From positions 62,001-126,000 of the forward strand of contig NZ_FVZL01000007.1 of NCBI RefSeq assembly GCF_900168295.1: a stretch of DNA of 64,000 nucleotides. Direction: 5' to 3'. Shown here in pieces: positions 1 through 64,000 of the stretch. The translations under genes were made by a program, and so were the position numbers. Below the pieces are notes generated by a model, which searched no databases, had not been told where the DNA came from, and saw nothing but the letters and a program-made list of their open reading frames with translations. The DNA is from Arthrobacter sp. P2b. GTDB taxonomy: Bacteria; Actinomycetota; Actinomycetes; Actinomycetales; Micrococcaceae. Numbering within the stretch: the stretch's first letter is position 1; each line of letters begins with the position of its first letter.

Positions 1-26
1 CGCGCGGCGCTGGTCCGGGCGGCTAC

Positions 27-62
27 TTTGGCGCACCGAAACATAGATTTAGGCATACCGAA
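27..62. promoter_or_regulatory. Tandem DtxR/MntR-like operator pair
   Basis: Two boxes of the form TTnGGCnnACCGAA occur at 27-40 and 49-62. They agree at 11 of 14 positions and start 22 bp apart, about two helical turns, so they would lie on one face of the DNA. The half sites resemble metal-responsive DtxR/MntR family operators. No gene in the window starts directly from them, so the likely target is a leftward gene beyond position 1. The binding protein is inferred, not shown. Confidence 0.35.
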
Positions 63-150
63 TATTCTAGGCGAAGCACGTTTTCTTGACCAACGTTCCC
101 CGGAACACCCGGCGCCATCCCGCCTCGCGACGCACCCGCCCAACTAGGTC

Positions 151-192
151 GCGCTAACTGTCGTTATGAGGCCCCATAACGACAGTTAGCGC
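151..192. repeat. Perfect 18-bp-arm palindrome
   Basis: Arms 151-168 and 175-192 are exact reverse complements around a 6-nt loop. There is no T-run after either arm, so it is not a typical terminator. It sits 28 bp upstream of the CPBP protease gene. It may be a dispersed intergenic repeat, a structured RNA element, or a terminator for a gene left of the window. Confidence 0.6.
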
Positions 193-219
193 TACCTGGT
201 TGGGAGGCTAGGCTGAAGT

Positions 220-981
220 ATGGCCACCGTCCACCGCGTACCGCCCGCACCGCAGCCACAGCTGTACCGCTTCTCGCCCCTGGATTTCGCCACGCTGGCG
301 ATGTACGTGGCGATCGCCGGGTTCTTCACCGTGGCCGGGAACCTCCTGGCACCCTTCCTGCGGCAGGTGGCCCCGAGTCCGGCGGCTGCGTCCTACGCCG
401 TGAACCTGCTCTTCTACGGTTCGGTGGGCATCCTGGCGCTGCTCGCCGCGCGCCGGGTCGTGGCGCGCGACCTGAAGGTCCTCGCCACCCGGCCGTGGTT
501 CACGCTGATGATGGTGCCCGCAGCAGTGGTGGCCATGCTGATCCTGACGGCGATCGTGGTGGCGATTGGCGGCGAGGTGCAGACGTCGGAAAACCAGGCC
601 GGACTGCAGCAACTGATGCAGCAGGTCCCCGCCTGGCTGATGGTGCCGGTGGTGGTGGTGGTTGGCCCATTCGTGGAGGAGTACATCTTCCGGCACCTGC
701 TGATCGGCAAGCTCAGCCGGCGCGTCAACATCTGGGTGTGCTGTGCCCTGTCCGTCGTCCTGTTCGCAAGCATCCACATCGCGGGACAGGAAGCCATCAC
801 GCTCACCGCCCTGCTGCCGTACCTTGCCATGGGTGCAACCCTGGTGTTCGTCTATGTCTGGACCGGCAGGAACCTGATGTTCTCCTACTTCGTCCACGCC
901 GCCAAGAACCTGCTGGCCGTCGTCTTCATCTATGCCATCCCGCCGGAACTCTTCGAGCAGATCCAGCAAGTGCCTGCCTAA
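220..981 (+). CDS. CPBP family intramembrane metalloprotease
   Basis: A 253-residue membrane protein with several hydrophobic helices and the CPBP (CAAX protease/bacteriocin-processing, Abi) signature. Motif 1 is EEYIFR at residues 153-158, giving the paired glutamates and the arginine. Histidines at about 186 (ASIHIAG) and 226 (YFVHAAKN) complete the expected metal site. Family members cleave within the membrane; in bacteria their substrates are mostly unknown. The ATG start fits the first membrane segment. The gene is monocistronic or followed by the VOC gene on the same strand after 73 bp. Family assignment is firm, role unknown. Confidence 0.88.
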   Translation: MATVHRVPPAPQPQLYRFSPLDFATLAMYVAIAGFFTVAGNLLAPFLRQVAPSPAAASYAVNLLFYGSVGILALLAARRVVARDLKVLATRPWFTLMMVPAAVVAMLILTAIVVAIGGEVQTSENQAGLQQLMQQVPAWLMVPVVVVVGPFVEEYIFRHLLIGKLSRRVNIWVCCALSVVLFASIHIAGQEAITLTALLPYLAMGATLVFVYVWTGRNLMFSYFVHAAKNLLAVVFIYAIPPELFEQIQQVPA

Positions 982-1054
982 GCACCCAACGCGGGGTCAG
1001 GCACGTTTCCTCAAGCATCTATCGCCGGGGCACCTGCCGCCGTACCTTGGGTGG

Positions 1055-1495
1055 ATGGGACTGAACATCCAGATTGTCATCGACTGCCAGAAGCCGCACG
1101 AGCTTGCCGACTGGTGGGCCGAAACCCTGCAGTGGTCGGTGGAGCCGCAGGACGCCACATTTATCCGGTCCATGATCGACCAGGGCTTCGCCACCGAGGA
1201 CCAGACCATGACGCACCGCGGAAACCTGGTGTGGCGGGACGGTGCCGCTATCCGGCCGCCCGAGGAAATCGAGGCGAAAGCCCCGGCACGGCGCCTCCTG
1301 TTCCAGACCGGTGAGGACGAAAAGGTGGTCAAGAACCGGGTGCACTGGGACGTGAACCTCGCCGGCCGGGACAAGGACGAGGTGCGCAGCGAGCTGGAAG
1401 CGAGGGGCGCCTCCTTCCTGTGGACGGCCAACCAGGGCCCGCATTCCTGGCACACCATGGCCGACCCCGAGGGGAACGAGTTCTGCATCAGCTGA
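1055..1495 (+). CDS. VOC (glyoxalase-like) family protein
   Basis: A 146-residue single-domain protein. The N-terminus (LNIQIVIDCQKPHELADWW) and the end (WHTMADPEGNEFCIS) are hallmarks of glyoxalase-like VOC domains, including the terminal glutamate of DPEGNEF that often binds metal. I place the start at the ATG at 1055, because the frame upstream of it lacks VOC character. VOC proteins are diverse (lyases, dioxygenases, resistance binding proteins), so no substrate can be assigned. Confidence 0.8.
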   Translation: MGLNIQIVIDCQKPHELADWWAETLQWSVEPQDATFIRSMIDQGFATEDQTMTHRGNLVWRDGAAIRPPEEIEAKAPARRLLFQTGEDEKVVKNRVHWDVNLAGRDKDEVRSELEARGASFLWTANQGPHSWHTMADPEGNEFCIS

Positions 1496-1517
1496 GCCCG
1501 ATTACTAGACTTGGACG

Positions 1518-2471
1518 GTGAGCAACCAAATCCCCGCCCCGGTGTCCGACGTCTTCGATCCCACCCGCTGGCGGGTGGTGTCCGGGTTCGAGGACTTCCA
1601 GGACATGACCTACCACCGCCAGGTGGAGCGCGACGCCGACGGCACCTGGGTGCGTGACCTGCCCACCGTGCGGATCGCGTTCAACCGGCCCGAGGTCCGC
1701 AACGCGTTCCGGCCCGGCACGGTGGATGAGCTCTACCGGGCCATGGACCACGCCCGCATGACCCCGGACGTTGCCACCGTGCTGCTCACCGGCAACGGCC
1801 CCTCCCCCAAGGACGGCGGCCACTCGTTCTGCTCCGGCGGCGACCAGCGGATCCGGGGCCGGGACGGCTACCGCTATGCCGACGGCGAGACGCAGGAGAC
1901 CATCGACCCCGCCCGCGCCGGCCGGCTCCACATCCTGGAAGTCCAGCGGCTCATGCGCACCATGCCCAAGGTGGTCATCGCCGTCGTCAACGGCTGGGCT
2001 GCCGGCGGCGGCCACTCCCTGCACGTGGTCTCCGACCTCACCATCGCCTCCCGCCAGCACGGCAAGTTCAAGCAGACGGACGCCACGGTGGGAAGTTTCG
2101 ACGCCGGCTACGGCTCGGCGCTGCTGGCCCGGCAGATCGGGCAGAAGTCCGCCCGGGAGATCTTCTTCCTGGCCCGCGAATATTCCGCGGAGGACATGGT
2201 CCGGATGGGCGCGGTCAACGAGGCCGTGGACCATGAGCGCCTTGAGGAGGTTGCCCTGGAGTACGCCGCCGATATCGCCCGGCAGTCGCCCCAGGCCATC
2301 CGGATGCTGAAGTTCGCCTTCAACCTTGCCGACGACGGGCTGGCCGGCCAGCAGGTGTTCGCCGGCGAGGCCACCCGGCTGGCGTACATGACCGACGAGG
2401 CGGTGGAGGGCAAGGAAGCCTTCCTGCAAAAACGCGACCCCGACTGGTCCAGCTTCCCGCACTACTTCTAA
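1518..2471 (+). CDS. menB: 1,4-dihydroxy-2-naphthoyl-CoA synthase
   Basis: A 317-residue crotonase-fold enzyme of menaquinone biosynthesis that closes the ring of o-succinylbenzoyl-CoA to 1,4-dihydroxy-2-naphthoyl-CoA. Visible signatures are the oxyanion region FCSGGDQRIRG, the segment GWAAGGGHSLHVVSDLTIAS, and GSFDAGYGSALLARQ with the catalytic aspartate typical of MenB. The length fits actinobacterial MenB, which carries an N-terminal extension. The start is GTG at 1518. It is followed after 13 bp by menE and then by menA on the same strand, an expected late-menaquinone operon. It acts in the cytoplasm. Confidence 0.96.
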   Translation: MSNQIPAPVSDVFDPTRWRVVSGFEDFQDMTYHRQVERDADGTWVRDLPTVRIAFNRPEVRNAFRPGTVDELYRAMDHARMTPDVATVLLTGNGPSPKDGGHSFCSGGDQRIRGRDGYRYADGETQETIDPARAGRLHILEVQRLMRTMPKVVIAVVNGWAAGGGHSLHVVSDLTIASRQHGKFKQTDATVGSFDAGYGSALLARQIGQKSAREIFFLAREYSAEDMVRMGAVNEAVDHERLEEVALEYAADIARQSPQAIRMLKFAFNLADDGLAGQQVFAGEATRLAYMTDEAVEGKEAFLQKRDPDWSSFPHYF

Positions 2472-2484
2472 GGCAGGAACGGCA

Positions 2485-3666
2485 TTGAATAGCGGCCCCC
2501 TCAACATCGAACCGGCCCTGAAAGCCCTCGCGGCCGCCCTCCACGGCGAGGGCCCCGCCGTCGAACTCTCCATCGGCGCGGACGGCGCCCTGGTGGTGGG
2601 CCACATCGAAACGCCCGGCTGCGATGACGCCGTGGCCGTGGTCCGCACCTCCGGTTCCACCGGATCGCCCAAGGCTACCGTCCTGACCGTGGAGTCGCTG
2701 GCCGCATCCTCCATGGCCACGGCGCTGGCGCTCAAGGGCGAAGGGCAGTGGCTGCTGGCGTTGCCCGTGCAGTACGTCGCCGGGATCCAGGTACTTGTCC
2801 GCTCCCTGTTCGCCGGCACCCGCCCCTGGGTCATGGACATGTCCGGCGGGTTCACCCCCGAGGCCTTCACGGCCGCGGCGCTGGAACTGACGGACAAAAT
2901 CCGCTTCACCTCCCTGGTCCCCACCCAGCTGCAGCGGCTCCTCGACGACCCTTCCCCGGAGACGCTGGCTGTGCTCCGCCGCTTCAACGCCGTCCTGCTG
3001 GGCGGCGCGCCGGCACCGGAATCCCTGCTGGCGGCAGCCCGGGAGGCCGGCGTGCGCGTGGTCACCACCTACGGTTCCGCCGAATCCTCCGGCGGCTGCG
3101 TCTACAACGGCTACCCGCTGGAGGGAGTCTCGGTCCGCGTGGACGGGGACGGCAGGATCCTGCTGGGCGGCGACACCATCGCCGCCGGCTACCTGGAAGC
3201 CCCGGACCAGGAATCCGGCACCTTCTTCGAGGAGGACGGCGTCCGCTGGTACCGCACCAGCGATCTGGGCAGCATCGACGACGACGGCCGCCTGAACGTG
3301 CTGGGCAGGCTGGACGACGTGATCATCACCGGCGGCGTGAAGGTTTCCGCCGCCCACATCCAGGAAGAGCTGGAAAAGTCCGACGCCGTCGCCGCGGCTT
3401 TCGTGGCAGGGGTGCCTTCCGCAGAGTGGGGCCAGGCCGTGGCGGCCTACGTGGCGCTGGCGGGCGAAGCCACCGCACAGGCCGGCGGCAGTCCGGAGGC
3501 AAGCGGGGACCACGCCGTCGTGCTTGAACAGGAGTGGCGGCGCACGTTGGGGATCCTGGCCCCCAAAACCGTCCTGGCCGCGTCCTCGCTGCGGATGCTG
3601 CCCAACGGCAAACCCGACCGGCTGGCCATGACCGCCGAACTCAGCGCCCTGCACCAGGGAAAGTAG
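2485..3666 (+). CDS. menE: o-succinylbenzoate-CoA ligase
   Basis: A 393-residue ANL-superfamily enzyme that activates o-succinylbenzoate through the acyl-adenylate and makes its CoA thioester, the substrate of the neighbouring MenB. The phosphate-binding motif is VRTSGSTGSPKATVLT (residues about 52-67). A TTYGSAESSGG motif and the hinge region RTSDLGSIDDDGRLNVLGRLDD follow. The protein is shorter than typical 450-500 residue MenE but matches compact actinobacterial forms. The start is TTG at 2485, 13 bp after menB. Its position between menB and menA supports the call over other acyl-CoA ligases. Confidence 0.93.
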   Translation: MNSGPLNIEPALKALAAALHGEGPAVELSIGADGALVVGHIETPGCDDAVAVVRTSGSTGSPKATVLTVESLAASSMATALALKGEGQWLLALPVQYVAGIQVLVRSLFAGTRPWVMDMSGGFTPEAFTAAALELTDKIRFTSLVPTQLQRLLDDPSPETLAVLRRFNAVLLGGAPAPESLLAAAREAGVRVVTTYGSAESSGGCVYNGYPLEGVSVRVDGDGRILLGGDTIAAGYLEAPDQESGTFFEEDGVRWYRTSDLGSIDDDGRLNVLGRLDDVIITGGVKVSAAHIQEELEKSDAVAAAFVAGVPSAEWGQAVAAYVALAGEATAQAGGSPEASGDHAVVLEQEWRRTLGILAPKTVLAASSLRMLPNGKPDRLAMTAELSALHQGK

Positions 3667-3741
3667 AGTGGACGTGCACCATTGCGGCGGGAACGTGCTT
3701 TTCGCCCCGCCGAACTCCCGAACCAACATGAGGTACTGACC

Positions 3742-4623
3742 GTGGCCACAGCCGCACAATGGATCCAAGGCGCACGACTCCGAACACTGCCGGCTGCGAT
3801 TGCGCCGGTGCTGATCGGCTCTGCCGCCGCCTACGAGATGGATTCGTTCCTTCTGTTCAACGCCATCCTGGCAGCGCTGGTGGCCCTCCTGCTCCAGGTG
3901 GGCGTGAACTTCGCCAACGACTACTCGGACGGCATCCGCGGGACGGACGACGACCGCGTGGGGCCGCTGCGCCTCGTCGGTTCGGGGGCGGCCAAACCGG
4001 AGCACGTCAAAAGGGCCGCGTTCGGCACGTTCGCCGCGGCCATGGTGTTCGGGCTGGTCCTGGTGGTCATCACCCAGAGCTGGTGGCTGATCCTGGTGGG
4101 CCTGGGCTGCGTCATGGCGGCCTGGGGCTACACCGGCGGCAAGAACCCGTACGGCTACATGGGCCTGGGCGACGTTTTCGTGTTCGTGTTCTTCGGCCTG
4201 GTGGCCACCCTGGGCACCACCTACACCCAGGCGGGACAGATCAACCTGCCCGCCATCATCGGCGCCATCGGCACCGGGCTGATCGCCACCGCCCTGCTCA
4301 TGGCCAACAACGTGCGGGACATTCCCACGGACATGCAGGTGGGCAAGAAGACGCTGGCGGTACGGCTGGGCGACAAGCACGCACGGGAGAGCTATGTGCT
4401 GATGCTGGCCCTGGCCATCCTGCTGGTCATAATCCTGGCTCCGGGCCGGCCGTGGATGCTGATCGTGCTGCTGCTGATTCCGGCCTGCCTGATGCCTTCG
4501 TGGCTGATGATCAACGGCCGCAAGCGCAAGAGCCTCATCCCGGTGCTCAAGCAGACCGGCCTGATCAACCTCGGCTACAGCGTGCTGTTCTCACTGGGCC
4601 TGGTGCTCGGCCACGGGTTCTAG
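3742..4623 (+). CDS. menA: 1,4-dihydroxy-2-naphthoate polyprenyltransferase
   Basis: A UbiA-family membrane prenyltransferase of 293 residues that joins a polyprenyl chain to 1,4-dihydroxy-2-naphthoate, giving demethylmenaquinone. The first Asp-rich motif is NFANDYSDGIRGTDD and the second is NNVRDIPTDMQVGKKTL. About eight hydrophobic helices are visible. I choose the GTG at 3742, giving VATAAQWIQGARLRTLPAA, over an earlier in-frame start at 3682, because UbiA similarity begins at AQWIQGARLRTLP. It is 75 bp downstream of menE and probably in the same unit. Confidence 0.95.
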   Translation: MATAAQWIQGARLRTLPAAIAPVLIGSAAAYEMDSFLLFNAILAALVALLLQVGVNFANDYSDGIRGTDDDRVGPLRLVGSGAAKPEHVKRAAFGTFAAAMVFGLVLVVITQSWWLILVGLGCVMAAWGYTGGKNPYGYMGLGDVFVFVFFGLVATLGTTYTQAGQINLPAIIGAIGTGLIATALLMANNVRDIPTDMQVGKKTLAVRLGDKHARESYVLMLALAILLVIILAPGRPWMLIVLLLIPACLMPSWLMINGRKRKSLIPVLKQTGLINLGYSVLFSLGLVLGHGF

Positions 4624-4645
4624 GGCTTTGCGTTAGCCGCTTCGG

Positions 4646-4966
4646 TTAGCCGCGCGCCTTGGGATCCTTGGCGTCGTTGCTGATGGCGACGTCCGGGTTG
4701 GCGTCCAGCAGGGAGTCCTCAGCGTGGGCGTCCTGGACTTCGCCGGCTGAGCGGAGCGGCTTGGCCTTGCCGGAGAACCGGTGGTGCAGGGCGGCGGCTG
4801 CCGCGTCCCGCTGCTTCTGGAAAAAGAGGTAGCTGACGGCAAAGGCAATGAGTGCTGCGCAGATGACGGACATCAGCACGCCCAGCTGCAGGAGGGTGAA
4901 GAGCACGAACAACGGCACGAAGAGTGCCAGGCGGATCAGGGAATATTTCAAAAAGGCCACATTCAA
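4646..4966 (-). CDS. DUF4229 small membrane protein
   Basis: A 106-residue protein with two hydrophobic helices near the N-terminus (about residues 9-30 and 32-50, ending YLFFQKQRDAAAAAL) and a charged cytoplasmic tail. The layout and the FFQKQRDAAA motif match DUF4229 proteins, which sit next to menA in many actinobacteria. It converges on menA with a 22-bp gap and diverges from the PLD-N gene. Function is unknown; location next to menaquinone genes suggests but does not prove a link. Confidence 0.8.
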   Translation of the reverse strand: MNVAFLKYSLIRLALFVPLFVLFTLLQLGVLMSVICAALIAFAVSYLFFQKQRDAAAAALHHRFSGKAKPLRSAGEVQDAHAEDSLLDANPDVAISNDAKDPKARG

Positions 4967-5022
4967 GTTTAGCGGCCTCCCGCCCGCGGTTCCGTGGGCC
5001 TCCTGACGATAGACTTAATGGC

Positions 5023-5415
5023 ATGCTCCTCCGTGTGGCTTTGGCCGTGGCAGTCCTCGTCATCTTTGTGTATGGCCTCGTGGACGTGATCCGGACCGAT
5101 GGCCGCCTCACGCGTGGGATCTCAAAGCCTGCGTGGATTGTGGTCATGATCGTCCTTCCCGTACTGGGCGCCATCCTGTGGCTGCTCATCGGGCGGCCGC
5201 GCGGGACATCCCCGCAGCAGCAGAATTACCGCCATCCCGCAGCTCCGGATGATGATCCGGACTTCCTCCGCAAGCTCGAGGTCCGCCGCCGCCAGGAGGC
5301 CGAGGCTGCCAGGCTGAAGAAGCTCGAGGAAGATCTGGATGCCAAGGCCAAGGACGGCGACGGCGGGAAAGACAAGCACGAAACTGACGAGCACGATACC
5401 GACGGACTGAAGTAG
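5023..5415 (+). CDS. Phospholipase D N-terminal-type (PLDc_N) membrane protein
   Basis: A 130-residue protein starting at the ATG at 5023. It has two transmembrane helices (about residues 3-19 and 36-55, the second IVVMIVLPVLGAILWLLIG), the arrangement of the PLDc_N domain that precedes some cardiolipin synthases. The catalytic PLD domains are absent. A charged Arg/Glu/Lys/Asp-rich tail follows (residues about 80-130). Stand-alone PLDc_N proteins are common in actinobacteria and have no known activity. The next gene begins 5 bp downstream. Confidence 0.82.
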   Translation: MLLRVALAVAVLVIFVYGLVDVIRTDGRLTRGISKPAWIVVMIVLPVLGAILWLLIGRPRGTSPQQQNYRHPAAPDDDPDFLRKLEVRRRQEAEAARLKKLEEDLDAKAKDGDGGKDKHETDEHDTDGLK

Positions 5416-5420
5416 GACGC

Positions 5421-6083
5421 ATGGCTCACGAATCTGACGGACAAGAACGGCTGCGGACCGACCCCTCCGGGACCGCCTCCCCGCCAGACGGGCCAAGCCC
5501 TACCCAGTCAGATTCCCCAACCGGCCAGCCGGTACCGCCGCCGCCCACCCAGCACGCGCCGCCGCCCCGGCCCGGTTTCTCGTATTCCGCCCCGGCACCG
5601 ATCGCCGTCATCCCGCCCGCGCCCGGAACCATCCGGCACGGCAGGACCCTGTGGCTTGTCAGCTTCGTGGCGGGGCTCGCCGTACTGGTGGGCTCTTTCC
5701 TCACCCGCGACGGCCATCTGGAGCGGCTTCGCAGTGTGGTGGAGGAGATGGCTCCCGGTGGTGACGCCGAAGCTGTCACCACGGCCACCGGCATCGTCTT
5801 CTGGGGAAGCGGCGGCGCCCTCCTGCTGGTGATGCTCCTGGAGGCCGTCATGCTGGGGGTGGTGCTGGGCCGCCAGAGCTGGGCACGCTGGGCCCTGGTC
5901 CCGCTGCTGGCCGGCCATGCCCTGGTCATGCTGGTGGCCACCGCGTTCCTGGTTCCCGACGGCGAGGGCGGCAGCTACGTCATGCTGCTCTGGGGTGCCG
6001 AGCTGCTCCTGGCCCTGATCGGGCTGGTGCTGTTCTTCCTGCCTTCATCCGGCGCCTGGCTTAAGTCGAGCCGGCCCGCTTAG
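5421..6083 (+). CDS. Proline-rich tetraspan membrane protein, function unknown
   Basis: A 220-residue protein with a Pro/Ser-rich, probably unstructured N-terminus (residues 10-70) and four hydrophobic helices at about 76-94, 118-145, 151-174 and 184-208. No enzymatic motif is seen. It begins 5 bp after the PLDc_N gene and is probably co-transcribed. The gene is followed by a pair of palindromic repeats. I do not recognise a named family beyond generic actinobacterial membrane proteins. Confidence 0.75.
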   Translation: MAHESDGQERLRTDPSGTASPPDGPSPTQSDSPTGQPVPPPPTQHAPPPRPGFSYSAPAPIAVIPPAPGTIRHGRTLWLVSFVAGLAVLVGSFLTRDGHLERLRSVVEEMAPGGDAEAVTTATGIVFWGSGGALLLVMLLEAVMLGVVLGRQSWARWALVPLLAGHALVMLVATAFLVPDGEGGSYVMLLWGAELLLALIGLVLFFLPSSGAWLKSSRPA

Positions 6084-6085
6084 TC

Positions 6086-6180
6086 GGTGGTTGAGCTGAA
6101 CTGGGTTTCGACAAGCTCAACCACCGGACTCACGGTGGTTGAGCCTGTCGAAACCGGGTTTCGACAGGCTCTATCACCGG
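6086..6180. repeat. Two copies of a GGTTGAGCCTGTCGAAACC palindromic repeat
   Basis: Two adjacent inverted repeats fill the gap between convergent genes. Unit 1 (6087-6125) pairs GGTGGTTGAG with CTCAACCACC around a TTTCGACAAG segment. Unit 2 (6135-6180) pairs GAGCCTGTCGAAACC with GGTTTCGACAGGCTC exactly. This sequence family is a known abundant intergenic repeat in Arthrobacter and related actinobacteria, possibly a mobile palindromic unit also used as a bidirectional terminator. Confidence 0.8.
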
Positions 6181-6185
6181 TATGC

Positions 6186-7679
6186 TTAGGCCGGCTGGCG
6201 GTGGCGCTGACGGGCGGAGGATTCCGCCAGGATGCCCTCGCAGCTGCGGATGACCACGCGGCAGGCGTCAAGGGCTGACCTGTCCGTCAGCGGGTTTTCG
6301 GCCACGGCGCGCCACCGCAGCAGGAAGCGGCGCGCCTCATCGGACAGTTCGTCCGGCGTCGCGTCCGCATCCAGCCCCAGGCGCACGTGGGATGCAGCGC
6401 CCCACCCCCCAATCAGGCCCTCGGCCTCGTTCGCCAGCTCGGAGCTCAGCGGCACACCGGTGGTCCGGAGCGTCGCCAACAGCCGCAGTTCCCGGAACTC
6501 GTGGGCGTTTGCCTGCAGCCGTTCCAGCGCGGCGGCCAGATGCTCCGTTCCCGGGCGGGGTGAGGTGCGCAGCAGGGACTCCACGCCCACCAGCGCGGTC
6601 CGTGCCTTCAGCGCCTCGGCGCGGGCCTGGAACTGGCGGCCCAGCAGGTCCAGCAAGGGATCCAGGCCGCTGCGCCGGGCGAGCTCGTGCGCCAGCGGTG
6701 TTGGTTCATCGAAGCCGTTTCGGATCAGGACCACGGCCAGCCGGATGCCGAACAGCCCGTACCTCGAGAGCAGGGAAGCCCTGGCCTCCGCGGTGAGCGA
6801 TTCCGGGCTTGTGGACCGGAGGAACCTGTCGGCCGAGAGCAGCATCTTTTCGCGGTCTGCTCGGTCCAGTCCGGCCAGCTGTTGGAGCGACACAAAATCC
6901 TGCTGGCGCATGGCCCGGGCGCTCTGGGCGAGGAGCCCTGCCACCGGGACAACCCCCAATGCCAGCTTCCGCAGGTTATGGTCCCGACGGTACCTTTCGG
7001 CGATCTCGCCTGCGGACAGCAGCGAATCGATCCGGCCGGCGCCCACCTCGTCAGCCCTGGACAGCACGGCGAGTGCGTTGACCGTGCCGGAGCGGCCCGC
7101 TTCCGTGTCCCGGAAGGATTCGAGGAAGCGCAGGTCGGATGCGTGCATGTGGCGCATCAGGTAGATGACGGCATCCGCCTCCGATGGTGTGTCCTCGGGC
7201 GTGAGGAAGCTGGTGGACCGTGCCGATACGTCCTCGGACAGCGAAGCGATGCCGGGGGTGTCGATCAGGGTCATGGTCTGGAGCATCGGGGACGGCCACT
7301 CCACATCCAGCCGGTCCACGTCCTCCGCCTGCACGTCCCCCAGCACGAACACCAGCCGGCCGTCCACGCGTTTGAGTGGCAGGTTCCGTGGTTCGCCGGT
7401 CTTCGGGTGCAGCGTGATCCGTGGCGTGTGGCCATGGCGGTACCAGGTGACGATGCGGGTGCATTCCCCGGTGTCCGTGGGAGCTATCTCCTCGCCGATG
7501 ATCGCGTTAAGCAGCGTGGACTTTCCGGCTTTCACCATTCCCGCGATGGCAATCCGCAACGGCTCCGCCAGCCTTCGGGCGTAACCCCGCAGCACGGCGG
7601 CTGCTGCGTCATCATCCCCGTAGGCTTTCAATGCCTCCTGGACCAGGCTGGCGGCTCCGGAAACAGTTGTGGCAGTCAT
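6186..7679 (-). CDS. Dynamin-like GTPase, second of a pair (IniC-like)
   Basis: A 497-residue dynamin-family GTPase. G1 is GMVKAGKS (residues 47-54), G3 is DTPG (140-143) and G4 is SRAD (207-210). The C-terminal half is helical and lacks a clear long transmembrane hairpin. Its ATG overlaps the stop of the upstream dynamin gene as TGATG, implying translational coupling and a 1:1 or hetero-oligomeric partnership. In mycobacteria the paired dynamins IniA and IniC follow IniB in the isoniazid-induced iniBAC operon and act on the membrane. The order here is the same. Naming it IniC is by order and pairing; sequence identity was not measured. Confidence 0.88.
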   Translation of the reverse strand: MTATTVSGAASLVQEALKAYGDDDAAAAVLRGYARRLAEPLRIAIAGMVKAGKSTLLNAIIGEEIAPTDTGECTRIVTWYRHGHTPRITLHPKTGEPRNLPLKRVDGRLVFVLGDVQAEDVDRLDVEWPSPMLQTMTLIDTPGIASLSEDVSARSTSFLTPEDTPSEADAVIYLMRHMHASDLRFLESFRDTEAGRSGTVNALAVLSRADEVGAGRIDSLLSAGEIAERYRRDHNLRKLALGVVPVAGLLAQSARAMRQQDFVSLQQLAGLDRADREKMLLSADRFLRSTSPESLTAEARASLLSRYGLFGIRLAVVLIRNGFDEPTPLAHELARRSGLDPLLDLLGRQFQARAEALKARTALVGVESLLRTSPRPGTEHLAAALERLQANAHEFRELRLLATLRTTGVPLSSELANEAEGLIGGWGAASHVRLGLDADATPDELSDEARRFLLRWRAVAENPLTDRSALDACRVVIRSCEGILAESSARQRHRQPA

Positions 7680-9562
7680 CAGACCGCCACCGACGACAGT
7701 TTCCTGCTGCCGGCCACTTCGGCCGCAACAACTTCCGCTGCCCGGTGGAGCGCATCCACCTTCTTCAGCTCCGCCTTGATTTCCCGGATCCGGACGTCCT
7801 TCTTCAGGGCGTAGGTGGTGGCTGCCTTTTGCGCTACCGTCACCGAATCCGTCAGGGAGCGGTGGTGTTCCTCCGCGATTTCGGTGAAGTGGTCGCGGAT
7901 GGAACGCTGGACCAGCCGCAGCCGGTCCTTCAGCTGCTTGCCTACCTGGAAGGTGACGTCATCGATCTGTCGCCTGACCAGGGCCTTGGCTTCGCCCTGC
8001 CGGCGCTTGAGCCGGGCTTCCTTGTCCTCCCGGTATGCCTTGCGGCCCAGCAGCAGGCCGGCGCCCACCGAGAGCGGGTTGATCAATGCCATACCGAAGA
8101 TGCCGGTGAGGAGGCCGAACATCAGCACGCCGCCGTAGGATCCGCGCATGCCGATCAGTACCTTCTGCATCGGGTTGATGCGTCCATCCTCCATGCCCGG
8201 CATCGCGTCCACGGGGTCAAGTGCGTCACCGGAGTCGGACACCCGCATCACCGGCAACGACACCTCATCGGCTGCAAAGTGTTCAGCCACCTGGGCTGCC
8301 AGCCACTGGGCACGCTCGTTGGTCCAGACGAAGGTGTCGGAGATGGCAGCGGCCGCGCATTCCTCCAGCCACTTGGAAAACTCATTCCAGGTAGGGCCAG
8401 GATCTCCCTGGTCGATGGCGGTCTCGGCTTCCCGCTGGATGCGGCGGAGACGGTCCCGGAGGTCGTACTCCATGTCGGCGATGAGGTCGCTGATGCCGTC
8501 GTTGAGGGTGATCTGCCAGCGTGCGGACCGTTTCCGGAGGTCGTCGGCTTCGGCGCGGGCCAGTTCCAGCTGCGCGATCATCTGGGGCGTGCCTGCAGGG
8601 TTTTCCAGTGCTTCCAGCTCCGTCTGCAGGGAGAGGCGCAGGTTCTCGGTGACGGACAGCAGGTCCTGGCTGACAGAGCGCCGCTGCAGGCGCTGAGCGT
8701 TACCCACGATCTCGTTCCGGAGGTGGCTGATCAGCCCGGGAAAGCCGGATTCGTTGTTCAGCTCGCTGTCCTGCAGGCGTGCGGCCTCAAGGCGGAGGTC
8801 CGACGAGACCGGGAACAGCGGGATGTCGGGGGCCACCTTGCTTAGATGGAACCGGTCCGTCTCCTCCACCCGCCGCCAGTCCGGGTACAGGTCGGTCTTG
8901 GACAGGACACCCACAACGCTGGGGGTGATCCGCATGGCCTGGCGGAGGAAGCGCAGTTCCGGTTCGGTGTACTCCTGGGAGGCGTCTGAAACCAGGAGCA
9001 TGGCATCGGCGGTGGGCAAAGCCGTAAGGGTAGTCAGGGTGTGGGAGGAGCCCATGCCGCCAACACCGGGCGAGTCGATGACGGTGAGCCCTCCGGTGAG
9101 GACCTTGCGGGGAAGGTAAACCTCGGCGGCGACGAGCTTCTTGCTGTTCCCGGGGTTTCCCTGCTCGGAAACGTAAGCCGGGAGATCGGCCATGGGGATC
9201 TGCTGGCGTTCAACGGTGCCTTCGTCGCCGGCATCCCCATCGGCTTTCGGAACCAGGATGGCCGCCGAGGCCGGATCACCGTACCGGACCACGGTGGGGA
9301 CCGATGTGGCAATGTCGTCGTCAACGGGGCATGCCGGCGCGTTGACCAGGGCATTGATGAGCTTGCTTTTGCCTTGCTTGAATTCACCCACTACGATGAC
9401 GCGGATGCTGGGATCCTTGAGCCGTCCCATGGTCTGGTCCAGGCGCTTGCGGAGATCTGCCCTGTCGCCCGTGCCAACCAGTGTGAGTCCATGCTCCACG
9501 AGTCTGACCAGTTGCCCGGCGGTGGCCGGTGTTGTCGATTTTGCCGGTCCTGCTTCTGCCAC
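7679..9562 (-). CDS. Dynamin-like GTPase, first of a pair (IniA-like)
   Basis: A 627-residue dynamin-like protein. G1 is GEFKQGKS (residues 59-66), G3 is IDSPGVGG, G4 is LSKTDL. A Gly-rich hydrophobic stretch with motifs VLMFGLLTGIFGMALINP and GAGLLLGRKAY (about residues 480-520) looks like the membrane-inserting paddle of bacterial dynamins. I start it at the GTG at 9562, which has AAAGGAAA just upstream. A longer in-frame start at 9709 would run back through a hairpin and into the end of the iniB-like gene. It is translationally coupled to the next dynamin. Confidence 0.9.
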   Translation of the reverse strand: MAEAGPAKSTTPATAGQLVRLVEHGLTLVGTGDRADLRKRLDQTMGRLKDPSIRVIVVGEFKQGKSKLINALVNAPACPVDDDIATSVPTVVRYGDPASAAILVPKADGDAGDEGTVERQQIPMADLPAYVSEQGNPGNSKKLVAAEVYLPRKVLTGGLTVIDSPGVGGMGSSHTLTTLTALPTADAMLLVSDASQEYTEPELRFLRQAMRITPSVVGVLSKTDLYPDWRRVEETDRFHLSKVAPDIPLFPVSSDLRLEAARLQDSELNNESGFPGLISHLRNEIVGNAQRLQRRSVSQDLLSVTENLRLSLQTELEALENPAGTPQMIAQLELARAEADDLRKRSARWQITLNDGISDLIADMEYDLRDRLRRIQREAETAIDQGDPGPTWNEFSKWLEECAAAAISDTFVWTNERAQWLAAQVAEHFAADEVSLPVMRVSDSGDALDPVDAMPGMEDGRINPMQKVLIGMRGSYGGVLMFGLLTGIFGMALINPLSVGAGLLLGRKAYREDKEARLKRRQGEAKALVRRQIDDVTFQVGKQLKDRLRLVQRSIRDHFTEIAEEHHRSLTDSVTVAQKAATTYALKKDVRIREIKAELKKVDALHRAAEVVAAEVAGSRKLSSVAV

Positions 9563-9615
9563 AGCGTTTCCTTTTGCGTTGAGCCCCGAATTGGAACGTG
9601 GGATGGGTTGGGAAG

Positions 9616-9649
9616 AGCCCGGCAGGAGGTGGGAACCTCCTGCCGGGCT
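9616..9649 (-). terminator. Hairpin between iniB-like and dynamin genes
   Basis: Arms 9616-9630 and 9635-9649 are perfectly complementary over 15 bp with a 4-nt loop. It lies after the stop of the iniB-like gene (9669) and before the chosen dynamin start (9562). On the minus strand it is not followed by a strong U-run, so it may act as a partial terminator or RNA-stability stem that makes much more IniB-like protein than dynamins. Confidence 0.65.
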
Positions 9650-9668
9650 TTCCTGTCCGGACTGGCTG

Positions 9669-10847
9669 CTAGCCCGCCGTGGCCTCGGCGTCGTCCGCGG
9701 CGAGTGCAAGGTTGTTGTCCTCTACGTTCACATCGGTGTTGATGGAGTTGTCCTCAGTGAACTCGAGCTCGTTGTCGGCGACAACAACGTTGTCCTCGAC
9801 GTTGACCGGGTTGAAGGAATCCTCGACCTCTACCTCGACATCGGTCTCGGTGGTCTGCGAGTTGTCGTTGAAGGAATCGTTCAGCTCGACCTCCGTCTCG
9901 GTGGAGTTGTCCTGGAAGGAGTCCTCGATCGCGACTTCGGTGGTCTCGGAGTTGTCCGTGTTGAAGGAATCCTCGAGCTCGACGTCAACCTCGGTGTTCG
10001 TCGAGTTGTCGTTGAACGAATCCTCAACGTCGACCTCGGTGTTGGTGGAGTTGTCCGAGTTGTCGTTGAACGAATCCTCGACGTCGACCTCCAGGTCGTT
10101 GTTGGTGGAGTTGTCGGAGTTGTCGTTGAACGAGTCGTCGATGTCGGCATCGATGTCGACGTCGGTGTTGAAGGAGTCCTCGATATCGGTCTCTTCGTTG
10201 CCGATGTTGACGTCGCCGCCGGCGCGGATGGAGTTGTCCGTGGAGTTATCCGTGGAGTTGTCCGTGTTGTAGGAATCCTCGATGTTGTTGGAGTCCTCGA
10301 CGTCGGCGTCGTCGCCGGCGGCGATGGCACGGTCACCGGAAGCGACCACCGAGTCGTTGTCGAACCACTGGGTGACGTCGCCGTCGGCCCAGATGTTCTG
10401 GTTCACGGACTGGTCCGTGATGGTGTCGCGGTCATCCACTGTGGAGGTGTAGGAGTAGTTGTTCACAACGTGGTGCAGCTGCTGGACTGCGTGCGCGTGG
10501 TCGTCGCCACCGTGGTTGTTGCCGCCGCCGTTGCCGCCGCCGTGGTGGCCGCCGCCGTGGTGGCCTCCACCATGGTTGCCGCCACCGGTGCTGCCGCCGC
10601 CGCCGTTGTCGTCAGTGTGGGAGCGGTTGCCGCCGGTGTTGTACTCCCGGTCGAAGCGGGAGGCGTTGACGGTGACCGGAGCGTAGTCCAGGACTACCGG
10701 CATTGCGGCGTCGACGTCTGCCGAGCAGACCTTGCCAAGTCCGTGGTCTTCAAGGACCTTCTCCGGGTCATCCAGGAAGTCCTGGGCGGCCTGGCGGTCT
10801 CCGAAGAGGTTCATGAGGAACTGGACGAGATCGTTTGCGAGTGTCAT
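9669..10847 (-). CDS. iniB: IniB-like protein with acidic EDSFN repeats
   Basis: A 392-residue protein. Residues 1-60 (start MTLANDLVQFLMNLFGD, then FLDDPEKVLEDHGL) match the IniB N-terminal domain of mycobacteria and other actinobacteria. Residues 83-120 are Gly/His/Asn-rich with HHGGG units. Residues 125-215 form a Gly/Asp/Asn-rich segment, and from about 185 to the end the motif EDSFNDNS or EDSFNTD recurs about a dozen times, alternating with acidic spacers. No signal peptide is evident. The protein is strongly acidic and of low complexity. It is first of three genes whose order matches iniB-iniA-iniC. Its biochemical role is unknown even in mycobacteria. Confidence 0.85.
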   Translation of the reverse strand: MTLANDLVQFLMNLFGDRQAAQDFLDDPEKVLEDHGLGKVCSADVDAAMPVVLDYAPVTVNASRFDREYNTGGNRSHTDDNGGGGSTGGGNHGGGHHGGGHHGGGNGGGNNHGGDDHAHAVQQLHHVVNNYSYTSTVDDRDTITDQSVNQNIWADGDVTQWFDNDSVVASGDRAIAAGDDADVEDSNNIEDSYNTDNSTDNSTDNSIRAGGDVNIGNEETDIEDSFNTDVDIDADIDDSFNDNSDNSTNNDLEVDVEDSFNDNSDNSTNTEVDVEDSFNDNSTNTEVDVELEDSFNTDNSETTEVAIEDSFQDNSTETEVELNDSFNDNSQTTETDVEVEVEDSFNPVNVEDNVVVADNELEFTEDNSINTDVNVEDNNLALAADDAEATAG

Positions 10848-11013
10848 TTGAAGGTCCCCTGCTTTTCTATGAGTTGCGGTTCGCCCTGCGTCGTTGCTGG
10901 GCTTGAATCAAACGTATGGGCCGGGGGTAGGACCGGGCATCGGGCCGGTTCCCCCTACCGGCAGTCCCCCGCGTGGGGAACCGCCGGGCCCCCCGGTTAG
11001 GGGCATTAGGGGC

Positions 11014-13086
11014 TTACTCCTGAGGGGGATTCTCGGAGCTCAGGGCAAGGCGCAGCCGGGCCAGCAGGTCCGAGCGGTTTTCGGCACCCAGGCGGCGGCG
11101 CATCCGGGCTATGTGGTGTTCGGCAGTCCTCGGGGAGATGTAGATGGCCTCGCCGATCTCCCGGTATGTCTTGCCCTCAAGCACCAGCCGGGCAACCTCT
11201 TTTTCCCGTTCGCTGAGCCCTGATCCGTCCGGCTGCATGCCGTTGCCGGTTTCTGCGGTGGGAGCATTGCGCGTCTCGCCGGAACCCGAGGTTCCGTTGC
11301 CCGCGGACGTTCCTTGCGGATGGAGGTCCCGGGCGCAGGACAGCAGGCGCACCATGTCCTTGCGCTCTTCCGCCCGGGCAGCCGCGTGCCCGGCAAGCCT
11401 GGCACCTTCCCATGGCATCCCCACCCTGCCCAGGCCACGCGCGGCGGCCTCGACGTCGGCGGGCTGGAACCTGCCGGCCAGCACCGAAACCCACGCCTTG
11501 CCCGCGGTAGCCAGCACGGCAGCCAAGTGGCTGTGGTGGGCGGCGCGGGCCAATGCTGCGGCATGTGGCGCAAGGTCTGCGGGGCTTTCACTCAGCAGCG
11601 CAGCCTGGGCAGCGGCCCAGTGGAAAGGCACCGCCCACAGTGGCGGGTTGCCGAGGCGCTCCAGGAGCTGCTTTGCCTCGTCCAGATAATGCGCCACCCG
11701 CCGGGTTTCCCGCAGCCGGGCTGCCGTGATCATCAGCTCACCCCACGGCAGCAGGCTGTAGAGGTCCACGGACGTGTGCAGCATCGCTTCGCGGGCGCGT
11801 TCCCACGCCATGACAAGTTCGGGAATTTCACCGTTCCGCCGGGCGAGGCCCACTTCCAGCGCCGCCCGCAAAAACTCGTCCCGCGGAACCAGGGGCCAAT
11901 GATTGGCCTTGGAAGCCTCGTTGATGGACAGCCGGGCGTCCTCGAGCTTGTCCTGCTGCATCGCGGACCATGCCTGGAGCAGGTAGAGCCGCGGCTTCGC
12001 AGCATTTCCGCCCTGGCCGGCGGCAGTGGCTGCCCGGCAGACCGTCTCGGCGAGATGCGGCTCTCCGCTGTTCAGCGCCGCGAGGGCGGCCAGGGCTGCC
12101 GGGGTATCGGGAAGCGGAAGGGCTGCCCCTGCCGCGTTCAGCATGTCTGACGCGTGGATCAGGACCGGCAGCGCCTGGTGCGGATCGCCGGCCAGTGACT
12201 CCAGGATTCCCTTACCGGTTTCGGTCATTGCGGCGGCCAGGAGGGTGGGCGATGCCGGGGGTGCGTCAGCTTTGAACACCGCATCGGCTCCCGGCCGGTT
12301 GCCGCAGCCCACCATGGCTACGGCGGCCAGCGGCGCCGAGGGTCCCAGCCGGGCGGCACCCAGCCAGCTGAAGGCGTCCGCACCGCGGGCCAGCATGCCG
12401 CGCTGCGCCCAGACGGCGGCGGCTACGTTCACGCCCCGGCGTACGTCCGGCGGATCCTCCTGCACCAGGAGGGTGTCGATGATGCGGGTGGCTGCATCCA
12501 GGTCCCCGTCCCCGGCTGCGGCCTGGGCACGCCGCGCGGCCGTGGCTATTTCGTCGGCTCCTGCCAGCAGGGCTTCATCGTAGAGCTGGCAGGCCAGGCC
12601 GGGGTCGTGTTCCAGCGCCTTGTCCCCCGCATGCTCCAGCTCTGCCGCCACGCGCTGGTCCGCCAGGCCCCCGCGGGCCAGCTCGCGGGCGAAGTCGCCC
12701 AGCGGCTGGCCGTCCGTGACGTACACCGTGACGAGTTCACGCTGGAGCGCGTGGACTTTCGTGGTGGGTGCCACGGTGAGCAGGGCGTGCTGGGCCGGTC
12801 CCACCACGGTCCCGTCGGGTGTCAGCAGGCCTGCTTTTTCTGCCCGTTCAACCAGCGCAGCAAGGCTTTCCACCTCGCCGCCGTCAATTTTTCGCTGCAG
12901 GTCCGCGGGCAGCGGTCCCGGCAAGGCAAAGCCCACAGACAACGCCAGAAGCAGCTCGCGGACTGCGGCGTTCTCGCCCTTGAGCTGCCGGGCCATGAGC
13001 TCTGCAGCGTGGGGTGACTGCCCCGGATGGTTCAGTTCCGCATGAAGGAAGGCCGGCTCTTGCGCGCGCATCTGATGACCCACCAT
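11014..13086 (-). CDS. LuxR-family transcriptional regulator of the IniB/dynamin module
   Basis: A 690-residue regulator with a C-terminal LuxR/GerE helix-turn-helix (about residues 625-685; LSEREKEVARLVLEGKTYRE followed by ISPRTAEHHIARMRRRLG). The long N-terminal part is helical and Ala/Leu-rich, resembling the TPR-like arm of large LAL/MalT-type regulators. I see no Walker A motif, so the usual AAA/STAND ATPase domain is missing. I use the ATG at 13086, right after the Hsp70-like stop; a TTG at 13104 would overlap it. Position between Hsp70-like and iniB-like genes suggests it controls the module, as IniR does iniBAC in M. tuberculosis, but this is inference. Confidence 0.85.
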   Translation of the reverse strand: MVGHQMRAQEPAFLHAELNHPGQSPHAAELMARQLKGENAAVRELLLALSVGFALPGPLPADLQRKIDGGEVESLAALVERAEKAGLLTPDGTVVGPAQHALLTVAPTTKVHALQRELVTVYVTDGQPLGDFARELARGGLADQRVAAELEHAGDKALEHDPGLACQLYDEALLAGADEIATAARRAQAAAGDGDLDAATRIIDTLLVQEDPPDVRRGVNVAAAVWAQRGMLARGADAFSWLGAARLGPSAPLAAVAMVGCGNRPGADAVFKADAPPASPTLLAAAMTETGKGILESLAGDPHQALPVLIHASDMLNAAGAALPLPDTPAALAALAALNSGEPHLAETVCRAATAAGQGGNAAKPRLYLLQAWSAMQQDKLEDARLSINEASKANHWPLVPRDEFLRAALEVGLARRNGEIPELVMAWERAREAMLHTSVDLYSLLPWGELMITAARLRETRRVAHYLDEAKQLLERLGNPPLWAVPFHWAAAQAALLSESPADLAPHAAALARAAHHSHLAAVLATAGKAWVSVLAGRFQPADVEAAARGLGRVGMPWEGARLAGHAAARAEERKDMVRLLSCARDLHPQGTSAGNGTSGSGETRNAPTAETGNGMQPDGSGLSEREKEVARLVLEGKTYREIGEAIYISPRTAEHHIARMRRRLGAENRSDLLARLRLALSSENPPQE

Positions 13087-13087
13087 G

Positions 13088-15151
13088 CTAAGCCGCCGGT
13101 TCAATCGCGGTAGTCGGAGCTGGCTCCACAGCAGTTACCGTCGGAGTCGGTTCGGCGGGCGGTGGTGGAGCAACCGTTTCTGATGGCGCCGGCTCCACGG
13201 GAACCGGAACACTCGGCGCGGGGTCAGACGGCAACGGATCGACCGGAGTGGGGTCGACGGGTGTCGGATCCACCGGAGTGGGGTCGACCGGCGCAGGATC
13301 CACCGGCGTGGGGTCAACCGGAGTCGGGTCAACGGGAGCGGGGTCTACAGGGGTTGGATCCACGGTGGGATCTGGAACCGGCGAGCTGGTGCCGGGAACA
13401 GCAGGATCAGTGGTCCCCGAGCCCAGCGTGGGGGTGCCGTTGGGCTCGGTGGCGCCGCCCGGCGTCGTACTTCCGGTCCCTGGTGCCGTGCCAGTGCCCG
13501 CGTCCGCTGCTGCACTGCCCGTGGATCCTCCGCCGGCGGCAGCCTTGTCCGCAGGTGCGCCCGACGACGGCCGGCTGGTGGGCGAAGCCGCCACCTCGAG
13601 GCCGGCCTTCTGGGCGGGAGCAGCCTTGTTCACCCCGGCTTCGATGCCTGCCAGGGGTGCCGAGGCGTCCCCCGGAGCACCGGCTGCGGGTCCCCCGGCA
13701 CCGTTCCCGCCACCGCCGGAACCTCCGGCTTCAGGGGCGGCTTCGGCGTCCGGCATGAACACGGACGTCAGGTTGCTGAAGCCTTCCGGGCTCTGGGCTG
13801 CGGTGGCGGTAAGGACGGTGAAGAGGGCAGCGGCGGCTGCGATGGCGGTGAGCCGCACGGTGGGCTTCGGAGCATGTGCTCCGCCATGGTGCCCGTGTCC
13901 CGGGCCGTGGCCCGCGGCCGGGGCGGCGGGCGTCTTACGGGACCAGCTGGCCAGCCGTACGGGCGCGTGCCCGCCTTCCGTAGCGTCTTCACCGGAGGAA
14001 GGCGCGACGGCGGTTCCGTCGGCTTCCGCGGCGGCCCCTCCGGCAGCAGCTGCTGCCGGAGCAGCTTCCGGCTGTGCCAACACCGCGGACACGGCCGCGC
14101 CCAGGCAGATGGATGACTTGGGATCGGCGTCCACGGCGATGGGCCGGTCCAGCTGCTCCGAGATCAGCTGCGCCACGAGGGGGATGCGCGAGGATCCGCC
14201 GATGAGCAGCACGGCGGTCAGGTCCGCCGGCGCGAGCTCAAGCTGTGCCAGGGATTGTTCCAGGGCGTCAACAGTGTCCCGGATGGGTTCCTCAATCAGC
14301 TCTTCGAATTCGGAGCGGACCAGGCGGATCTGCTGCTGGATGCCGGGGAGGAGCACGGAAATGCTGGCTTCGCTGTCCGAGGAGAGAGCTTCCTTGGCCT
14401 CCACGCACTCCCGCCGCAGCCGGGTCAGCGCCGCAAGCACGCCCGGCTCGGCGGTGTCGAGGGCTGCCAGGGCGCCGCCGGTGTTTTCAGCCACGTAACG
14501 GAACACGGCAGCGTCGAAGTCGGCGCCGCCCAGGTTCTCAATCCCTTCCGGGCGCCCCAGGAGTTCAAAGTGGTTGGTGCCGGCTTTGCGCAGGACAGCT
14601 GTATCGAAGGTTCCGCCGCCCAGGTCGTAGACGGCGATGGTGCTGCCGTCCTCCACCCGCACCTGCGATGCGTAATGCAGGGCGGCGGCTTCCGGCTCCG
14701 TCAGCAAGGTGACGTTCCCAAGGCCTTTCGCTGCCAGGGCGTCGCTGATAACGGAGGTCCGGTGGCTGCCCCATGCGGCGGGGTGGGTCAGGATGATTTC
14801 CGACGGCGGTGCGCCCTCGCGCTCGGCCGCCCGGTCAACCACCCAGCGGGCCATGGTGGCGAAGACGTCCTCGGGAGCAAGGGACAGCGTGCCAACGGAG
14901 ATGGGCACGGCATCGCCAACACGCCGTTTGAACTCCCGTACGACGCGCCCGGGGGAATCGAGCCCGCGGCGTTCCGCGGCCTCCCCCACCAGGATGGGGC
15001 CTTCCTCCGGGTAGTACACCACAGAAGGCACAGCTGCCCCGCGAAGGCCCAGCGGCAGGCTCTCCGGGACTGGTGTAACTCCTTGGTGAAAGCGGACAAC
15101 GGCAGCAGCCGTAAAACTTGTCCCGACATCGATGGCGAGAACGTAACTCAT
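13088..15151 (-). CDS. Membrane-anchored Hsp70-like ATPase without substrate-binding domain
   Basis: A 687-residue protein. Residues 1-360 form an actin/Hsp70 nucleotide-binding domain: phosphate 1 AIDVGTSFTAA (6-16), phosphate 2 YDLGGGTFDTAVL (175-187), adenosine LLIGGSSRIPLV (315-326). There is no DnaK substrate-binding domain. An Ala/Gly/His-rich linker leads to one transmembrane helix (about 431-452), then a Gly/Ala/Pro/Thr-rich tail ending in tandem VDPTP repeats (about 600-660). The ATPase would be cytoplasmic and the tail outside. The ATG at 15151 directly precedes the conserved SYVLAIDVG. The next gene, a LuxR regulator, follows without a gap. Confidence 0.9.
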   Translation of the reverse strand: MSYVLAIDVGTSFTAAAVVRFHQGVTPVPESLPLGLRGAAVPSVVYYPEEGPILVGEAAERRGLDSPGRVVREFKRRVGDAVPISVGTLSLAPEDVFATMARWVVDRAAEREGAPPSEIILTHPAAWGSHRTSVISDALAAKGLGNVTLLTEPEAAALHYASQVRVEDGSTIAVYDLGGGTFDTAVLRKAGTNHFELLGRPEGIENLGGADFDAAVFRYVAENTGGALAALDTAEPGVLAALTRLRRECVEAKEALSSDSEASISVLLPGIQQQIRLVRSEFEELIEEPIRDTVDALEQSLAQLELAPADLTAVLLIGGSSRIPLVAQLISEQLDRPIAVDADPKSSICLGAAVSAVLAQPEAAPAAAAAGGAAAEADGTAVAPSSGEDATEGGHAPVRLASWSRKTPAAPAAGHGPGHGHHGGAHAPKPTVRLTAIAAAAALFTVLTATAAQSPEGFSNLTSVFMPDAEAAPEAGGSGGGGNGAGGPAAGAPGDASAPLAGIEAGVNKAAPAQKAGLEVAASPTSRPSSGAPADKAAAGGGSTGSAAADAGTGTAPGTGSTTPGGATEPNGTPTLGSGTTDPAVPGTSSPVPDPTVDPTPVDPAPVDPTPVDPTPVDPAPVDPTPVDPTPVDPTPVDPLPSDPAPSVPVPVEPAPSETVAPPPPAEPTPTVTAVEPAPTTAIEPAA
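13239..13362 (-). repeat. 15-bp minisatellite encoding VDPTP/VDPAP units
   Basis: About eight 15-bp units run in tandem within the Hsp70-like gene, each encoding Val-Asp-Pro-(Thr/Ala)-Pro. Units differ by synonymous changes and by the Thr/Ala switch. Such tracts change length easily by slippage. The encoded tail is extracytoplasmic if the transmembrane helix is used and is probably an extended, wall-spanning rod. Confidence 0.85.
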
Positions 15152-15303
15152 GGAAACCCCAGGAAAAACTTGCGTTTCGCCAGCAACTTCATTACGGGCG
15201 AACGTCACCAACGTAGCACCACCCGGGGACCGGGAACACCCCCATTGCTACATCGATTTGTTATTTACCTCGGGCCCACCGGGCTTTCAGGTGAATGCCC
15301 TGC

Positions 15304-16383
15304 TCAGAGGCCTGAGTAGGAGTGCAGACCGTTGAAGAACTGGTTCACGATGGTGAAGTTGAAGATGACACACAGGTAGCCGACGATCGAAAGCCAAGCC
15401 GCACGGGTGCCCGTCCAGCCGCGGGTTGCCCGGGCGTGCAGGTAGCCCGCGTAGACCACCCAGATGACGAACGTCCAGACTTCCTTGGTGTCCCAGCCCC
15501 AGAACCGGCCCCAGGCCTTCTCAGCCCAAATGGCGCCGAACATCAGTGTGAAGGTCCAGCCGATAAAGGCAATCGCGTTGATGCGGTAGGAGAGGTTCTC
15601 CAGGCTGAGCGCGGACGGCACCAGGCGCATGAAGCCGAGCTTGTCCGCGCCTCCGGCCGCCACGGTCTTCTGGCGGTGGGACTGCACCAGCTGCAGGGCG
15701 GACATGGCGAAGGTCAGCGTGAACAGCGCCGATGAGAGCACGGCGATGGAGACGTGGATGATCAGCCAATAGCTCTGCAGGGCGGGAACCAGGTGCCCCA
15801 CCGGCGTCCAGTACGCCACGGAGGCGGCGACCAGCATGATGATGGCCAGGCCCACCACGAAAGTGCCCAGGAAGCGGAGATCGCGGCGGATCAGCACCAG
15901 GAGGAATACCGCAATGGCCACGAAGGCGCCGGTGGTGAGGAACTCGTACATGTTGCCCCAGGGCACGCGTCCGGCGCCGAGGGCGCGGGTCACGACGCCG
16001 GCGCCATGGATGAGCGCACCCAGGACGGTCAGGGCCACCGCCACCCGTGCGGGAGCGCGGCGTTCCGCGGCATACTTCATGTCGGCGTCGGCCGTTGCAG
16101 CTCCCCCGGCCACTGCGGACTTCGCCGTGGACGACGACGGCCGTTCGGCCCGGCCCGCCGGCCCGGCAAGGTGGGACTCGCTGCGCGCCCCCGTCCCCGC
16201 GGCTACGGGAACCTTGGTGGCCTCTTCGGCCTGCGCGGCCTTGAGGTCGATGGCCCGCAAGGCTTTGCTGCTCTTGGCAAGGTCCCAGGCGAACGCGATG
16301 AAGGCGACGGTGTATGTGCCTGCGGCCAGCAGCATAAAGAGCTCGCTGTACTGGCCCATGGTTTCGTTGATTCCAAACGGCAT
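15304..16383 (-). CDS. ccsB: Cytochrome c biogenesis protein CcsB (CcsA/ResC type)
   Basis: A 359-residue polytopic membrane protein that with ResB forms the system II haem export and ligation complex for c-type cytochromes. The Trp-rich haem-binding motif WGWDTKEVWTFVIW is present near residue 300, as in all CcsA/CcsB proteins, with conserved histidines in nearby loops. A soluble Ala/Ser-rich insert (about residues 45-110) follows the first helix. Its start overlaps the resB stop as TAATG, indicating translational coupling. Last gene of the operon. Confidence 0.95.
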   Translation of the reverse strand: MPFGINETMGQYSELFMLLAAGTYTVAFIAFAWDLAKSSKALRAIDLKAAQAEEATKVPVAAGTGARSESHLAGPAGRAERPSSSTAKSAVAGGAATADADMKYAAERRAPARVAVALTVLGALIHGAGVVTRALGAGRVPWGNMYEFLTTGAFVAIAVFLLVLIRRDLRFLGTFVVGLAIIMLVAASVAYWTPVGHLVPALQSYWLIIHVSIAVLSSALFTLTFAMSALQLVQSHRQKTVAAGGADKLGFMRLVPSALSLENLSYRINAIAFIGWTFTLMFGAIWAEKAWGRFWGWDTKEVWTFVIWVVYAGYLHARATRGWTGTRAAWLSIVGYLCVIFNFTIVNQFFNGLHSYSGL

Positions 16384-18104
16384 TACTGGTCCTTTTCGGG
16401 CCCTTGCGGGCCTGCTGGGGTTGGGGTGGGGGAAGATTTTGCAGCCTGGTCATCCGCCAGCTGCCACTCTTCGGAGAGCAGCTTCCGCAGGGCGGCTGCC
16501 TCGGCGGCGAGCCGGTGGTCCTCACCGCGGGCAAGGAGCCCGTATTCCACCATGGTGCGGCCGTCGTCGTGCGTGCCGGTGCGTACCCAGGCCCGGCGGC
16601 GGTTGACGTAGAGGGAGAGGATGAGGCCGGCAACGGCGAGGAGCGCGAAGACCAGGGCGTAGAGCTGTCCGGGGTTGTGGTGGATATCCACGCCGATGTA
16701 GCGCTTTACGCCATCGAAGCTGATGGTGCCCTTGCCGTCCGGCAGGGTGTAGGAGGTTCCGGGGGCAAGGGTGATGCCGCCGGCGTCGAGGTTCCTGGCG
16801 TTGAGCGGCGTCAGGTCCTGCACATCCAGTTCGAACACGTTCTGCGGTGCGCCGTCATTCAGGCCCAGGTCCCCGTAGTAGGAGTTGAGGGTCAGCTGCG
16901 GGTTGAAGAGTTCAGGGTCACCGCTGAAGGACACGCCGTCATTGGACACGAAGGCCGTGGGCAGGAAGAAGCCGGCGAAGCCCAGCTGGTCCGGCTTGGC
17001 ATCTGGAACCTTGATCACCACGGAGGAGTAGTAGTTGTCCCCCTGCAGCTTGGCCACCACCGGGCCCTGCATGGCCACGTTCCCGTCGCCGTCGCGGATG
17101 GTCACCACGGGGGCGTAGCCGTTGCCGGTGAGGTAGATGCTGGTACCGCCCAGGGTGATGGGATCGTTGACCTTCAGCGTTTCCTGCTTGGCCGGCGCTT
17201 CCGGGTTTTCCTTGGTGGTCACGGCAGCGGCGAAGTCGATGGGCTGGCCGAACTTGCCCTGGGACTCACGGTCGAACGTGATGTCGAACTTGTCCAGCTG
17301 GACCGAGTACGGCTGCAGCTGGCCCGACTGAAAATTGGTGCCGGGGTTGAACTGGTCGTAGCCCACCAGGGTGTTCACGAAGGTATCGCCCTCCACCAGG
17401 ATGCGCTGGCCGCTGTAGCCGAACAGTCCGCCGACGGCCACCGACACCAGCACGCCGATCAGCGACGTGTGGAAGACGAGATTGCCCACTTCCTTCAGGA
17501 AGCCGCGTTCGGCGCCCAAAGACGGCCGCGCGCCGTCGTCGTCCCGTACTTCAACGCGGTAGCCGCGCTTCTTCAGCAGCCCGGCAGCACTGTGGATGGC
17601 ATCCGACGCCGGGATGCCGGCGTCGGCGGGAATCACCAGCGTGCCGTACTCGGGAAGGCGGGAAAGCCGCTTGGGAGTCCGCGGCGGCTGGGAGCGCATT
17701 GCCTTGTAGTGGGCGATGGCGCGGGGCACCACACAGCCGATCAGGGAGATGAACAGCAGGAGGTAGATAGCGGAGAACCAGGCCGAGGAGTACACGTCGT
17801 ACAGCTGCAGGGAGTCCAGCAGCTTGCCGTAGTCCGGGTTGTCCTTGATGTACTGCGTGACCACGGACGGGTTGGCCGGGCGCTGCGGGAACAGTGACCC
17901 CGGGACGGCAGCCACCGCCAGGAGCAGCAGCAGGAACAGGGCCGTCCGCATGCTGGTCAGCTGGGTCCACGCCCAGCGCAGCATTTCCTTCGGACCCAGG
18001 GCCGGCAGCGCGGCGTCCGCCTTTGCCTCGGCCACTGTGGCGCCGGGCTCGTTTCCGCCGGCCGGTGCGGAAGACTTTTTCTTTACGTTCACACGCTCGC
18101 TCAT
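16383..18104 (-). CDS. resB: Cytochrome c biogenesis protein ResB
   Basis: A 573-residue ResB/Ccs1 protein. Helices lie at about residues 52-72, 108-130 and 205-225 and near the C-terminus (YALVFALLAVAGLILSLYVN), with a large extracytoplasmic domain between them, the standard ResB layout. It binds haem with CcsB and presents reduced apocytochrome for ligation. The ATG at 18104 overlaps the ccdA stop as TGATG. A longer upstream frame exists but lies inside ccdA and is not family-like. The strict ccdA-resB-ccsB order supports the call. Confidence 0.95.
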   Translation of the reverse strand: MSERVNVKKKSSAPAGGNEPGATVAEAKADAALPALGPKEMLRWAWTQLTSMRTALFLLLLLAVAAVPGSLFPQRPANPSVVTQYIKDNPDYGKLLDSLQLYDVYSSAWFSAIYLLLFISLIGCVVPRAIAHYKAMRSQPPRTPKRLSRLPEYGTLVIPADAGIPASDAIHSAAGLLKKRGYRVEVRDDDGARPSLGAERGFLKEVGNLVFHTSLIGVLVSVAVGGLFGYSGQRILVEGDTFVNTLVGYDQFNPGTNFQSGQLQPYSVQLDKFDITFDRESQGKFGQPIDFAAAVTTKENPEAPAKQETLKVNDPITLGGTSIYLTGNGYAPVVTIRDGDGNVAMQGPVVAKLQGDNYYSSVVIKVPDAKPDQLGFAGFFLPTAFVSNDGVSFSGDPELFNPQLTLNSYYGDLGLNDGAPQNVFELDVQDLTPLNARNLDAGGITLAPGTSYTLPDGKGTISFDGVKRYIGVDIHHNPGQLYALVFALLAVAGLILSLYVNRRRAWVRTGTHDDGRTMVEYGLLARGEDHRLAAEAAALRKLLSEEWQLADDQAAKSSPTPTPAGPQGPEKDQ

Positions 18105-18859
18105 CAGATTGGCAACTTCACGTCGGTTTGGAACCAGTACTGCAGCCCTGTCACCCAGGTTCCCCAGACGCCGCTGGCCATCAGCAGTCCGAGGACCACC
18201 AGGATGCCGCCGCCGGTGCGCTGGATGGCGAGGCGGTGCTTGCGGAAGAACGCCATCACGCCCATGCCCCGGCGCAGTGCCAGGGCGATCAGGAGGAACG
18301 GGATGCCCAGGCCCAGGCTGTAGACGAACGCCAGGAAGGCGCCTTTGGCGGCCGACGATCCGCCGGAGAGGCTCAGCAGCTGGACAGCGGAGTAGGTGGG
18401 ACCGATGCACGGAGCCCAGCCCAACCCGAAGGTCAGGCCCAGCAACGGTGCACCCCACAGGCCCGCCGGCGGTTTGGCATGGATCTTGGCGTCGCGCTGG
18501 AGCCAGCTGAAGCCGCCCATGAACACCACGCCCATGATGATCACCAGGATGCCCAGGAGCTGGGTTATCCAGGCGTTCTGGGAACCGGTGATCAGGGTGC
18601 CCAGTTGTCCGAAGGCGCCGCCCAGCAGCACGAAGATCACGGAGAAGCCCAGGACGAACAGTCCGATGCCCACCAGCATGCGGCCGCGTTTCTGCTTCTG
18701 CAGGTCCACGCCGCTCAGCCCGGTCACGTATCCCAGGTAGCCGGGAACGAGTGGCAGGACGCAGGGCGAGAGGAAGGAGACCAGTCCGGCGAGCAGGGCC
18801 ACCGGGATGGCAAGCAGGAGCGAGCCGTTCAGGATGGCTTCGGCGAAGGGGCTGTTCAC
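18104..18859 (-). CDS. ccdA: Thiol-disulfide transporter CcdA
   Basis: A 251-residue six-helix membrane protein of the CcdA/DsbD-core family, carrying reducing power across the membrane to thioredoxin-like partners in cytochrome c maturation. Both redox cysteines are in their usual settings: FLSPCVLPLVPGY (about residue 33) and WAPCIGPTYS (about residue 149). It lies 15 bp downstream of the TlpA-like lipoprotein gene and is coupled to resB. Confidence 0.95.
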   Translation of the reverse strand: MNSPFAEAILNGSLLLAIPVALLAGLVSFLSPCVLPLVPGYLGYVTGLSGVDLQKQKRGRMLVGIGLFVLGFSVIFVLLGGAFGQLGTLITGSQNAWITQLLGILVIIMGVVFMGGFSWLQRDAKIHAKPPAGLWGAPLLGLTFGLGWAPCIGPTYSAVQLLSLSGGSSAAKGAFLAFVYSLGLGIPFLLIALALRRGMGVMAFFRKHRLAIQRTGGGILVVLGLLMASGVWGTWVTGLQYWFQTDVKLPI

Positions 18860-18874
18860 GGTCCGGGCCCGCCG

Positions 18875-19516
18875 CTACTCTGCCACGGCGGCAGCGATAA
18901 GGGCTTTCAGGGTGCCCTTCTGGATTTCACCGAGGACGCGGGAAGCCACGCGTCCCTGCTTGTCCAGGACCAGGGTGGTGGGAACTGCTCCCGGCGGCAC
19001 CAGCCCGGACACGGACAGCAGGACGCCGCCGTCCTTGTCATCAAAGCTGGGGTAGGTCAGGTTGAAGGTCTTGTCGAAGGCCTCGGCGGTGGCTTTCTCG
19101 TCGCGGAGGTTGACGCCGAAGAACTGCACGCCCTGGTCCTTGAACTCCTGGTGGAGCTCCTCGAGGATGGGTGCCTCAACACGGCAGGGCGCGCAGGCAG
19201 CGAACCAGAAGTTCAGCACGGTTACCTTGCCCTGGAAATCGGCAGGGGCCACCGTGGTGCCGTTGAACAGCGTGCCGCTGACCTGGACGGGGGACTTGCG
19301 GTCCGCCGCGGCGAACTCGGTGACCGATCCGTCGCCGGCCACATAGTTCTTGTTGTCCCCGGCTTTGGCCTGCTGCGCCAGGGCATCCTCCTGGGCGCAG
19401 CCCGAGAGTCCCATAGTGAGCGCGGCCAGGGCCACTCCACCTGCAGCCAGGAGGCTGCGGCGGGAACTGACCGGCCCCTGGCCGGCACGGGTATTCCTGA
19501 AATTACTGTCGGTCAC
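18875..19516 (-). CDS. TlpA/ResA-like thioredoxin-fold lipoprotein
   Basis: A 213-residue exported thiol oxidoreductase. The N-terminus has RRSLLAAGGVALAALTMGL and lipobox LSGC, so it should be lipid-anchored on the outer face of the membrane; the twin Arg might allow Tat export. The redox motif is WFAACAPCRVEAP (CAPC). Next to ccdA-resB-ccsB it is expected to keep apocytochrome CXXCH cysteines reduced. I choose the GTG at 19516, two bases past the stop of the phosphatase gene; the longer frame runs inside that gene. Confidence 0.92.
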   Translation of the reverse strand: MTDSNFRNTRAGQGPVSSRRSLLAAGGVALAALTMGLSGCAQEDALAQQAKAGDNKNYVAGDGSVTEFAAADRKSPVQVSGTLFNGTTVAPADFQGKVTVLNFWFAACAPCRVEAPILEELHQEFKDQGVQFFGVNLRDEKATAEAFDKTFNLTYPSFDDKDGGVLLSVSGLVPPGAVPTTLVLDKQGRVASRVLGEIQKGTLKALIAAAVAE

Positions 19517-19518
19517 TA

Positions 19519-20199
19519 CTAGGCTCCAGGGGTGCTGGCGGCACCGGGAAGAAGGGACGCCGCGGGCTCGCTGTACTGCACGCGCAGGAGGGTGCCGTCG
19601 TCGTCGAACACCAGGGACGTGATGGAGGTAAGGGTGCATTCCCGCTTCCGCGGATCATGCCACAGGGGCTTGCCTTCGGCGCTCAGGCGGGTGGCCCAGA
19701 TGGGAAGCTGGTGGCTGACCATGATCGCCTCCGGGCCGGCCATTCCGAAGTCGCCATTTGCCAGTTCGATGGCGCGGACGCGCGCTTCCTGCACCGCGTC
19801 CATCACCCGGGACGCCTGCTTCTTGTAGGGCTCGCCCCAGGAGGGCCGCAGGGGGTTGACCAGCATAGGCCAGTGCTTGGGCCGGCGGAGTTCCGCCTTG
19901 GTGACCTTCATGCCCTCGAAGTAGTTTTCAGCCTCGATAATCCGCGCATCAGTGTGGATCTCCAGGCGCAGGGCCTCGGCAGTGGGTGCGGCTGTTTCCT
20001 GCGCACGGTCCAGCGGCGATGCTGCCAGATACGTGATCCTGGCACCGTTGGCAACGCGCTGGCGGAAGTGCTCCGCGAGCATACGGGCCATCTCCCGCCC
20101 CAGTTCGGAGAGGTGGAATTCGGGCAGCCTGCCATACAGGACGCCGTCGGGATTGTGTACCTCGCCATGGCGGAGCAGATGGACAGTGGCTTGGGGCAT
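19519..20199 (-). CDS. Histidine phosphatase family protein
   Basis: A 226-residue branch-1 histidine phosphatase (phosphoglycerate mutase-like). The catalytic motif is LLRHGEVHNP (residues 8-17), with arginine at SPLDRAQETA, and MVSHQLPIWATRL supplies the second histidine. Substrate unknown. It heads the cytochrome c operon, as a Gpm-like gene does before the TlpA-like gene in mycobacteria, so the coupling appears conserved. Start ATG at 20199. Confidence 0.88.
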   Translation of the reverse strand: MPQATVHLLRHGEVHNPDGVLYGRLPEFHLSELGREMARMLAEHFRQRVANGARITYLAASPLDRAQETAAPTAEALRLEIHTDARIIEAENYFEGMKVTKAELRRPKHWPMLVNPLRPSWGEPYKKQASRVMDAVQEARVRAIELANGDFGMAGPEAIMVSHQLPIWATRLSAEGKPLWHDPRKRECTLTSITSLVFDDDGTLLRVQYSEPAASLLPGAASTPGA

Positions 20200-20332
20200 G
20201 TTTACCAGTTTCTCAAAGATGGCGTGCGATCCGAAATCTTCTACACCCAGTAGAACTGAAGTTTATGAAGAAATGTTCCGGGATCGGGAACAAAAGATGC
20301 AAATGCATGTTTATAGTAGATGCAGCAGTTAG

Positions 20333-20359
20333 TTGAGACTTCAACATATGAAGCTTCAA
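20333..20359. promoter_or_regulatory. Inverted-repeat operator upstream of yceI
   Basis: TTGAGACTTCA (20333-20343) and TGAAGCTTCAA (20349-20359) are reverse complements at 9 of 11 positions around a 5-nt spacer, 38 bp before the YceI ATG. Size and half-site suggest a MarR-family or similar dimeric regulator. A weaker TGTTCC/GGAACA pair lies at 20274-20292. The rest of the 197-bp divergent gap shows no gene. Confidence 0.5.
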
Positions 20360-20396
20360 CACCATCAACAGGCACGCACATACAAGGAGCATCATC

Positions 20397-20945
20397 ATGG
20401 CACTTCCCGCAGACGTCACCACCGGCACCTGGACCCTCGACAACTCCCACAGCGAGATCGGCTTCACCGTCCGCCACGCGGGCATCAGCAAGGTCCGCGG
20501 CCAGTTCACCGAAGCCGCCGCCACCCTGGACCTCCCCGGTGACGTTGCCGACGCCAGGATCAGCGCGACCATCAACACCGCCAGCTTCGACTCCGGCGAT
20601 GCCAACCGCGATGGCCACGTCAAGGGCGAGGACTTCTTCGACGTGGAGAAGTTCCCCGAAATCTCCTTCGTCTCCAACGGCCTCGTCGCCAAGGGCAACA
20701 GCTACGAACTGACCGGCGACCTCACCATCAAGGGCGTCACCCGCCCGGTCACCCTGGAAACCGAGTTCAACGGTGTAGCCGTTGACCCGTTCGGCAACAC
20801 CCGGGCCGGTGTTTCCGCTGAAACCACCATCAGCCGCAAGGACTTCGGCCTCACCTGGAACGCAGTCCTCGAGACCGGCGGCGTCCTGGTCAGCGACAAG
20901 GTTGCCATCAACCTGGAACTGGCCTTCATCGCCCCCGCTGCATAG
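20397..20945 (+). CDS. YceI family protein
   Basis: A 182-residue lipocalin-like YceI protein. The start WTLDNSHSEIGFTVRHAGIS and the phrases GEDFFDVEKFPEISF and TIKGVTRPVTLETEF are diagnostic. Family members bind polyprenoid lipids in a beta-barrel. There is no signal peptide, so this copy is cytoplasmic, as is common in actinobacteria. A strong ribosome site, AAGGAG, lies 8 bp before the ATG. A palindromic operator candidate lies upstream and a strong terminator downstream, so the gene is a single unit. Confidence 0.93.
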   Translation: MALPADVTTGTWTLDNSHSEIGFTVRHAGISKVRGQFTEAAATLDLPGDVADARISATINTASFDSGDANRDGHVKGEDFFDVEKFPEISFVSNGLVAKGNSYELTGDLTIKGVTRPVTLETEFNGVAVDPFGNTRAGVSAETTISRKDFGLTWNAVLETGGVLVSDKVAINLELAFIAPAA

Positions 20946-20956
20946 TCATCCTTTCC

Positions 20957-21007
20957 GCCGGATCCCCGGCACCGGCTTTCACGCCGGTGCCGGGGTTCCG
21001 GCTTTAA
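20957..21007 (+). terminator. Intrinsic terminator of yceI
   Basis: A GC-rich stem (GCCGG, two-base bulge, then CCCCGGCACCGGC) pairs with GCCGGTGCCGGGG and CCGGC at 20983-21002 around a short loop and is followed by TTTAA. It starts 11 bp after the YceI stop. Confidence 0.85.
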
Positions 21008-21151
21008 GGGCGTCCGTCTTGAGTGGCGTTCGGCTTTACTGGCGTCGGTCGTCCCGGCCTGCGCACTGAAGCCGCAGTCCGCTGCGCAGGGGCAGTCCCG
21101 GCGGACCGAGCCTCGCCATGGCGCCGCCCGGGCGGGACTACAGTGAACGCC

Positions 21152-21616
21152 ATGAGCAACTCCCCCAGCGCCCGGCCCGGCGGTTTAGCCGCGCTGTTTT
21201 CACTGGCCGGCCGCCCCACGGAAATCAAGGTCTCGTTCTGGATCTGGTTCGCCGGCGGCATCCTGGGCGCCATGGGCGGACTGCTGGGCATGCTTGCATC
21301 CCTGGTGCTCTTTGCTGCGGCACCCGCGGCAGCCGCAGCCGTGGTCACCCTGATGCTGCTGGCCTCCGCGGTGGGCGTTGCGCAGATGGTTTTCGCGGTA
21401 AAGATGAAGGCGGGACGGACGTGGGCACGGGTGGCTCTGACAGCCCTCGCCGCCGTCACGTTGGGCCTGGCCGTGATGAACATGGTGACCGGCATGGGCC
21501 AGGGTGGAAACTGGGCAGCCTTCCTGGTCAGCCTCGCGGCAACGGTCCTGATGTGGCTGCCCAATTCCCAGGCATGGTTTGCCGCCGGCCCGTCCCGGAA
21601 TACCTCCGCAGAATGA
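21152..21616 (+). CDS. Small four-helix membrane protein, function unknown
   Basis: A 154-residue protein with a short polar N-terminus and four hydrophobic segments (about residues 26-60, 62-85, 95-118, 124-142). The pattern resembles small actinobacterial membrane proteins that often carry a Pro/Gln-rich N-terminal extension, like the next gene, whose hydrophobic part is similar in layout. The start could also be the GTG at 21143, three codons upstream. No function can be assigned. Confidence 0.65.
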   Translation: MSNSPSARPGGLAALFSLAGRPTEIKVSFWIWFAGGILGAMGGLLGMLASLVLFAAAPAAAAAVVTLMLLASAVGVAQMVFAVKMKAGRTWARVALTALAAVTLGLAVMNMVTGMGQGGNWAAFLVSLAATVLMWLPNSQAWFAAGPSRNTSAE

Positions 21617-21725
21617 CCCACAACGCGGCGGCCCGGGGGTACGGTGGACTTAAGCCATGCTGGGGGCAGGCTACAGGACCGCTCCCGGCAGCCTCCCTGG
21701 AAACCGACATGCAGAAGGACCGCTC

Positions 21726-22580
21726 ATGAGTACTCCTCCCGTCCCGCCTCCCGTACCCAATGACCCGCATTCCAATGGCTCACAGGGCGGCACCAACCAG
21801 CCCGGCAATAACCAGCCCGGTGACCAGTCCGGCGGGCAGCCCCGCTACGGCGAGAACGCGCCGCAGTACGGACAAAACGCTCCGCAGTATGGCCAGAACG
21901 CACCCCAGTACGGACAGAACCCGCCGCAGTACGGTTCCCAGCCGCCGTCGGCTCCGCAGTACGGCCAGAACGCACCCCAGTACGGCCAGCAGTTTGGCCA
22001 GAACCCGCCGCAGGCTCCCGGTTACGGGCAGCCGCCGTTCGGCCAGTCCTCCTACGGCCAGTCGCCGTATGCCCAGTACCCCTCGGAACAGCCGCAGCCT
22101 TCGGGGAGCGCCGGCGTCCCGCAGCTGGTGAACATCTCCTTCTGGCTGCTGATCGCGTCAGCGGCGATCTTCGTGATTTCCCTGTTGACGGGCCTCACCC
22201 AGCTGGACGATCCGCTGTTCCGCCAGACGTTTGAGGACCAGATGGAGGCCGGTGGCGCCACCGGCGTCACCTACGAGGACATCAAGGGCGTCATTGCCGG
22301 CACCCTGGTGGTGTTCGCCATCCTGGGCGCCGGGCTGTACCTGCTGGTGGCCTTCTTTATCCGCAAGGGCAAGAACTGGGCCCGCATCCTGGGCACGGTG
22401 TTCGCCGCCCTGTCCATCTTCGGCCTCTTCGGCCCGCCCTCGATCGGAACCCTCGGAACCCTGCTGGGGATCGCCGCCATCGTGCTGCTGTATCTTCCCG
22501 CCGCGGCTCCCTACTTCCGGAAGCAGCAGCCCTTTGCCAACCCGTACGGCGGCGGCATGGGCAACCCCTACGGCCGGTAG
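21726..22580 (+). CDS. PQYGQN-repeat membrane protein
   Basis: A 284-residue protein. Residues 1-130 are Pro/Gln/Gly/Tyr/Asn-rich with recurring units of the form PQYGQNA, then PPFGQSSYGQSPYAQYP; residues 138-284 hold four hydrophobic helices (NISFWLLIASAAIFVISLLT, then a second, third and fourth near 195, 225 and 250). The N-terminal region should be disordered and cytoplasmic and may self-associate through its Tyr and Gln residues. AAGGA precedes the ATG at 21726. Function unknown. Confidence 0.75.
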   Translation: MSTPPVPPPVPNDPHSNGSQGGTNQPGNNQPGDQSGGQPRYGENAPQYGQNAPQYGQNAPQYGQNPPQYGSQPPSAPQYGQNAPQYGQQFGQNPPQAPGYGQPPFGQSSYGQSPYAQYPSEQPQPSGSAGVPQLVNISFWLLIASAAIFVISLLTGLTQLDDPLFRQTFEDQMEAGGATGVTYEDIKGVIAGTLVVFAILGAGLYLLVAFFIRKGKNWARILGTVFAALSIFGLFGPPSIGTLGTLLGIAAIVLLYLPAAAPYFRKQQPFANPYGGGMGNPYGR

Positions 22581-22628
22581 GCGCACATTTCCACACCTGC
22601 GGGCGTGGGTTCCGGGAACTGCCGAAAT

Positions 22629-23366
22629 CTAGGCGGTCTGACCCGGGGCCTGCGCCCGCTGTGCGTGGTAGGCCAGGATCTGCAGTTCGGTGGCCATGTC
22701 CACCTTGCGGAGGTTGACGCCCTCCGGGACCTGGAGCATCACGGGCGCGAAACTCAGGACGCTGTGGACACCGGCCGCCACTACGCGGTCGCACACGTCC
22801 TGCGCCACGGCCGCCGGCAGTGCCAGCACCACCATATTGGCTCCGGTGCGGTGCAGCACGGTTTCCAGGTCCGCGACGTCGCTGACCCGCAGCCAGCCCA
22901 CCTCGTTGCCCACCACCATCTGGTCGGCGTCAAAGATCGCCACGACGTCGAAGCCCCGGGACTCGAAGCCGCCGTACCGGGCCAGGGCCTTGCCCAGGTT
23001 GCCGGCACCCACAATGGCGACTTTCCAGTCGTGCGTCAGGCCCAGGGCGGCGGCGATGTGGCGGCTGAGGTACTGCACCTCGTATCCTACGCCGCGCGTG
23101 CCGTAGGAGCCCACGTGGGAGAGGTCCTTGCGCAGCGTGGACGAGCTCACTCCGGACGCTTCCGCGAGGGACTCGGAGGAGACACGCTCCACGCCGTCTG
23201 CAAGCAGTGTGTTGAGGGCACGGAGATAGAGCGTCAGCCGGGCCACCGCTGCGGGCGGGATCTGTTTGGCTGGCGTGCCCGTGGCGCCCGGAAGATCCGG
23301 AACAGCCTGGGGGGTTGAGTCCAGCGAAGTCACCAGCCCCTCCCTTGAGTCGCGTTGTGACTCCAC
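22629..23366 (-). CDS. rex: Redox-sensing transcriptional repressor Rex
   Basis: A 245-residue Rex repressor that senses NADH/NAD+. The N-terminal winged helix includes RLTLYLRALNTLLADG and SSSTLRKDLSHVGSYGTRGV (about residues 43-95). The Rossmann domain has IVGAGNLGKALARYGG. Rex represses respiratory and fermentative genes when NADH is high. The ATG at 23366 gives an extra 11-40 disordered residues; a GTG at residue 12 is an alternative. It diverges from no gene directly; the glutaredoxin-like gene lies upstream on the same strand. Confidence 0.94.
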   Translation of the reverse strand: MESQRDSREGLVTSLDSTPQAVPDLPGATGTPAKQIPPAAVARLTLYLRALNTLLADGVERVSSESLAEASGVSSSTLRKDLSHVGSYGTRGVGYEVQYLSRHIAAALGLTHDWKVAIVGAGNLGKALARYGGFESRGFDVVAIFDADQMVVGNEVGWLRVSDVADLETVLHRTGANMVVLALPAAVAQDVCDRVVAAGVHSVLSFAPVMLQVPEGVNLRKVDMATELQILAYHAQRAQAPGQTA

Positions 23367-23474
23367 TCTAGAGCCCCATCGCCGGTGCCAACAAAGCAGG
23401 CGTCATCACCGGAAACCACTCCCCTTGTTTGCGCCCATCCTTACTGAACCACTGCGCTTACTGGGACACTGCGC

Positions 23475-23729
23475 TTATTGGGCCATGGCGCGCTGGAGTA
23501 CGCGTTCCAGCCGGGTTTCGTCGATTTTCCAGAAATCGCGCTGGACGCCGTCCACCAGCACCACCGGGATTTCCTCGGCGTAGCGTTCACGCAGCTCCGG
23601 CTGGTGGTCCACCCGTTCTTCGGTCCACTCCAGCCCCAACGCAGCGGTAACCCGCCCGACGGCGAGGCGGGCCTCCTCGCAGAGGTGGCAGTCAGCTTTG
23701 GTGATGAGGACGACGCGCGGTGTTGCCAT
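23475..23729 (-). CDS. Glutaredoxin-like (DUF836-type) protein
   Basis: An 84-residue thioredoxin-fold protein with redox motif TKADCHLCEEA (CHLC, residues about 14-17), the cis-Pro region EEIPVVLVDGVQRDFWKID and a C-terminal helix. Members are found near rex and SerB-like genes in actinobacteria. It may act as a small thiol reductant; substrate unknown. It lies 108 bp upstream of rex on the same strand. Confidence 0.88.
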   Translation of the reverse strand: MATPRVVLITKADCHLCEEARLAVGRVTAALGLEWTEERVDHQPELRERYAEEIPVVLVDGVQRDFWKIDETRLERVLQRAMAQ

Positions 23730-23805
23730 GGCTTAACCGTAGCCCCGTCCGTGGTGCCCGGCACGCCGACGGTTTCCAGCCAGTGCATTGACTAGACTCA
23801 AGTCC

Positions 23806-24624
23806 ATGCCCCAGGAGAAGTACGTCGCCGTAGTCACCAAGCCGGTTGCTGCGCCGCAGCCCGGCGAGGCGGCGTTCTTCGATGTGGACAATACCCTGAT
23901 GCGCGGTGCCAGCCTCTTCCACGTGGCACGGAAAATGTACCAGCGGGGCGCCTTCACCATGGCCCAGGCCGCCGGCTTCGCCTGGAAGCAGTTCAAGTTC
24001 ATGGCGCGGGGCGAGAACATCGACGACGTCCATGCAGTCCGGGACTCTGCCCTGACCCTCGCCGCAGGGATCACCGTTGACGACATCAAGGCTTTGGGCG
24101 AAGAAGTCTATGACGAGATGATCGCCTCCCGGATCTGGCCCGGCGCCAAGGCCCTCGCCGAACAGCACCTGCGGGTGGGCAGGCGGGTCTGGCTGGTGAC
24201 GGCCACCCCCATTGAGGTGGCCACGGTGATCTCCACCCGGCTCGGACTGACCGGCGCGCTCGGCACTGTGGGGGAAATTTCGGAAGGCATGTACACCGGA
24301 CGGCTGGTGGGCGACATCCTGCACGGTTCCGCGAAGGCCGTGGCAGTCCAGGGCATTGCCGACGCCGAGGACCTGGACCTCAAGCGCTGCTGGGCCTACA
24401 GCGATTCATATAACGACATCCCGCTGCTCAGCCTGGTGGGCCACCCTGTGGCCATCAACCCGGATGCCCGCCTCCGCCGGCACGCCCGCGACAACAACTG
24501 GCCCGTGTACGATTTTCGCGCCGGCCGCCGCGCAGCAACCTTCGGACTGAAGGCGGCCACGGCCGGCGGCGCCGTCTACGGCCTCTGGAAGGGCTTCGCA
24601 AGGATCCGCGGCCCGCGGGCATAG
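23806..24624 (+). CDS. HAD-IB family phosphatase, SerB-like
   Basis: A 272-residue HAD hydrolase of subfamily IB. Motif I is FFDVDNTLM (catalytic Asp26 and Asp28), motif II is LVTATP, and motif III/IV is WAYSDSYNDIPLLSLVG. The family includes phosphoserine phosphatases and lysophosphatidate phosphatases; the alpha-helical cap region (FAWKQFKFMARGENIDD) fits the SerB1-like branch of mycobacteria. Substrate not determined. I use the ATG at 23806 rather than TTG at 23788. Confidence 0.88.
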   Translation: MPQEKYVAVVTKPVAAPQPGEAAFFDVDNTLMRGASLFHVARKMYQRGAFTMAQAAGFAWKQFKFMARGENIDDVHAVRDSALTLAAGITVDDIKALGEEVYDEMIASRIWPGAKALAEQHLRVGRRVWLVTATPIEVATVISTRLGLTGALGTVGEISEGMYTGRLVGDILHGSAKAVAVQGIADAEDLDLKRCWAYSDSYNDIPLLSLVGHPVAINPDARLRRHARDNNWPVYDFRAGRRAATFGLKAATAGGAVYGLWKGFARIRGPRA

Positions 24625-24713
24625 GAATCCGTCAGATCCTAAGCTTGTCCGCGAATCCGAACCGTGACGGTAAGGATCTGCGAACAAGGCCAGGAAGCTG
24701 CACCAGGAAAAAC

Positions 24714-24748
24714 GAAATGCCCGCCGCCTGGAAGGCGACGGGCATTTC
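24714..24748 (-). terminator. Terminator of the bS22-like gene
   Basis: GAAATGCCCG and CGGGCATTTC arms with an inner CGCC/GGCG stem form a long hairpin. On the minus strand it is followed by TTCGTTTTTCC, a U-rich tract. It lies 20 bp past the stop of the bS22-like gene and may also serve the convergent HAD gene. Confidence 0.88.
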
Positions 24749-24767
24749 TACGCTGTTCGAAGTATCT

Positions 24768-24866
24768 CTACTTCTTATTGCGGCGCTGGTGACGGGTCTT
24801 GCGAAGCAGCTTGCGGTGCTTCTTCTTGGCCATACGCTTGCGACGCTTCTTGATAACTGAACCCAC
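24768..24866 (-). CDS. bS22-like (AURKAIP1/COX24 domain) ribosomal microprotein
   Basis: A 32-residue, extremely basic protein: GTG start, then GSVIKKRRKRMAKKKHRKLL and a tail RKTRHQRRNKK. It is the AURKAIP1/COX24-domain protein of actinobacteria, found as bS22 in mycobacterial 70S ribosome structures near the decoding centre of the small subunit. In M. tuberculosis the equivalent (Rv0500B) sits beside an HTH gene (Rv0500A), as here. Too short for usual gene finders. A strong terminator follows. Confidence 0.92.
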   Translation of the reverse strand: MGSVIKKRRKRMAKKKHRKLLRKTRHQRRNKK

Positions 24867-25060
24867 GAAAGTTCCTTACAAACTAGATGCAGTACCTGTC
24901 TGATGGAAATTGTTCGTGGACAGAGCTACGAACTGAACAACTGACAGATTCTTACAATGACGTAAAACGTTCCTTAACAGGGTACCGCTTATCGGGAGGG
25001 GCTACTGACCGCGGGGCTCCCACCGGCTCAAATACAGGGCATTGCGACGGAAAGAGTGCG

Positions 25061-25273
25061 TCACGCGGTCTCGGTGTGGCCGTCCACAACAGCACCTTTG
25101 AGGTACTGCTCCACGGCATTCTCCGGAACCCGGTACGAGCGGCCGAAGCGCACGGCGGGCATTTCACCGGAGTGGACCAGCCGGTACACGGTCATTTTGG
25201 AGACGCGCATGACCTGGGCTACTTCAGCCACGGTCAGGAACTTCGCGTTGGAGAAGTTCTGTTCTGACGACAT
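25061..25273 (-). CDS. Excisionase-family helix-turn-helix protein
   Basis: A 70-residue protein consisting of a MerR/excisionase-type winged HTH: FLTVAEVAQVMRVSKMTVYR (about residues 11-30), then VHSGEMPAVRFGRSYRVPE. It resembles Rv0500A of M. tuberculosis, next to the bS22-like gene there too. The ATG at 25273, preceded by AGGGAA, is preferred over a longer frame. It is likely a chromosomal regulator, not a phage excisionase, since no integrase is near. The 194-bp gap to the bS22-like gene shows no other gene. Confidence 0.88.
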   Translation of the reverse strand: MSSEQNFSNAKFLTVAEVAQVMRVSKMTVYRLVHSGEMPAVRFGRSYRVPENAVEQYLKGAVVDGHTETA

Positions 25274-25427
25274 TTCCCTATTCCTTTGCTGACGGATGGA
25301 CAACAGTGACCCCAGGTACATGCCAATGCGGTGTTCCGATGCTGAGCCATCCACCAACCACCTACCTAGATACTCTAGATGTTCCTGTGGCAGATGTGAA
25401 AGTAGTCCGCTCCCCTATTTGGCTCCC

Positions 25428-26552
25428 CTACTTCACTGCGCGGCGCTTGCGTGCGGACGCCGCAAGCTGGTCCAGCACGGAGACCGAGACGTCCCATTCC
25501 ATGCATGCGTCCGTGACGCTTTGGCCGTAGACGAGTTCCGCGCGGCCGGCTGCGTTCTCGGCGACGTCCAGGTTCTGGGCGCCGCCCACCAGGAAGCTTT
25601 CCAGCATGACGCCGGCAATCGCCTGCGCGGACGTGCCGCCGTCCTCGAGCTGGGCGCCGATCTCCAGTGCCACCTCGGCCTGCCGGTGGTGGCTCTTGCC
25701 GCTGTTGGCGTGGCTGGCGTCCACGATCACCCGCGGGTTGAGGTGCTTGCCGGCCAGCTTGGCCGAAGCAGCCGCGACGTCGCCCGCGGAGTAGTTGGGC
25801 CCCTTGCGTCCGCCGCGGAGGATCACGTGCGTGTCCGGGTTTCCGGCGGTGGCCACCAGCGCCGCCCTGCCGTCGCCGTCGATGCCGAGGAAGGCCTGGG
25901 CCGCCCCGGCGGCACCGCAGGCATCGATGGCAACCTGCAGGTCGCCGTCGGTCCCGTTCTTGAAGCCGATGGGCATGGACAGGCCCGAGGCGAGCTGCCG
26001 GTGGATTTGGCTTTCCGTGGTGCGGGCACCGATGGCCCCCCAGGAGATCAAGTCCGCCATGTACTGCGGGCTGATCGGCTCCAGGAATTCGGTGGCGGTG
26101 GGCAGTCCCAGGGCCGTGACCTGCTGCAGGAAGTGCCGGGCGGTCCGGAGGCCGGTGACCATGTCGTGGCTGCCGTCCAGGCGGGGATCGTTGATCAGGC
26201 CCTTCCAGCCGACCGTGGTGCGGGGCTTTTCAAAGTAGGTCCGCATCACGATGAGCAGGTCTTCCTTGTGCTTTTCGGCCTGGCTGACCAGCCTGCGGGC
26301 GTATTCCAGCCCGGCCTTGGGATCGTGGATGGAGCACGGCCCCACGATGACCAGCAGGCGATCGTCCACCCCGTCCATGATGGCGCGGACTTCGTCGCGT
26401 CCGCGTTCGACGACGTCCGTCACCCGGGCGTCCAGCGGCAGTTCGGCGATGAGTTCAGAGGGCGTGGGCAGCGCGGTGAATTCGCTGACACGCAGGTTTG
26501 AGGTGGTTTTGGCGGCGGCGGTGCTGGCTGCTGATGCTGTTGCGGTGCTCAT
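25428..26552 (-). CDS. aroG: 3-deoxy-7-phosphoheptulonate (DAHP) synthase, class I
   Basis: A 374-residue class I (AroF/G/H type) DAHP synthase, the first step of the shikimate pathway: phosphoenolpyruvate plus erythrose 4-phosphate. The PEP-binding motif VGPCSIHDPKAGLEYARRL (about residues 70-88) and the later DASHANSGKSHHRQ (metal and phosphate ligands) are clear, as are GARTTESQIHRQLASGL and GFKNGTDGD. Cytoplasmic. The upstream 170 bp carry a leader peptide rich in aromatic codons and a hairpin, so expression is probably controlled by aromatic amino acids. Many actinobacteria also hold a class II enzyme elsewhere. Confidence 0.95.
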   Translation of the reverse strand: MSTATASAASTAAAKTTSNLRVSEFTALPTPSELIAELPLDARVTDVVERGRDEVRAIMDGVDDRLLVIVGPCSIHDPKAGLEYARRLVSQAEKHKEDLLIVMRTYFEKPRTTVGWKGLINDPRLDGSHDMVTGLRTARHFLQQVTALGLPTATEFLEPISPQYMADLISWGAIGARTTESQIHRQLASGLSMPIGFKNGTDGDLQVAIDACGAAGAAQAFLGIDGDGRAALVATAGNPDTHVILRGGRKGPNYSAGDVAAASAKLAGKHLNPRVIVDASHANSGKSHHRQAEVALEIGAQLEDGGTSAQAIAGVMLESFLVGGAQNLDVAENAAGRAELVYGQSVTDACMEWDVSVSVLDQLAASARKRRAVK

Positions 26553-26612
26553 GGTGGGTCCTGTTCCAGATGGGAAGCGGGCCCAGTTCAGAACCCGCCG
26601 GAGAAACGGCGA

Positions 26613-26696
26613 AGGGCAGAGAATGATCTCTGCCCTGTTGGCTCTGAAGGAAAGTTGGATGCGTGTCAGTTAGACGCGGGCCCCTCCAGAGCCAAC
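26613..26696 (-). promoter_or_regulatory. Candidate attenuator structure before DAHP synthase
   Basis: Two stems are visible in the transcript. Segment 26685-26696 (inside the leader peptide frame, just after its aromatic codons) pairs with 26637-26647 (GTTGGCTCTG against CAGAGCCAAC). Directly after it, 26613-26622 and 26627-26636 form a perfect 10-bp hairpin with a 4-nt loop. The arrangement matches ribosome-dependent attenuation. The run after the hairpin is only moderately U-rich, so the mode (terminator or start-site sequestering) is open. Confidence 0.6.
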
Positions 26697-26725
26697 GAAA
26701 AATACGCATACCAACGGTTAGTCAT
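26666..26725 (-). CDS. Aromatic-rich leader peptide (MTNRWYAYFSLALEGPASN)
   Basis: A 19-residue reading frame starts at ATG 26725 and stops at TGA 26666. Codons 5-9 read Trp-Tyr-Ala-Tyr-Phe, all three aromatic products of the pathway in a row, 11 bp before a potential stem. It lies 113 bp before the DAHP synthase ATG. Candidate promoter elements are TTGCGC (26757-26762) and TATGGT (26733-26738) with an 18-bp spacer, which would make the leader mRNA nearly leaderless. This is the expected layout for an amino-acid attenuator. Confidence 0.65.
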   Translation of the reverse strand: MTNRWYAYFSLALEGPASN

Positions 26726-26819
26726 GCCTCAGACCATAGCCGCGGTTTGTCCCCGGGCGCAAACCATGTCCGTCACATGACTTTTTCGGACGCCGCTGGC
26801 TCCCCGCTACGGCTGCCAG

Positions 26820-28145
26820 CTATCGGCTCGACTGCAGGCCGGCCACCAGTTCGGCGTGCCTCTTGTCCGTCAGGCGGTACCAGTACATGATTCCGGCGGC
26901 GGCCAACACGAGGGCTGCGGGCAGCAGCCCGGCAGCGGCGCGGATGGCGAGAATGGCGGATTCGGCCTGCTCCGGCGCCGCGGACGAGTATCCACCCCAG
27001 GCCAGGGAAAAAGCCACCACCCCGCCGCCGAACCCCATTCCCAGCTTCCGGGTGGCGGCCAGGAGGGCGTAGTTGATGCCCTGTACCCGGACACCGGTTT
27101 TCCACTCGCCGTATTCAACGGTGTCCGCGATGAGCGCCCAGGTGAGGATGCTGACCGAAGCAGACGAAAGCATTGCCAGCACAAGGCCCGTTACCGCAAG
27201 CCAGGGCAGCCCCGCCGGAGCGAGGAAAACAATCAGTCCGCCTGCCGCCCCGGCGCAGCCGCCGGCCGTGTAGGCAGCCCGTTTGCCCCAGCGTGCCACG
27301 AGGCGCGGCATAACGACGGCGAGTGTCAGGGTGATTGCCACCTGCGCGGCGGCCATGACGGGAAACAGGTCCACCCGGGAGAGGACATCCCGCAGGTAGA
27401 AGAACTGGGCGGCGCCCGTGGCTGAGGTGCCGGTGACGAAGAGGATGGAGCTGATGCAGAGGACCAGGAGCGGCGAGTTGGCCTTCAGCGCGTCCGTGCT
27501 TTGGCGCAGGGTGATTTTGGGGATGCTGCCGCCGATCTGTTCCCGGCAGGCAACAGCCGTGAACAGATAGAGGGCGGACCCCACGGCGGCAAAAACCAGT
27601 GTCATCACGGTGAAGATCTGCTGCATATCCCCGCCGGCGCCGAGCAGGGGCGCGATGAAGAAACCCAGGGTTGCCCCCACTGACAGGCCGCCGATGGTCC
27701 GGGCGCCGCCGAGCCGGGCCCGCTCCCGGGGGTCCTGGGTCATGGCCCCCACCAGGCAGCCGTAGGGCACATTCACCAGGCTGTAGGCCAGGCAGACCAG
27801 CCCGTAGGTGCAGTAGGCGTACAGCAGCTTGGAGGACGGATCCACGTCGGGAACGTGGAACACCGCAGCGCCCAGCAGGAGCGGAACGAAGCCGAACATC
27901 AGGAAGGGGCGGAACTTGCCCCACCGTTTGCTCTGCACCCGGTCCACGATGCGGCCGGCGGCTATGTCGGTGAAGGCATTGAACACCCGCGCCACCACCA
28001 GCAGCGTTCCTGCCGCCGCCGCCGCGATGCCGGCCACGTCCGTGTAGTAGACGAGCAGGAACATGTTCGCCGTACTGATGATCATGCTGTTGGCTGCGTC
28101 GCCGGCACCGTAGGCCACAACGCTGAGCCTGCTGAGTTTCTTCAT
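26820..28145 (-). CDS. GPH-family sugar:cation symporter (MelB-like MFS)
   Basis: A 441-residue, 12-helix transporter. The start MKKLSRLSVVAYGAGDAANS with NMFLLVYYTDVAG and the loop GRIVDRVQSKRWGKFRPFLMFG are typical of glycoside-pentoside-hexuronide (GPH) cation symporters. It likely brings in an oligosaccharide or glycoside with H+ or Na+. It lies 56 bp downstream of the acetyl esterase gene on the same strand, suggesting a substrate with acetyl groups. A LacI-type site lies just upstream at 28170. Confidence 0.87.
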   Translation of the reverse strand: MKKLSRLSVVAYGAGDAANSMIISTANMFLLVYYTDVAGIAAAAAGTLLVVARVFNAFTDIAAGRIVDRVQSKRWGKFRPFLMFGFVPLLLGAAVFHVPDVDPSSKLLYAYCTYGLVCLAYSLVNVPYGCLVGAMTQDPRERARLGGARTIGGLSVGATLGFFIAPLLGAGGDMQQIFTVMTLVFAAVGSALYLFTAVACREQIGGSIPKITLRQSTDALKANSPLLVLCISSILFVTGTSATGAAQFFYLRDVLSRVDLFPVMAAAQVAITLTLAVVMPRLVARWGKRAAYTAGGCAGAAGGLIVFLAPAGLPWLAVTGLVLAMLSSASVSILTWALIADTVEYGEWKTGVRVQGINYALLAATRKLGMGFGGGVVAFSLAWGGYSSAAPEQAESAILAIRAAAGLLPAALVLAAAGIMYWYRLTDKRHAELVAGLQSSR

Positions 28146-28169
28146 TGGTTCCTTGATTCCCCGGACTCG

Positions 28170-28181
28170 GAAACCGTTTTC
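28170..28181. promoter_or_regulatory. LacI-type operator GAAACCGTTTTC
   Basis: A palindrome with central CG between the esterase stop and the GPH transporter start. Read on the minus strand it is GAAAACGGTTTC, one base from the GAAAACGCTTTC sites before the ABC importer genes at 50850 and 53205. It could control the transporter separately from the esterase. Confidence 0.5.
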
Positions 28182-28201
28182 TCAAGTCCGCAACAAGGAA
28201 C

Positions 28202-29221
28202 TTACCCCAAAATTTTGCGGAGAAACAGCAGCTGCCGGATCCAGTGGTGTTCCTGGCCGCCCTCGTGGTTGTTGAACCGGTACACCTCAATGTCCTTCGC
28301 GGCGCCGGTGGGAGCGGTACCGGCCGCCCCGGAGCCGTAGGCGTTGAAGCTGGCAAAAACGGTGGACGGCGGGCAGATATCGTCCATCTGGGCTGCCGAA
28401 TACAACGCCGGTGCCGTCGCCAGGCGCGCCAGGTTGACGCCGTCGAAGTAGCGAAGGACGTCAAGCACGGGCTCGTAGCGGTCCCGGTGGCGCGCCAGGA
28501 ACTGGGCGATCTCCGGGTACGGGCCGCGCGGGGTGATGTCGATGGCGCGGGGGAAGTCCTGCAGGAACGGAACATCCGGCAGCGCGGCGATCACGCCGTC
28601 GAGCCGTCCTGCCGTCAGCCCTGCAGTGGCAACCACGATGCCGCCGCCCTGGCTGACACCGGCCAGCACTACCTTCTCAGGATCGACGCCGGGGTGCGAC
28701 TGTGCAGCCTCCACCGCGCGGAAAGCGTCCACGTACACCCGGCGGTAGTAGTAGTCTTCCCGGCTTGCGATGCCCCTGGTCATCAGGCCTGCGTGGGCCA
28801 CGCCGCCGGCGGAGGGGTGCGGGTCGGGCGTCTCACCCAGGGTTCCGCCGTAGCCCTGGCCGCGGGTGTCCATGATGAAGTGCGCGTACCCGGCCTGGGC
28901 CCACCGGGTGTCCTGGTTGACCAGCCCGCGGCCGCCCGAGTATCCGACATAGTGGACCACCACGGGCAGCCTGGCCCCGGCTTCCCGGTGCGCGGGGAGG
29001 TGCAGCCAGCCCTTGACGGGGGCGCCGCCGTAGCCGGAGAACGTCACGTCGAAGGTGTCGATGACGGAGAGGTAGTTTTCTGCCGGTTCGAAGGACGCAT
29101 TCAACGGAAAGGCCCGGGCTTCGGCAATGGTGGCGTCCCAGAAGGCAGTGAAGTCGGCGGGCGGCGTCACGTCCGAGGTATAGCTGCGCAGCTGGGCCAG
29201 GGGAAGGTCGAAGAGTGGCAT
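28202..29221 (-). CDS. Acetylxylan esterase/cephalosporin-C deacetylase family (CE7) esterase
   Basis: A 339-residue alpha/beta hydrolase. The opening PLFDLPLAQLRSY, WDATIAEAR, the strand HYVGYSGGRG, MDTRGQGYGGTLGETPDP, the nucleophile elbow GVSQGGGIV and YNNHEGG-like end (FNNHEGGQEHH, with the catalytic His) are hallmarks of carbohydrate esterase family 7. Such enzymes remove acetyl groups from xylo- or other oligosaccharides. No signal peptide, so deacetylation would follow uptake, in keeping with the adjacent GPH symporter. Confidence 0.92.
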   Translation of the reverse strand: MPLFDLPLAQLRSYTSDVTPPADFTAFWDATIAEARAFPLNASFEPAENYLSVIDTFDVTFSGYGGAPVKGWLHLPAHREAGARLPVVVHYVGYSGGRGLVNQDTRWAQAGYAHFIMDTRGQGYGGTLGETPDPHPSAGGVAHAGLMTRGIASREDYYYRRVYVDAFRAVEAAQSHPGVDPEKVVLAGVSQGGGIVVATAGLTAGRLDGVIAALPDVPFLQDFPRAIDITPRGPYPEIAQFLARHRDRYEPVLDVLRYFDGVNLARLATAPALYSAAQMDDICPPSTVFASFNAYGSGAAGTAPTGAAKDIEVYRFNNHEGGQEHHWIRQLLFLRKILG

Positions 29222-29324
29222 GGGCTATCCGGTCCTGTCAGGTAGTTGGCTTGTCTACGGCCCTGCTTACAGGCCGGCGAGACGCTTCCCGAAGATCTTA
29301 GGGGCCGCCGCACAGTCCCGGCAT

Positions 29325-29366
29325 GGACGCATGACGCCGCGTTCAGGAACGTGGCGTCATGCGTCC
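29325..29366 (-). terminator. Terminator of the rhamnose operon
   Basis: GGACGCATGACGCC (29325-29338) pairs perfectly with GGCGTCATGCGTCC (29353-29366); inner bases CGTTC/GAACG extend the stem. It lies 30 bp beyond the rhamnulokinase stop. No U-run is evident, typical of GC-rich actinobacterial hairpins. Confidence 0.75.
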
Positions 29367-29395
29367 GCGCGTTGCGGATCTTTGCTGTGCAGGAC

Positions 29396-30871
29396 CTACA
29401 GGCGCGACAGCTCCGGGGTGAACGCCTGCAGCTGGTGTGACCGCACCACCAGGCTCCGCAGCCCGGTCAGTCCGCCGGACACCGCACCGGCCGCCCGGGC
29501 CTGCACCAGGACGTTGCCCAGGGCAGTGGCTTCCACCGGTCCTGCGATTACTTTCTTGCCGGTCACGTCCGCGGTGAGCTGGCAGAGCAGCCGGTTCTGG
29601 GAGCCGCCGCCCACCACATGCACCACGTCCACGGAGCGGTCGGCCAGGCGTTCGGCGTCACGGATGGTGCGTGCGTAGCCGGTGGCGAGGCTGTCCATGA
29701 TGCAGCGGGTGATGGCGGCCGGATCGTTCGGCAGCACCTCGCCCGTGCGGCGGACCGCTGCCCGGATCCGGTCCGGCATGTTGTCCGGCGCAATGAAGTA
29801 GGGATCGTCGGGGTTGATCTGCGGTCCGCCCGGGGGCAGCGCGGCGGCCGCTTCCAGCAACGCCGGAAGCTCCGGCCGGAATCCTTCGGCCGCCCAGGTG
29901 CGCTGGCACTCGGACAGGAGCCACAGTCCGCCCATGTTGCGCAGGTAGCGGATGGTGCCGTCCACGCCGCGTTCGTTGGTGAAGTTCGCTTCCCGGCTGG
30001 CCTCAGTGAGGACCGGGTGCTTCAGCTCCAGCCCCACCAGGGACCAGGTGCCGGAGGAGATGTACGCGAAGTCCTCTTCCTGCGCCGGGACGGCGGCGAC
30101 GGCGGAGGCTGTATCGTGCGAGCCGACGGCCACCACTGTCGTGTCCTGCGGGAGCCCCACCTGGGATGCGATCTCCGGCAGGAGGGTCCCGAAGGATTCG
30201 CCGGGTTGGATCAGCGGGGGGAACAGGTCCTTCCGCAGGCCCAGGGCGGTGAGGAACTCGGTGGCCCACTCCCCCGCGACGGCGTCGAACAGGCCGGTGG
30301 TGGAGGCGTTGGTGGCCTCGGTCCGGCGCTGCCCGGTCAGGAGGAACGCGATCAGGTCCGGGATGAGGAGGGCCTGGAGGCCGGCCAGGTCCTGCTCGGT
30401 GGCGAGCTGGTAGATGGTGTTGAACTGCAGGAACTGCAGTCCGGTGGTGCCGTAGAGCCGTTCCGGGTCCAGTTTCCGGTGCACAGGCTCGACGGCGGCG
30501 CGGCTGCGGTCGTCCCGGTAGCTGAACGGCTGGGCCGTCAGCTTTCCGCCGGCGTCAACCAGGCCGTAGTCCACGGCCCAGGTGTCGATGCCGATGCTCG
30601 CTACCTTCTCGCCCTGGGCTGCGGCGACGGTTGCAGCGGCCCGCAGGCCCTCAAGCACCTCCGCGAAGAGCGCGTCGAAGTTCCAGCGGAGGCCGCCGTC
30701 GATTTCCACAACACCGTTGGGAAAGCGGTGGACCACCTCGAGCTGCACAGCGGCTTCCGTCGCGGTGCCACCGGCAGCCACCCGGCCGAGGATGACCCGG
30801 CCGGAGGAGGCGCCGATGTCGACGGCGGCGAACACCTTGCCGCCGTCGACACCCTGAACCTGCCCGCTCAT
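29396..30871 (-). CDS. rhaB: Rhamnulokinase
   Basis: A 491-residue FGGY-family carbohydrate kinase phosphorylating L-rhamnulose to rhamnulose 1-phosphate. The N-terminal phosphate motif AAVDIGASSGRVILG, IGIDTWAVDYGLVD, SHDTASAVAAVP and the C-terminal VVGGGSQNRLLCQL are rhamnulokinase signatures; the SHDTASAV and WAVDYGLVD forms are specific to RhaB among FGGY kinases. Its ATG overlaps the aldolase/dehydrogenase stop by 4 bp (ATGA). It is last in the rhaM-rhaI-rhaDE-rhaB unit. Confidence 0.95.
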   Translation of the reverse strand: MSGQVQGVDGGKVFAAVDIGASSGRVILGRVAAGGTATEAAVQLEVVHRFPNGVVEIDGGLRWNFDALFAEVLEGLRAAATVAAAQGEKVASIGIDTWAVDYGLVDAGGKLTAQPFSYRDDRSRAAVEPVHRKLDPERLYGTTGLQFLQFNTIYQLATEQDLAGLQALLIPDLIAFLLTGQRRTEATNASTTGLFDAVAGEWATEFLTALGLRKDLFPPLIQPGESFGTLLPEIASQVGLPQDTTVVAVGSHDTASAVAAVPAQEEDFAYISSGTWSLVGLELKHPVLTEASREANFTNERGVDGTIRYLRNMGGLWLLSECQRTWAAEGFRPELPALLEAAAALPPGGPQINPDDPYFIAPDNMPDRIRAAVRRTGEVLPNDPAAITRCIMDSLATGYARTIRDAERLADRSVDVVHVVGGGSQNRLLCQLTADVTGKKVIAGPVEATALGNVLVQARAAGAVSGGLTGLRSLVVRSHQLQAFTPELSRL

Positions 30872-32955
30872 CGCAGGAAGGCTGCGGCCACTCCGGCGTC
30901 CACGGGGATGTGCAGGCCGGTGGTGTGGGACAGTTCGTTGCTGGTGAGCACGGCGGCGGCGTTGGCCACGTGCTCGGGCAGGACTTCGCGCTTGAGCAGG
31001 GTGCGCTGGGCGTAGTACTCGCCCAGTTTCTCCTCATCCACGCCGTACACTGCGGCGCGCTTGGCGCCCCAGCCGCCGGCGAAGATGCCGGAGCCGCGGA
31101 CCACGCCGTCGGGGTTGATGCCGTTGACGCGGATGCCGTACTCGCCCAGTTCGGCCGCGAGCAGGCGCACCTGGTGGGCCTGGTCTGCCTTGGTGGCCGA
31201 GTAGGCGATGTTGTTGGGGCCGGCGAACACGGAGTTCTTGGAGGAGATGTAGATGATGTCCCCGCCCAGGCCCTGCGCGATCATGACCTTGGCGGCGGCC
31301 TTGGCCACCAGGAACGAGCCCTTGGCCATGACGTTGTGCTGCAGGTCCCAGTCCTTCTCGGTGGTTTCCAGCAGCGGCTTGGAGATGGACAGGCCGGCGT
31401 TGTTGACCACCAGGTCCACGCCGCCGAATGCCAGGACGGCGGCGTCAATGGCGGCGGCCACCTGGGCTTCGTCCGTGACGTCGGCCTGGACACCGATGGC
31501 GACGTCCGGGCCGCCGAGCTCTTCGGCCACCTTTTCGGCGTTCTCGAGGTTCAGGTCGGCGATGACCACGCACGCGCCCTCCGCGGCGAGGCGGGTGGCG
31601 ATCGCCTTGCCGATGCCGGAGGCGGCGCCGGTGACCAGCGCGATGCGGGTGGCGTGGGACTTCGGCTTGGGCATCCGGGCCAGTTTGGCTTCCTCCAGCG
31701 CCCAATACTCGATCCGGAACTTCTCGGATTCCTCGATCGGGGCGTAGGTGGAGATGGCCTCGGCGCCGCGCATCACGTTGATGGCGTTGATGTAGAACTC
31801 GCCGGCAACGCGGGCGGTCTGCTTGTTGGCGCCAAAGGAGAACATGCCCACCCCGGGCACCAGCACAATGGCCGGGTCAGCGCCGCGCATTGCCGGGATA
31901 GCAGGGCCCCCAGCCGCAGGGTCCCCTGGCCGAGCTTGCGAGGTCAGGGAGCGGCTGGGGACGTGGCGGTCGTAGTAGGCCTGGTAATCCTCGCGGTAGT
32001 CCGCGTGGAGCTCGTGCAGCCGGGCGATGGAGTCCTCGATCGAGGCGTCGGCGGGCAGGTCCAGGATCAGGGGCTTGACCTTGGTGCGCAGGAAGTGGTC
32101 CGGGCAGGAGGTGCCCAGGGCGCCCAGCCGCGGGTGCTCGGCGGCTTCGAGGAAGTCAAGGACGACGGCGTCATCGCTGAAGTGCCCCAGCTGCGGCTTG
32201 TCCGTGGAGGCCAGGCCGCGGATCACGGGTGCCAGCGCTGCGGCCTTGGCGCGGCGCTCCGCCTCCGGCAGGGCGGCGTAGCCGGGCAGCTTGGCACCGA
32301 AGGGTTCGGCCTTGCCGTTGTCCCGGATGTACTTCTCGGCCTGCTCGATGATCCACAGCGAGTTCTGCTCGGCCTCTTCGCTGGTGGCGCCCCAGGCGGT
32401 GATGCCGTGCCCGCCCAGGATGGTGCCGATGGCCTGCGGGTTGGCTTCCTTGATCGCGGCGATGTCCAGGCCCAGCTGGAACCCGGGGCGGCGCCAGGGC
32501 ACCCAGACAACCTTGTTGCCGAAGATCTTGGTGGTCAGCGCCTCGCCGTCCACCGCGGTGGCGATGGCGATGCCGGAGTCCGGGTGCAGGTGGTCCACGT
32601 GCGCTGCGTCCACCAGGCCGTGCATGGCGGTATCGATCGAAGGAGCCGCACCGCCCTTGCCGTGCAGGCAGTAATCGAAGGCTGCCACCATCTCGTCTTC
32701 ACGCTCGACGCCCGGGTAGACGTTCTTCAGCGCGTTCAAGCGGTCCAGCCGAAGGACGGCAAGGTTTTCGGCCTTCAGGGTGCCGAGGTCCCCGCCGGAG
32801 CCCTTGACCCATAGCAGCTGGACGTCCTCGCCCGTGACCGGGTCCTTTTCGGTGCCCTTGGCGGAGGTGTTGCCGCCGGCAAAGTTGGTGTTCCGCTTGT
32901 CCGCGCCCAGGCGGTTGGAACGGGAGATCAGGTCTTCAACAGTCTTGTTGCTCAT
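30868..32955 (-). CDS. Bifunctional rhamnulose-1-phosphate aldolase/lactaldehyde dehydrogenase
   Basis: A 695-residue fusion. Residues 1-430 are a class II aldolase (NRLGADKRNTNFAGGNTSAK, histidines at HVDHLHPDSGIA and GGHGITAWG) that splits rhamnulose 1-phosphate into dihydroxyacetone phosphate and L-lactaldehyde. Residues 430-695 are a short-chain dehydrogenase (ALVTGAASGIGKAIA; YSATKADQAH) thought to oxidise the lactaldehyde. ATG at 32955 is preferred over an upstream in-frame start. Residues about 333-350 are an in-frame insert encoded by a palindromic repeat, unlike the usual sequence here. It overlaps rhaB by 4 bp. Confidence 0.94.
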   Translation of the reverse strand: MSNKTVEDLISRSNRLGADKRNTNFAGGNTSAKGTEKDPVTGEDVQLLWVKGSGGDLGTLKAENLAVLRLDRLNALKNVYPGVEREDEMVAAFDYCLHGKGGAAPSIDTAMHGLVDAAHVDHLHPDSGIAIATAVDGEALTTKIFGNKVVWVPWRRPGFQLGLDIAAIKEANPQAIGTILGGHGITAWGATSEEAEQNSLWIIEQAEKYIRDNGKAEPFGAKLPGYAALPEAERRAKAAALAPVIRGLASTDKPQLGHFSDDAVVLDFLEAAEHPRLGALGTSCPDHFLRTKVKPLILDLPADASIEDSIARLHELHADYREDYQAYYDRHVPSRSLTSQARPGDPAAGGPAIPAMRGADPAIVLVPGVGMFSFGANKQTARVAGEFYINAINVMRGAEAISTYAPIEESEKFRIEYWALEEAKLARMPKPKSHATRIALVTGAASGIGKAIATRLAAEGACVVIADLNLENAEKVAEELGGPDVAIGVQADVTDEAQVAAAIDAAVLAFGGVDLVVNNAGLSISKPLLETTEKDWDLQHNVMAKGSFLVAKAAAKVMIAQGLGGDIIYISSKNSVFAGPNNIAYSATKADQAHQVRLLAAELGEYGIRVNGINPDGVVRGSGIFAGGWGAKRAAVYGVDEEKLGEYYAQRTLLKREVLPEHVANAAAVLTSNELSHTTGLHIPVDAGVAAAFLR
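31908..31960. repeat. 53-bp palindromic repeat inside the rhamnulose-phosphate aldolase gene
   Basis: CCCCAGCCGC (31908-31917) pairs with GCGGCTGGGG (31951-31960); inside, TCCCCTGGCC pairs imperfectly with GGTCAGGGA around a GAGCTTGCGA loop. The element lies within coding sequence and encodes Ser/Arg/Pro/Gly-rich residues including LTSQARPGDPAAGG. Its form suggests a dispersed intergenic repeat that entered the gene without breaking the frame. Confidence 0.7.
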
Positions 32956-32960
32956 GCTGG

Positions 32961-34127
32961 TTATGCGCCCCATCCGGCTTGCTGGCCGCCCACGCGGTCC
33001 TCGTTGATCTTCTTCTGGTAGCCGCTGGCTTTGAAGGCGGCCAGCGGGTCCGCGGGCAGGCCGCGGGATTCACGCCACTCGGCCAGGACCGGGCGGACGT
33101 CGGTGTAGAACGCGTCGTTGAAAACTGCGTTCGCTGCCAGGACATCCCCTGCTCGCTGTGCTTCGTTGAGTGCGGCTGTGTCCACCAGCAGGGCACGGGC
33201 AGTCATTTCCTGGACGTTCAGCACCGAGCGGATCTGGCCCGGGATCTTTTCTTCCAGGTTGTGGCACTGGTCCAGCATGAGGGCCACACCGGAGTCCTTG
33301 CCGTAGCCACCGCCCCGGATGACCTCGTACATGATGCGGAAGAGCTGGAACGGATCGGCGGCACCCACGATGAGGTCGTCGTCGGCGTAGAAGCGGGAGT
33401 TGAAGTCAAAGGAGCCCAGCTTGCCCAGGCGCAGCAGCTGCATCACGATGAACTCGATGTTGGTGCCCGGCGCGTGGTGGCCGGTGTCCAGGCAGACGAA
33501 CGCCTTCTCGCCCAGAGCCAGGGTCTGGGCGTAGGACGTGCCCCAGTCCGGAACATCGGTGTGGTAGAAAGCCGGCTCGAAGAACTTGTACTCCAGCACC
33601 AGGCGCTGCTCGTCGCCCAGGGCTGCGTAAATTTCCTGGAGCGATTCGGCCAGACGGTCCTGGCGGCCGCGCATGTCATCCTGGCCCGGGTAGTTGGTGC
33701 CGTCAGCCAGCCAGATCTTCAGGTCCTTCGAACCCGTGGCGTGCATGATCTCGATGCAGTCCAGGTGGTGGTCGATGGCACGGCGGCGCACTGTCTCGTT
33801 GGACGAGGTCAGGGAGCCGAACTTGTATTCATCGTCCTGGAAGGTGTTGGAGTTGATGGTCCCCAACCCAACGCCCAGGCCTGCCGCGTACTCCTTCAGT
33901 GCGGCGTAGTCATCCACCTTGTCCCACGGAATGTGCAGGGCCACGGTGGGGGCCAGGCCGGTCAGTTCGTGGACCTTGGCGGCGTCCGCCAGCTTCTCCT
34001 GCACGGTGCGCGGAGTGCCGGGGGTACCGAACACCTTGAACCGCGTGCCTGAATTTCCATAGGCCCACGAGGGGACCTCGATGGCAAGCTCCTCGAGCCT
34101 GCCCAGCGCCGTTGCTACGTCATTCAT
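32961..34127 (-). CDS. rhaI: L-rhamnose isomerase (RhaI type)
   Basis: A 388-residue TIM-barrel isomerase converting L-rhamnose to L-rhamnulose. The N-terminal IEVPSWAYGNSGTRFKVFG, the segment LALHIPWD-like VALHIPWDKVDDY, LEYKFFEPAFYHTDVPDWG and LDTGHHAPGTNIEFI contain the metal-binding residues of the Pseudomonas-type RhaI, which is distinct from E. coli RhaA. It lies 5 bp upstream of the aldolase gene. Cytoplasmic. Confidence 0.94.
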   Translation of the reverse strand: MNDVATALGRLEELAIEVPSWAYGNSGTRFKVFGTPGTPRTVQEKLADAAKVHELTGLAPTVALHIPWDKVDDYAALKEYAAGLGVGLGTINSNTFQDDEYKFGSLTSSNETVRRRAIDHHLDCIEIMHATGSKDLKIWLADGTNYPGQDDMRGRQDRLAESLQEIYAALGDEQRLVLEYKFFEPAFYHTDVPDWGTSYAQTLALGEKAFVCLDTGHHAPGTNIEFIVMQLLRLGKLGSFDFNSRFYADDDLIVGAADPFQLFRIMYEVIRGGGYGKDSGVALMLDQCHNLEEKIPGQIRSVLNVQEMTARALLVDTAALNEAQRAGDVLAANAVFNDAFYTDVRPVLAEWRESRGLPADPLAAFKASGYQKKINEDRVGGQQAGWGA

Positions 34128-34207
34128 GATGGTTCTTTCCGGTGTCTGTGATGGGTCTGTTGTTGGTTGCCCCGCTGCTGGAGCCTGTTTGGGTCAGCCC
34201 GCGTGCT

Positions 34208-34555
34208 TCAGGAGGAAGAGGTTCCTGCGGCCGCGAGCTGGCTGTCGAGGTTGAAGACTTCTTCCATGACCTGGAACCCTTCGTCGGGCGCCTGGCCGGA
34301 GTCTTCGAAAAGTGTTGCCATTTCCGCCTGCCACCGGGCGTTCACGTCCGTGAGGGCCATGCGGGCCCGGGCCGCTTCGAAGTCGTCGCACTCCAGGTAG
34401 CCCACCAGGAGTCCGTCCTCCCCCAGGAACAGGGAGTAGTTGTTCCAGCCGGCGTCCTTGAGGGCTCGGAGCATCTCCGGCCAGACGGCAGCGTGGCGGC
34501 GCTTGTATTCCTCCAGCAGCGCCGGCTGAACGGAGGAGCGGAAGCACACCCTCAT
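34208..34555 (-). CDS. rhaM: L-rhamnose mutarotase
   Basis: A 115-residue dimeric alpha/beta-barrel-type protein interconverting the anomers of L-rhamnose. MRVCFRSSVQPALLEEYKRR, HAAVWPEMLRALKDAGWNNY and LECDDFEAARARM are typical, with catalytic His in HAAVW. I use the ATG at 34555, which has AGGAGAG 6 bp upstream. It opens the rhamnose operon under the divergent LacI-type operator. Confidence 0.94.
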   Translation of the reverse strand: MRVCFRSSVQPALLEEYKRRHAAVWPEMLRALKDAGWNNYSLFLGEDGLLVGYLECDDFEAARARMALTDVNARWQAEMATLFEDSGQAPDEGFQVMEEVFNLDSQLAAAGTSSS

Positions 34556-34580
34556 CTGGAACTCTCCTGAACTCGCGAAT

Positions 34581-34611
34581 CTTTGAATCGTTTCATTGTT
34601 ACGATTCAAAG
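34581..34611. promoter_or_regulatory. Double LacI-type operator of the rhamnose genes
   Basis: CTTTGAATCGT (34581-34591) and ACGATTCAAAG (34601-34611) are perfect 11-bp reverse complements. Within them sit two LacI-like sites, TGAATCGTTTCA (34584-34595) and TGTTACGATTCA (34597-34608), 13 bp apart centre to centre. The block lies between divergent rhaM and the LacI regulator gene, so one regulator could control both directions. Confidence 0.8.
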
Positions 34612-34703
34612 TACTCTTGAACGTGAGTAGGTGTCAAGCATTCCGGCGCGCAGTTTCGCGAGCTGCCGGGAGCACGGCACGCAGGCCACCAGCACGGAGA
34701 ATC

Positions 34704-35735
34704 ATGAACCGCTCAGCCAGCATCAAGGACGTCGCCACCCATGCCAGCGTGGCCGTAGGCACCGTCTCGAATGTGCTGAACTACCCGGACCGGGTATCGC
34801 AGCGCACCAAGGAGCGGGTGCTGAAGGCCATTGATGAACTGGGGTTCGTCCGCAATGATGCTGCCCGCCAGCTGCGCGCCGGCCACAGCCGCACCGTGGG
34901 GCTGATTGTCCTGGACGTGGGCAACCCCTTCTTCACGTCGGTGGTGCGTGCCGCGGAGGATGCCGCGGCACTGAACGGCAGCGCCGTCCTGCTGGGCGAC
35001 AGCGGCCACGACGCCGCGCGCGAAGCCAACTACATCGACCTCTTCCAGGAGCAGCGGGTCCAGGGCCTGCTGATTTCCCCCGTGGGCGATGTCACCGAGC
35101 GGCTTGACCTGCTGCGGGAGCGCGGCGTGCCCACGGTCCTGGTGGACCGGCTGGCCGATGAGTCCAAGTTCAGTTCCGTGGCGGTGGACGACGACGCCGG
35201 CGGGTACCTCGCTGCCCGGCACCTGCTGGACACCGGCCGCCGTCGGCTGGCTTTTGTGGGCGGGCCTACCTCCATCCGGCAGGTGGCAGACCGCCTGCAG
35301 GGGGCGCAGCGCGCCGTGAAGGAGGAACCGGACGCCACGCTGGAGGTCCTGAACTCCGACGGGCAGAGCGTCCTGGCCGGCCGCAGCGTGGGAAACATGC
35401 TGGTGGAACGCGGCCGGGAGGATTTGCCCGATGGAATTTTCTGCGCCAACGACCTGCTGGCCCTGGGCGTCATGCAGTCCCTCACGATGACGCACACCTT
35501 CCGCATCCCGGAGGACGTTGCGCTGATCGGCTACGACGACATCGACTTTGCCGTCTCGGCGGTGGTTCCGCTGTCCTCCATCCGGCAGCCCACCGAGGCG
35601 CTCGGGCGGACGGCCATCGAGCTGCTCACGGAAGAAGTTGAGTCGCAGAATCCGATGCACCGTTCAGTGGTGTTCACGCCCGAGCTCGTGGTCCGGCAGA
35701 GCACCGCTGCCGCCGGGGCGTCGACGGATAGCTGA
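34704..35735 (+). CDS. LacI-family repressor, probable rhamnose regulator
   Basis: A 343-residue LacI/GalR protein. The N-terminal HTH is ASIKDVATHASVAVGTVSNV with the hinge helix DAARQL (residues about 45-58); the rest is a sugar-binding domain ending SSIRQPTEALGRTAIELL. The ATG at 34704, preceded by CGGAGA, puts the HTH at the very N-terminus as expected. Divergence from rhaM-rhaI-rhaDE-rhaB across a double operator strongly suggests it senses rhamnose or a rhamnose intermediate and also regulates itself. Confidence 0.9.
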   Translation: MNRSASIKDVATHASVAVGTVSNVLNYPDRVSQRTKERVLKAIDELGFVRNDAARQLRAGHSRTVGLIVLDVGNPFFTSVVRAAEDAAALNGSAVLLGDSGHDAAREANYIDLFQEQRVQGLLISPVGDVTERLDLLRERGVPTVLVDRLADESKFSSVAVDDDAGGYLAARHLLDTGRRRLAFVGGPTSIRQVADRLQGAQRAVKEEPDATLEVLNSDGQSVLAGRSVGNMLVERGREDLPDGIFCANDLLALGVMQSLTMTHTFRIPEDVALIGYDDIDFAVSAVVPLSSIRQPTEALGRTAIELLTEEVESQNPMHRSVVFTPELVVRQSTAAAGASTDS

Positions 35736-35750
35736 GCTTCCTCAGGTCGG

Positions 35751-36737
35751 TCAGGCCGGAATCAGTCCCCGCTCCTGAAGGTCCTGCCACAGCTCGCGGG
35801 GAACCTCTGCGGACATGCGCTCCGCGCTGTTACTGATTTGCTCCGGCCTGCTGGCGCCCACCGTGACGTTGACGACGGCGGGGTGGCGGAAGGGAAACTG
35901 GATGGCTGCGGTGGGAAGCTCAACGCCGTGTTCGCTGCAGACGCGTGCCAGCAGCCGGGCGCGCTCCAGGATCTCCTCGCTGGCTTGGGAGTAGTTGTAG
36001 TGGGCATCCGACGGCAGGTCGGGTTTGGCCAGGATGCCGGAGTTGTAGACGCCCACGCTCACCACTCCGGTTCCCAGCTCCAGGCAGCGGTCCAGCAGCC
36101 CTGCGCCCGGGCGGCCATCGGATCCCGGCTGCTCCAGCATGGTGAACCTGCCGGCCAGCATCAGGAAATCCAGGTCCGCGGCTTCCACGCACTCCATGGC
36201 GGCGCCCGCAGTATTGGTCCCGACGCCGATGGCCCGCACCAGGCCCTCGGCCCGGAGCTTCTCCAGGGCCGGCAGCGCCGTCTTCACCGCATCTTCCATG
36301 CTGTACACATCAGGATCGTGCAGATAGGCGATATCGATGTACTCGAGGCCCAGCCGCTCCAACGACTGCTCGATGCTGCGCTTTGCCCCGGCTTCCGAAG
36401 GATCCCATTCACGCCGGAACTCGGCGGGGACGTCAAAGCCCTCCGGATCCCTGGCGTCCTTTGTTGCCGGCGACGGCACGAGGACCCTGCCCACCTTTGT
36501 TGAGACAACGAATTCTTCCCTTGGCTTGGCCGCCACGACCTGTCCCATGCGCCGCTCGGACAGGCCCAGCCCATAGTGGGGGGCTGTGTCGAAGTAACGG
36601 ATGCCGGCATCCCAGGCGGCCTCCAGGGTCGCGGCAGCCTGCTCATCGGAAATAGCGCGGTACAGGTTCCCCACCCCGGTACCCCCAAAGCCAAGACGGC
36701 CAAGCTGGTCCCGCAACTGCCATTTGCCCTGGTTCAT
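35751..36737 (-). CDS. Aldo/keto reductase, sugar dehydrogenase-like
   Basis: A 328-residue AKR. The tetrad is partly visible: Asp in YFDTAPHYGLGLSE (D and Y), Lys in VVSTKVGRVLVP, His in YLHDPD. NTAGAAMECVEAADLDFLML and the DPDVYSMED segment are like D-threo-aldose 1-dehydrogenases (L-fucose/D-arabinose dehydrogenases). Near the rhamnose genes it may oxidise a 6-deoxysugar, though pathway use is unproven. It converges on the LacI gene with a 15-bp gap. Confidence 0.85.
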   Translation of the reverse strand: MNQGKWQLRDQLGRLGFGGTGVGNLYRAISDEQAAATLEAAWDAGIRYFDTAPHYGLGLSERRMGQVVAAKPREEFVVSTKVGRVLVPSPATKDARDPEGFDVPAEFRREWDPSEAGAKRSIEQSLERLGLEYIDIAYLHDPDVYSMEDAVKTALPALEKLRAEGLVRAIGVGTNTAGAAMECVEAADLDFLMLAGRFTMLEQPGSDGRPGAGLLDRCLELGTGVVSVGVYNSGILAKPDLPSDAHYNYSQASEEILERARLLARVCSEHGVELPTAAIQFPFRHPAVVNVTVGASRPEQISNSAERMSAEVPRELWQDLQERGLIPA

Positions 36738-37222
36738 GGTCCTTCTTCCCGCACTCTTCGGCTCACGATGGCAGGAGCCTAAAGAGCGGGCATTGGTGCT
36801 GTCAACGAATGCCCGGGCCTCAGCTGATCCTGCGGCGGTGAATCGTGGAGACTAACTTTTCGGCATGGCTACGGGTGGTGCTTCAGGCCTAAAATTGTTG
36901 CGTCGGCCTACCCCGTCCGGGGGCGCCGTATTCCGGGAAGGTCGCGGCGCCGTGGTCAAGAATCCGTTCCATCACACCCCAAGCACCGGCTCTGGGGGGA
37001 AAAAGCCGGATGGACACCACCATTCCTGGCTTCAGCGGGAAGACGCCGGAATCAGCCACGGCAAGAGCAGCCTCTTCTTCATCGCCCATGACACCCCTGT
37101 CCCGCCTTCAGTGACGTGCCTCCAAGGCCATGACATCCTGCCGGGCGAAAGCACGTGCAGGGAGGGCCATCCGATCGGCTGAGCACGGAATTGTCATAAC
37201 AGCGGCAGTACCGTGCTGAGGC
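36738..37222. other. 485-bp gap with one doubtful small ORF
   Basis: Between the aldo/keto reductase start and the convergent end of the proline iminopeptidase gene. No operator, tRNA or terminator was found. It holds the doubtful plus-strand reading frame listed separately and an overlapping minus-strand frame that I rejected. Confidence 0.6.
36865..37182 (+). CDS. Possible small protein with two CxxGH knuckles
   Basis: A 105-residue open frame. Codon third positions become strongly G/C-rich in the second half, and the end reads VTCLQGHDILPGESTCREGH, with two Cys-x-x-Gly-His units that could bind one zinc ion. The first half has weak coding bias and no clear ribosome site, so it may be a decayed gene or a shorter gene with an internal start. 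I recognise no family. Confidence 0.3.
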   Translation: MATGGASGLKLLRRPTPSGGAVFREGRGAVVKNPFHHTPSTGSGGKKPDGHHHSWLQREDAGISHGKSSLFFIAHDTPVPPSVTCLQGHDILPGESTCREGHPIG

Positions 37223-38170
37223 TCAGATCATTGCAGCAATGTGGTCCACTGCTGTGGACAATGCCGCCATGGATGCAGGACCGCCGTGCCCTTCGTCCTC
37301 GATAACGACGAGCCGGCTCGACTTCCAGCTTTGGTGCAAACGCCACGGCGTGATGGCTGGGCCGCTGATGTCCCGTCTGCCGTGGATAAGGTAACCGGGG
37401 ATGCCGTTGAGCTCATGAATCCGAGGGATGATTTCCTGTTCGCCGGCCAGGAATCCGTCGTTGGCCCAGTAGTGCGTCACGAGGAGCGCGAAGGTCATGC
37501 GCTCCCGTTCGTCGTCAAACAGCGGGCCTGGCTGCCAGTTCGGATCCAGCGAGATGTGCGTGGATTCCCAACGCTCCCAAGCCAGTGCAGCAAGCCGGGC
37601 ATCTTCGCGGTCCTGGCCCGCAAGCCGGCGGGCGTAAGCCTCCACCACGCGTTCGCCCGGGGCAGCCCGGGCAGCATCTGAAAATTCAGCCCACGCCTCA
37701 GGAAAGATGCGTCCCACTCCGTCCGTGATCCATTCGACCTCTTCCCGGCTGCTTGCTGTCACCGCAACCAAAGCGATGCCGAGGACCCGGGAGGGATGTT
37801 TCAGGGCATAAGCGAGGGCAAGCGTGCTGCCCCATGAAGCGCCGGTGACGATCCATTGGCTTACACCGAGGTGCTCCCTGACAGCCTCGATGTCTTCGAT
37901 CAGGGCATGGGTGGTGTTCTCCGGGAGGCGGCCGAGATCGTCCTGGACGAGTGGCGTGCTTTTGCCACAACCGCGCTGGTCCAGGCCAATAATCCGGAAC
38001 CGGTTGTGGTCGTGGCGTTTACGGTAGCCCCCTCGGCCAAGGGAACCGCCGGGGCCGCCATGAAGGTAAAGGACGGGGATGCCAGTGGGTGCGCCGGTAG
38101 CTTCCCAATAAATTCTGGCATTGGGCACGTCCACCCAGCCGCTTTCTGTCTTCGAATGCCCGCCCGTCAC
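37223..38170 (-). CDS. pip: Proline iminopeptidase
   Basis: A 315-residue alpha/beta hydrolase of peptidase family S33. LYLHGGPGGSLG, the oxyanion loop; GLDQRGCGKSTPL; the nucleophile elbow GASWGSTLALAYA; and GYLIHGRRDISGPA with the aspartate are the expected proline iminopeptidase signatures. It releases N-terminal proline from peptides in the cytoplasm. GTG start at 38170. It stands alone in the window. Confidence 0.92.
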   Translation of the reverse strand: MTGGHSKTESGWVDVPNARIYWEATGAPTGIPVLYLHGGPGGSLGRGGYRKRHDHNRFRIIGLDQRGCGKSTPLVQDDLGRLPENTTHALIEDIEAVREHLGVSQWIVTGASWGSTLALAYALKHPSRVLGIALVAVTASSREEVEWITDGVGRIFPEAWAEFSDAARAAPGERVVEAYARRLAGQDREDARLAALAWERWESTHISLDPNWQPGPLFDDERERMTFALLVTHYWANDGFLAGEQEIIPRIHELNGIPGYLIHGRRDISGPAITPWRLHQSWKSSRLVVIEDEGHGGPASMAALSTAVDHIAAMI

Positions 38171-38493
38171 CCCTCCACCGTAATGAAACCTCTAGATCTT
38201 CTCCACCGCCAGGTTCCGGTACGCAGCCCGGAGCGGAGCCATCTGCCGGAGGCGCGCCCTGCCCCGCCGCGGCGAAGAACAGTATGGCAAGGCCAGGCTC
38301 CGCGAGCGGCAGGAAATCCCAACTGCTCCGGATGCCGTCCAGAAATTCCTCCGGGCAAGCTCAGCCAGATTTTGAATCGTTACATTAGCTGGACGGGGGA
38401 CCACTGTGTGGCGCACACTGATGGATGGAAAGCGCTTGCTGGACCTCGCAGGCGCCAGACTTTTGGTGCCCCCACCGGGCAGAATGGAGAACC
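38171..38493. other. 323-bp regulatory gap upstream of Gfo/Idh gene
   Basis: Divergent gap between pip and a Gfo/Idh gene. It contains a rhamnose-class LacI site (listed). The stretch nearest pip has open frames on the minus strand with fair codon bias but no start or recognisable protein. Confidence 0.55.
38372..38386 (+). promoter_or_regulatory. LacI-type operator TTGAATCGTTACATT
   Basis: Matches the rhamnose operator TTGAATCGTTTCATT (34583-34597) at 14 of 15 bases. It lies 108 bp upstream of the Gfo/Idh oxidoreductase ATG, so that gene may belong to the same regulon. Confidence 0.6.
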
Positions 38494-39744
38494 ATGGGAA
38501 CGCCAGCTGGCACCGACGTGCCGGATGCACCGGCAGAAACTCCGGCGCCGGCAGGGGGACCGGCCGCCGCTTCCGCCGGCGGCAACGGCGGGACTGCCCG
38601 CGTTGCCCTGGTAGGTGTGCATGGCTTTGGCACCCACCACCTACGGAACCTGGAGCGCCTTCAGGCGACGGGCGCCGTCGAACTCGTTGCCGTGGCGGAT
38701 CCGCAGCCGCCGGCACCCGGATCGGTTCCGGCGCAGGCTGCCGTCTTTCCGGGGCTCACTGAGCTGCTCGCGGAAACACCCGCCCTCGACATAATCATCG
38801 TGGCCACCCCCATCCAGACGCATGCCCCGCTGGCGCTGGCCGCCTTGGCCACGGACGCTGACCTGTACCTGGAAAAGCCTCCCGTGGCATCCCTGGCCGA
38901 CTTCAACAGGCTGCGTGATGCCGCTGCCCTCGCCGGCAGGGGCGTCCAGATCGGCTTCCAAAGCCTCGGCTCGCATGCCCTGCAGGCCATCGAGGACCTG
39001 CTGGAAGCCGGCACCATCGGCACCCTGCAGGGCATCTCGGCCACGGGCCGCTGGGTGCGCGACAAGGCCTATTACAAGCGCTCACGGTGGGCCGGAAAAC
39101 GCAGCATCAACGGCGTTGACGTGGTGGACGGCGTCGCCACCAACCCCCTGGCCCACGCAGTGGCGACGGCGTTAAGGATTGCCGGGGCGCGCACCCTGGC
39201 CGACGTCGCCTCCGTGGAGACCGAACTGTACCGCGCCAACGACATCGAATCGGACGATACCTCCGTCATCCGCATCCACACTGCGGCCGGCCTGCCCATC
39301 ACGTGCGCACTCACAATCTGCGCCACCGAGTCCGTGGAACCCTACGTGACCCTTCAGGGATCGGCCGGGACGGTAATGTTCCACTACACCGAGGACCGCC
39401 TCACCATCGAGACGCCGTCCGGCCGGGCCGAGGAGACATTCGGCCGGGACGACCTGACGGAGAACCTCCTGGCACACCGGAACACCGGCGCCCCGCTGAT
39501 CAGCTCCCTCGTGGACAGCGGCGCTTTTATGCTCGTCCTCGAGGCCATCCGCACCGCACCGCTGCCCGCACCCATTGATGACGCCTACGTGAGGTGGGAG
39601 GGCGACGGCGAAGCAGCCCACGCCGTCGTGGTTGACATCGAGGAGGCCCTGGAGCGGGCAGGCCGGCAGCACGCCACCTTCAGCGAGCTCGGGCTGCCCT
39701 GGGCGGTCTCGGCCCCCACCGCGTTCGAGGTCGCGATCTCCTGA
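38494..39744 (+). CDS. Gfo/Idh/MocA family oxidoreductase
   Basis: A 416-residue NAD(P)-dependent sugar oxidoreductase. The nucleotide-binding start is ARVALVGVHGFGTHHLRNLE (about residues 34-53), with DIIIVATPIQTHAPLAL and the EKPPVASLADFNRL motif carrying the catalytic Lys. The C-terminal beta domain includes SRWAGKRSINGVDVVDGVAT. It is a close paralogue of residues 1-380 of the protein at 55816 but lacks its DUF6807 tail. ATG at 38494, after GGAGA. A rhamnose-class operator lies upstream, suggesting 6-deoxyhexose or uronate metabolism. Confidence 0.88.
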   Translation: MGTPAGTDVPDAPAETPAPAGGPAAASAGGNGGTARVALVGVHGFGTHHLRNLERLQATGAVELVAVADPQPPAPGSVPAQAAVFPGLTELLAETPALDIIIVATPIQTHAPLALAALATDADLYLEKPPVASLADFNRLRDAAALAGRGVQIGFQSLGSHALQAIEDLLEAGTIGTLQGISATGRWVRDKAYYKRSRWAGKRSINGVDVVDGVATNPLAHAVATALRIAGARTLADVASVETELYRANDIESDDTSVIRIHTAAGLPITCALTICATESVEPYVTLQGSAGTVMFHYTEDRLTIETPSGRAEETFGRDDLTENLLAHRNTGAPLISSLVDSGAFMLVLEAIRTAPLPAPIDDAYVRWEGDGEAAHAVVVDIEEALERAGRQHATFSELGLPWAVSAPTAFEVAIS

Positions 39745-39979
39745 TGGTTCGAATTTCCTGATGGTTCCGACGCCCGACAGGACGCCCGCGCCCGGCAGTG
39801 TGCACCTCGAGTGCACGGTCCCCGCTGGGGTCGCCGCGGTTGTCCGGCTGCCGTATGGCACGTACGGAGTCAAGGGCCCAACGGCGGCCCGGCCGGCAAC
39901 GCAGCGACGCGCGAGTTCCGGATTCATCCCGGGACCTGGACTTTCACGCCCAAGGCGGCCTTGGCCTAGACAGTCGAGC

Positions 39980-40040
39980 CGCGAGATGGCACTTCGGGGC
40001 AGTGTTGCCGGCGGACACTGCTGCGAACTGCCATCTCGCG
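39980..40040. repeat. Long hairpin, cgcgagatggca arms
   Basis: CGCGAGATGGCA (39980-39991) pairs with TGCCATCTCGCG (40029-40040); inside, CAGTGT pairs with ACACTG. It fills the space between the Gfo/Idh gene and the convergent MFS gene and can end transcription from either side, or be a dispersed repeat. The rest of the 298-bp gap (39745-39979) shows nothing else. Confidence 0.7.
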
Positions 40041-40042
40041 AA

Positions 40043-41308
40043 TCAGAGCAGGGGGCGGGACCGCCTGCCATGCCACCAGAGAAGCAGCCCAATGACGGCG
40101 GCGGAGAGCATACCCAGGCCACCGGTGACAACCAGGCCGGTGCGCACTCCGAACTGTTCCGTCAGCCACCCGGCCAGGAGTCCGCCCAGGGCGTGTCCGC
40201 CCAGCAGCAGGGGCAGGTACAGGGCCATAACGCGCCCGCGGATGGCAGGGCCGGCTTCGAGCTGGACGGCAGTGGCGGCACTGGTCAGGAACAGGAGCGT
40301 CATGAGGCCCACCACCACCAGCATGATAATGAAGAGGATGAGGCTGGGCATCAGTGCGGCTACCAGCTGGGACAGTCCGAAGAGGCCTGCCGCCGCCACG
40401 ATGCCCTTCCGGCCCAGGCTCCGGAGGCGGGCCGCCAGCAGGGCACCGGCCAGGGCTCCGATGGCGCTGACGGTATTGAACAGGCCGAACCCTTCAACAC
40501 CGTTGAGCCACACGCGTTCGGCAAAGGCCGCCAGGACCACCGGCCCGTTCATGCCGAACATCCCCAAAAGCCCGGCCAAGGCAATAATCAGCAGCAGGGA
40601 AGGGCGCTCACGGACGTAGCGGAACCCGGCAAGGAGCTGGCCCCGCCCGCGTTCCGCAGGGATGCTCGGATGCAGCTCGGCCGGGCGGATGGCGGCGATC
40701 AGGCAAAGCACCAGCAGGCACAGCAGCGAGTTGGCTGCGAACGCTGCGGCTGACCCGGCCTGGGCGATGACTGCCCCACCCAGCGCGGGGCCCGCCATGG
40801 CGCCCAGCTGCCCGATGGCGTTGTTGATGCCGATGGCGGGCCGGAGGGCGGCGTCGCCCACTACTTCGTTGACGAACACCTGGCTGGCGGGCTGGTTGAT
40901 GGCCGAGGTGACGCCGAGCGCCACGCAGCTGGCATAAACCGCCCAGACCGTGATGGTCCCGCTCGCGGCCCAGGCCGCCAGGCCGAGGGCCAGGAAGGCA
41001 ATCACTGCCTGGCAGACCAGCATGATGCGCCGTTTCGGAAACATGTCCACCAGCAGGCCGCTGAGGGGCCCCACAACCAGCATCGGCAGGAACTGCAGTG
41101 CGACGGCTACACCCACGGCGGCGGGGCTGCCGGTCAGCTGCAGCACCAGCCAGTCCTGGGCCAGGCGCTGCATCCACACACCCACGCTGCCGGTGAATAC
41201 GAGGGCAAGGAAGAGCCTGTAGTTGCGCTGCTTCAGCGGCTGGTACCAGGGGTGCTGGCTCTTCGAAGAACGGAGGGACTGTTCGGAACGCTGGCGGTCG
41301 GAAGACAC
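40043..41308 (-). CDS. MFS transporter (EntS/drug-efflux type)
   Basis: A 421-residue, 12-helix MFS protein. The start YRLFLALVFTGSVGVWMQRLAQD, GPLSGLLVDMFPKRRIMLV between helices 2 and 3, and NQPASQVFVNEVVG are typical of the enterobactin-exporter-like/DHA3 efflux branch. Substrate unknown; an exporter is more likely than a sugar importer. GTG start at 41308. It is followed upstream by the DUF624-like gene on the same strand but 42 bp apart, so co-transcription is possible. Confidence 0.85.
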   Translation of the reverse strand: MSSDRQRSEQSLRSSKSQHPWYQPLKQRNYRLFLALVFTGSVGVWMQRLAQDWLVLQLTGSPAAVGVAVALQFLPMLVVGPLSGLLVDMFPKRRIMLVCQAVIAFLALGLAAWAASGTITVWAVYASCVALGVTSAINQPASQVFVNEVVGDAALRPAIGINNAIGQLGAMAGPALGGAVIAQAGSAAAFAANSLLCLLVLCLIAAIRPAELHPSIPAERGRGQLLAGFRYVRERPSLLLIIALAGLLGMFGMNGPVVLAAFAERVWLNGVEGFGLFNTVSAIGALAGALLAARLRSLGRKGIVAAAGLFGLSQLVAALMPSLILFIIMLVVVGLMTLLFLTSAATAVQLEAGPAIRGRVMALYLPLLLGGHALGGLLAGWLTEQFGVRTGLVVTGGLGMLSAAVIGLLLWWHGRRSRPLL

Positions 41309-41350
41309 GTCGGACTCAACTCAATAGCGGGCGGAAACCAGAAGGAGGTT

Positions 41351-41977
41351 TTAGCGGGTGGAGCGCAGTTTGACCGCTGCCGCGGCGAGGATCAGGGTGC
41401 CGGGGACCACCACGAAGAGTGCCGCGAGCATCCAGACGAACACGACGGCGCCGAAGAGCGCCGCGGCGAGGAGGAGGGACCCTGTCCAATCCTTCAGGGA
41501 CAGGGTTTGGCCGGTTTCCAGTGCGGAGCGCCAGGTACTGCGGCCGTCTGTGTGGGGGCCGGTGAAATCGGACCAGGCAGCCGTGGTGCGCAGCAGCAGG
41601 ACGGCGCCTGCGGCGGCAAGGATCAGGGTGGCCGGCAGCACCACTTCCCGGCCGGGAAGCTGCCCCACCCAAGCGAGCAGAAGGTTGAGGACAATCACGA
41701 CGGCGGCAGCCGCCGTCGTGATTCCCAGCTTCCAGCTGCCCGGCAGGGCAGCCTTGAACGTGCCCCACAGGCCGCGGACCGAATCGTCGCGGCCGGTGAG
41801 GTGCCGTTCCAGATGGGCGATCCCCGCCGCGTAGGCGGCGGGGATCGTCACGAGGGGGATGGACAGCACCAGCACCAGGACCCCTGCCAGGAGGGTTTCG
41901 GAGAACAGTGCGAAGCGGTTCACCGGGACGGGCTCGGGATGGTTGGGGGCGGGTGAGGTGCGGTCCATGATGCTCAT
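41351..41977 (-). CDS. DUF624/YesL-like membrane protein of an ABC sugar operon
   Basis: A 208-residue protein with about five hydrophobic helices. The opening NRFALFSETLLAGVLVLVLSIPLVTIPAAYAAG resembles YesL/DUF624 proteins, which accompany carbohydrate ABC importers, such as the rhamnogalacturonan importer of Bacillus subtilis (YesLOPQ). It is 23 bp downstream of the second permease gene on the same strand. Role unknown; an assembly or regulatory part of the importer is plausible. Confidence 0.75.
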   Translation of the reverse strand: MSIMDRTSPAPNHPEPVPVNRFALFSETLLAGVLVLVLSIPLVTIPAAYAAGIAHLERHLTGRDDSVRGLWGTFKAALPGSWKLGITTAAAAVVIVLNLLLAWVGQLPGREVVLPATLILAAAGAVLLLRTTAAWSDFTGPHTDGRSTWRSALETGQTLSLKDWTGSLLLAAALFGAVVFVWMLAALFVVVPGTLILAAAAVKLRSTR

Positions 41978-42000
41978 TTTCTGTCTGGCCTTCCGGGCCG

Positions 42001-42918
42001 TCAGCCCTTGAGGCCCTGGGTGGAGACGCCTTCAACAATGTACCGCTGGAAGACCAGGAAGAAGATCAGCACCGGCAGCAGGGCCAGGACGGACATCGCG
42101 ATCATAGCGCCGTAGTCCGAGCTCTGCGTCTGGTCCACGAAGAGCCGCAGTGCCAGCGGCAGCGGGTACTTTTCCGGGGTGTTCAGGTACAGCAGCGGGC
42201 CCAGGAAATCGTTCCAGCTCCAGATGAAGGAGAAGATCGAGGTGGAGATCAGGGCCGGCTTCATGAGCGGCAGCATGATGGAGGTGAAGATCCGGACGTG
42301 GCCGGCGCCGTCGATCCTGGCGGCCTCGTCCAGCTCACCGGGAAGGTTGCGCATGAACTGGACCATCAGGAAGACGAAGAACGCGTCGGCGGCGAGGAAC
42401 TTGCCGATCAGCAGCGGTACGTAGGTGTCCACCAGGCCAAGCTGCTGGAACACGATGTACTGCGGGATGATCACCACGTGGAACGGCAGGAGCAGCGTTG
42501 CGATCATCATGCCGAAGAAGATGCTTCGGCCCGGGAACTTGATCCGTGCGAAGGCGTACGCCGAGACGCTGGCCGAGAGGATGGTTCCCACCACAGCACC
42601 CAGCGCCAGGACCAGCGAGTTGGTGAAGAACTGCAGCGTGGACACGCCGCCGATGCCCTCCATCGCCGTGACGAAGTTGTCGAAGCTGAAGTTGTTGGAC
42701 CACAGCGACGTGTTGGCGCCGCCGATCTCCGCGTTCGGTTTGAACGCCGAGGCGATCATCCACAGGCCCGGATACAGGACCACTGCCGTCAGCGCGAGGG
42801 CCACGACGTGGAAGATGGTGCTCTTGGCACGCTTGGCCCCTGCCGACTCGGACTTGGGGTTGTAGTTCAGCACCTGTGCGTCCGGGGAGGACTGCGTGGG
42901 GGTTGCCATGGTTGTCAT
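42001..42918 (-). CDS. Carbohydrate ABC transporter permease (MalG type)
   Basis: A 305-residue inner-membrane permease with six helices and the EAA loop LDEAARIDGAGHVRIFTSIM that contacts the ATPase. The start overlaps the upstream permease stop by 4 bp. Together with the next gene it forms the channel of the importer whose binding protein is at 43916. No ATPase is encoded nearby; actinobacteria often use one shared MsiK-type ATPase. Confidence 0.93.
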   Translation of the reverse strand: MTTMATPTQSSPDAQVLNYNPKSESAGAKRAKSTIFHVVALALTAVVLYPGLWMIASAFKPNAEIGGANTSLWSNNFSFDNFVTAMEGIGGVSTLQFFTNSLVLALGAVVGTILSASVSAYAFARIKFPGRSIFFGMMIATLLLPFHVVIIPQYIVFQQLGLVDTYVPLLIGKFLAADAFFVFLMVQFMRNLPGELDEAARIDGAGHVRIFTSIMLPLMKPALISTSIFSFIWSWNDFLGPLLYLNTPEKYPLPLALRLFVDQTQSSDYGAMIAMSVLALLPVLIFFLVFQRYIVEGVSTQGLKG

Positions 42919-43868
42919 TTTGCATCACCGCTGTAGTGGACCCAGGACTTGGACGTGCGGAAGATGATCAGGGTCAGGATGCCCACAACGATCAGGAGCA
43001 GCCAGGCCATTGCCGAGGCGTAGCCCATCCGGAAGTCGCTGAAGCCGCGCAGGTACAGGTAGAGGGTGTAGAAGAGGGTTGAGCCGGCCGGGCCGCCTTC
43101 ACCGTTGGAAATGATGTACGCCGAGTTGAAGATCTGGAACGCGTGGATGGTTTCCATCAGCAGGTTGAAGAAGATCACCGGGGAGAGCATGGGCCAGGTG
43201 ATGTTGAAGAACTTCCGCACCGGGCCGGCACCGTCCATGGACGCAGCCTCGTAAAGATCCGCCGGGATCTGCTTCAGGCCGGCCAGGAAGATCACCATCG
43301 GGGCGCCGAACTGCCAGACCGTCAGGAGGATGAACATCGGCATGGTCATGCCGGGGTTGCCCACCCAGCCGCCGAGGTTGATCCCGAAGAAGGAGAGGCC
43401 CTGGTCCACGGGGCCGGAATCGCCGAACATGGCCTTCCAGACGATGGCGATGGACACGGACGCGCCGATCAGGGACGGGGCGTAGAACGCTGACCGGTAG
43501 AAACCCTGGCCGCGGCGTTTGCTGTTCAGCAGCATGGCCACTGCCAGTGCGGCGGCGAGCTTGAGCGGGGTACCGAACACAACGTAGCTGACGGTGACGC
43601 CCACGGACTGCAGGAACCGTTCGTCCTGGAAGAGGGAGGTGTAGTTGTCCAGGCCGATCCACTTGGGCGGATCGAACAGGTTGTAGTTGGTGAAGGACAG
43701 GTACAGCGAGGAGATCATCGGCCCAACTGTGAGGGCGATGAATCCCAGCAGCCAGGGCAGCAGGAAGGTGTAGCCGGCGCGGGCATCCACCCCCTGCTGC
43801 CGCGACTTGCGCGGCAGCGGGGAGGTGGACTGCGTCGAACGCCTGCTCAGAGTTGGGCTTTGAGTCAC
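42915..43868 (-). CDS. Carbohydrate ABC transporter permease (MalF type)
   Basis: A 317-residue permease with six helices (first GYTFLLPWLLGFIALTVGPM) and EAA loop LYEAASMDGAGPVRKFFNIT. GTG start 47 bp after the binding-protein stop. The gap has a hairpin (about 43892-43921, CTGATC arms) that may lower permease expression relative to the binding protein. Confidence 0.92.
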   Translation of the reverse strand: MTQSPTLSRRSTQSTSPLPRKSRQQGVDARAGYTFLLPWLLGFIALTVGPMISSLYLSFTNYNLFDPPKWIGLDNYTSLFQDERFLQSVGVTVSYVVFGTPLKLAAALAVAMLLNSKRRGQGFYRSAFYAPSLIGASVSIAIVWKAMFGDSGPVDQGLSFFGINLGGWVGNPGMTMPMFILLTVWQFGAPMVIFLAGLKQIPADLYEAASMDGAGPVRKFFNITWPMLSPVIFFNLLMETIHAFQIFNSAYIISNGEGGPAGSTLFYTLYLYLRGFSDFRMGYASAMAWLLLIVVGILTLIIFRTSKSWVHYSGDAK

Positions 43869-43915
43869 GAGTTCATTCCGTCAGTTGTGAAGCCTGGATC
43901 AGACAATGTGCCTGA

Positions 43916-45205
43916 TCAGGCATTCTGCTTGATGAGGTCTTCGGCTTCCTTGAACCATGCGTCTGCAGCACCATCGACGGTGAGCTTGCCGAAGTTCAGG
44001 TCCGAGGCGACGCGCTTGAAGGAAGTTTCCAGCGTGCCGAAGCCGACGATGGGCGGCTCGGGGGCGTCCTTGAGGTACTGCTCGATGGACTTTTCGTAGT
44101 CCACCACGAGCTTGTCGGTACCTTCGAAGGTGGTGCCGTCGCGCTGGGTCTTGGACGCCGGAACGCCGCGGGAGGTCTTGAAGATCTGGCCTACCTCGGG
44201 GTCGTTGACCATGAAGTCAATGAACCGGGCTGCAGCGTCCTTGAACTTGGTCTTGGCACTGGCCACCATCAGCATGGACGGCTTGAGGAACAGGCCCAGG
44301 TTGTCCGGGTCGTCGGAGGGGACCGGAACCAGCTTGAGCTCCTTGGCGCCGCTGTCCGCCAGGTAGCCGGCCATGAAGTTGTCCCAGGTGACCTCGGTGG
44401 CGGTGACGTTGGAACCGAACGGAGACTTGGGCGCCAGCTGCGTGACGCGCTCTTCGGAAACGATAGCCGGGGTGCCGCGAAGGCCGGCAGGGAGGTTCCA
44501 CCACTTCTTCAGGTCGTCCTTGGTGAAGCCGAGCTTGCCGTCCTCGGTGAAGGCTTCGATGTTGTTCTGGCGGAGCCAGATGTTGAACATCCACCAGACG
44601 CCGGTGTAGTCGGTGGAGCCGAACAGGGCGCCGGAGCTCTTGGTGCCCACCTCGGTGAGGAACTCGTTGAACTCCTTGTAGGTCCACTTGCCGGTGGGCT
44701 CCGCGATGCCGAGCCCGGCCAGCTTGGCGGGGTCGTAGTAGACGGCGAACGCGTTGGTGCTGGTGGGAATGCCGTAGGTCTTGCCCTTGATCTGGCCCGA
44801 CGGCAGGAGGGACTTTTCAAAGGCGTCCGTGTTGATGTTGACGGTGCTGAGGTCCAGGAGCTGGTTGCGCTGGCCGTAGTCGCGCAGGTAGGACAGGTCC
44901 CACTGCATGACGTCCGGCAGGCCGCCGCCGGCGGCCTCGGTGGCACGCTTCTGCCAGTAGCCCGCGAAGTCGGTGAAGTTGCCGTTGACCTTGATGTCCG
45001 GGTTCTTGGACTCGAACAGGGCAATGGCCTTGCGGGTGCGCTCGGCGCGGTCGTCGTTGCCCCACCAGGTGTAGTTGATGGTGACGGGGTTCTCCGCGGA
45101 ACCGGTCTGTCCTGCGGTGCTGGATCCGGTGCCACAAGCGGCCAGTGCGGCGGCAGATGCGGTACCGACGGCAACGGTAGTGAGGAAATGCCTTCTATTG
45201 ATCAC
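43916..45205 (-). CDS. Extracellular solute-binding lipoprotein of sugar ABC importer
   Basis: A 429-residue family 1 solute-binding protein. NRRHFLTTVAVGTASAAALA and lipobox LAAC show a lipoprotein signal with paired Arg; the mature part starts GTGSS and includes WWGNDDRAERTRKAIALFES. I use the GTG at 45205, which follows AAGGAGG by 6 bp, not the longer frame. It should bind an oligosaccharide or glycoside outside the cell. Divergent from the GH42 gene, which suggests a galactoside ligand. Confidence 0.92.
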   Translation of the reverse strand: MINRRHFLTTVAVGTASAAALAACGTGSSTAGQTGSAENPVTINYTWWGNDDRAERTRKAIALFESKNPDIKVNGNFTDFAGYWQKRATEAAGGGLPDVMQWDLSYLRDYGQRNQLLDLSTVNINTDAFEKSLLPSGQIKGKTYGIPTSTNAFAVYYDPAKLAGLGIAEPTGKWTYKEFNEFLTEVGTKSSGALFGSTDYTGVWWMFNIWLRQNNIEAFTEDGKLGFTKDDLKKWWNLPAGLRGTPAIVSEERVTQLAPKSPFGSNVTATEVTWDNFMAGYLADSGAKELKLVPVPSDDPDNLGLFLKPSMLMVASAKTKFKDAAARFIDFMVNDPEVGQIFKTSRGVPASKTQRDGTTFEGTDKLVVDYEKSIEQYLKDAPEPPIVGFGTLETSFKRVASDLNFGKLTVDGAADAWFKEAEDLIKQNA

Positions 45206-45281
45206 GGGAGCCTCCTTGCTCGATGTGTGCAATCCCTGATCTCATCTACAACGTGAGTAGTGAGCTGGCTTACACGGCTTC

Positions 45282-45328
45282 TGAAACGATACAATATCCG
45301 CATTCCCCGATTTGGGCAAGCGTTTTCC
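45282..45328. promoter_or_regulatory. Two LacI-type operators between ABC importer and GH42 genes
   Basis: TGAAACGATACA (45282-45293) resembles the rhamnose-class site read on the other strand. GGCAAGCGTTTTCC (45315-45328) is a palindrome of form GGnAAnCGnTTnCC, which on the minus strand reads GGAAAACGCTTGCC and resembles the GAAAACGCTTTC sites at 50850 and 53205. The pair serves both divergent genes. Confidence 0.6.
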
Positions 45329-45381
45329 AAAGTTCCGATTTCTTATCCAGGTTTCACCCTCCCAGCAGACAAAGGAGTCCC

Positions 45382-47397
45382 ATGACCACGCAGGAAACCA
45401 CCGGCCCGGCGAGCGTTTGGAACAACGTCGAAGGCATCGCCTTCGGCGGAGACTACAACCCCGAGCAGTGGCCCGTCAGCGTCCGGCTTGAGGATCTGGA
45501 GCTGATGAAGGAGGCCGGCGTGAACTTCCTCAGCGTCGGAATCTTCTCCTGGGCGCTGCTGGAACCGGCGGAAGGGCAGTACGACTTCGGCTGGCTGGAC
45601 GAAGTACTGGACAACCTTGCCGGCATCGGCGTCAAGGTGGCCCTGGCCACCGCCACCGCCGCCCCGCCGGCCTGGCTGGTACGCAAGCACCCGGAAATCC
45701 TCCCCGTCACGGCTGACGGAACGGTGCTGGGACCGGGCTCGCGGCGGCACTACACGCCGTCGTCGGCCGTCTACCGCCGGTACGCGAAGGGCATCACGCG
45801 GGTCCTCGCGGAGCGCTACAAGGACCACCCCGCACTGGCACTCTGGCACGTTGACAACGAGCTGGGCTGCCACGTCTCCGAGTTCTACGGTGAGGAGGAC
45901 AGCGCCGCGTTCCGGGCCTGGCTGGAGCGGCGCTACGGCACCATCGATGTGCTCAATGCGGCCTGGGGAACAGCCTTCTGGAGCCAGAACTATGGTTCAT
46001 TCGAGGAAATCCTGCCTCCCGGAGTTGCTCCCAGCACACTGAACCCGGGCCAGCAGCTGGACTTCCAGCGGTTCAACTCCTGGGCCCTGTTGGACTACTA
46101 CCGCGACCTCCTCTCCGTACTCCGCGAAGTAACGCCCGGAGTTCCCTGCACCACCAACCTGATGGCGTCCAGCGCCACCAAGTCCATGGATTATTTCGAC
46201 TGGGCCAAGGACCTGGATGTCATCGCGAACGACCACTACCTCGTCGCCGCCGACCCCGAACGGCACGTGGAACTCGCGTTCAGCGCGGATCTCACGCGGG
46301 GAATTGCGGGCGGTGACCCGTGGATCCTGATGGAACATTCGACGTCGGCCGTTAACTGGCAGCCCCGCAACCAGCCAAAGATGCCCGGCGAGATGCTCCG
46401 CAATTCCCTGGCGCATGTGGCGCGCGGCGCTGATGCCGTGATGTTCTTCCAGTGGCGCCAGAGCTTTGCGGGCTCCGAAAAGTTCCACTCCGCCATGGTC
46501 CCGCACGGCGGGCGCGAAACGCGCGTGTGGCGCGAAGTGGTGGACCTCGGGTCTGCCCTCAAGCGGCTTGAGCCGGTCCGCGGTTCACGGGTGGAATCCC
46601 GGGCGGCCATCGTCTTTGACTACGAGGCATGGTGGGCCAGCGAGATCGATTCGAAGCCCAGCATCGACGTCCGGTACCTGGACCTGCTGCGGGCCTTCCA
46701 CCGCTCGCTGTACCTGCGAGGTGTTTCCGTTGACGTAGTGCACCCGTCGGCATCGCTGGAGGGGTACGACCTGGTCCTTGTCTGCACGCTGTACTCCGTG
46801 ACCGATGACGCGGCGGCCAACATCGCGGCTGCCGCTTCCGCCGGGGCCACCGTCCTGGTGACCTACTTCAGCGGGATCGTGGACGAGAAGGACCACGTCC
46901 GGCTGGGCGGCTACCCGGGAGCGTTCCGCGAACTGCTGGGCGTGCGGGTGGAGGAATTCCACCCCCTGCTGGCCGGCTCACAGCTGAAGCTGAGTGACGG
47001 CACCGTTTCCGCCGTCTGGAGCGAACACGTCCACCTTGCCGGCGCGGAAGCGCTCCAAACGTTCACCGGGTACCCGCTGGAAGGCGTGCCGTCCCTGACC
47101 CGCCGCGCCGTGGGCAGTGGAGCCGCGTGGTATCTCGCCACGTTCCCGGACCCCGACGGCATTGAGGCCCTGGTGGACCGGCTCCTTGCGGAATCCGGCG
47201 TTGCTCCGGCGGCGGTTGCGGATTCCGGCGTGGAGGTGGTTCGCCGGCGTTCGGCTGACGGGCGCAGCTTCCTGTTTGCGATCAACCACACCCGCTCTGA
47301 CGCTTCGGTGGAGGCTGCGGGAATTGACCTGCTGACCGGCGGGGCGTTCGGTGGGATTGTTGCGGCCGGGAGCGTGGCGGTGGTTGCCGAGGGCTGA
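45382..47397 (+). CDS. Beta-galactosidase, GH42
   Basis: A 671-residue GH42 enzyme. The barrel begins IAFGGDYNPEQWP; the acid/base is Glu160 in LWHVDNELGCH and the nucleophile is Glu318 in WILMEHSTSAVNW. Trimerisation and small C-terminal domains follow. It lacks a signal peptide, so it acts on imported galacto-oligosaccharides in the cytoplasm. GH42 enzymes often cleave beta-1,4- or beta-1,3-galactosides from pectic galactan. AAAGGAG precedes the ATG at 45382. Divergent from the ABC operon. Confidence 0.95.
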   Translation: MTTQETTGPASVWNNVEGIAFGGDYNPEQWPVSVRLEDLELMKEAGVNFLSVGIFSWALLEPAEGQYDFGWLDEVLDNLAGIGVKVALATATAAPPAWLVRKHPEILPVTADGTVLGPGSRRHYTPSSAVYRRYAKGITRVLAERYKDHPALALWHVDNELGCHVSEFYGEEDSAAFRAWLERRYGTIDVLNAAWGTAFWSQNYGSFEEILPPGVAPSTLNPGQQLDFQRFNSWALLDYYRDLLSVLREVTPGVPCTTNLMASSATKSMDYFDWAKDLDVIANDHYLVAADPERHVELAFSADLTRGIAGGDPWILMEHSTSAVNWQPRNQPKMPGEMLRNSLAHVARGADAVMFFQWRQSFAGSEKFHSAMVPHGGRETRVWREVVDLGSALKRLEPVRGSRVESRAAIVFDYEAWWASEIDSKPSIDVRYLDLLRAFHRSLYLRGVSVDVVHPSASLEGYDLVLVCTLYSVTDDAAANIAAAASAGATVLVTYFSGIVDEKDHVRLGGYPGAFRELLGVRVEEFHPLLAGSQLKLSDGTVSAVWSEHVHLAGAEALQTFTGYPLEGVPSLTRRAVGSGAAWYLATFPDPDGIEALVDRLLAESGVAPAAVADSGVEVVRRRSADGRSFLFAINHTRSDASVEAAGIDLLTGGAFGGIVAAGSVAVVAEG

Positions 47398-47646
47398 CCT
47401 CCGTTCTTGGGTGCCGCTTCAGCGCGGCGCCCCTGGTGCCGGGCGGCAAGAGGGTCCCGCTCCCGCTCTTTTAGGCGTACGACGGCGGCGCCTCCTTGGG
47501 CGTCGCCTCGGGGCTTAGGGGCGCGGCACCTTGCCGCACCCCAGGCCGGTTTCACTGTTCCGGCTTTGTGCGCTGCCGCCCCCGCGTTTTCCACATAGGA
47601 ATTTTGAGCAGCAGGTTTTGTCGGACCCTGCTGGAAGACTTTGTTC

Positions 47647-49221
47647 ATGGAAGCGGTTGGGGCGTTGGCAGAGGTAAGCGGGGCGGGGAGCCGTGCTGTC
47701 CCGTCGGTTGCCGCTGTCCGGGAGGCCTTGGCTGCCGTTCAGGTTTCTGCTGATGGTGCGGGCATGATTGATCAGCTGCGGGAGCTTGAGGATTTGAAGT
47801 CTGCCGCTGCTGCCAAGCAGGCCGATATCGCTGTTGCCTTTGACCTGTTCCAGCGCCGGGTGCAAGCTGCCGCCGGGGTCCCTGCAGATGAGCAGGGTGC
47901 CGGTGTGGGTGCCCAAATTGCGTTGGCACGGCGTGAGTCGCCGTCCCGGGGCGGGCGGTTCCTGGGCCTGGGCAAAGCCCTGGTCACCGAGATGCCGCGA
48001 ACGTTCGCCGCCCTGCGGAACGGTCAGCTGAACGAGTGGCGTGCCATCCAGATCGTGAAGGAAACAGCCTGCCTGTCCGTGGACGACCGGCAGGCGGTGG
48101 ACGAAGAGCTCGCCGCGGACACCGGAACCCTTAACGGGTTCGGGGACCGCGCCATCGTTTCCGCGGTCCGTGCCGCGGCGTACCGGCGGGATCCGAAGTC
48201 CGTGGCGCGGCGGGCCAGCCGTGCCGTGACCGAACGCACTGTGAGCCTTCGTCCGGCGCCGGACACCATGACCTACCTGACAGCCCTGCTGCCCGTCGCC
48301 GAGGGTGTCGCCGCGTACGCTTCCCTGGCCCGGCACGCCGACGCTTTGCGGGCCTCCGGGGATGAACGCTGCCGCGGCCAGGTTATGGCCGATTCCCTGG
48401 TCGAACGCGTCACCGGCACCCCAGGCGGGATCACCGGGATCGACATCCAGCTCGTCATGACCGACCGCACCCTCTTCCAGGGCGACAGCGAACCCGCCCG
48501 GCTCACCGGCTACGGCACCGTCCCCGCACAATGGGCACGCGAAACCATCCTGAACAGGACAACCGGCCCCGGTTCAGCGGGGATGGCCGCCCCGGACGCT
48601 CCCACTGGTTCTGGTTCTGGTTCTGGCACTGCTGTTGGTTCTGGTTCCGGTTCTCCCGATCAGCATGAATTGTCCGTTTGGCTCCGCCGGCTCTACACGG
48701 CCCCCGGCAGCGGTGAGCTGGTCGCGATGGACTCGAAAGCCAGGTTCTTCCCGCCCGGGCTCCGCCGCTTCCTGCAAGTCCGGGACGACACCTGCCGGAC
48801 CCCCTACTGCGACGCGCCCATCCGGCACGACGACCACGTCATCCCCTGGCACAACGACGGACCAACCAGCAGCACCAACGGCCAAGGGCTCTGCGAAGCC
48901 TGCAACCACACCAAGGAAAACCCCGGCTGGACCGCCAAACCCATCCCCGGAACCCGCCACACCGTCGAAACCCGAACCCCAACAGGCCACACCTACCACT
49001 CCACAGCACCCCCACTTCCCGGGACGCCGCTTATTGTCGCGCCCGTCAAGGCTTCAACCCCAATACCGCTAACCAATGAGGGACGTGGAGTCGATCCAGC
49101 AGCGAGGGAATGTGCGGAGCACGCCAGCCAGCAGAAACCAGGCGTCATTGTGTTGGGCCGCGTCATGCAACACCATCCCCCGGTTTCGCGTAAAAAGGTG
49201 CGTCCAAGAAGCTCCCCTTGA
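47647..49221 (+). CDS. DUF222 and HNH endonuclease domain protein (13E12 family)
   Basis: A 524-residue protein. An N-terminal DUF222 helical domain (about residues 20-330) is followed by a C-terminal HNH motif: [20 protein letters not shown], then [18 protein letters not shown]. This is the 13E12-type family found in many copies in actinobacterial genomes. Two short Gly/Ser-rich stretches lie between the domains. Activity is presumed to be nuclease and the role is unknown; copies can recombine. ATG at 47647. The 249-bp gap upstream shows no gene. Confidence 0.9.
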
Positions 49222-49272
49222 ACAGCTCCGTTTGAGCAGCTCCACGTATATAGCTCCGGCTTAAACAGCTCC

Positions 49273-49306
49273 GTCCCGGAAGGAACCGCAAGGTTCCCGC
49301 CGGGAC
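49273..49306. terminator. Bidirectional terminator
   Basis: GTCCCGG and CCGGGAC flanks with inner GGAACC/GGTTCC stem around GCAA. It lies between the convergent HNH gene and the binding-protein gene at 49390. A run of CAGCTCCGT-like words just before it (49222-49272) is unexplained. Confidence 0.8.
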
Positions 49307-49389
49307 AGTGCTGCCACCCGCCGTCGGACGTTAGGGGGTGGAGGAGGCGTCCACCCGATCTGTCCGGAGCCGTGTTGGCGGTGTGAAAA

Positions 49390-50748
49390 CTAGCTGCTGA
49401 TGGCTGACTTCATCTCGTCGTGCGCCTTCTTGCCGGCTTCCTCCGTGGACAGCCGCTCGAAGAGCACCTCGGAGGTGTAGCGCTTGATGATCTCCTGGAT
49501 GGAACCGGCGCCCTTCGGCGGCGGAGCCGGAGCCTCGCCAAGCTCGTCCTTGATCTGGTCGATGAACTTGACCACCTTGACGTCTGCCGGGGTCAGCTTG
49601 GATTCGATGGCTGCCCGGACCTCGGAGTTCGGGTAGACGCCACGGTCAGCAAGGAGCGTTTCGCCGGCCTTGACGTTGTTGGCCAGGAAGTTGATGAACT
49701 TGGCAGTTTCCTCAGGGTGCTTGGTGCGCGAGGAGGCTGACCAGAACTGCGAGGCCTTGTACCAAAGCCCGGCGTCAGCGGAGGACCCTGTCTTGGTGGG
49801 GAACCGCAGGATCTTCAGGTCGCTGCCGGAAGCCTTTTCCAGCGCAGGAGCCTGGTTGGACCACCAGAACGCCATGCCGTTCTTACCGGTGGCGAGGCCA
49901 CTCTGGTCCAGCGGGGCAGCCTCGGCTTCAACAACCTCGGATGCCGTGGGAACTGCCTTGTTCTCGCTGAGCTGCTTCAGGAAAGCCCACCATTCGGCGA
50001 TGTCACTGGGCTCGAAACCCAGCTTGCCGTCGGACGTGTATAGGGACCTGCCGTTCTGGCGGAGCCAAACGCCCAGTGAAGCCTCATCGGTTCCGTAGGC
50101 GGCGGCACCGTAAGTGCCCTTGGGGGACTTTTCCGTGATTTCGGAGGCGATCCGCTCGAAGTCATCCCAGGTCCACTTGGAGTCATCCGGCAGCGGGACG
50201 CCGGCTGCCTCGAAGACGGCCGGGTTGGCCAGGATGGTAGCGGCGTTGATGCCAGCGGCGATGCCGGTCAGCCCGTCCTCGCTCTTGCCTGCATTCAGCG
50301 CGGCTTCATCGAGCTTGGACGTGTCGATCTCGTACTTGGACAGGTCCAACAGGGCGCCGCGGCTTGAGTATTCGGTGATGTACTTTTCGTCCATCTGGAT
50401 GATGTCCGGGGCGTCGTTGGCGGCAACCTGGGTGGCGAGCTTGTCCCAGTAACCGCTCCAGTCGCCGAACTCCGGCTTGATCTTGATGTTGGGGTTCTCG
50501 GCCTCGAACTGCTTGATGGCCTCCTGGGTCAGCTGGGCGCGTTTGTCGCCGCCCCACCAGGAGAACCGCAGTTCCACAGTGCCGTCGGCGTTTTGCGGGG
50601 CGGCTCCCCCGCCGCAGGCACTAAGGGCCATAACGACGGCGGCTGCAGCGGCAACCACGCCTGTCTTACGGATGCGGCGGGCGGCGCCACGGGATGGAGT
50701 CTCTGCCGATTGCTTTGCAGCAGACGCAGAACGGGGGAAAAGCGGCAC
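49390..50748 (-). CDS. Extracellular solute-binding lipoprotein (sugar ABC)
   Basis: A 452-residue family 1 solute-binding protein with signal VVAAAAAVVMALSACGGG (lipobox LSAC at about residue 45). The mature part has ELRFSWWGGDKRAQLTQEAI and WWSNQAPALEKASG. GTG start with GGAG upstream. It has its own promoter region with a LacI site, separated from the two permease genes on the same strand by a terminator at 50941. It may share those permeases with the binding protein at 53268. Confidence 0.92.
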   Translation of the reverse strand: MPLFPRSASAAKQSAETPSRGAARRIRKTGVVAAAAAVVMALSACGGGAAPQNADGTVELRFSWWGGDKRAQLTQEAIKQFEAENPNIKIKPEFGDWSGYWDKLATQVAANDAPDIIQMDEKYITEYSSRGALLDLSKYEIDTSKLDEAALNAGKSEDGLTGIAAGINAATILANPAVFEAAGVPLPDDSKWTWDDFERIASEITEKSPKGTYGAAAYGTDEASLGVWLRQNGRSLYTSDGKLGFEPSDIAEWWAFLKQLSENKAVPTASEVVEAEAAPLDQSGLATGKNGMAFWWSNQAPALEKASGSDLKILRFPTKTGSSADAGLWYKASQFWSASSRTKHPEETAKFINFLANNVKAGETLLADRGVYPNSEVRAAIESKLTPADVKVVKFIDQIKDELGEAPAPPPKGAGSIQEIIKRYTSEVLFERLSTEEAGKKAHDEMKSAISS

Positions 50749-50849
50749 TGGGTACTCCGATCTTCTTTGATCTAGGTGCTGGGGATGGTTTGCTTCGGGT
50801 GCTGTTGTTGCAGGGTTTCAGTATTCATTGATGCTGGGGCAGTTAGCGG

Positions 50850-50892
50850 GAAAACGCTTTCTGCACCTAATGCTACAAGTGAAGAACTTGTA
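50850..50892 (-). promoter_or_regulatory. LacI-type site and a TACAAGT palindrome before the binding-protein gene
   Basis: GAAAACGCTTTC (50850-50861) is identical to a site at 53205. Next to it, TACAAGT (50874-50880) and ACTTGTA (50886-50892) form a perfect inverted repeat with a 5-nt spacer, likely for a different regulator such as a GntR-type. Both lie about 100-145 bp before the start of the gene at 50748. Confidence 0.6.
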
Positions 50893-50940
50893 TTACAAGG
50901 AGTTGGAGAGGGCAAATTTACGGGTGGTTTCGTTCCGGCA

Positions 50941-50975
50941 GCCCAACGGCCCGTCGCGAGGACGGGCCGTCGGGT
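50941..50975 (-). terminator. Terminator of the permease pair
   Basis: GCCCAACGGCCCGTC (50941-50955) pairs with GACGGGCCGTCGGGT (50961-50975) with a few wobbles. It lies 65 bp past the stop of the permease gene at 51040, splitting the permeases from the next binding protein. Confidence 0.8.
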
Positions 50976-51039
50976 TGCGCTGCAGGTGCTCCGGAAAGCC
51001 GCCTAATCGCGGCGCCCGGCAGGTCCTGCAAAGTGCAGG

Positions 51040-51984
51040 TTACTTGATGCCGGTGGTGGCGATGCCCTTGATGAGGAACCGCTGGCCAAAGAGGAAGACC
51101 AGGAAGACCGGCAGCAGGGACACGATGGACATCGCGAACAGCGATCCCCAGCTGGTGGCGGACTGCGAGTCCACAAAGGCGCGCAGTGCCACGGGGACGG
51201 TGAACATGTCCGGGTCCGTCAGGTAGATCAGGGCCCCGAAGAAGTCGTTCCAGGTCCAGATGAAGGTGAAGATGGTGGTGGTGGCCAGGGCCGGGACCAT
51301 CAGCGGGAGGATGACCCGCAGGAAGATGCGGGGGTGGCCGGCGCCGTCGATTCGGGCCGCTTCATCCAGTTCGCGCGGGATGCCGCGGATGAACTGGACC
51401 ATCAGGAAGACGAAGAACGCTTCGGTGGCCAGCAGTTTGGGCACGATCAGCGGCCAGAAGGTGTTCACCCAGCCGATCTGCGAGAACAGGATGTACTGCG
51501 GAACGATGACCACGTGGAACGGCAGCATGATGGTCAGCAGCATGATGCCGAAGAACAGCTTCTTGCCGGTGAACTGCAGCCGGGCGAAAGCATAGGCGGC
51601 CATGGAGCAGGAGATCAGGTTGCCCAGGATCGAGCCGATCACCACGATGGCGGAGTTGATCATGTAGTGCCCGAACGGGTGGGTCAGGGCGGACCAGCCG
51701 TCCGTGTAGTTGCTCATCTCCAGGCTGTCGAGCCAGAGCCCGGGTTCGCGGAAGATCAGTTCGTTTGCCCGCAGCGAGGAGACGATCATCCACAGCAGCG
51801 GGTAGATCATCAGGCCGCCGGCAAGGATCAGGATGGCGTGCTTCGTCAGTGCTTTACCGCGCTGGGCCCTGCTGAAGGCGAGGGTGCCGCGGGACTCGCG
51901 GACCTTGGGCTTGCGGTGGTTCGTAGGCTTGCCCGGCCCTGACTTCTTGTCCGGGGTGGGCAGCGTCTCCAGCTTAGTCGTCAT
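51040..51984 (-). CDS. Carbohydrate ABC transporter permease (MalG type)
   Basis: A 314-residue permease, six helices, EAA loop LDEAARIDGAGHPRIFLRVI. The ATG at 51984 overlaps the upstream permease by 11 bp. A Lys/Pro-rich stretch precedes helix 1. It is about two-thirds identical by eye to the permease at 42001 in the EAA region. No ATPase nearby. Confidence 0.93.
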   Translation of the reverse strand: MTTKLETLPTPDKKSGPGKPTNHRKPKVRESRGTLAFSRAQRGKALTKHAILILAGGLMIYPLLWMIVSSLRANELIFREPGLWLDSLEMSNYTDGWSALTHPFGHYMINSAIVVIGSILGNLISCSMAAYAFARLQFTGKKLFFGIMLLTIMLPFHVVIVPQYILFSQIGWVNTFWPLIVPKLLATEAFFVFLMVQFIRGIPRELDEAARIDGAGHPRIFLRVILPLMVPALATTTIFTFIWTWNDFFGALIYLTDPDMFTVPVALRAFVDSQSATSWGSLFAMSIVSLLPVFLVFLFGQRFLIKGIATTGIK

Positions 51985-52918
51985 AGAAAACCCAATACTT
52001 AGAAGCGATGAAGTTGATGGCGGTGAAGACACCGATGATGACCAGCAGGAACCACGCCATGGCGGAGGCGTAGCCCATGTCGAACTGGCCGAACCCCTTT
52101 TGGTAGAGGTACAGGGTGAAGAACATCGTGGAGTCGGACGGACCGCCGTTGCCGCCGGAGACGATGAACGCCTGGGTGAACGACTGGAACGAACCGATGA
52201 TCTGCAGCACCAGGTTGAAGAAGAGGATGGGACTCAGCATCGGCATGGTGATCCGCCAGAACTGCTGCAGCGTGGTGGCGCCGTCAACCTTTGCGGCCTC
52301 GTAGTACATCACCGGAATCTGCCGCAGGCCGGCCAGGAAGATGATCATGGGGGCGCCGAAGGTCCACACGTGGAGCAGGATGATCGATCCGAGCGCGGTG
52401 CTGGGATCGGAGATCCAGCCCGGGCCCTGGATGCCGAACATCGCCAGGACCTGGTTGACCAGGCCGGTGGTGCCGAAGATCTGCTTCCACAGGATGGCAA
52501 CGGCCACCGAACCACCCAGCAGGGACGGCAAGTAAAACACGGAGCGGTAGAACGGCAGTCCGCGCAGGCCTTTATCCAGGACCAGGGCGATCAGCAGTGC
52601 CACGGCCAGCTGCAGCGGAACGCCGACCAGGACGTAGGTGAACGTTACGCCGAGCGAGTTGTGCAGCCGGGCATCGGTCAGCATGCGGGTGAAGTTGTCC
52701 AGGCCCACCCATTCCGGGGGCTGGAGCAGGTTGTAGTCCGTGAAGGACAGGTACAGGGACATGATCATGGGCCCGATGGTGATGGCCACAAGGCCCACCA
52801 GCCACGGCAGAAGGAAGATATAGGCGGCCTTGTTATCCCGGCCGTTCGCCTTCTTTTCCTCGGCGGAGAGTTTGCCCTTGCGGCGGGAAATCGAGCTGAG
52901 CTCGCTGATGGCGCTCAC
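51974..52918 (-). CDS. Carbohydrate ABC transporter permease (MalF type)
   Basis: A 314-residue permease, six helices (first AAYIFLLPWLVGLVAITIGP), EAA loop YYEAAKVDGATTLQQFWRI. GTG start at 52918. It diverges from the solute-binding protein gene at 53268 across a 349-bp control region with two LacI sites. It is unusual that no binding-protein gene precedes it on its own strand; see findings. Confidence 0.92.
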   Translation of the reverse strand: MSAISELSSISRRKGKLSAEEKKANGRDNKAAYIFLLPWLVGLVAITIGPMIMSLYLSFTDYNLLQPPEWVGLDNFTRMLTDARLHNSLGVTFTYVLVGVPLQLAVALLIALVLDKGLRGLPFYRSVFYLPSLLGGSVAVAILWKQIFGTTGLVNQVLAMFGIQGPGWISDPSTALGSIILLHVWTFGAPMIIFLAGLRQIPVMYYEAAKVDGATTLQQFWRITMPMLSPILFFNLVLQIIGSFQSFTQAFIVSGGNGGPSDSTMFFTLYLYQKGFGQFDMGYASAMAWFLLVIIGVFTAINFIASKYWVFYDD

Positions 52919-53267
52919 CGCAGTTGCCCCGTCCCGTTCAGGCCCGCTGCTGCCGGCGCATGCGCCGGGCGCGGTGTCCTGGGTATGTGTTTTGCGGCCA
53001 TGTTGTCTCCTTTGGTCATCGTGGCCTCCACGTTCTTGGTTATCGCCGGGGCGATGTGTTCGAGCACCTTGCGGCTCCGGGGTCCCGCCGCAACAGCGTC
53101 AGGAGTGCGTGGTCCGGATGCCGCCGGTGGTGTTGGTCAAAAAGCGGCTCCGTACCAAAGTAAACGGTTTCTTGACTCCTGTATAGCCCTTTGTTAGTTT
53201 TTGAGAAAACGCTTTCTTGTTACGCGCATCACCCAACACTAGATCACACAACCTGAGGGGCAGGACA
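52919..53267. other. 349-bp divergent control region
   Basis: Between permease and binding-protein genes. It contains the two LacI operators listed next (53160-53216) near the binding-protein side. The permease-side half (52919-53140) shows no small gene and no other clear signal. Confidence 0.6.
53160..53216 (+). promoter_or_regulatory. Tandem LacI-type operators
   Basis: GTAAACGGTTTC (53160-53171) and GAAAACGCTTTC (53205-53216) are palindromes with central CG, 45 bp apart centre to centre, about four helical turns, allowing looping. The second is identical to the site at 50850. They lie 52-108 bp before the ATG of the binding-protein gene and can also affect the divergent permeases. Confidence 0.7.
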
Positions 53268-54563
53268 ATGCGGTTTCGTCTCAAAAAGTCAGTAATGGGG
53301 GTGGCCGGCGCAACAGCGGCGATGGCCCTGGTTCTCACCGGATGCGGCAGCAGCCCGGAGACCGGAAAGGTGGGGACTGTCGAAGATCCTGTCACCATCC
53401 GGTTTGCCTGGTGGGGCAACGATTCCCGCGCCAAAACCACCCTGGAGGTCATTAAGGACTTCGAGGCCGCGAACCCCACCATCAAGGTCCAGGGCGAAAA
53501 CACCGAGTTCAGCTCCTACTGGGACAAGATGGCCACCCAGATCGCCGGCGGCACCACACCGGATGTTTTCGCCATGAGCGGCGCCTACCCCAGCGAATAT
53601 GCCACCCGCGGCGTCCTGCTGGACCTGGACAAGGTCAAGGACCAGATCGACACCTCCAAGTTTGCCGAAGGGACGGTGGACCTCGGCAAAATCGACGGGA
53701 AGCAGTACACCATCACGGCCGGCGTTAACGCCATGTCCATGGTGATCGACCCGAAAGTCTTCGAGGCTGCCGGAGTGGAGCTGCCCGACGACGAGACCTG
53801 GACCTGGGACGACTACGCGGACATCGCCGCCGAGATTACCCGGAAGTCTCCTGCGGGAACATTCGGAACCACCCCGATGACCAACGACTCGTTCCTCGCG
53901 GTGTGGGCACGCCAGCACGGCGAGGACCTCTACACGGATGACGGCAAGAAGCTGGGCATCAGCGAGGACACCGCCACAAAGTGGTTCGAGATGAACAAGA
54001 AGCTGATGGATACCGGCGGCGCACCCTCGGCCTCCCAGACTGTCGAGGACAACTCAGCCCAGCCGGAGCTGACGCTGATGGGCCAGGGCAAGCAGGGCAT
54101 GAAGATCTCCTGGAGCAACCAGATGAACTCCTACTCGGGTTCACCCCTGGTCATGATGAAACTGCCGAACGAGAGCAAGCAGCCCGGCACCTGGCTGCGC
54201 TCCTCCATGGAATACGCCATCTCCTCCAAGTCGGCACACCCCAAGGAAGCAGCCATGTTCATCAACTACCTGGTGAACAACGAGGACGCGGCCACCAAGA
54301 TCAAGAGCGACCGCGGCATGCCCGCCAACACCGATCTTAAGGCCGCCATCACACCCCTGCTGAAGGAATCCCAGCAGAAGGAAGCGGAATACCTGGACCG
54401 CGTCGCTGAGATGAAGATCGAACCGCCGCTGCCCTTCCCCGCCGGATCGTCAGCCACCATGGAGGTCATCAACCGGCTCACCACGGATGTCCTGTTTGGA
54501 AAGACATCACCGCGGGACGCCGCCAAGAGCTTCATCCAAGAGGTCAACTCGAACCTGGGCTGA
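53268..54563 (+). CDS. Extracellular solute-binding lipoprotein heading an oxidoreductase operon
   Basis: A 431-residue family 1 solute-binding protein with signal KSVMGVAGATAAMALVLTGC (lipobox LTGC). The mature part includes TIRFAWWGNDSRAKTTLEVI. ATG at 53268 is preceded by GAGGGGCAGG. It opens an operon with an esterase, a Gfo/Idh-DUF6807 fusion and an M24-like protein. The divergent permeases are likely its partners. Confidence 0.92.
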   Translation: MRFRLKKSVMGVAGATAAMALVLTGCGSSPETGKVGTVEDPVTIRFAWWGNDSRAKTTLEVIKDFEAANPTIKVQGENTEFSSYWDKMATQIAGGTTPDVFAMSGAYPSEYATRGVLLDLDKVKDQIDTSKFAEGTVDLGKIDGKQYTITAGVNAMSMVIDPKVFEAAGVELPDDETWTWDDYADIAAEITRKSPAGTFGTTPMTNDSFLAVWARQHGEDLYTDDGKKLGISEDTATKWFEMNKKLMDTGGAPSASQTVEDNSAQPELTLMGQGKQGMKISWSNQMNSYSGSPLVMMKLPNESKQPGTWLRSSMEYAISSKSAHPKEAAMFINYLVNNEDAATKIKSDRGMPANTDLKAAITPLLKESQQKEAEYLDRVAEMKIEPPLPFPAGSSATMEVINRLTTDVLFGKTSPRDAAKSFIQEVNSNLG

Positions 54564-54650
54564 TCCCCGTACAGCAGATCAGAGCAGGCAGGCAGCAGCC
54601 GGACGCCCAACAAGCAGCTTCAACCAATCACAACCAGAGGAGGCAGGACA

Positions 54651-55799
54651 GTGAGTGCCGATACGCGCCCTGCACGCCCCAGTGCCATTGCCGGTTACGA
54701 GGACTGGCCTGCCTACGTCCGCCAACACCCGCGTTACCGTGCCGCCACCGCCGCGGCCCAGGAACTCTCGGACGCGCTGGGCGTGCCCGCTGTGTCCCGC
54801 CTTCAGGAGGTGACGGTCCAGTGGGAAGAAACGTACGACGGCGTCACCACCTCCCAGCTCAGCTGGCAGTTGGGCTTTGGGCCGGCAACCACCGGCTGGC
54901 TGGTCAGGCCTGCGGACTCCGCGGGCCCGCTGCCCGGAGTCCTCGCGCTGCACTGCCACGGCGGGAACAAGTTTGGCGGTGCGGACCGGCTGGTGGAGCT
55001 TCCAACGAACCATCCCTCTGCCGAGGCCGCCCGCGCCGGCCATTATGACGGACACGCCCTCGCCACCGAGACTGCCCGCAGGGGCTTTGCCGTCCTGGCC
55101 CATGACAGCTTCGCCTGGGGCAGCCGCCGCTTCGACCTCTCCACTCCCCCATGGCGGACCGCGTCCGCGCTGGAGGCGCGGCGGGCGCAGTGGCGGGAGG
55201 ACGGCGTCGTGCCTTCCGAGGCGGACGACTACAACGCCTCGGCCGCGTTCCACGAAGACACTGTTGCCAAAACAGCCGGGCTTCTAGGCACCAGCCTGGC
55301 CGGTATGGTGGCCCACGACGACCTCGCCGCGCTGGACATCCTGGCCGGACTGCCAGGAGTGGACGCAGACCGCCTGGGCTGCGTCGGCTTCTCTGGCGGC
55401 GGGGGCCGGTCGCTTGCCCTGGCCGTACTCAGCCCACGGATCCGGGCGTCGGTGGTGACGTGCATGATGACCACGTTCCAGTCGCTCCTGCCCGCGTACC
55501 TGGACGCCCACTCCTGGCTGCTCCAAACGCCCGGGCTGTGGAAACTGGGCGATTGGCCTGAACTGACTGCCCGGTCAGATGCCGGCTTCCTGGTGCAATA
55601 CGCGCTGGCCGATGAGCTGTTCCCGGAGGACGGGATGCGGCAGGCCCACCGGGTGCTGGAAACGCTGCACCGCGACGGGAAGTACATCGGAGCCTTCTGG
55701 CCCGGCGGCCACGTCTTCACTACGGCAATGCAGGAAGAAGCCATCGATTTCCTGGCCGGCGCCCTGCACCTCAAGACTCCATTCACTACAGCCCTTTAG
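54651..55799 (+). CDS. Alpha/beta hydrolase (acetyl esterase/dienelactone hydrolase-like)
   Basis: A 382-residue hydrolase. ALHCHGGNKFGGADRL gives the oxyanion region, CVGFSGGGGRSLAL the nucleophile Ser, a long insert with HDSFAWGSRRFDLS precedes it, and YALADELFPEDGMRQAH and FWPGGHVFT supply the Asp and His. It resembles AXE/Abhydrolase-7 type esterases found in sugar operons. It probably removes ester groups from an imported saccharide; substrate unproven. GTG start after AGGAGG. It is 17 bp before the Gfo/Idh fusion gene. Confidence 0.85.
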   Translation: MSADTRPARPSAIAGYEDWPAYVRQHPRYRAATAAAQELSDALGVPAVSRLQEVTVQWEETYDGVTTSQLSWQLGFGPATTGWLVRPADSAGPLPGVLALHCHGGNKFGGADRLVELPTNHPSAEAARAGHYDGHALATETARRGFAVLAHDSFAWGSRRFDLSTPPWRTASALEARRAQWREDGVVPSEADDYNASAAFHEDTVAKTAGLLGTSLAGMVAHDDLAALDILAGLPGVDADRLGCVGFSGGGGRSLALAVLSPRIRASVVTCMMTTFQSLLPAYLDAHSWLLQTPGLWKLGDWPELTARSDAGFLVQYALADELFPEDGMRQAHRVLETLHRDGKYIGAFWPGGHVFTTAMQEEAIDFLAGALHLKTPFTTAL

Positions 55800-55815
55800 C
55801 CTCAAGGACCCTTTG

Positions 55816-57891
55816 ATGACTCAGCAATCCGCCACCGCGGAACACGGCAGCAGCCCCCGCCACGCCGCGCCTTTACCGGCCGCCGTGCCGCGTATCGCCC
55901 TGGTGGGCGTCCACGGCTTCGGCGAACGGCACCTGGCCAACCTCGCCCGGCTGGAGGAGGCCGGCGCCGTCGAACTGGTCGCCGTCGCTGACCCCAACCC
56001 TCCGGAGCCGGGCAAACTCGCGGAATCTGTTGCCGTCTTCCCCGACCTGGACGGGCTGCTCGCAGCCCAGCCGGGAGCCGACGTCGTCATCCTTGCCACC
56101 CCTATCCAGACGCACGCGCCGCTGGCCGTCGCAGCCCTCCGGGCAGGCATGGACGTCTACGTTGAAAAGCCCCCGGTAGCGTCGCTGGCCCAGTTCAACG
56201 AGGTCCTGGCAGCCGCCGAGGCAGCAGGCAAACTGGTCCAGGTAGGCTTCCAAAGCCTGGGGTCCCACGCCCTGCCCGCCATCCGGGACCTCGTTGAGTC
56301 AGGCGGCATCGGGGATGTCCTGGGCCTGAGCGCCAAGGGCCAGTGGGCGCGGAACAAGGCATACTTCAAACGCTCGCGCTGGGCCGGGAAGCGCAGCCTG
56401 GACGGCATCGACGTTGTGGACGGCGTGGCCACCAACGCGCTGGCGCACGCAGTCGCCACGGCCCTGCACATGGCCGGGGCACACACGCTTGCGGACGTCG
56501 CATCGGTGGACACGGACCTTTACCGCGCAAACGAAACCGAGAGTGACGACACCTCGGCGATCCGGGTCCGCACCGCCCACGGCACCACCCTTCTCTGCGG
56601 CCTGACCCTCTGTGCTCCGGAACAGCTGGATCCCTCGGTCACCGTGCACGGCACCCGGGGCGAGATCACCCTGTTCTACACAAAGGACGAGGTGGTCATC
56701 ACCACCCCGGACGGCGAGCGCCGGGAAAGCTTCGGTCGGACGGACCTGCTCGAAAACCTCCTGGAGGCCCGCGCCACGGGTGCTCCACTTCTGTGCTCGC
56801 TGCCGGACACCGGCGCCTTCACCACGGTGATGGAAGCCATCCGCACCGCCCCGGCGCCGCAGGCCATCGGTCCGGACCACATCAGCTGGGAGGGCGACAG
56901 TGACGACGCCCATCCCGTGGTCCTCGGCATCGCAAACCTGATTGACCGCGCTGCCAAGGCGCAGGCAACCTTCGCCGAACTTGGCGTCCCATGGGCACGC
57001 GCCCTTCCGCCGGTCCGCTCGCTGACCGTGGACGGGCGTGCGGTGGCGGATTACCAGGACGGCAGCCGCATCCGTGCCGTTTCCTCGCCGCGGCCCTACC
57101 TGCACCCCGTCCGCACGCTGGCCGGCACCGTGGTGACCAACCACCAGCCGTTTGACCATGTGTGGCACCTGGGCGCGGGCGTGGCGCTGCAGGACGTGGA
57201 CGGCATCAACTTCTGGGGCGGCAGGACTTATACGCGCGAAGCCGGGCAGTACGTCTGGCGGCGCGACCACGGCAGCATCTCCGTCACCGAAACTGTCCTG
57301 GAGCAGACCGCCGCCGTGTCCGGCGGCTCCGCCGGCAGGCTGCAGGAGACGCTCAGCTGGAACGGACCCGACGGCAAGCCCGTCCTCGCGGAAGACCGGT
57401 CCTGGCGCTGGCAGGGCATCACCCCAAGGGTGTGGGCCCTGTCCCTCGAGTTCACCCTCTCCCCCGCCGGCACCAACCCGGTCAGCCTGGGCAGCCCCGG
57501 CTCCAACGGCCGCCATGAGGGTGGCTACGGCGGCTTCTTCTGGCGGCTGCCGGAGTGCCGCAGCGCTGCTGTTTGGACCCCCGTGGGCACCGGCGAATCG
57601 GGAGTGCACGGCAGCGTGGCGCGCTGGCTCGCCTGGTCTGGAAAGTTCGGCCCGGGAACGGCCGACGGCGAGGCCACCCTGGTTTTCGTTGCTTCCGACG
57701 GCTCCACGGACCCCTGGTTCGTCCGCTTGGAAGGGTATCCCGGCGTGGGCCAGTCGCTCGCCTGGGACACTCCCGTCATCGCCGAACCCGGCAACCCGGT
57801 CCGGCGCAAAATTTTCGTCTTGATTGCCGACGGCATCCTGAACACCACCGACATCGAAGCTTTGATCAACCAACAGGGGGACCTCTCATGA
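55816..57891 (+). CDS. Gfo/Idh/MocA oxidoreductase fused to a DUF6807 (PmoA-like) domain
   Basis: A 691-residue fusion. Residues 1-390 are a Gfo/Idh oxidoreductase (RIALVGVHGFGERHLANLAR, VILATPIQTHAPL, EKPPVASLAQFN), paralogous to 38494. Residues about 405-690 match DUF6807: LHPVRTLAGTVVTNHQPFDH, WGGRTYTREAGQYVWRRDHG, and DPWFVRLEGYPGVGQSLAWD. DUF6807 is often found near Gfo/Idh genes in sugar operons. The two parts suggest a two-step or product-channelled reaction. ATG at 55816; its end overlaps the next start as ATGA. Confidence 0.87.
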   Translation: MTQQSATAEHGSSPRHAAPLPAAVPRIALVGVHGFGERHLANLARLEEAGAVELVAVADPNPPEPGKLAESVAVFPDLDGLLAAQPGADVVILATPIQTHAPLAVAALRAGMDVYVEKPPVASLAQFNEVLAAAEAAGKLVQVGFQSLGSHALPAIRDLVESGGIGDVLGLSAKGQWARNKAYFKRSRWAGKRSLDGIDVVDGVATNALAHAVATALHMAGAHTLADVASVDTDLYRANETESDDTSAIRVRTAHGTTLLCGLTLCAPEQLDPSVTVHGTRGEITLFYTKDEVVITTPDGERRESFGRTDLLENLLEARATGAPLLCSLPDTGAFTTVMEAIRTAPAPQAIGPDHISWEGDSDDAHPVVLGIANLIDRAAKAQATFAELGVPWARALPPVRSLTVDGRAVADYQDGSRIRAVSSPRPYLHPVRTLAGTVVTNHQPFDHVWHLGAGVALQDVDGINFWGGRTYTREAGQYVWRRDHGSISVTETVLEQTAAVSGGSAGRLQETLSWNGPDGKPVLAEDRSWRWQGITPRVWALSLEFTLSPAGTNPVSLGSPGSNGRHEGGYGGFFWRLPECRSAAVWTPVGTGESGVHGSVARWLAWSGKFGPGTADGEATLVFVASDGSTDPWFVRLEGYPGVGQSLAWDTPVIAEPGNPVRRKIFVLIADGILNTTDIEALINQQGDLS

Positions 57892-59006
57892 CCCAGACAA
57901 CAGCCGCCGCTCCGCCGGCCCTCCGCGTATCACCGGCATCAGCGGCGGACCGGGAGGTCAAGCGCCGCCGGGTCCTGGGCATCCTTGACGCCGCCGGCCG
58001 GGACTCGCTGCTCCTGACAACGCACACGGCACTGACCTGGTACCTGGACGGCAGCCGGGTCCACATCAGCCTGGCGGGCGATCCCATCGCCGCGGTGCTG
58101 GTGGACCGCGACGGCGACCACCTGGTGACCTTCAACAACGAAGCCGGGCGTATCGCCGCCGAGGAGCTCCCGGCCGGGGTCTCCCTGCACACCGTTCCCT
58201 GGTACGGAAACCTGCACGAGGCTGCCGCCGCCGTCGGCTCTTCCCCTGCCGGAGCCCAGGATCCGCTGGTGGAAGCGGACGTCGCGTCCGAGCTGCGCGC
58301 CGCCCGCCAGCAGCTGCTTCCCGCCGAAAGCGCCCGCTACGCCTTCCTCAGCGCCGAACTGGCGGCCATCATGACCGATGTGCTGTCCACCGCACGGCCG
58401 GACACCACGGAATTTGAGCTGGTGTCCGCCCTGGCGGAACGGGTGGTGGCGGCAGGAGCGGAACCGCTGGTCCTGCTGTGCAACGGCAGTTCCCGCAGCA
58501 CGTTCCGCCACCCGCTGGCCACCCATTCCCCCCTTGGCCGCCGCGCGATGGCCGTGGTCTGCGCGCGCCGGGACGGCCTGGTTGCCAACATCACCCGCTG
58601 GGTGCGGTTCGACGCCGGCACCCTGGAGGAGCGGGACGCGGAGTCCCGGATCGCCGCAGTGGAGGCGGACATCTTCGACGCCACGGTCCCGGGCGCGCGG
58701 CTGGACCGTATTTTCGCCGAAATTCAGGCATCGTACGTACGTCACGGCTTCGGCGCCGACCAGTGGGAACAGCACCACCAGGGCGGCCCCGCCGGTTATG
58801 CGGGCCGGGACCCCAGGGTCACCTCCGCGGTGGCGGACACGGTGGTCCTGGGCCAGACCTTCACCTGGAACCCCTCCGGTCCCGGAGTCAAGATCGAGGA
58901 CACCGTGCAGCTCACGGAGTCCGGCCTGCAGGTCCTCACGGTGGACCCCCGCTGGCCGGTGGCCATCGTGAACGGACTGCAGCGCCCCGTCACGCTGCAG
59001 TTGTAA
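57888..59006 (+). CDS. M24-like (creatinase fold) protein lacking metal ligands
   Basis: A 372-residue protein with the creatinase N-terminal domain (LLLTTHTALTWYLDGSRVHI) and a pita-bread C-terminal domain (FELVSALAERVVAAG, EQHHQGGPAGYAGRDPRV, VLGQTFTWNPSGPGVKIEDT). The two aspartates and two glutamates that bind metal in M24 peptidases are not seen: the positions read ARRDGLVANITRW and TWNPSGPG. It is probably not a metallopeptidase; a sugar-related hydrolase or lyase role as in creatinase is possible. ATGA overlap with the previous gene. Confidence 0.8.
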   Translation: MTQTTAAAPPALRVSPASAADREVKRRRVLGILDAAGRDSLLLTTHTALTWYLDGSRVHISLAGDPIAAVLVDRDGDHLVTFNNEAGRIAAEELPAGVSLHTVPWYGNLHEAAAAVGSSPAGAQDPLVEADVASELRAARQQLLPAESARYAFLSAELAAIMTDVLSTARPDTTEFELVSALAERVVAAGAEPLVLLCNGSSRSTFRHPLATHSPLGRRAMAVVCARRDGLVANITRWVRFDAGTLEERDAESRIAAVEADIFDATVPGARLDRIFAEIQASYVRHGFGADQWEQHHQGGPAGYAGRDPRVTSAVADTVVLGQTFTWNPSGPGVKIEDTVQLTESGLQVLTVDPRWPVAIVNGLQRPVTLQL

Positions 59007-59324
59007 ACCTCTCTCACGTGATGCCGGTTTCTCCCCGATCCTCTCTCACTAGTCGCTCCGGCCGGGGCGGCACGTGAGGGGGCGTCGGGCTGGACGTACG
59101 ACGGCGTCACGTCTGGCAGCCTTTTGGCCCACCACAGGCGCCGCTCCCCCGCCAAACCGGGCCGCCGTCGTTGTGCGCTTGCCAAAAGCCGGCGCTGCGT
59201 GACGCCCGCCGGCCGAGCAGCACTCCGGACGTCCTGCCGCTTACACTGAAACGCTCTATCACTCTCCTAAAGAAAGTGATAGAGCGTTTGAGTTTAAGCG
59301 GCGTTGAGTGCGAGAGCGTTACAG
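59007..59324. other. 318-bp convergent intergenic region
   Basis: Ends of the M24-like gene and aldehyde dehydrogenase gene face each other. A direct repeat CCTCTCTCAC occurs near 59008 and 59040, and CACGTGA words at 59015 and 59070. The strong inverted repeat at 59236-59302 is listed separately. No gene seen. Confidence 0.6.
59236..59302. terminator. Very long inverted repeat, probable bidirectional terminator
   Basis: Arms of about 28 nt (59236-59263 and 59275-59302) match with only two mismatches around an 11-nt loop; core AACGCTCTATCACT. It lies 23 bp beyond the stop of the aldehyde dehydrogenase gene on the minus strand. The length is unusual for a terminator and it may be a repeat element. 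Confidence 0.7.
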
Positions 59325-60776
59325 CTACGGCAGCACGAGTTCACCGTCCACGCGGCGCGGGATGCGCAGCGGGTTGGCCTCGTGCAGCGCCGGGTGCAGC
59401 ACCGTTTCCGGGGCGTCCTGGTAGGCGACCGGCCGCTGGAACCTGCGCACCGCCGTCGCGCCCACCGAGGTAAAGAGGGACGTGGTGGCCGGGTACGGGC
59501 CGCCGTGCTGCTGGGCCCAGTTGACGGCGACGCCGGTTGGCCAGCCGTCGAACAGGACCCGGCCGGCCAGCCCGGACAGCTGCTCCACGAGCGCTGTGAT
59601 GTCCTCGCCGGACTGGGCGTGGAGGGTGGCTGTCAGGCTGCCCGGCACCTTGGCCAGCACGGCCGACAGTTCGGCCTGGTCCGTGTATTCGATCAGCATG
59701 GTGGTGGGTCCGAAGCACTCTTCGAGCAGTTGCTCCGGGTTCTCCAGCACCTTCGCAGCGGAGGTCGAGAAGACCACCGGCGCTGCACCGTTGGCTGCGG
59801 CGTCCTGGTCCACGCTGCCGCTGACCACGTCCACCCCGGGCACCGACGCAAAGCTGCGGAGCCCATCCGGGTATGCCTCGGCGATCCTGCTGGTGAGCAT
59901 ACCGACGGCGGGCTTGTCCTTGCTGGCCTCCGCCACTTCCGCGGCAAAGGAGGTTCCTGCCGGAATGAAGACCAAACCCGGCTTGGTGCAGAACTGCCCC
60001 GCACCAAGCGTGAACGAGCCTGCCAGGCCCGCCGCGAGCTGGCCGCTGCGTTCCGCCAGTGCTGCAGCGGTGATGACCACTGGATTGAGGCTGCCCAGTT
60101 CCCCGTAGAACGGAATGGGATCGGGGCGGGAGGTTGCGAGGTCGAACAAGGCACGGCCGCCGGGGATGGATCCAGTGAACCCCACGGCCTTGATGGCCGG
60201 GTCCTGGACCAGGGCGGTGCCCACCTCACGGCCGCTGACCAGCGCAAACAGGCCTTCCGGCGCTCCTGCGGCGCCGAGGGCATCAGCCACGATTTCCGCT
60301 GTCCGCTCGGACAGGCGCAGGTGGCCGGAGTGGGCCTTGACGATGACCGAGCAGCCCACGGCCAGGGCAGAGGCGGTGTCACCTCCGGCCACCGAGAAGG
60401 CGAACGGGAAGTTGGAGGCGGAAAAGACTGCCACCGGACCGATGGGCCGCAGGATGCGGCGGAGGTCGGGCTTGGGCGGGGTGGAGGCCGGGTCCGCGTG
60501 ATCGATGATGGCCTCGAGGTAGGAGCCTTCGGTGATCACGCGGGCGAAGAGTCGCAGCTGGCCGGAGGTCCGGGCCACCTCGCCGGTCAGCCGCGGGGCG
60601 CCAAGGCTGGTCTCCGAATCCGCAATGTCCACCAGTTCGGCAGCGTTGGCATCCAGCGCGTCAGCTACTGCCGTGAGCCAGGCAGCGCGTTCGGCATCCG
60701 GTGCGGCGGCGGAAATCGTGGCTGCCTGGGTGGCGGCGGCAGTGAGTTCGGACAGGGAAAGCGTTGCAGTTGTCAC
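59325..60776 (-). CDS. 2-oxoglutarate semialdehyde dehydrogenase (2,5-dioxovalerate dehydrogenase) type ALDH
   Basis: A 483-residue NAD(P)-dependent aldehyde dehydrogenase. The cofactor/active region includes FSASNFPFAFSVAGGDTASA, FTGSIPGGRALFDLA, Glu in FYGELGSLNPVV and Cys in GAGQFCTKPGL. Replacement of the usual EKP-type motifs and the ASNFPFAFS phrase are typical of 2,5-dioxovalerate dehydrogenases that finish the oxidative pentose and hexuronate pathways. It is last in a four-gene unit with the dehydratase genes, 26 bp after the enolase-type gene. Confidence 0.9.
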   Translation of the reverse strand: MTTATLSLSELTAAATQAATISAAAPDAERAAWLTAVADALDANAAELVDIADSETSLGAPRLTGEVARTSGQLRLFARVITEGSYLEAIIDHADPASTPPKPDLRRILRPIGPVAVFSASNFPFAFSVAGGDTASALAVGCSVIVKAHSGHLRLSERTAEIVADALGAAGAPEGLFALVSGREVGTALVQDPAIKAVGFTGSIPGGRALFDLATSRPDPIPFYGELGSLNPVVITAAALAERSGQLAAGLAGSFTLGAGQFCTKPGLVFIPAGTSFAAEVAEASKDKPAVGMLTSRIAEAYPDGLRSFASVPGVDVVSGSVDQDAAANGAAPVVFSTSAAKVLENPEQLLEECFGPTTMLIEYTDQAELSAVLAKVPGSLTATLHAQSGEDITALVEQLSGLAGRVLFDGWPTGVAVNWAQQHGGPYPATTSLFTSVGATAVRRFQRPVAYQDAPETVLHPALHEANPLRIPRRVDGELVLP

Positions 60777-60802
60777 TCAGGTACCTGTTCTTTGTCTGTA
60801 GT

Positions 60803-61906
60803 TTAAAGTTCGTCCCGGAACCGGAAGCCGAGGCCCGGCTGGCCGGCCAGGGTTGCCCGGCTGTCGCTGAACCGCACGGGAGAGGGCCCGTCCAGGATGC
60901 CGAGCTGTTCGAAGGATGCTTCTTCCACGTCCTCCACGAGTGTGGGCTCCGCCAGGGTGAGCGCCAGCTGCCCGGAAAGTTCCGGCAGCAGGTGGGGCAT
61001 CACCCGGATGCTGTTGGTCCGCGCCAGCTCGACAATCCGCCGGAACGGGGTAATCCCGCCCACCCGGATGATGTTGGGCTGGATGATGTCCACCGCCTCG
61101 GCGTCGATGAAATCGCGGAAGCGGTAGATGGTGTGCAGGTTTTCGCCGAGCGCGATGGGCACAGGTGAATGCTTGCGGAGCCTGCGGTATGCCCACAGGT
61201 CGTCGGCGCGGATGGGTTCCTCCAGCCACTCCAGCCCGAAGCCGGACAGGACATCCAGGGCGCGGAGGGTGGTAGGGAGGTCCCAACGCTGGTTGGCGTC
61301 AATCATCAGCTTCCGGTCGGGCCCCAGAACGGAGCGGACCGCGGCCACCCGTTCAGCGTCCTCCCGGATATCGGGCTTGCCCACCTTGATCTTTACCGCC
61401 TGGTGCCCGGCCGCAACCCACCGCTCAACCTGGGCAACGAGCTCTTCAAGGGTGTAGTGCAGGTTCACCCCGGACCCGTACACCTCCGCCGATTCCTGCC
61501 GCTGGCCCAGGAGCCCGGCCACGGATGTCTGGGAACGGCGGGCCTGCAGGTCCCACAGGGCAAGGTCGACGCCGGCCATGGCGATGGTGGTCAGTCCCCC
61601 GCCGCCGGCCTCGTGCAGGCGCTTCCACAGCGCGTCCCAGACCGTCTCCGGATTGGCAGGCAGCCCGGTGACAAACGGGGCGATGTCGTAGTCCAGCAGC
61701 GCCTTGACGGCCTGCGGGCCGATGGTGGGCGTCCATGAAAAACCGTGCCCCGCGCCGCCGTCGTCCGTGCGGATTTCGGTGACGATCACGTGGTTCTCGG
61801 GTGCCTCGACGCCCCAGCTTCTGCGCAGCGGGACGGTGATGAGCCGGGAGGTCAGGCCAGTGATGCGGGGAACGGTGCGGACGGCTACGGCCGCCGGGGC
61901 GCTCAT
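60803..61906 (-). CDS. Enolase-superfamily aldarate dehydratase (MR/MLE family)
   Basis: A 367-residue protein of the mandelate racemase subgroup. The KxK motif is AVKIKVGKPD, metal ligands are in MIDANQRWDL, WLEEPI and LGENLH, and the catalytic His is in VMPHLLPELSG. Genes for uronate oxidation and 5-dehydro-4-deoxyglucarate dehydratase flank it, so it probably dehydrates galactarate or glucarate. The exact aldarate cannot be told from sequence alone. Its ATG overlaps the upstream stop as TGATG. Confidence 0.87.
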   Translation of the reverse strand: MSAPAAVAVRTVPRITGLTSRLITVPLRRSWGVEAPENHVIVTEIRTDDGGAGHGFSWTPTIGPQAVKALLDYDIAPFVTGLPANPETVWDALWKRLHEAGGGGLTTIAMAGVDLALWDLQARRSQTSVAGLLGQRQESAEVYGSGVNLHYTLEELVAQVERWVAAGHQAVKIKVGKPDIREDAERVAAVRSVLGPDRKLMIDANQRWDLPTTLRALDVLSGFGLEWLEEPIRADDLWAYRRLRKHSPVPIALGENLHTIYRFRDFIDAEAVDIIQPNIIRVGGITPFRRIVELARTNSIRVMPHLLPELSGQLALTLAEPTLVEDVEEASFEQLGILDGPSPVRFSDSRATLAGQPGLGFRFRDEL

Positions 61907-62811
61907 CAGCGGCCGGCCAGCTCGTAGCCCTTGGCGAGGATGGACTTCAGCTGCACCAGCTGCTCCTCGGTGGGGTCCACCAGCGGCGGGCGCACGGAGC
62001 CTACCGGCAGCCTGCCCAGGCGCAGGCCGGCCTTGATCAGCGAAACGCCGAAGCCCGGGGTCTGGTCGCGGAGGCGGACCAGGGGCGCGTAGAAGCCTTC
62101 GAGCAGGGCGTTGCGGCGCTCCTCGTCGCCGGCCATGTAGGCGTCGTAGTAGGCCTTGGCGATCTCCGGGGCCATGGCGAAGGCGGCCGAGGAGTAGAGC
62201 GGGATGCCGAGGCCGCGGTAGGCGCCCTGCGTCAGTTCCGCGGTGAGCAGTCCGTTGAAGAAGGCGAAGTCCTCCCGGCCGGTGGCCTTGACGGCGGACA
62301 CAATCTCCTGGGCAAGGCCCACGTCCCCTAGCCCGTCCTTGAAGCCGACCACCTTCGGGTTGGCCGCCAGGCGGGCCATGGAAGCGGCCGTGAACTTGGC
62401 GTTGCCGCGGTGGTAGACGATCACCGGCAGGCTGCTGGCGGCAGCGACTGCTTCGATGTAGGCCACCAGTCCGTCCGTGGGTCCGGTGACCAGGTACGGC
62501 GGCAGGACCAGGAGGGCGTCCGCGCCGGCTTCTTCCGCGGCGCGGGCGGCTGCAAGGGCGTGGCCAAGCGGACCACCGGCGCCGGCTACTACCGGGACTT
62601 TTCCTGCCACAACCTCGACGGCGGCAGTCACCACGGTGCGGACCTCCTCGATGCTGAGGGCGTGGAATTCACCGGTTCCGCAGGCGGGGAACACACCGCC
62701 GGGCCCGAACGGGAGCCGGGAGCTGATGTGTTCCTTCAGCAGCTCTACGTCAACGGCACCTTCGGCCGTGAACGGAGTGACGGGAAAGAACAGTACGCCG
62801 TCGAATTTCAT
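61906..62811 (-). CDS. 5-dehydro-4-deoxyglucarate dehydratase
   Basis: A 301-residue DapA-superfamily enzyme converting 5-dehydro-4-deoxy-D-glucarate to 2,5-dioxopentanoate, CO2 and water. The opening KFDGVLFFPVTPFTAEGAVD, GGVFPACGTGEFHALSIEE, the Tyr in VIVYHRGNAKF and the Schiff-base Lys in VVGFKDGLGDV are specific for this family (kdgD type). ATGA overlap with the upstream SDR gene and TGATG with the downstream gene show tight coupling. Confidence 0.95.
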   Translation of the reverse strand: MKFDGVLFFPVTPFTAEGAVDVELLKEHISSRLPFGPGGVFPACGTGEFHALSIEEVRTVVTAAVEVVAGKVPVVAGAGGPLGHALAAARAAEEAGADALLVLPPYLVTGPTDGLVAYIEAVAAASSLPVIVYHRGNAKFTAASMARLAANPKVVGFKDGLGDVGLAQEIVSAVKATGREDFAFFNGLLTAELTQGAYRGLGIPLYSSAAFAMAPEIAKAYYDAYMAGDEERRNALLEGFYAPLVRLRDQTPGFGVSLIKAGLRLGRLPVGSVRPPLVDPTEEQLVQLKSILAKGYELAGR

Positions 62812-63773
62812 GATGTCTCCTTGGTTCCGCTGCCGGCACTGACCAGCGCGGAGGTCTCGTCGTTGAGGGTGGGATGGGACTTGAGTTCCGTGCGCCAGCT
62901 GCGCGTGGGCTGCCAGCCCAGGAGTTCCTGGGCTTTGGCGATGGAGAAGGCGGGGCTGGTGCCGGTCAGCCCGGCACTGAGGGCTTCACTTCCGGGCAGG
63001 AACCTGGGCATCAGTTCGGCGAGGGGCGCCGTGGCGAGGGCGTCGGCCGCGCCCACGAAGAAGGTTTCCCCGTTGGGAATGGAGTCCATCTTCTGCAGCA
63101 GCAGGTCCAGGAAATCCGCCACGTCCCGGGCATCCACGTAGTTGAACAAGGCCGGGGCGGATAGCGCCGGATCGGCCAGCCGCTCGGCAAGGGTGTGGCC
63201 CTGCTGCGTCGGTGCGCCGTCCCACTCCTCCGGTGAGATCACGTAGCAGGGGCGGAAGGCGGCGTAGCGGATCTTCTCCCCCTGCGCGGCAGCGAACATC
63301 TGCACGGTCTGCTCGGCGATGAGCTTGGACAGAGCGTAGGCATTCCACGGCCGCGGCGTGGTCCGCTCGTCAAGCGGGAACGCCGCCGGCAACCAGCCGG
63401 CGGGCGAACCGTAGCCGAGGACCGTGGGGCTGCTGGCCGTCACGATCTTCGGCACTCCCAGTTCCGTCGCGGCGCTGACCACGGCGAAGGCGAGCCGGGT
63501 GTTGGTGGCGAAGATGACGTCCTCGGGCGCGCTGAACGGAACCGCGATCGCCGCAAGGTGGATGACGGCGTCGGGCCTGGTCTCGCGGAGGAGCCGCAGT
63601 GCCTCCCCCGGGGCAAGGAGGTCTGCCGTTTCCTGCACGACGCCGGCCGGCAGCTGATCGGCCGGCACGGCGTCCCGGTCCACCGAGATGACGTGGTGGC
63701 CGGCTTCTGCAAGCCCCGCCACCACACTGCGTCCCAGCCGGCCGGAGCCACCGGTGACGAAAATCCTGCTCAT
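62808..63773 (-). CDS. NAD-dependent SDR, probable uronate dehydrogenase
   Basis: A 321-residue extended SDR. The cofactor site is RIFVTGGSGRLGRSVVAGLA, and the catalytic pair is Tyr-x-x-x-Lys in YALSKLIAE, with Ser/Thr upstream in TASSPTVLGYG. Uronate dehydrogenases share this fold and the operon partners. It would oxidise galacturonate or glucuronate to the lactone. Other epimerase-like roles cannot be excluded. AAAGGAACC precedes the ATG at 63773. Confidence 0.8.
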   Translation of the reverse strand: MSRIFVTGGSGRLGRSVVAGLAEAGHHVISVDRDAVPADQLPAGVVQETADLLAPGEALRLLRETRPDAVIHLAAIAVPFSAPEDVIFATNTRLAFAVVSAATELGVPKIVTASSPTVLGYGSPAGWLPAAFPLDERTTPRPWNAYALSKLIAEQTVQMFAAAQGEKIRYAAFRPCYVISPEEWDGAPTQQGHTLAERLADPALSAPALFNYVDARDVADFLDLLLQKMDSIPNGETFFVGAADALATAPLAELMPRFLPGSEALSAGLTGTSPAFSIAKAQELLGWQPTRSWRTELKSHPTLNDETSALVSAGSGTKETS

Positions 63774-63803
63774 ATTGGTTCCTTTAGGTTTTCAGGCAGC
63801 GGA

Positions 63804-64000
63804 CTAGGCGCCGCGTCGAAGGTCGACGCCGAGGTCCAGGTCCTCGATGCGGACGGGCAGGGACGATTCAAGCGAGCGGTTCCCGGCGATGCCCACGGAG
63901 ACGGAGCGCAGTCCGTCCAGGTAACCGGACGGACGGCCCAGGGGGTCTTCACCCGGCCCGTTGAAGAGGTCCGAGAGGAGGAGCTCGTCCCCGCCGCCGT
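63804..64000 (-). CDS. Gfo/Idh/MocA-type oxidoreductase, C-terminal part
   Basis: The 3' end of a gene entering from the right edge. The last 65 codons include ELLLSDLFNGPGEDPLGRPS, YLDGLRSVSVGIAGNRSLES and PVRIEDLDLG, a typical end of sugar Gfo/Idh oxidoreductases. It ends 30 bp upstream of the SDR gene on the same strand and is likely in its operon. The start lies outside the window. Confidence 0.75.
   Translation of the reverse strand, partial: GGGDELLLSDLFNGPGEDPLGRPSGYLDGLRSVSVGIAGNRSLESSLPVRIEDLDLGVDLRRGA

Follow-up and report, generated by a model that had tools for sequence, protein, structure and literature searches.

In Arthrobacter sp. P2b, a Gfo/Idh/MocA oxidoreductase and a DUF6807 domain are joined in one chain, whose gene overlaps that of an M24 peptidase homologue lacking three, probably four, of the five metal ligands. 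Relatives of the M24-like protein are encoded among genes for the use of acidic plant sugars (uronic acids, sulfoquinovose), which points to a possible new sugar-processing role for a fold known mainly from peptidases. The best clue to the role of the operon is given by an adjoining probable uronate pathway, which the earlier note does not mention: the operon may import a uronic-acid glycoside and free the uronic acid for oxidation by that pathway, a proposal that we rate somewhat below an even chance. Our results consist of sequence anatomy and gene neighbourhoods, and the enzyme activities are predicted.

Organization and conservation of the locus

Coordinates follow the numbering of the window, i.e. 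the whole stretch of 64,000 nucleotides that was analysed. Family calls are Pfam or NCBIfam bit scores compared with their cut-offs.

49390..50748, minus strand: second solute-binding protein, named by eye
51040..52032, minus strand: ABC permease PERM_a (PF00528, 75.2 bits)
51974..52918, minus strand: ABC permease PERM_b, named by eye
53265..54563, plus strand: ABC solute-binding protein (SBP_bac_1) opening the apparent operon (PF01547, 101.7 bits; start picked by eye)
54651..55799, plus strand: putative esterase, AXE1-like alpha/beta-hydrolase (PF05448, 26.9 bits over 48 residues, cut-off 21)
55816..57891, plus strand: fusion of Gfo/Idh/MocA (about residues 22-349) and DUF6807 (residues 403-684), from Pfam and predicted model
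57888..59006, plus strand: metal-less M24 (pita-bread) homologue, from Pfam, alignments and predicted model
59249..59289, no strand: 15-bp perfect hairpin in the gap between the convergent genes (-31.2 kcal/mol, 61 bases folded)
59325..60776, minus strand: aldehyde dehydrogenase, probable 2-ketoglutarate semialdehyde dehydrogenase (PF00171, 134.1 bits; role from neighbours)
60803..61906, minus strand: mandelate racemase/enolase-family enzyme (PF13378, 206.7 bits)
61906..62811, minus strand: 5-dehydro-4-deoxyglucarate dehydratase family, KdgD (NCBIfam PRK03620, 399.8 bits, cut-off 278)
62808..63773, minus strand: SDR/epimerase-family protein, probable uronate dehydrogenase (PF01370, 108.8 bits; role from neighbours, no family model)
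63804..64000, minus strand: second, unfused Gfo/Idh/MocA, 3′ end only inside the window (whole gene L248:304-1836)

The fusion gene and the M24-like gene share the four bases ATGA (57888-57891), and the direct overlap described in the earlier note is correct, as are its coordinates and reading frames. Among the best 80 of 545 confirmed relatives, the fusion was kept in 73 loci and the 4-bp overlap in 69; the hosts of the fusion loci are soil bacteria of the Arthrobacter type. In the same 80 loci the M24-like gene was always present (by selection), accompanied at E ≤ 1e-40 by DUF6807 in 74, the second Gfo in 73, the enolase-family enzyme in 72, the SDR and KdgD in 71 each, each of the two permeases in 66 and the AXE1-like putative esterase in 61, while the label SBP2 was given in 69. 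The second solute-binding protein probably belongs to the same transporter. Seven of the 80 loci are without the fused pair (L092, L100, L103, L105, L106, L109 and L111). L092 begins just before the M24-like gene, and L100 and L103 appear broken. Four loci were classed as 'other' (L055, L056, L082 and L110), L056 and L082 being cut by contig ends. Within the genus, 132 of 198 genomes yielded a match at E ≤ 0.001, a few of them only as fragments or as a distant paralogue.

An esterase had also been counted as a member of the set. An AXE1-like match does exist, and the PDB matches of the protein, all weak, are to cephalosporin C deacetylases; the family call is itself weak, covering only 48 residues. 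The hairpin downstream of the M24-like gene is a probable two-way terminator. It was read from the sequence and is absent from the list of the terminator scan, which had a loop limit of 8. Promoter and terminator scanning of positions 52800-59500 revealed no excess over shuffled sequences (0 versus 0.4; 3 versus 4.3).

Beside the M24-like gene, the convergent genes for SDR, enolase-family enzyme, KdgD and aldehyde dehydrogenase lie side by side and look like the oxidative uronate pathway. Only KdgD among these four families exceeds a curated NCBIfam cut-off, that of a subfamily, and it stays below that of TIGR03249 (280.8 bits, cut-off 373.95). The top NCBIfam match of the enolase-family enzyme was talarate/galactarate dehydratase (224.1 bits, below the cut-off of 500); the protein is probably an aldarate dehydratase or a lactone cycloisomerase. 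Among the NCBIfam matches listed for the aldehyde dehydrogenase, none lay above its cut-off.

The fusion protein combines a Gfo motif with an invariant residue set in DUF6807

Both domains were recognized on the single chain of 691 amino acids, as the earlier note had stated. PF01408 matched residues 26-145 with 73.7 bits (cut-off 24) and PF14100 (DUF6807) residues 403-684 with 214.9 bits (cut-off 27), covering profile positions 4-269 of 270. The predicted model had a pLDDT of 94 and a pTM of 0.92. In an alignment of 55 sequences, E117, K118, P119 and H211 were invariant in all 35 Gfo rows; these residues correspond to EKP plus the catalytic histidine, which we take to be the Gfo/Idh/MocA motif. 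WlbA (3q2k) was the top match of the Gfo part by sequence (E 9.3e-19) as well as by fold (Z 33.6, 310 residues). Further fold matches were another WlbA (3q2i, Z 32.5), DgpA1 (Z 31.9), glucuronide-3-dehydrogenase (8tdi, Z 31.2) and GH188 (8qc8, Z 29.4). The title of entry 3q2k names UDP-GlcNAcA as the ligand, and WlbA is presumably a 3-dehydrogenase acting on a uronic-acid sugar nucleotide. WlbA and the glucuronide-3-dehydrogenase P2B11, both among the best matches, have the fold of the Gfo part and WlbA shows the histidine of the NxxxH motif, but both are devoid of a DUF6807 part and share only 18-23% identity with the Gfo part.

In the DUF6807 part, D447, H448, H451, E526, R566, R577 and R637 were identical in all 41 DUF6807 rows of the alignment. 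Owing to this invariance, they resemble an active site. A sequence search of the PDB with DUF6807 gave no match (best E 0.52, ribosomal L6), and a fold search with the whole fusion chain listed Gfo matches only. We read the fusion as a candidate uronide 3-oxidising and bond-cleaving enzyme. Alternatively, DUF6807 could be a non-catalytic domain that binds or positions the substrate, the Gfo part acting either as a plain 3-dehydrogenase or, alone, as a full NAD-dependent glycosidase. GH188 and GH109 enzymes need no more than a Gfo-type fold for the complete reaction, according to the part of PMC10755693 available, and the GH188 structure is among the fold matches given above. Consistent with this alternative, DUF6807 is absent from 15 of 40 SDR-centred stretches, several of which carry the second Gfo. 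The seven invariant residues, however, argue against a mere binding function, which we consider rather unlikely. SqgA, a GH188 member, resembles the fusion as we read it in being a Gfo-type NAD enzyme for the glycoside of a 6-anionic sugar, whereas it has no DUF6807 part and shows 18% identity in the structural alignment. N207 of the fusion stands where the SqgA paper places Glu189, by motif spacing only, the likeness to GH188 being a fold match only.

Outside the fusion loci, Gfo and DUF6807 are usually encoded by two adjacent genes, in many cases next to genes of the uronate-pathway type. The expectation that the separated genes lie side by side in other genomes was borne out: Gfo adjoined or was fused to DUF6807 in 23 of 31 DUF6807 loci (31 read of 44 places listed), and was found directly upstream in 23 of the 25 loci that carry DUF6807 close to an SDR of the uronate dehydrogenase type. 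DUF6807 was present in 25 of the 40 SDR-centred stretches, in 13 of them no more than 600 bp from the SDR. These 40 derive from 55 places, of which 11 were omitted (known adjacent M24 gene or the window itself) and four were unfetched.

The M24-like protein has lost the metal site and part of the creatinase residues

The M24-like protein matches PF00557 with 27.3 bits (cut-off 23), and its predicted model has a pLDDT of 92. Metal ligands were located by alignment to solved prolidases and to M24 proteins of the same genome; for the latter, alignment by the family profile was too weak to place ligands and MAFFT was used instead. The positions of the metal-binding aspartates are occupied by V223 (or by C225, if the hairpin register of the model is followed) and N234, that of the first glutamate by N328 and that of the histidine by G300 in the alignment to prolidases or by H297 in the MAFFT alignment. 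Since only the last glutamate is retained (E337), four of the five ligands are lost, or three if H297 counts. Across 106 family rows (matches below 280 profile positions dropped), no aspartate occurs at 223, 225 or 234, and position 328 is asparagine in 105 rows and a gap in one. These data confirm the loss of the metal site, as proposed before, and the ligand set of a metallopeptidase is incomplete. Xaa-Pro dipeptidases (M24B) have the same fold and the last metal glutamate in common with the M24-like protein, whereas their other ligands are missing from it, the histidine subject to the two alignments.

By fold, the protein resembles prolidases (Z about 28-32), with practically no difference between the top peptidase (5cde, Z 31.7) and the top creatinase (Z 31.5). 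For comparison with creatinase, positions were read off the genome's own creatinase, which matches 1chm at E 4.3e-170. Creatinase His232, His324 and Arg335 have equivalents (H208 at His232, R307 at Arg335), whereas Glu262, Glu358 and His376 are replaced by T236, N328 and E337, so that the creatinase residue set is incomplete. We take His232, Glu262, Arg335 and Glu358 to be the functional residues of creatinase. The proposed chemistry 'as in creatinase' therefore stands for the histidines and the arginine and fails for Glu262 and Glu358, and the fold does not favour creatinase over peptidases. Creatinases (1chm, 1kp0, 7yto) and the ectoine hydrolase EutD/DoeA share the pita-bread fold with the protein (Z 29.5-31.5) at 13-17% identity.

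As one explanation, the M24-like protein could hydrolyse, without metal, an ester, amide or lactone bond of an acid-sugar derivative, comparable to creatinase or ectoine hydrolase, and not be a mutarotase. The close folds, including creatinases and EutD/DoeA (Z 30.4), the conservation of H208, H296, E337 and D338 in at least 105 of 106 rows and the three creatinase equivalents fit this assumption, and lactonases are used in variants of the uronate pathway (PMC6353982, in the part available). The replacement of both creatinase glutamates speaks against it, and the sulfo-EMP route of the sister group yields no lactone as far as described in the available part of PMC8873060. We regard such a hydrolase as doubtful, and a lactonase activity common to the whole family was set aside with regard to that route. 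The protein might also be a pseudoenzyme, a regulator or binding protein like Spt16, as the metal site is gone and Spt16 N-terminal domains reach Z values of up to 28.2. Yet 38 positions are identical in at least 97% of the 106 rows, including His, Arg, Gln, Asn, Lys, Glu and Asp, and the gene is retained in genomes of 1.3-1.8 Mb, which makes a pseudoenzyme very unlikely.

M24-like genes occur in uronate and sulfoquinovose clusters

The M24-like protein is spread wider than the fusion operon. It accompanies uronate genes without the fusion in L105, L106, L109 and L111 (SDR only, at the locus end), is present in the sugar-acid clusters L182 and L184, which carry no labelled Gfo, and also occurs in sulfoquinovose clusters, of which L177/L232 and L176/L234 are likewise without a labelled Gfo. 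The earlier note had assigned three activities and an esterase to one modified sugar. The sugar-acid setting agrees with that proposal, while the distribution does not support a confinement of the M24-like protein to one three-enzyme set. A tree was built from 58 of the 112 rows, after thinning by locus number, exclusion of re-fetched loci and removal of matches below 280 profile positions. In it, the uronate rows and the sulfoquinovose rows were each set apart by a branch (99/100 and 93/85, the second pair of values not starred). We assigned these groups from the neighbours and placed L110 (no uronate gene labelled) as well as L042 and L111 (one each) in the uronate group.

The sulfoquinovose cluster L019 contains the M24-like gene together with a GH188 gene (E 6.1e-205 to 8qc2), and L177 contains it together with an alpha-xylosidase/alpha-glucosidase-type protein, below curated cut-offs and presumably GH31. 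As some clusters hold such enzymes of their own, the M24-like protein is not simply the glycosidase, and its assignment as the missing glycosidase was set aside. 'YihS-type' and 'TauE' in L019 are names that we gave because the genes resemble those described for AK04; the YihS-type protein scored 520.5 bits with NCBIfam D-mannose isomerase (cut-off 600), and TauE had no NCBIfam match.

AK04 is a published sulfoquinovose grower that uses a sulfoquinovose glycoside and, by its authors, has no mutarotase gene (PMC8873060, in the part available). Because its cluster also lacks an M24-like gene, the M24-like protein is dispensable in AK04, and an obligatory function in sulfoquinovose use was rejected. 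The M24-like protein could instead act on 3-keto intermediates provided by the Gfo enzymes. The frequent 4-bp overlap with the fusion is in line with this idea, but the clusters without a labelled Gfo and the growth of AK04 on a glycoside without an M24-like gene render it unlikely. Our best guess, tentative as it is, is a metal-free enzyme, perhaps a mutarotase, whose substrate is the sugar acid once freed. Aldose-1-epimerase was found in none of 108 loci with the M24-like gene, mostly close relatives with L232 and L234 duplicating L177 and L176, versus four of 52 loci without it, including L239 and L241 (contigs of genomes with M24 on another contig); 48 of the 52 are thus also without an epimerase. 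The 20 aldolase stretches were chosen from the listed matches, and several are without a sulfoquinovose cluster.

Proposed route for uronide breakdown

A 2024 paper in Nature reportedly describes the breakdown of glycans via a 3-keto route. In our model, the ABC transporter would import the uronide. The Gfo part then probably oxidises C3 with NAD, as suggested by the conserved residues and by WlbA as nearest solved relative. Subsequently, DUF6807 may act on the 3-keto product within the same chain, by elimination, by hydration or by both reactions, and the bond would be cleaved with no need of a classical glycoside hydrolase. This assignment, possible but favoured less than the route as a whole, is based on fusion, adjacency and the invariant His, Asp and Arg residues. 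A GH42 gene lies nearby, so a classical glycosidase could perform part of the cleavage. The reverse reduction of the 3-keto sugar may fall to the second Gfo, encoded next to the SDR. The metal-free M24-like protein might change the anomer of the freed sugar acid ahead of an anomer-specific enzyme, a step to which we assign a low probability. Finally, uronate dehydrogenase, enolase-family enzyme, KdgD and semialdehyde dehydrogenase would lead to 2-ketoglutarate, in accordance with the published oxidative uronate pathway (PMC6353982, in the part available).

Precedents are the degradation of levoglucosan by four enzymes (PMC7676230, in the part available) and the NAD-dependent sulfoquinovosidases of GH188 (PMC10755693, likewise). 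The levoglucosan enzymes LgdA-LgdB1-LgdB2-LgdC and the OGE/CGE beta-eliminases share with our model the idea of 3-oxidation, elimination, hydration and reduction. LgdB1/B2 belong to PF01261 and OGE/CGE are TIM barrels according to the available parts of their papers, whereas here DUF6807 would replace them; PF01261 was not detected in any of the eight operon and convergent genes scanned.

Fusion and uronate setting make DUF6807 a testable candidate for one step in breaking glycosides where no glycoside hydrolase takes part. The M24-like family, whose genes go along with those for uronates and sulfoquinovose, would bring a peptidase fold into carbohydrate chemistry. The protein may fill a step left open in the published Arthrobacter sulfoquinovose clusters, for which no mutarotase gene is identified in the available part of PMC8873060. 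The combined proposal, in which the M24-like protein is a metal-free mutarotase for sugars anionic at C6 (with a uronate and a sulfoquinovose clade) and the aglycone is eliminated by DUF6807 once the Gfo part of the same chain has oxidised C3, is improbable as a whole. If true, it would give both families their first functions within the open-access literature searched, which reports no function or activity for any DUF6807 member or for members of the M24-like family. The available part of PMC13372026 held nothing relevant on freshwater acI, GH188 or mutarotase. PF14100 is still labelled PmoA or methane oxygenase in two publications.

Organization of the operon

The earlier note had described the Gfo/Idh/MocA and DUF6807 parts as one chain overlapping an M24-like gene, and this observation was right: the stop codon of the fusion overlaps the start of the M24-like gene in the ATGA at 57888-57891.

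55816-57891, + strand: Gfo/Idh/MocA-DUF6807 fusion, a single chain of 691 residues
57888-59006, + strand: M24-like gene, product (P0002) of 372 residues
59249-59289: hairpin of 15 bp between the converging gene sets

An AXE1-like hydrolase and a solute-binding protein are encoded 5′ of the fusion on the same strand. The convergent genes 3′ of the M24-like gene code for an aldehyde dehydrogenase, an enolase-family enzyme, a KdgD-family protein and an SDR, and a further Gfo gene past the SDR side crosses the window edge. Two uncharacterised families, one of them fused to a known family, lie next to genes apparently for uronate use, and a sister group of one of the two is found with sulfoquinovose use.

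A GH42 beta-galactosidase (45223-47397, +) is flanked by both transporter blocks, and GH42 was present at E≤1e-40 in 32 of the best 80 of 545 relatives of the M24-like gene. Another Gfo/Idh gene, without DUF6807, lies at 38425-39744 (+) and shares about 61% identity with the Gfo part of the fusion. L-rhamnose genes are located about 19 kb from the operon (29396-34127, -) and comprise an FGGY kinase, a RhaD-type aldolase/dehydrogenase (1016.7 bits) and RhaI (639.9 bits); they adjoin an AXE1 esterase (28202-29221). Their proximity to the operon may point to plant glycans containing rhamnose and uronic acid.

Conservation of the fusion and of the M24-like family

With the M24-like protein as query, 132 of the 198 genomes in the genus gave a match at E≤0.001, a count including fragments and genomes having only a distant paralogue. 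Among the best 80 of 545 relatives, chiefly from Arthrobacter, Pseudarthrobacter and Paenarthrobacter, 73 loci carry the fusion and 69 the 4-bp overlap, which is missing from four of the 73 fused pairs; seven loci lack the fused pair. At least two of the SDR, KdgD and enolase-family genes occur in 74 of these best 80 loci, one in two and none in four. A class-wide search revealed DUF6807 in 27 of 148 genomes. Outside the Arthrobacter-type group Gfo and DUF6807 are mostly separate neighbors, and the separated genes sought by the earlier note were indeed found side by side: Gfo adjoined or was fused in 23 of the 31 DUF6807 loci read (single fusion, L131) and was not found by BLAST within the short stretch read at the other eight.

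Members of the M24-like family were detected at E≤1e-20 in 31 of 345 genomes searched class-wide. By context, 20 of these loci were assigned to uronate (8), sulfoquinovose (6) or other (6); L176, at first among the latter, turned out to be a sulfoquinovose-type cluster once a longer flank (L234) was examined. In a 58-row tree, one branch sets off the uronate rows (support 99/100), another the sulfoquinovose rows (93/85) and a third four of the five other rows (94/94). Within the genus, five loci (L016-L019, L028) contain a paralogue in a sulfoquinovose cluster; four of these share 27-30% identity with P0002 in the aligned region, and the L028 copy is split across two frames. The sulfoquinovose assignment is based on GH188 in L019 (compared with 8qc2 and 8qc3) and on genes for a sugar isomerase, a kinase, an aldolase and a semialdehyde dehydrogenase, as judged by family. 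It also draws on synteny with the AK04 cluster; according to PMC8873060 this strain uses sulfoquinovose for growth. AK04 lacks this M24-like gene. In the small genomes of family f28, the gene lies beside a protein (L178) with the sulfoquinovose isomerase SftI as best NCBIfam match (270.7 bits, below the cut-off of 700).

The clusters at the five genus loci are thus variants that include an M24-like gene missing from the sulfoquinovose cluster of AK04, and members with sulfoquinovose-type clusters also occur in actinobacterial genomes of 1.3-1.8 Mb (L174, L178-L181). Two distant members are close to ALDH and transporter genes. L184 also has an L-arabinonate dehydratase-type protein together with a Zn-dehydrogenase, and L182 has a DapA-family protein; perhaps they represent a further sugar-acid pathway. 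Three records titled Vibrio cholerae (L111), Acidobacteria (L090) and Sporosarcina (L096), with G+C of 0.675, 0.611 and 0.674, have clusters that group with actinobacterial ones; mislabelling, contamination or transfer are the alternatives.

Role of the Gfo-DUF6807 chain

DUF6807 occurred in 25 of 40 SDR-centred stretches, with Gfo directly upstream in 23 of the 25. The M24 gene was not found in 39 of these 40, whose selection had excluded 11 places already known to have it; of the full set of 55 SDR places, at least 12 have M24 nearby. M24 and uronate genes without Gfo-DUF6807 are present in L105, L106, L109 and L111 (SDR alone). Gfo-DUF6807 and SDR thus pair without M24 as well, and M24 and uronate genes without Gfo-DUF6807; the proposal of three activities serving one sugar as a set is not supported.

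The Gfo part retains E117, K118, P119 and H211 in 35/35 rows. By sequence and by fold alike it is best matched by the dehydrogenase WlbA, whose ligand is UDP-GlcNAcA (two entries, Z 33.6 and 32.5; next 31.9). Across 26 DUF6807 sequences 27 columns are invariant, and D447, H448, H451, E526, R566, R577 and R637 are identical in 41/41 rows. Because of the gene association with SDR and the 3-keto routes described in PMC7676230, PMC10628242, PMC10066097 and PMC10755693, the fusion is best read as a uronide-cleaving enzyme; DUF6807 would, we infer, be a lyase.

Metal site and fold of the M24-like protein

The Peptidase_M24 match of P0002 was barely above the cut-off (27.3 versus 23 bits). Ligand positions were compared in three alignments. 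P0002 was set against the solved T. maritima and P. furiosus enzymes, the profile of its family against prolidases of known structure, and the family against the M24 proteins encoded in its own genome (MAFFT). In none of them was a carboxylate present at either Asp position or the first Glu. Over 106 rows, position 223 is V/S/A/T, 225 is C/T/V/A and 234 is N/S/T/A/V, while 328 is N and 337 is E in 105 rows each (one gap). The His ligand corresponds to G300 in the prolidase alignment versus H297 in MAFFT with methionine aminopeptidase-like proteins. A shifted ligand, named beforehand as the refuting observation, was therefore seen for His in one alignment and not for the Asp pair or first Glu; even counting H297, just two of five ligands are left, confirming the loss.

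The predicted P0002 model (pLDDT 92) is closest to Xaa-Pro dipeptidase 5cde (Z 31.7, 2.8 Å, 339 residues), tied with creatinases 7yto, 1kp0 and 1chm (Z 31.5, 31.3 and 31.1) and followed by ectoine hydrolase EutD (Z 30.4). The same genome encodes a genuine creatinase (L144/L249, E 4.3e-170 to 1chm). The suggested chemistry 'as in creatinase' is borne out in part: H208, H296 and R307 match His232, His324 and Arg335, whereas Glu262, Glu358 and His376 are replaced by T236, N328 and E337. Glu262 and Glu358 are the two acids that bind guanidinium in creatinase; their loss together with the retained arginine is compatible with, and does not prove, an anionic substrate.

Possible mutarotase or hydrolase activity

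Common to the M24-like contexts is a sugar acid, free or freed. A mutarotase gene is missing from the Arthrobacter sulfo-EMP clusters published in PMC8873060. An aldose-1-epimerase gene, the only mutarotase type counted, was present in 0 of 108 loci with the M24-like gene versus 4 of 52 without. Since 48 of the 52 have neither gene, two of the 52 are broken contigs from genomes with M24 elsewhere, and the 108 are mostly close kin, including two repeats, a mutarotase is a tentative assignment of low probability, and a hydrolase is just as probable. L019 and L177 combine the M24-like gene with a separate glycosidase-type gene. The uronate clusters with an aldose-1-epimerase-type gene and no M24 are L201, L204, L206 and L225; the L201 enzyme belongs to the galactose-1-epimerase subfamily.
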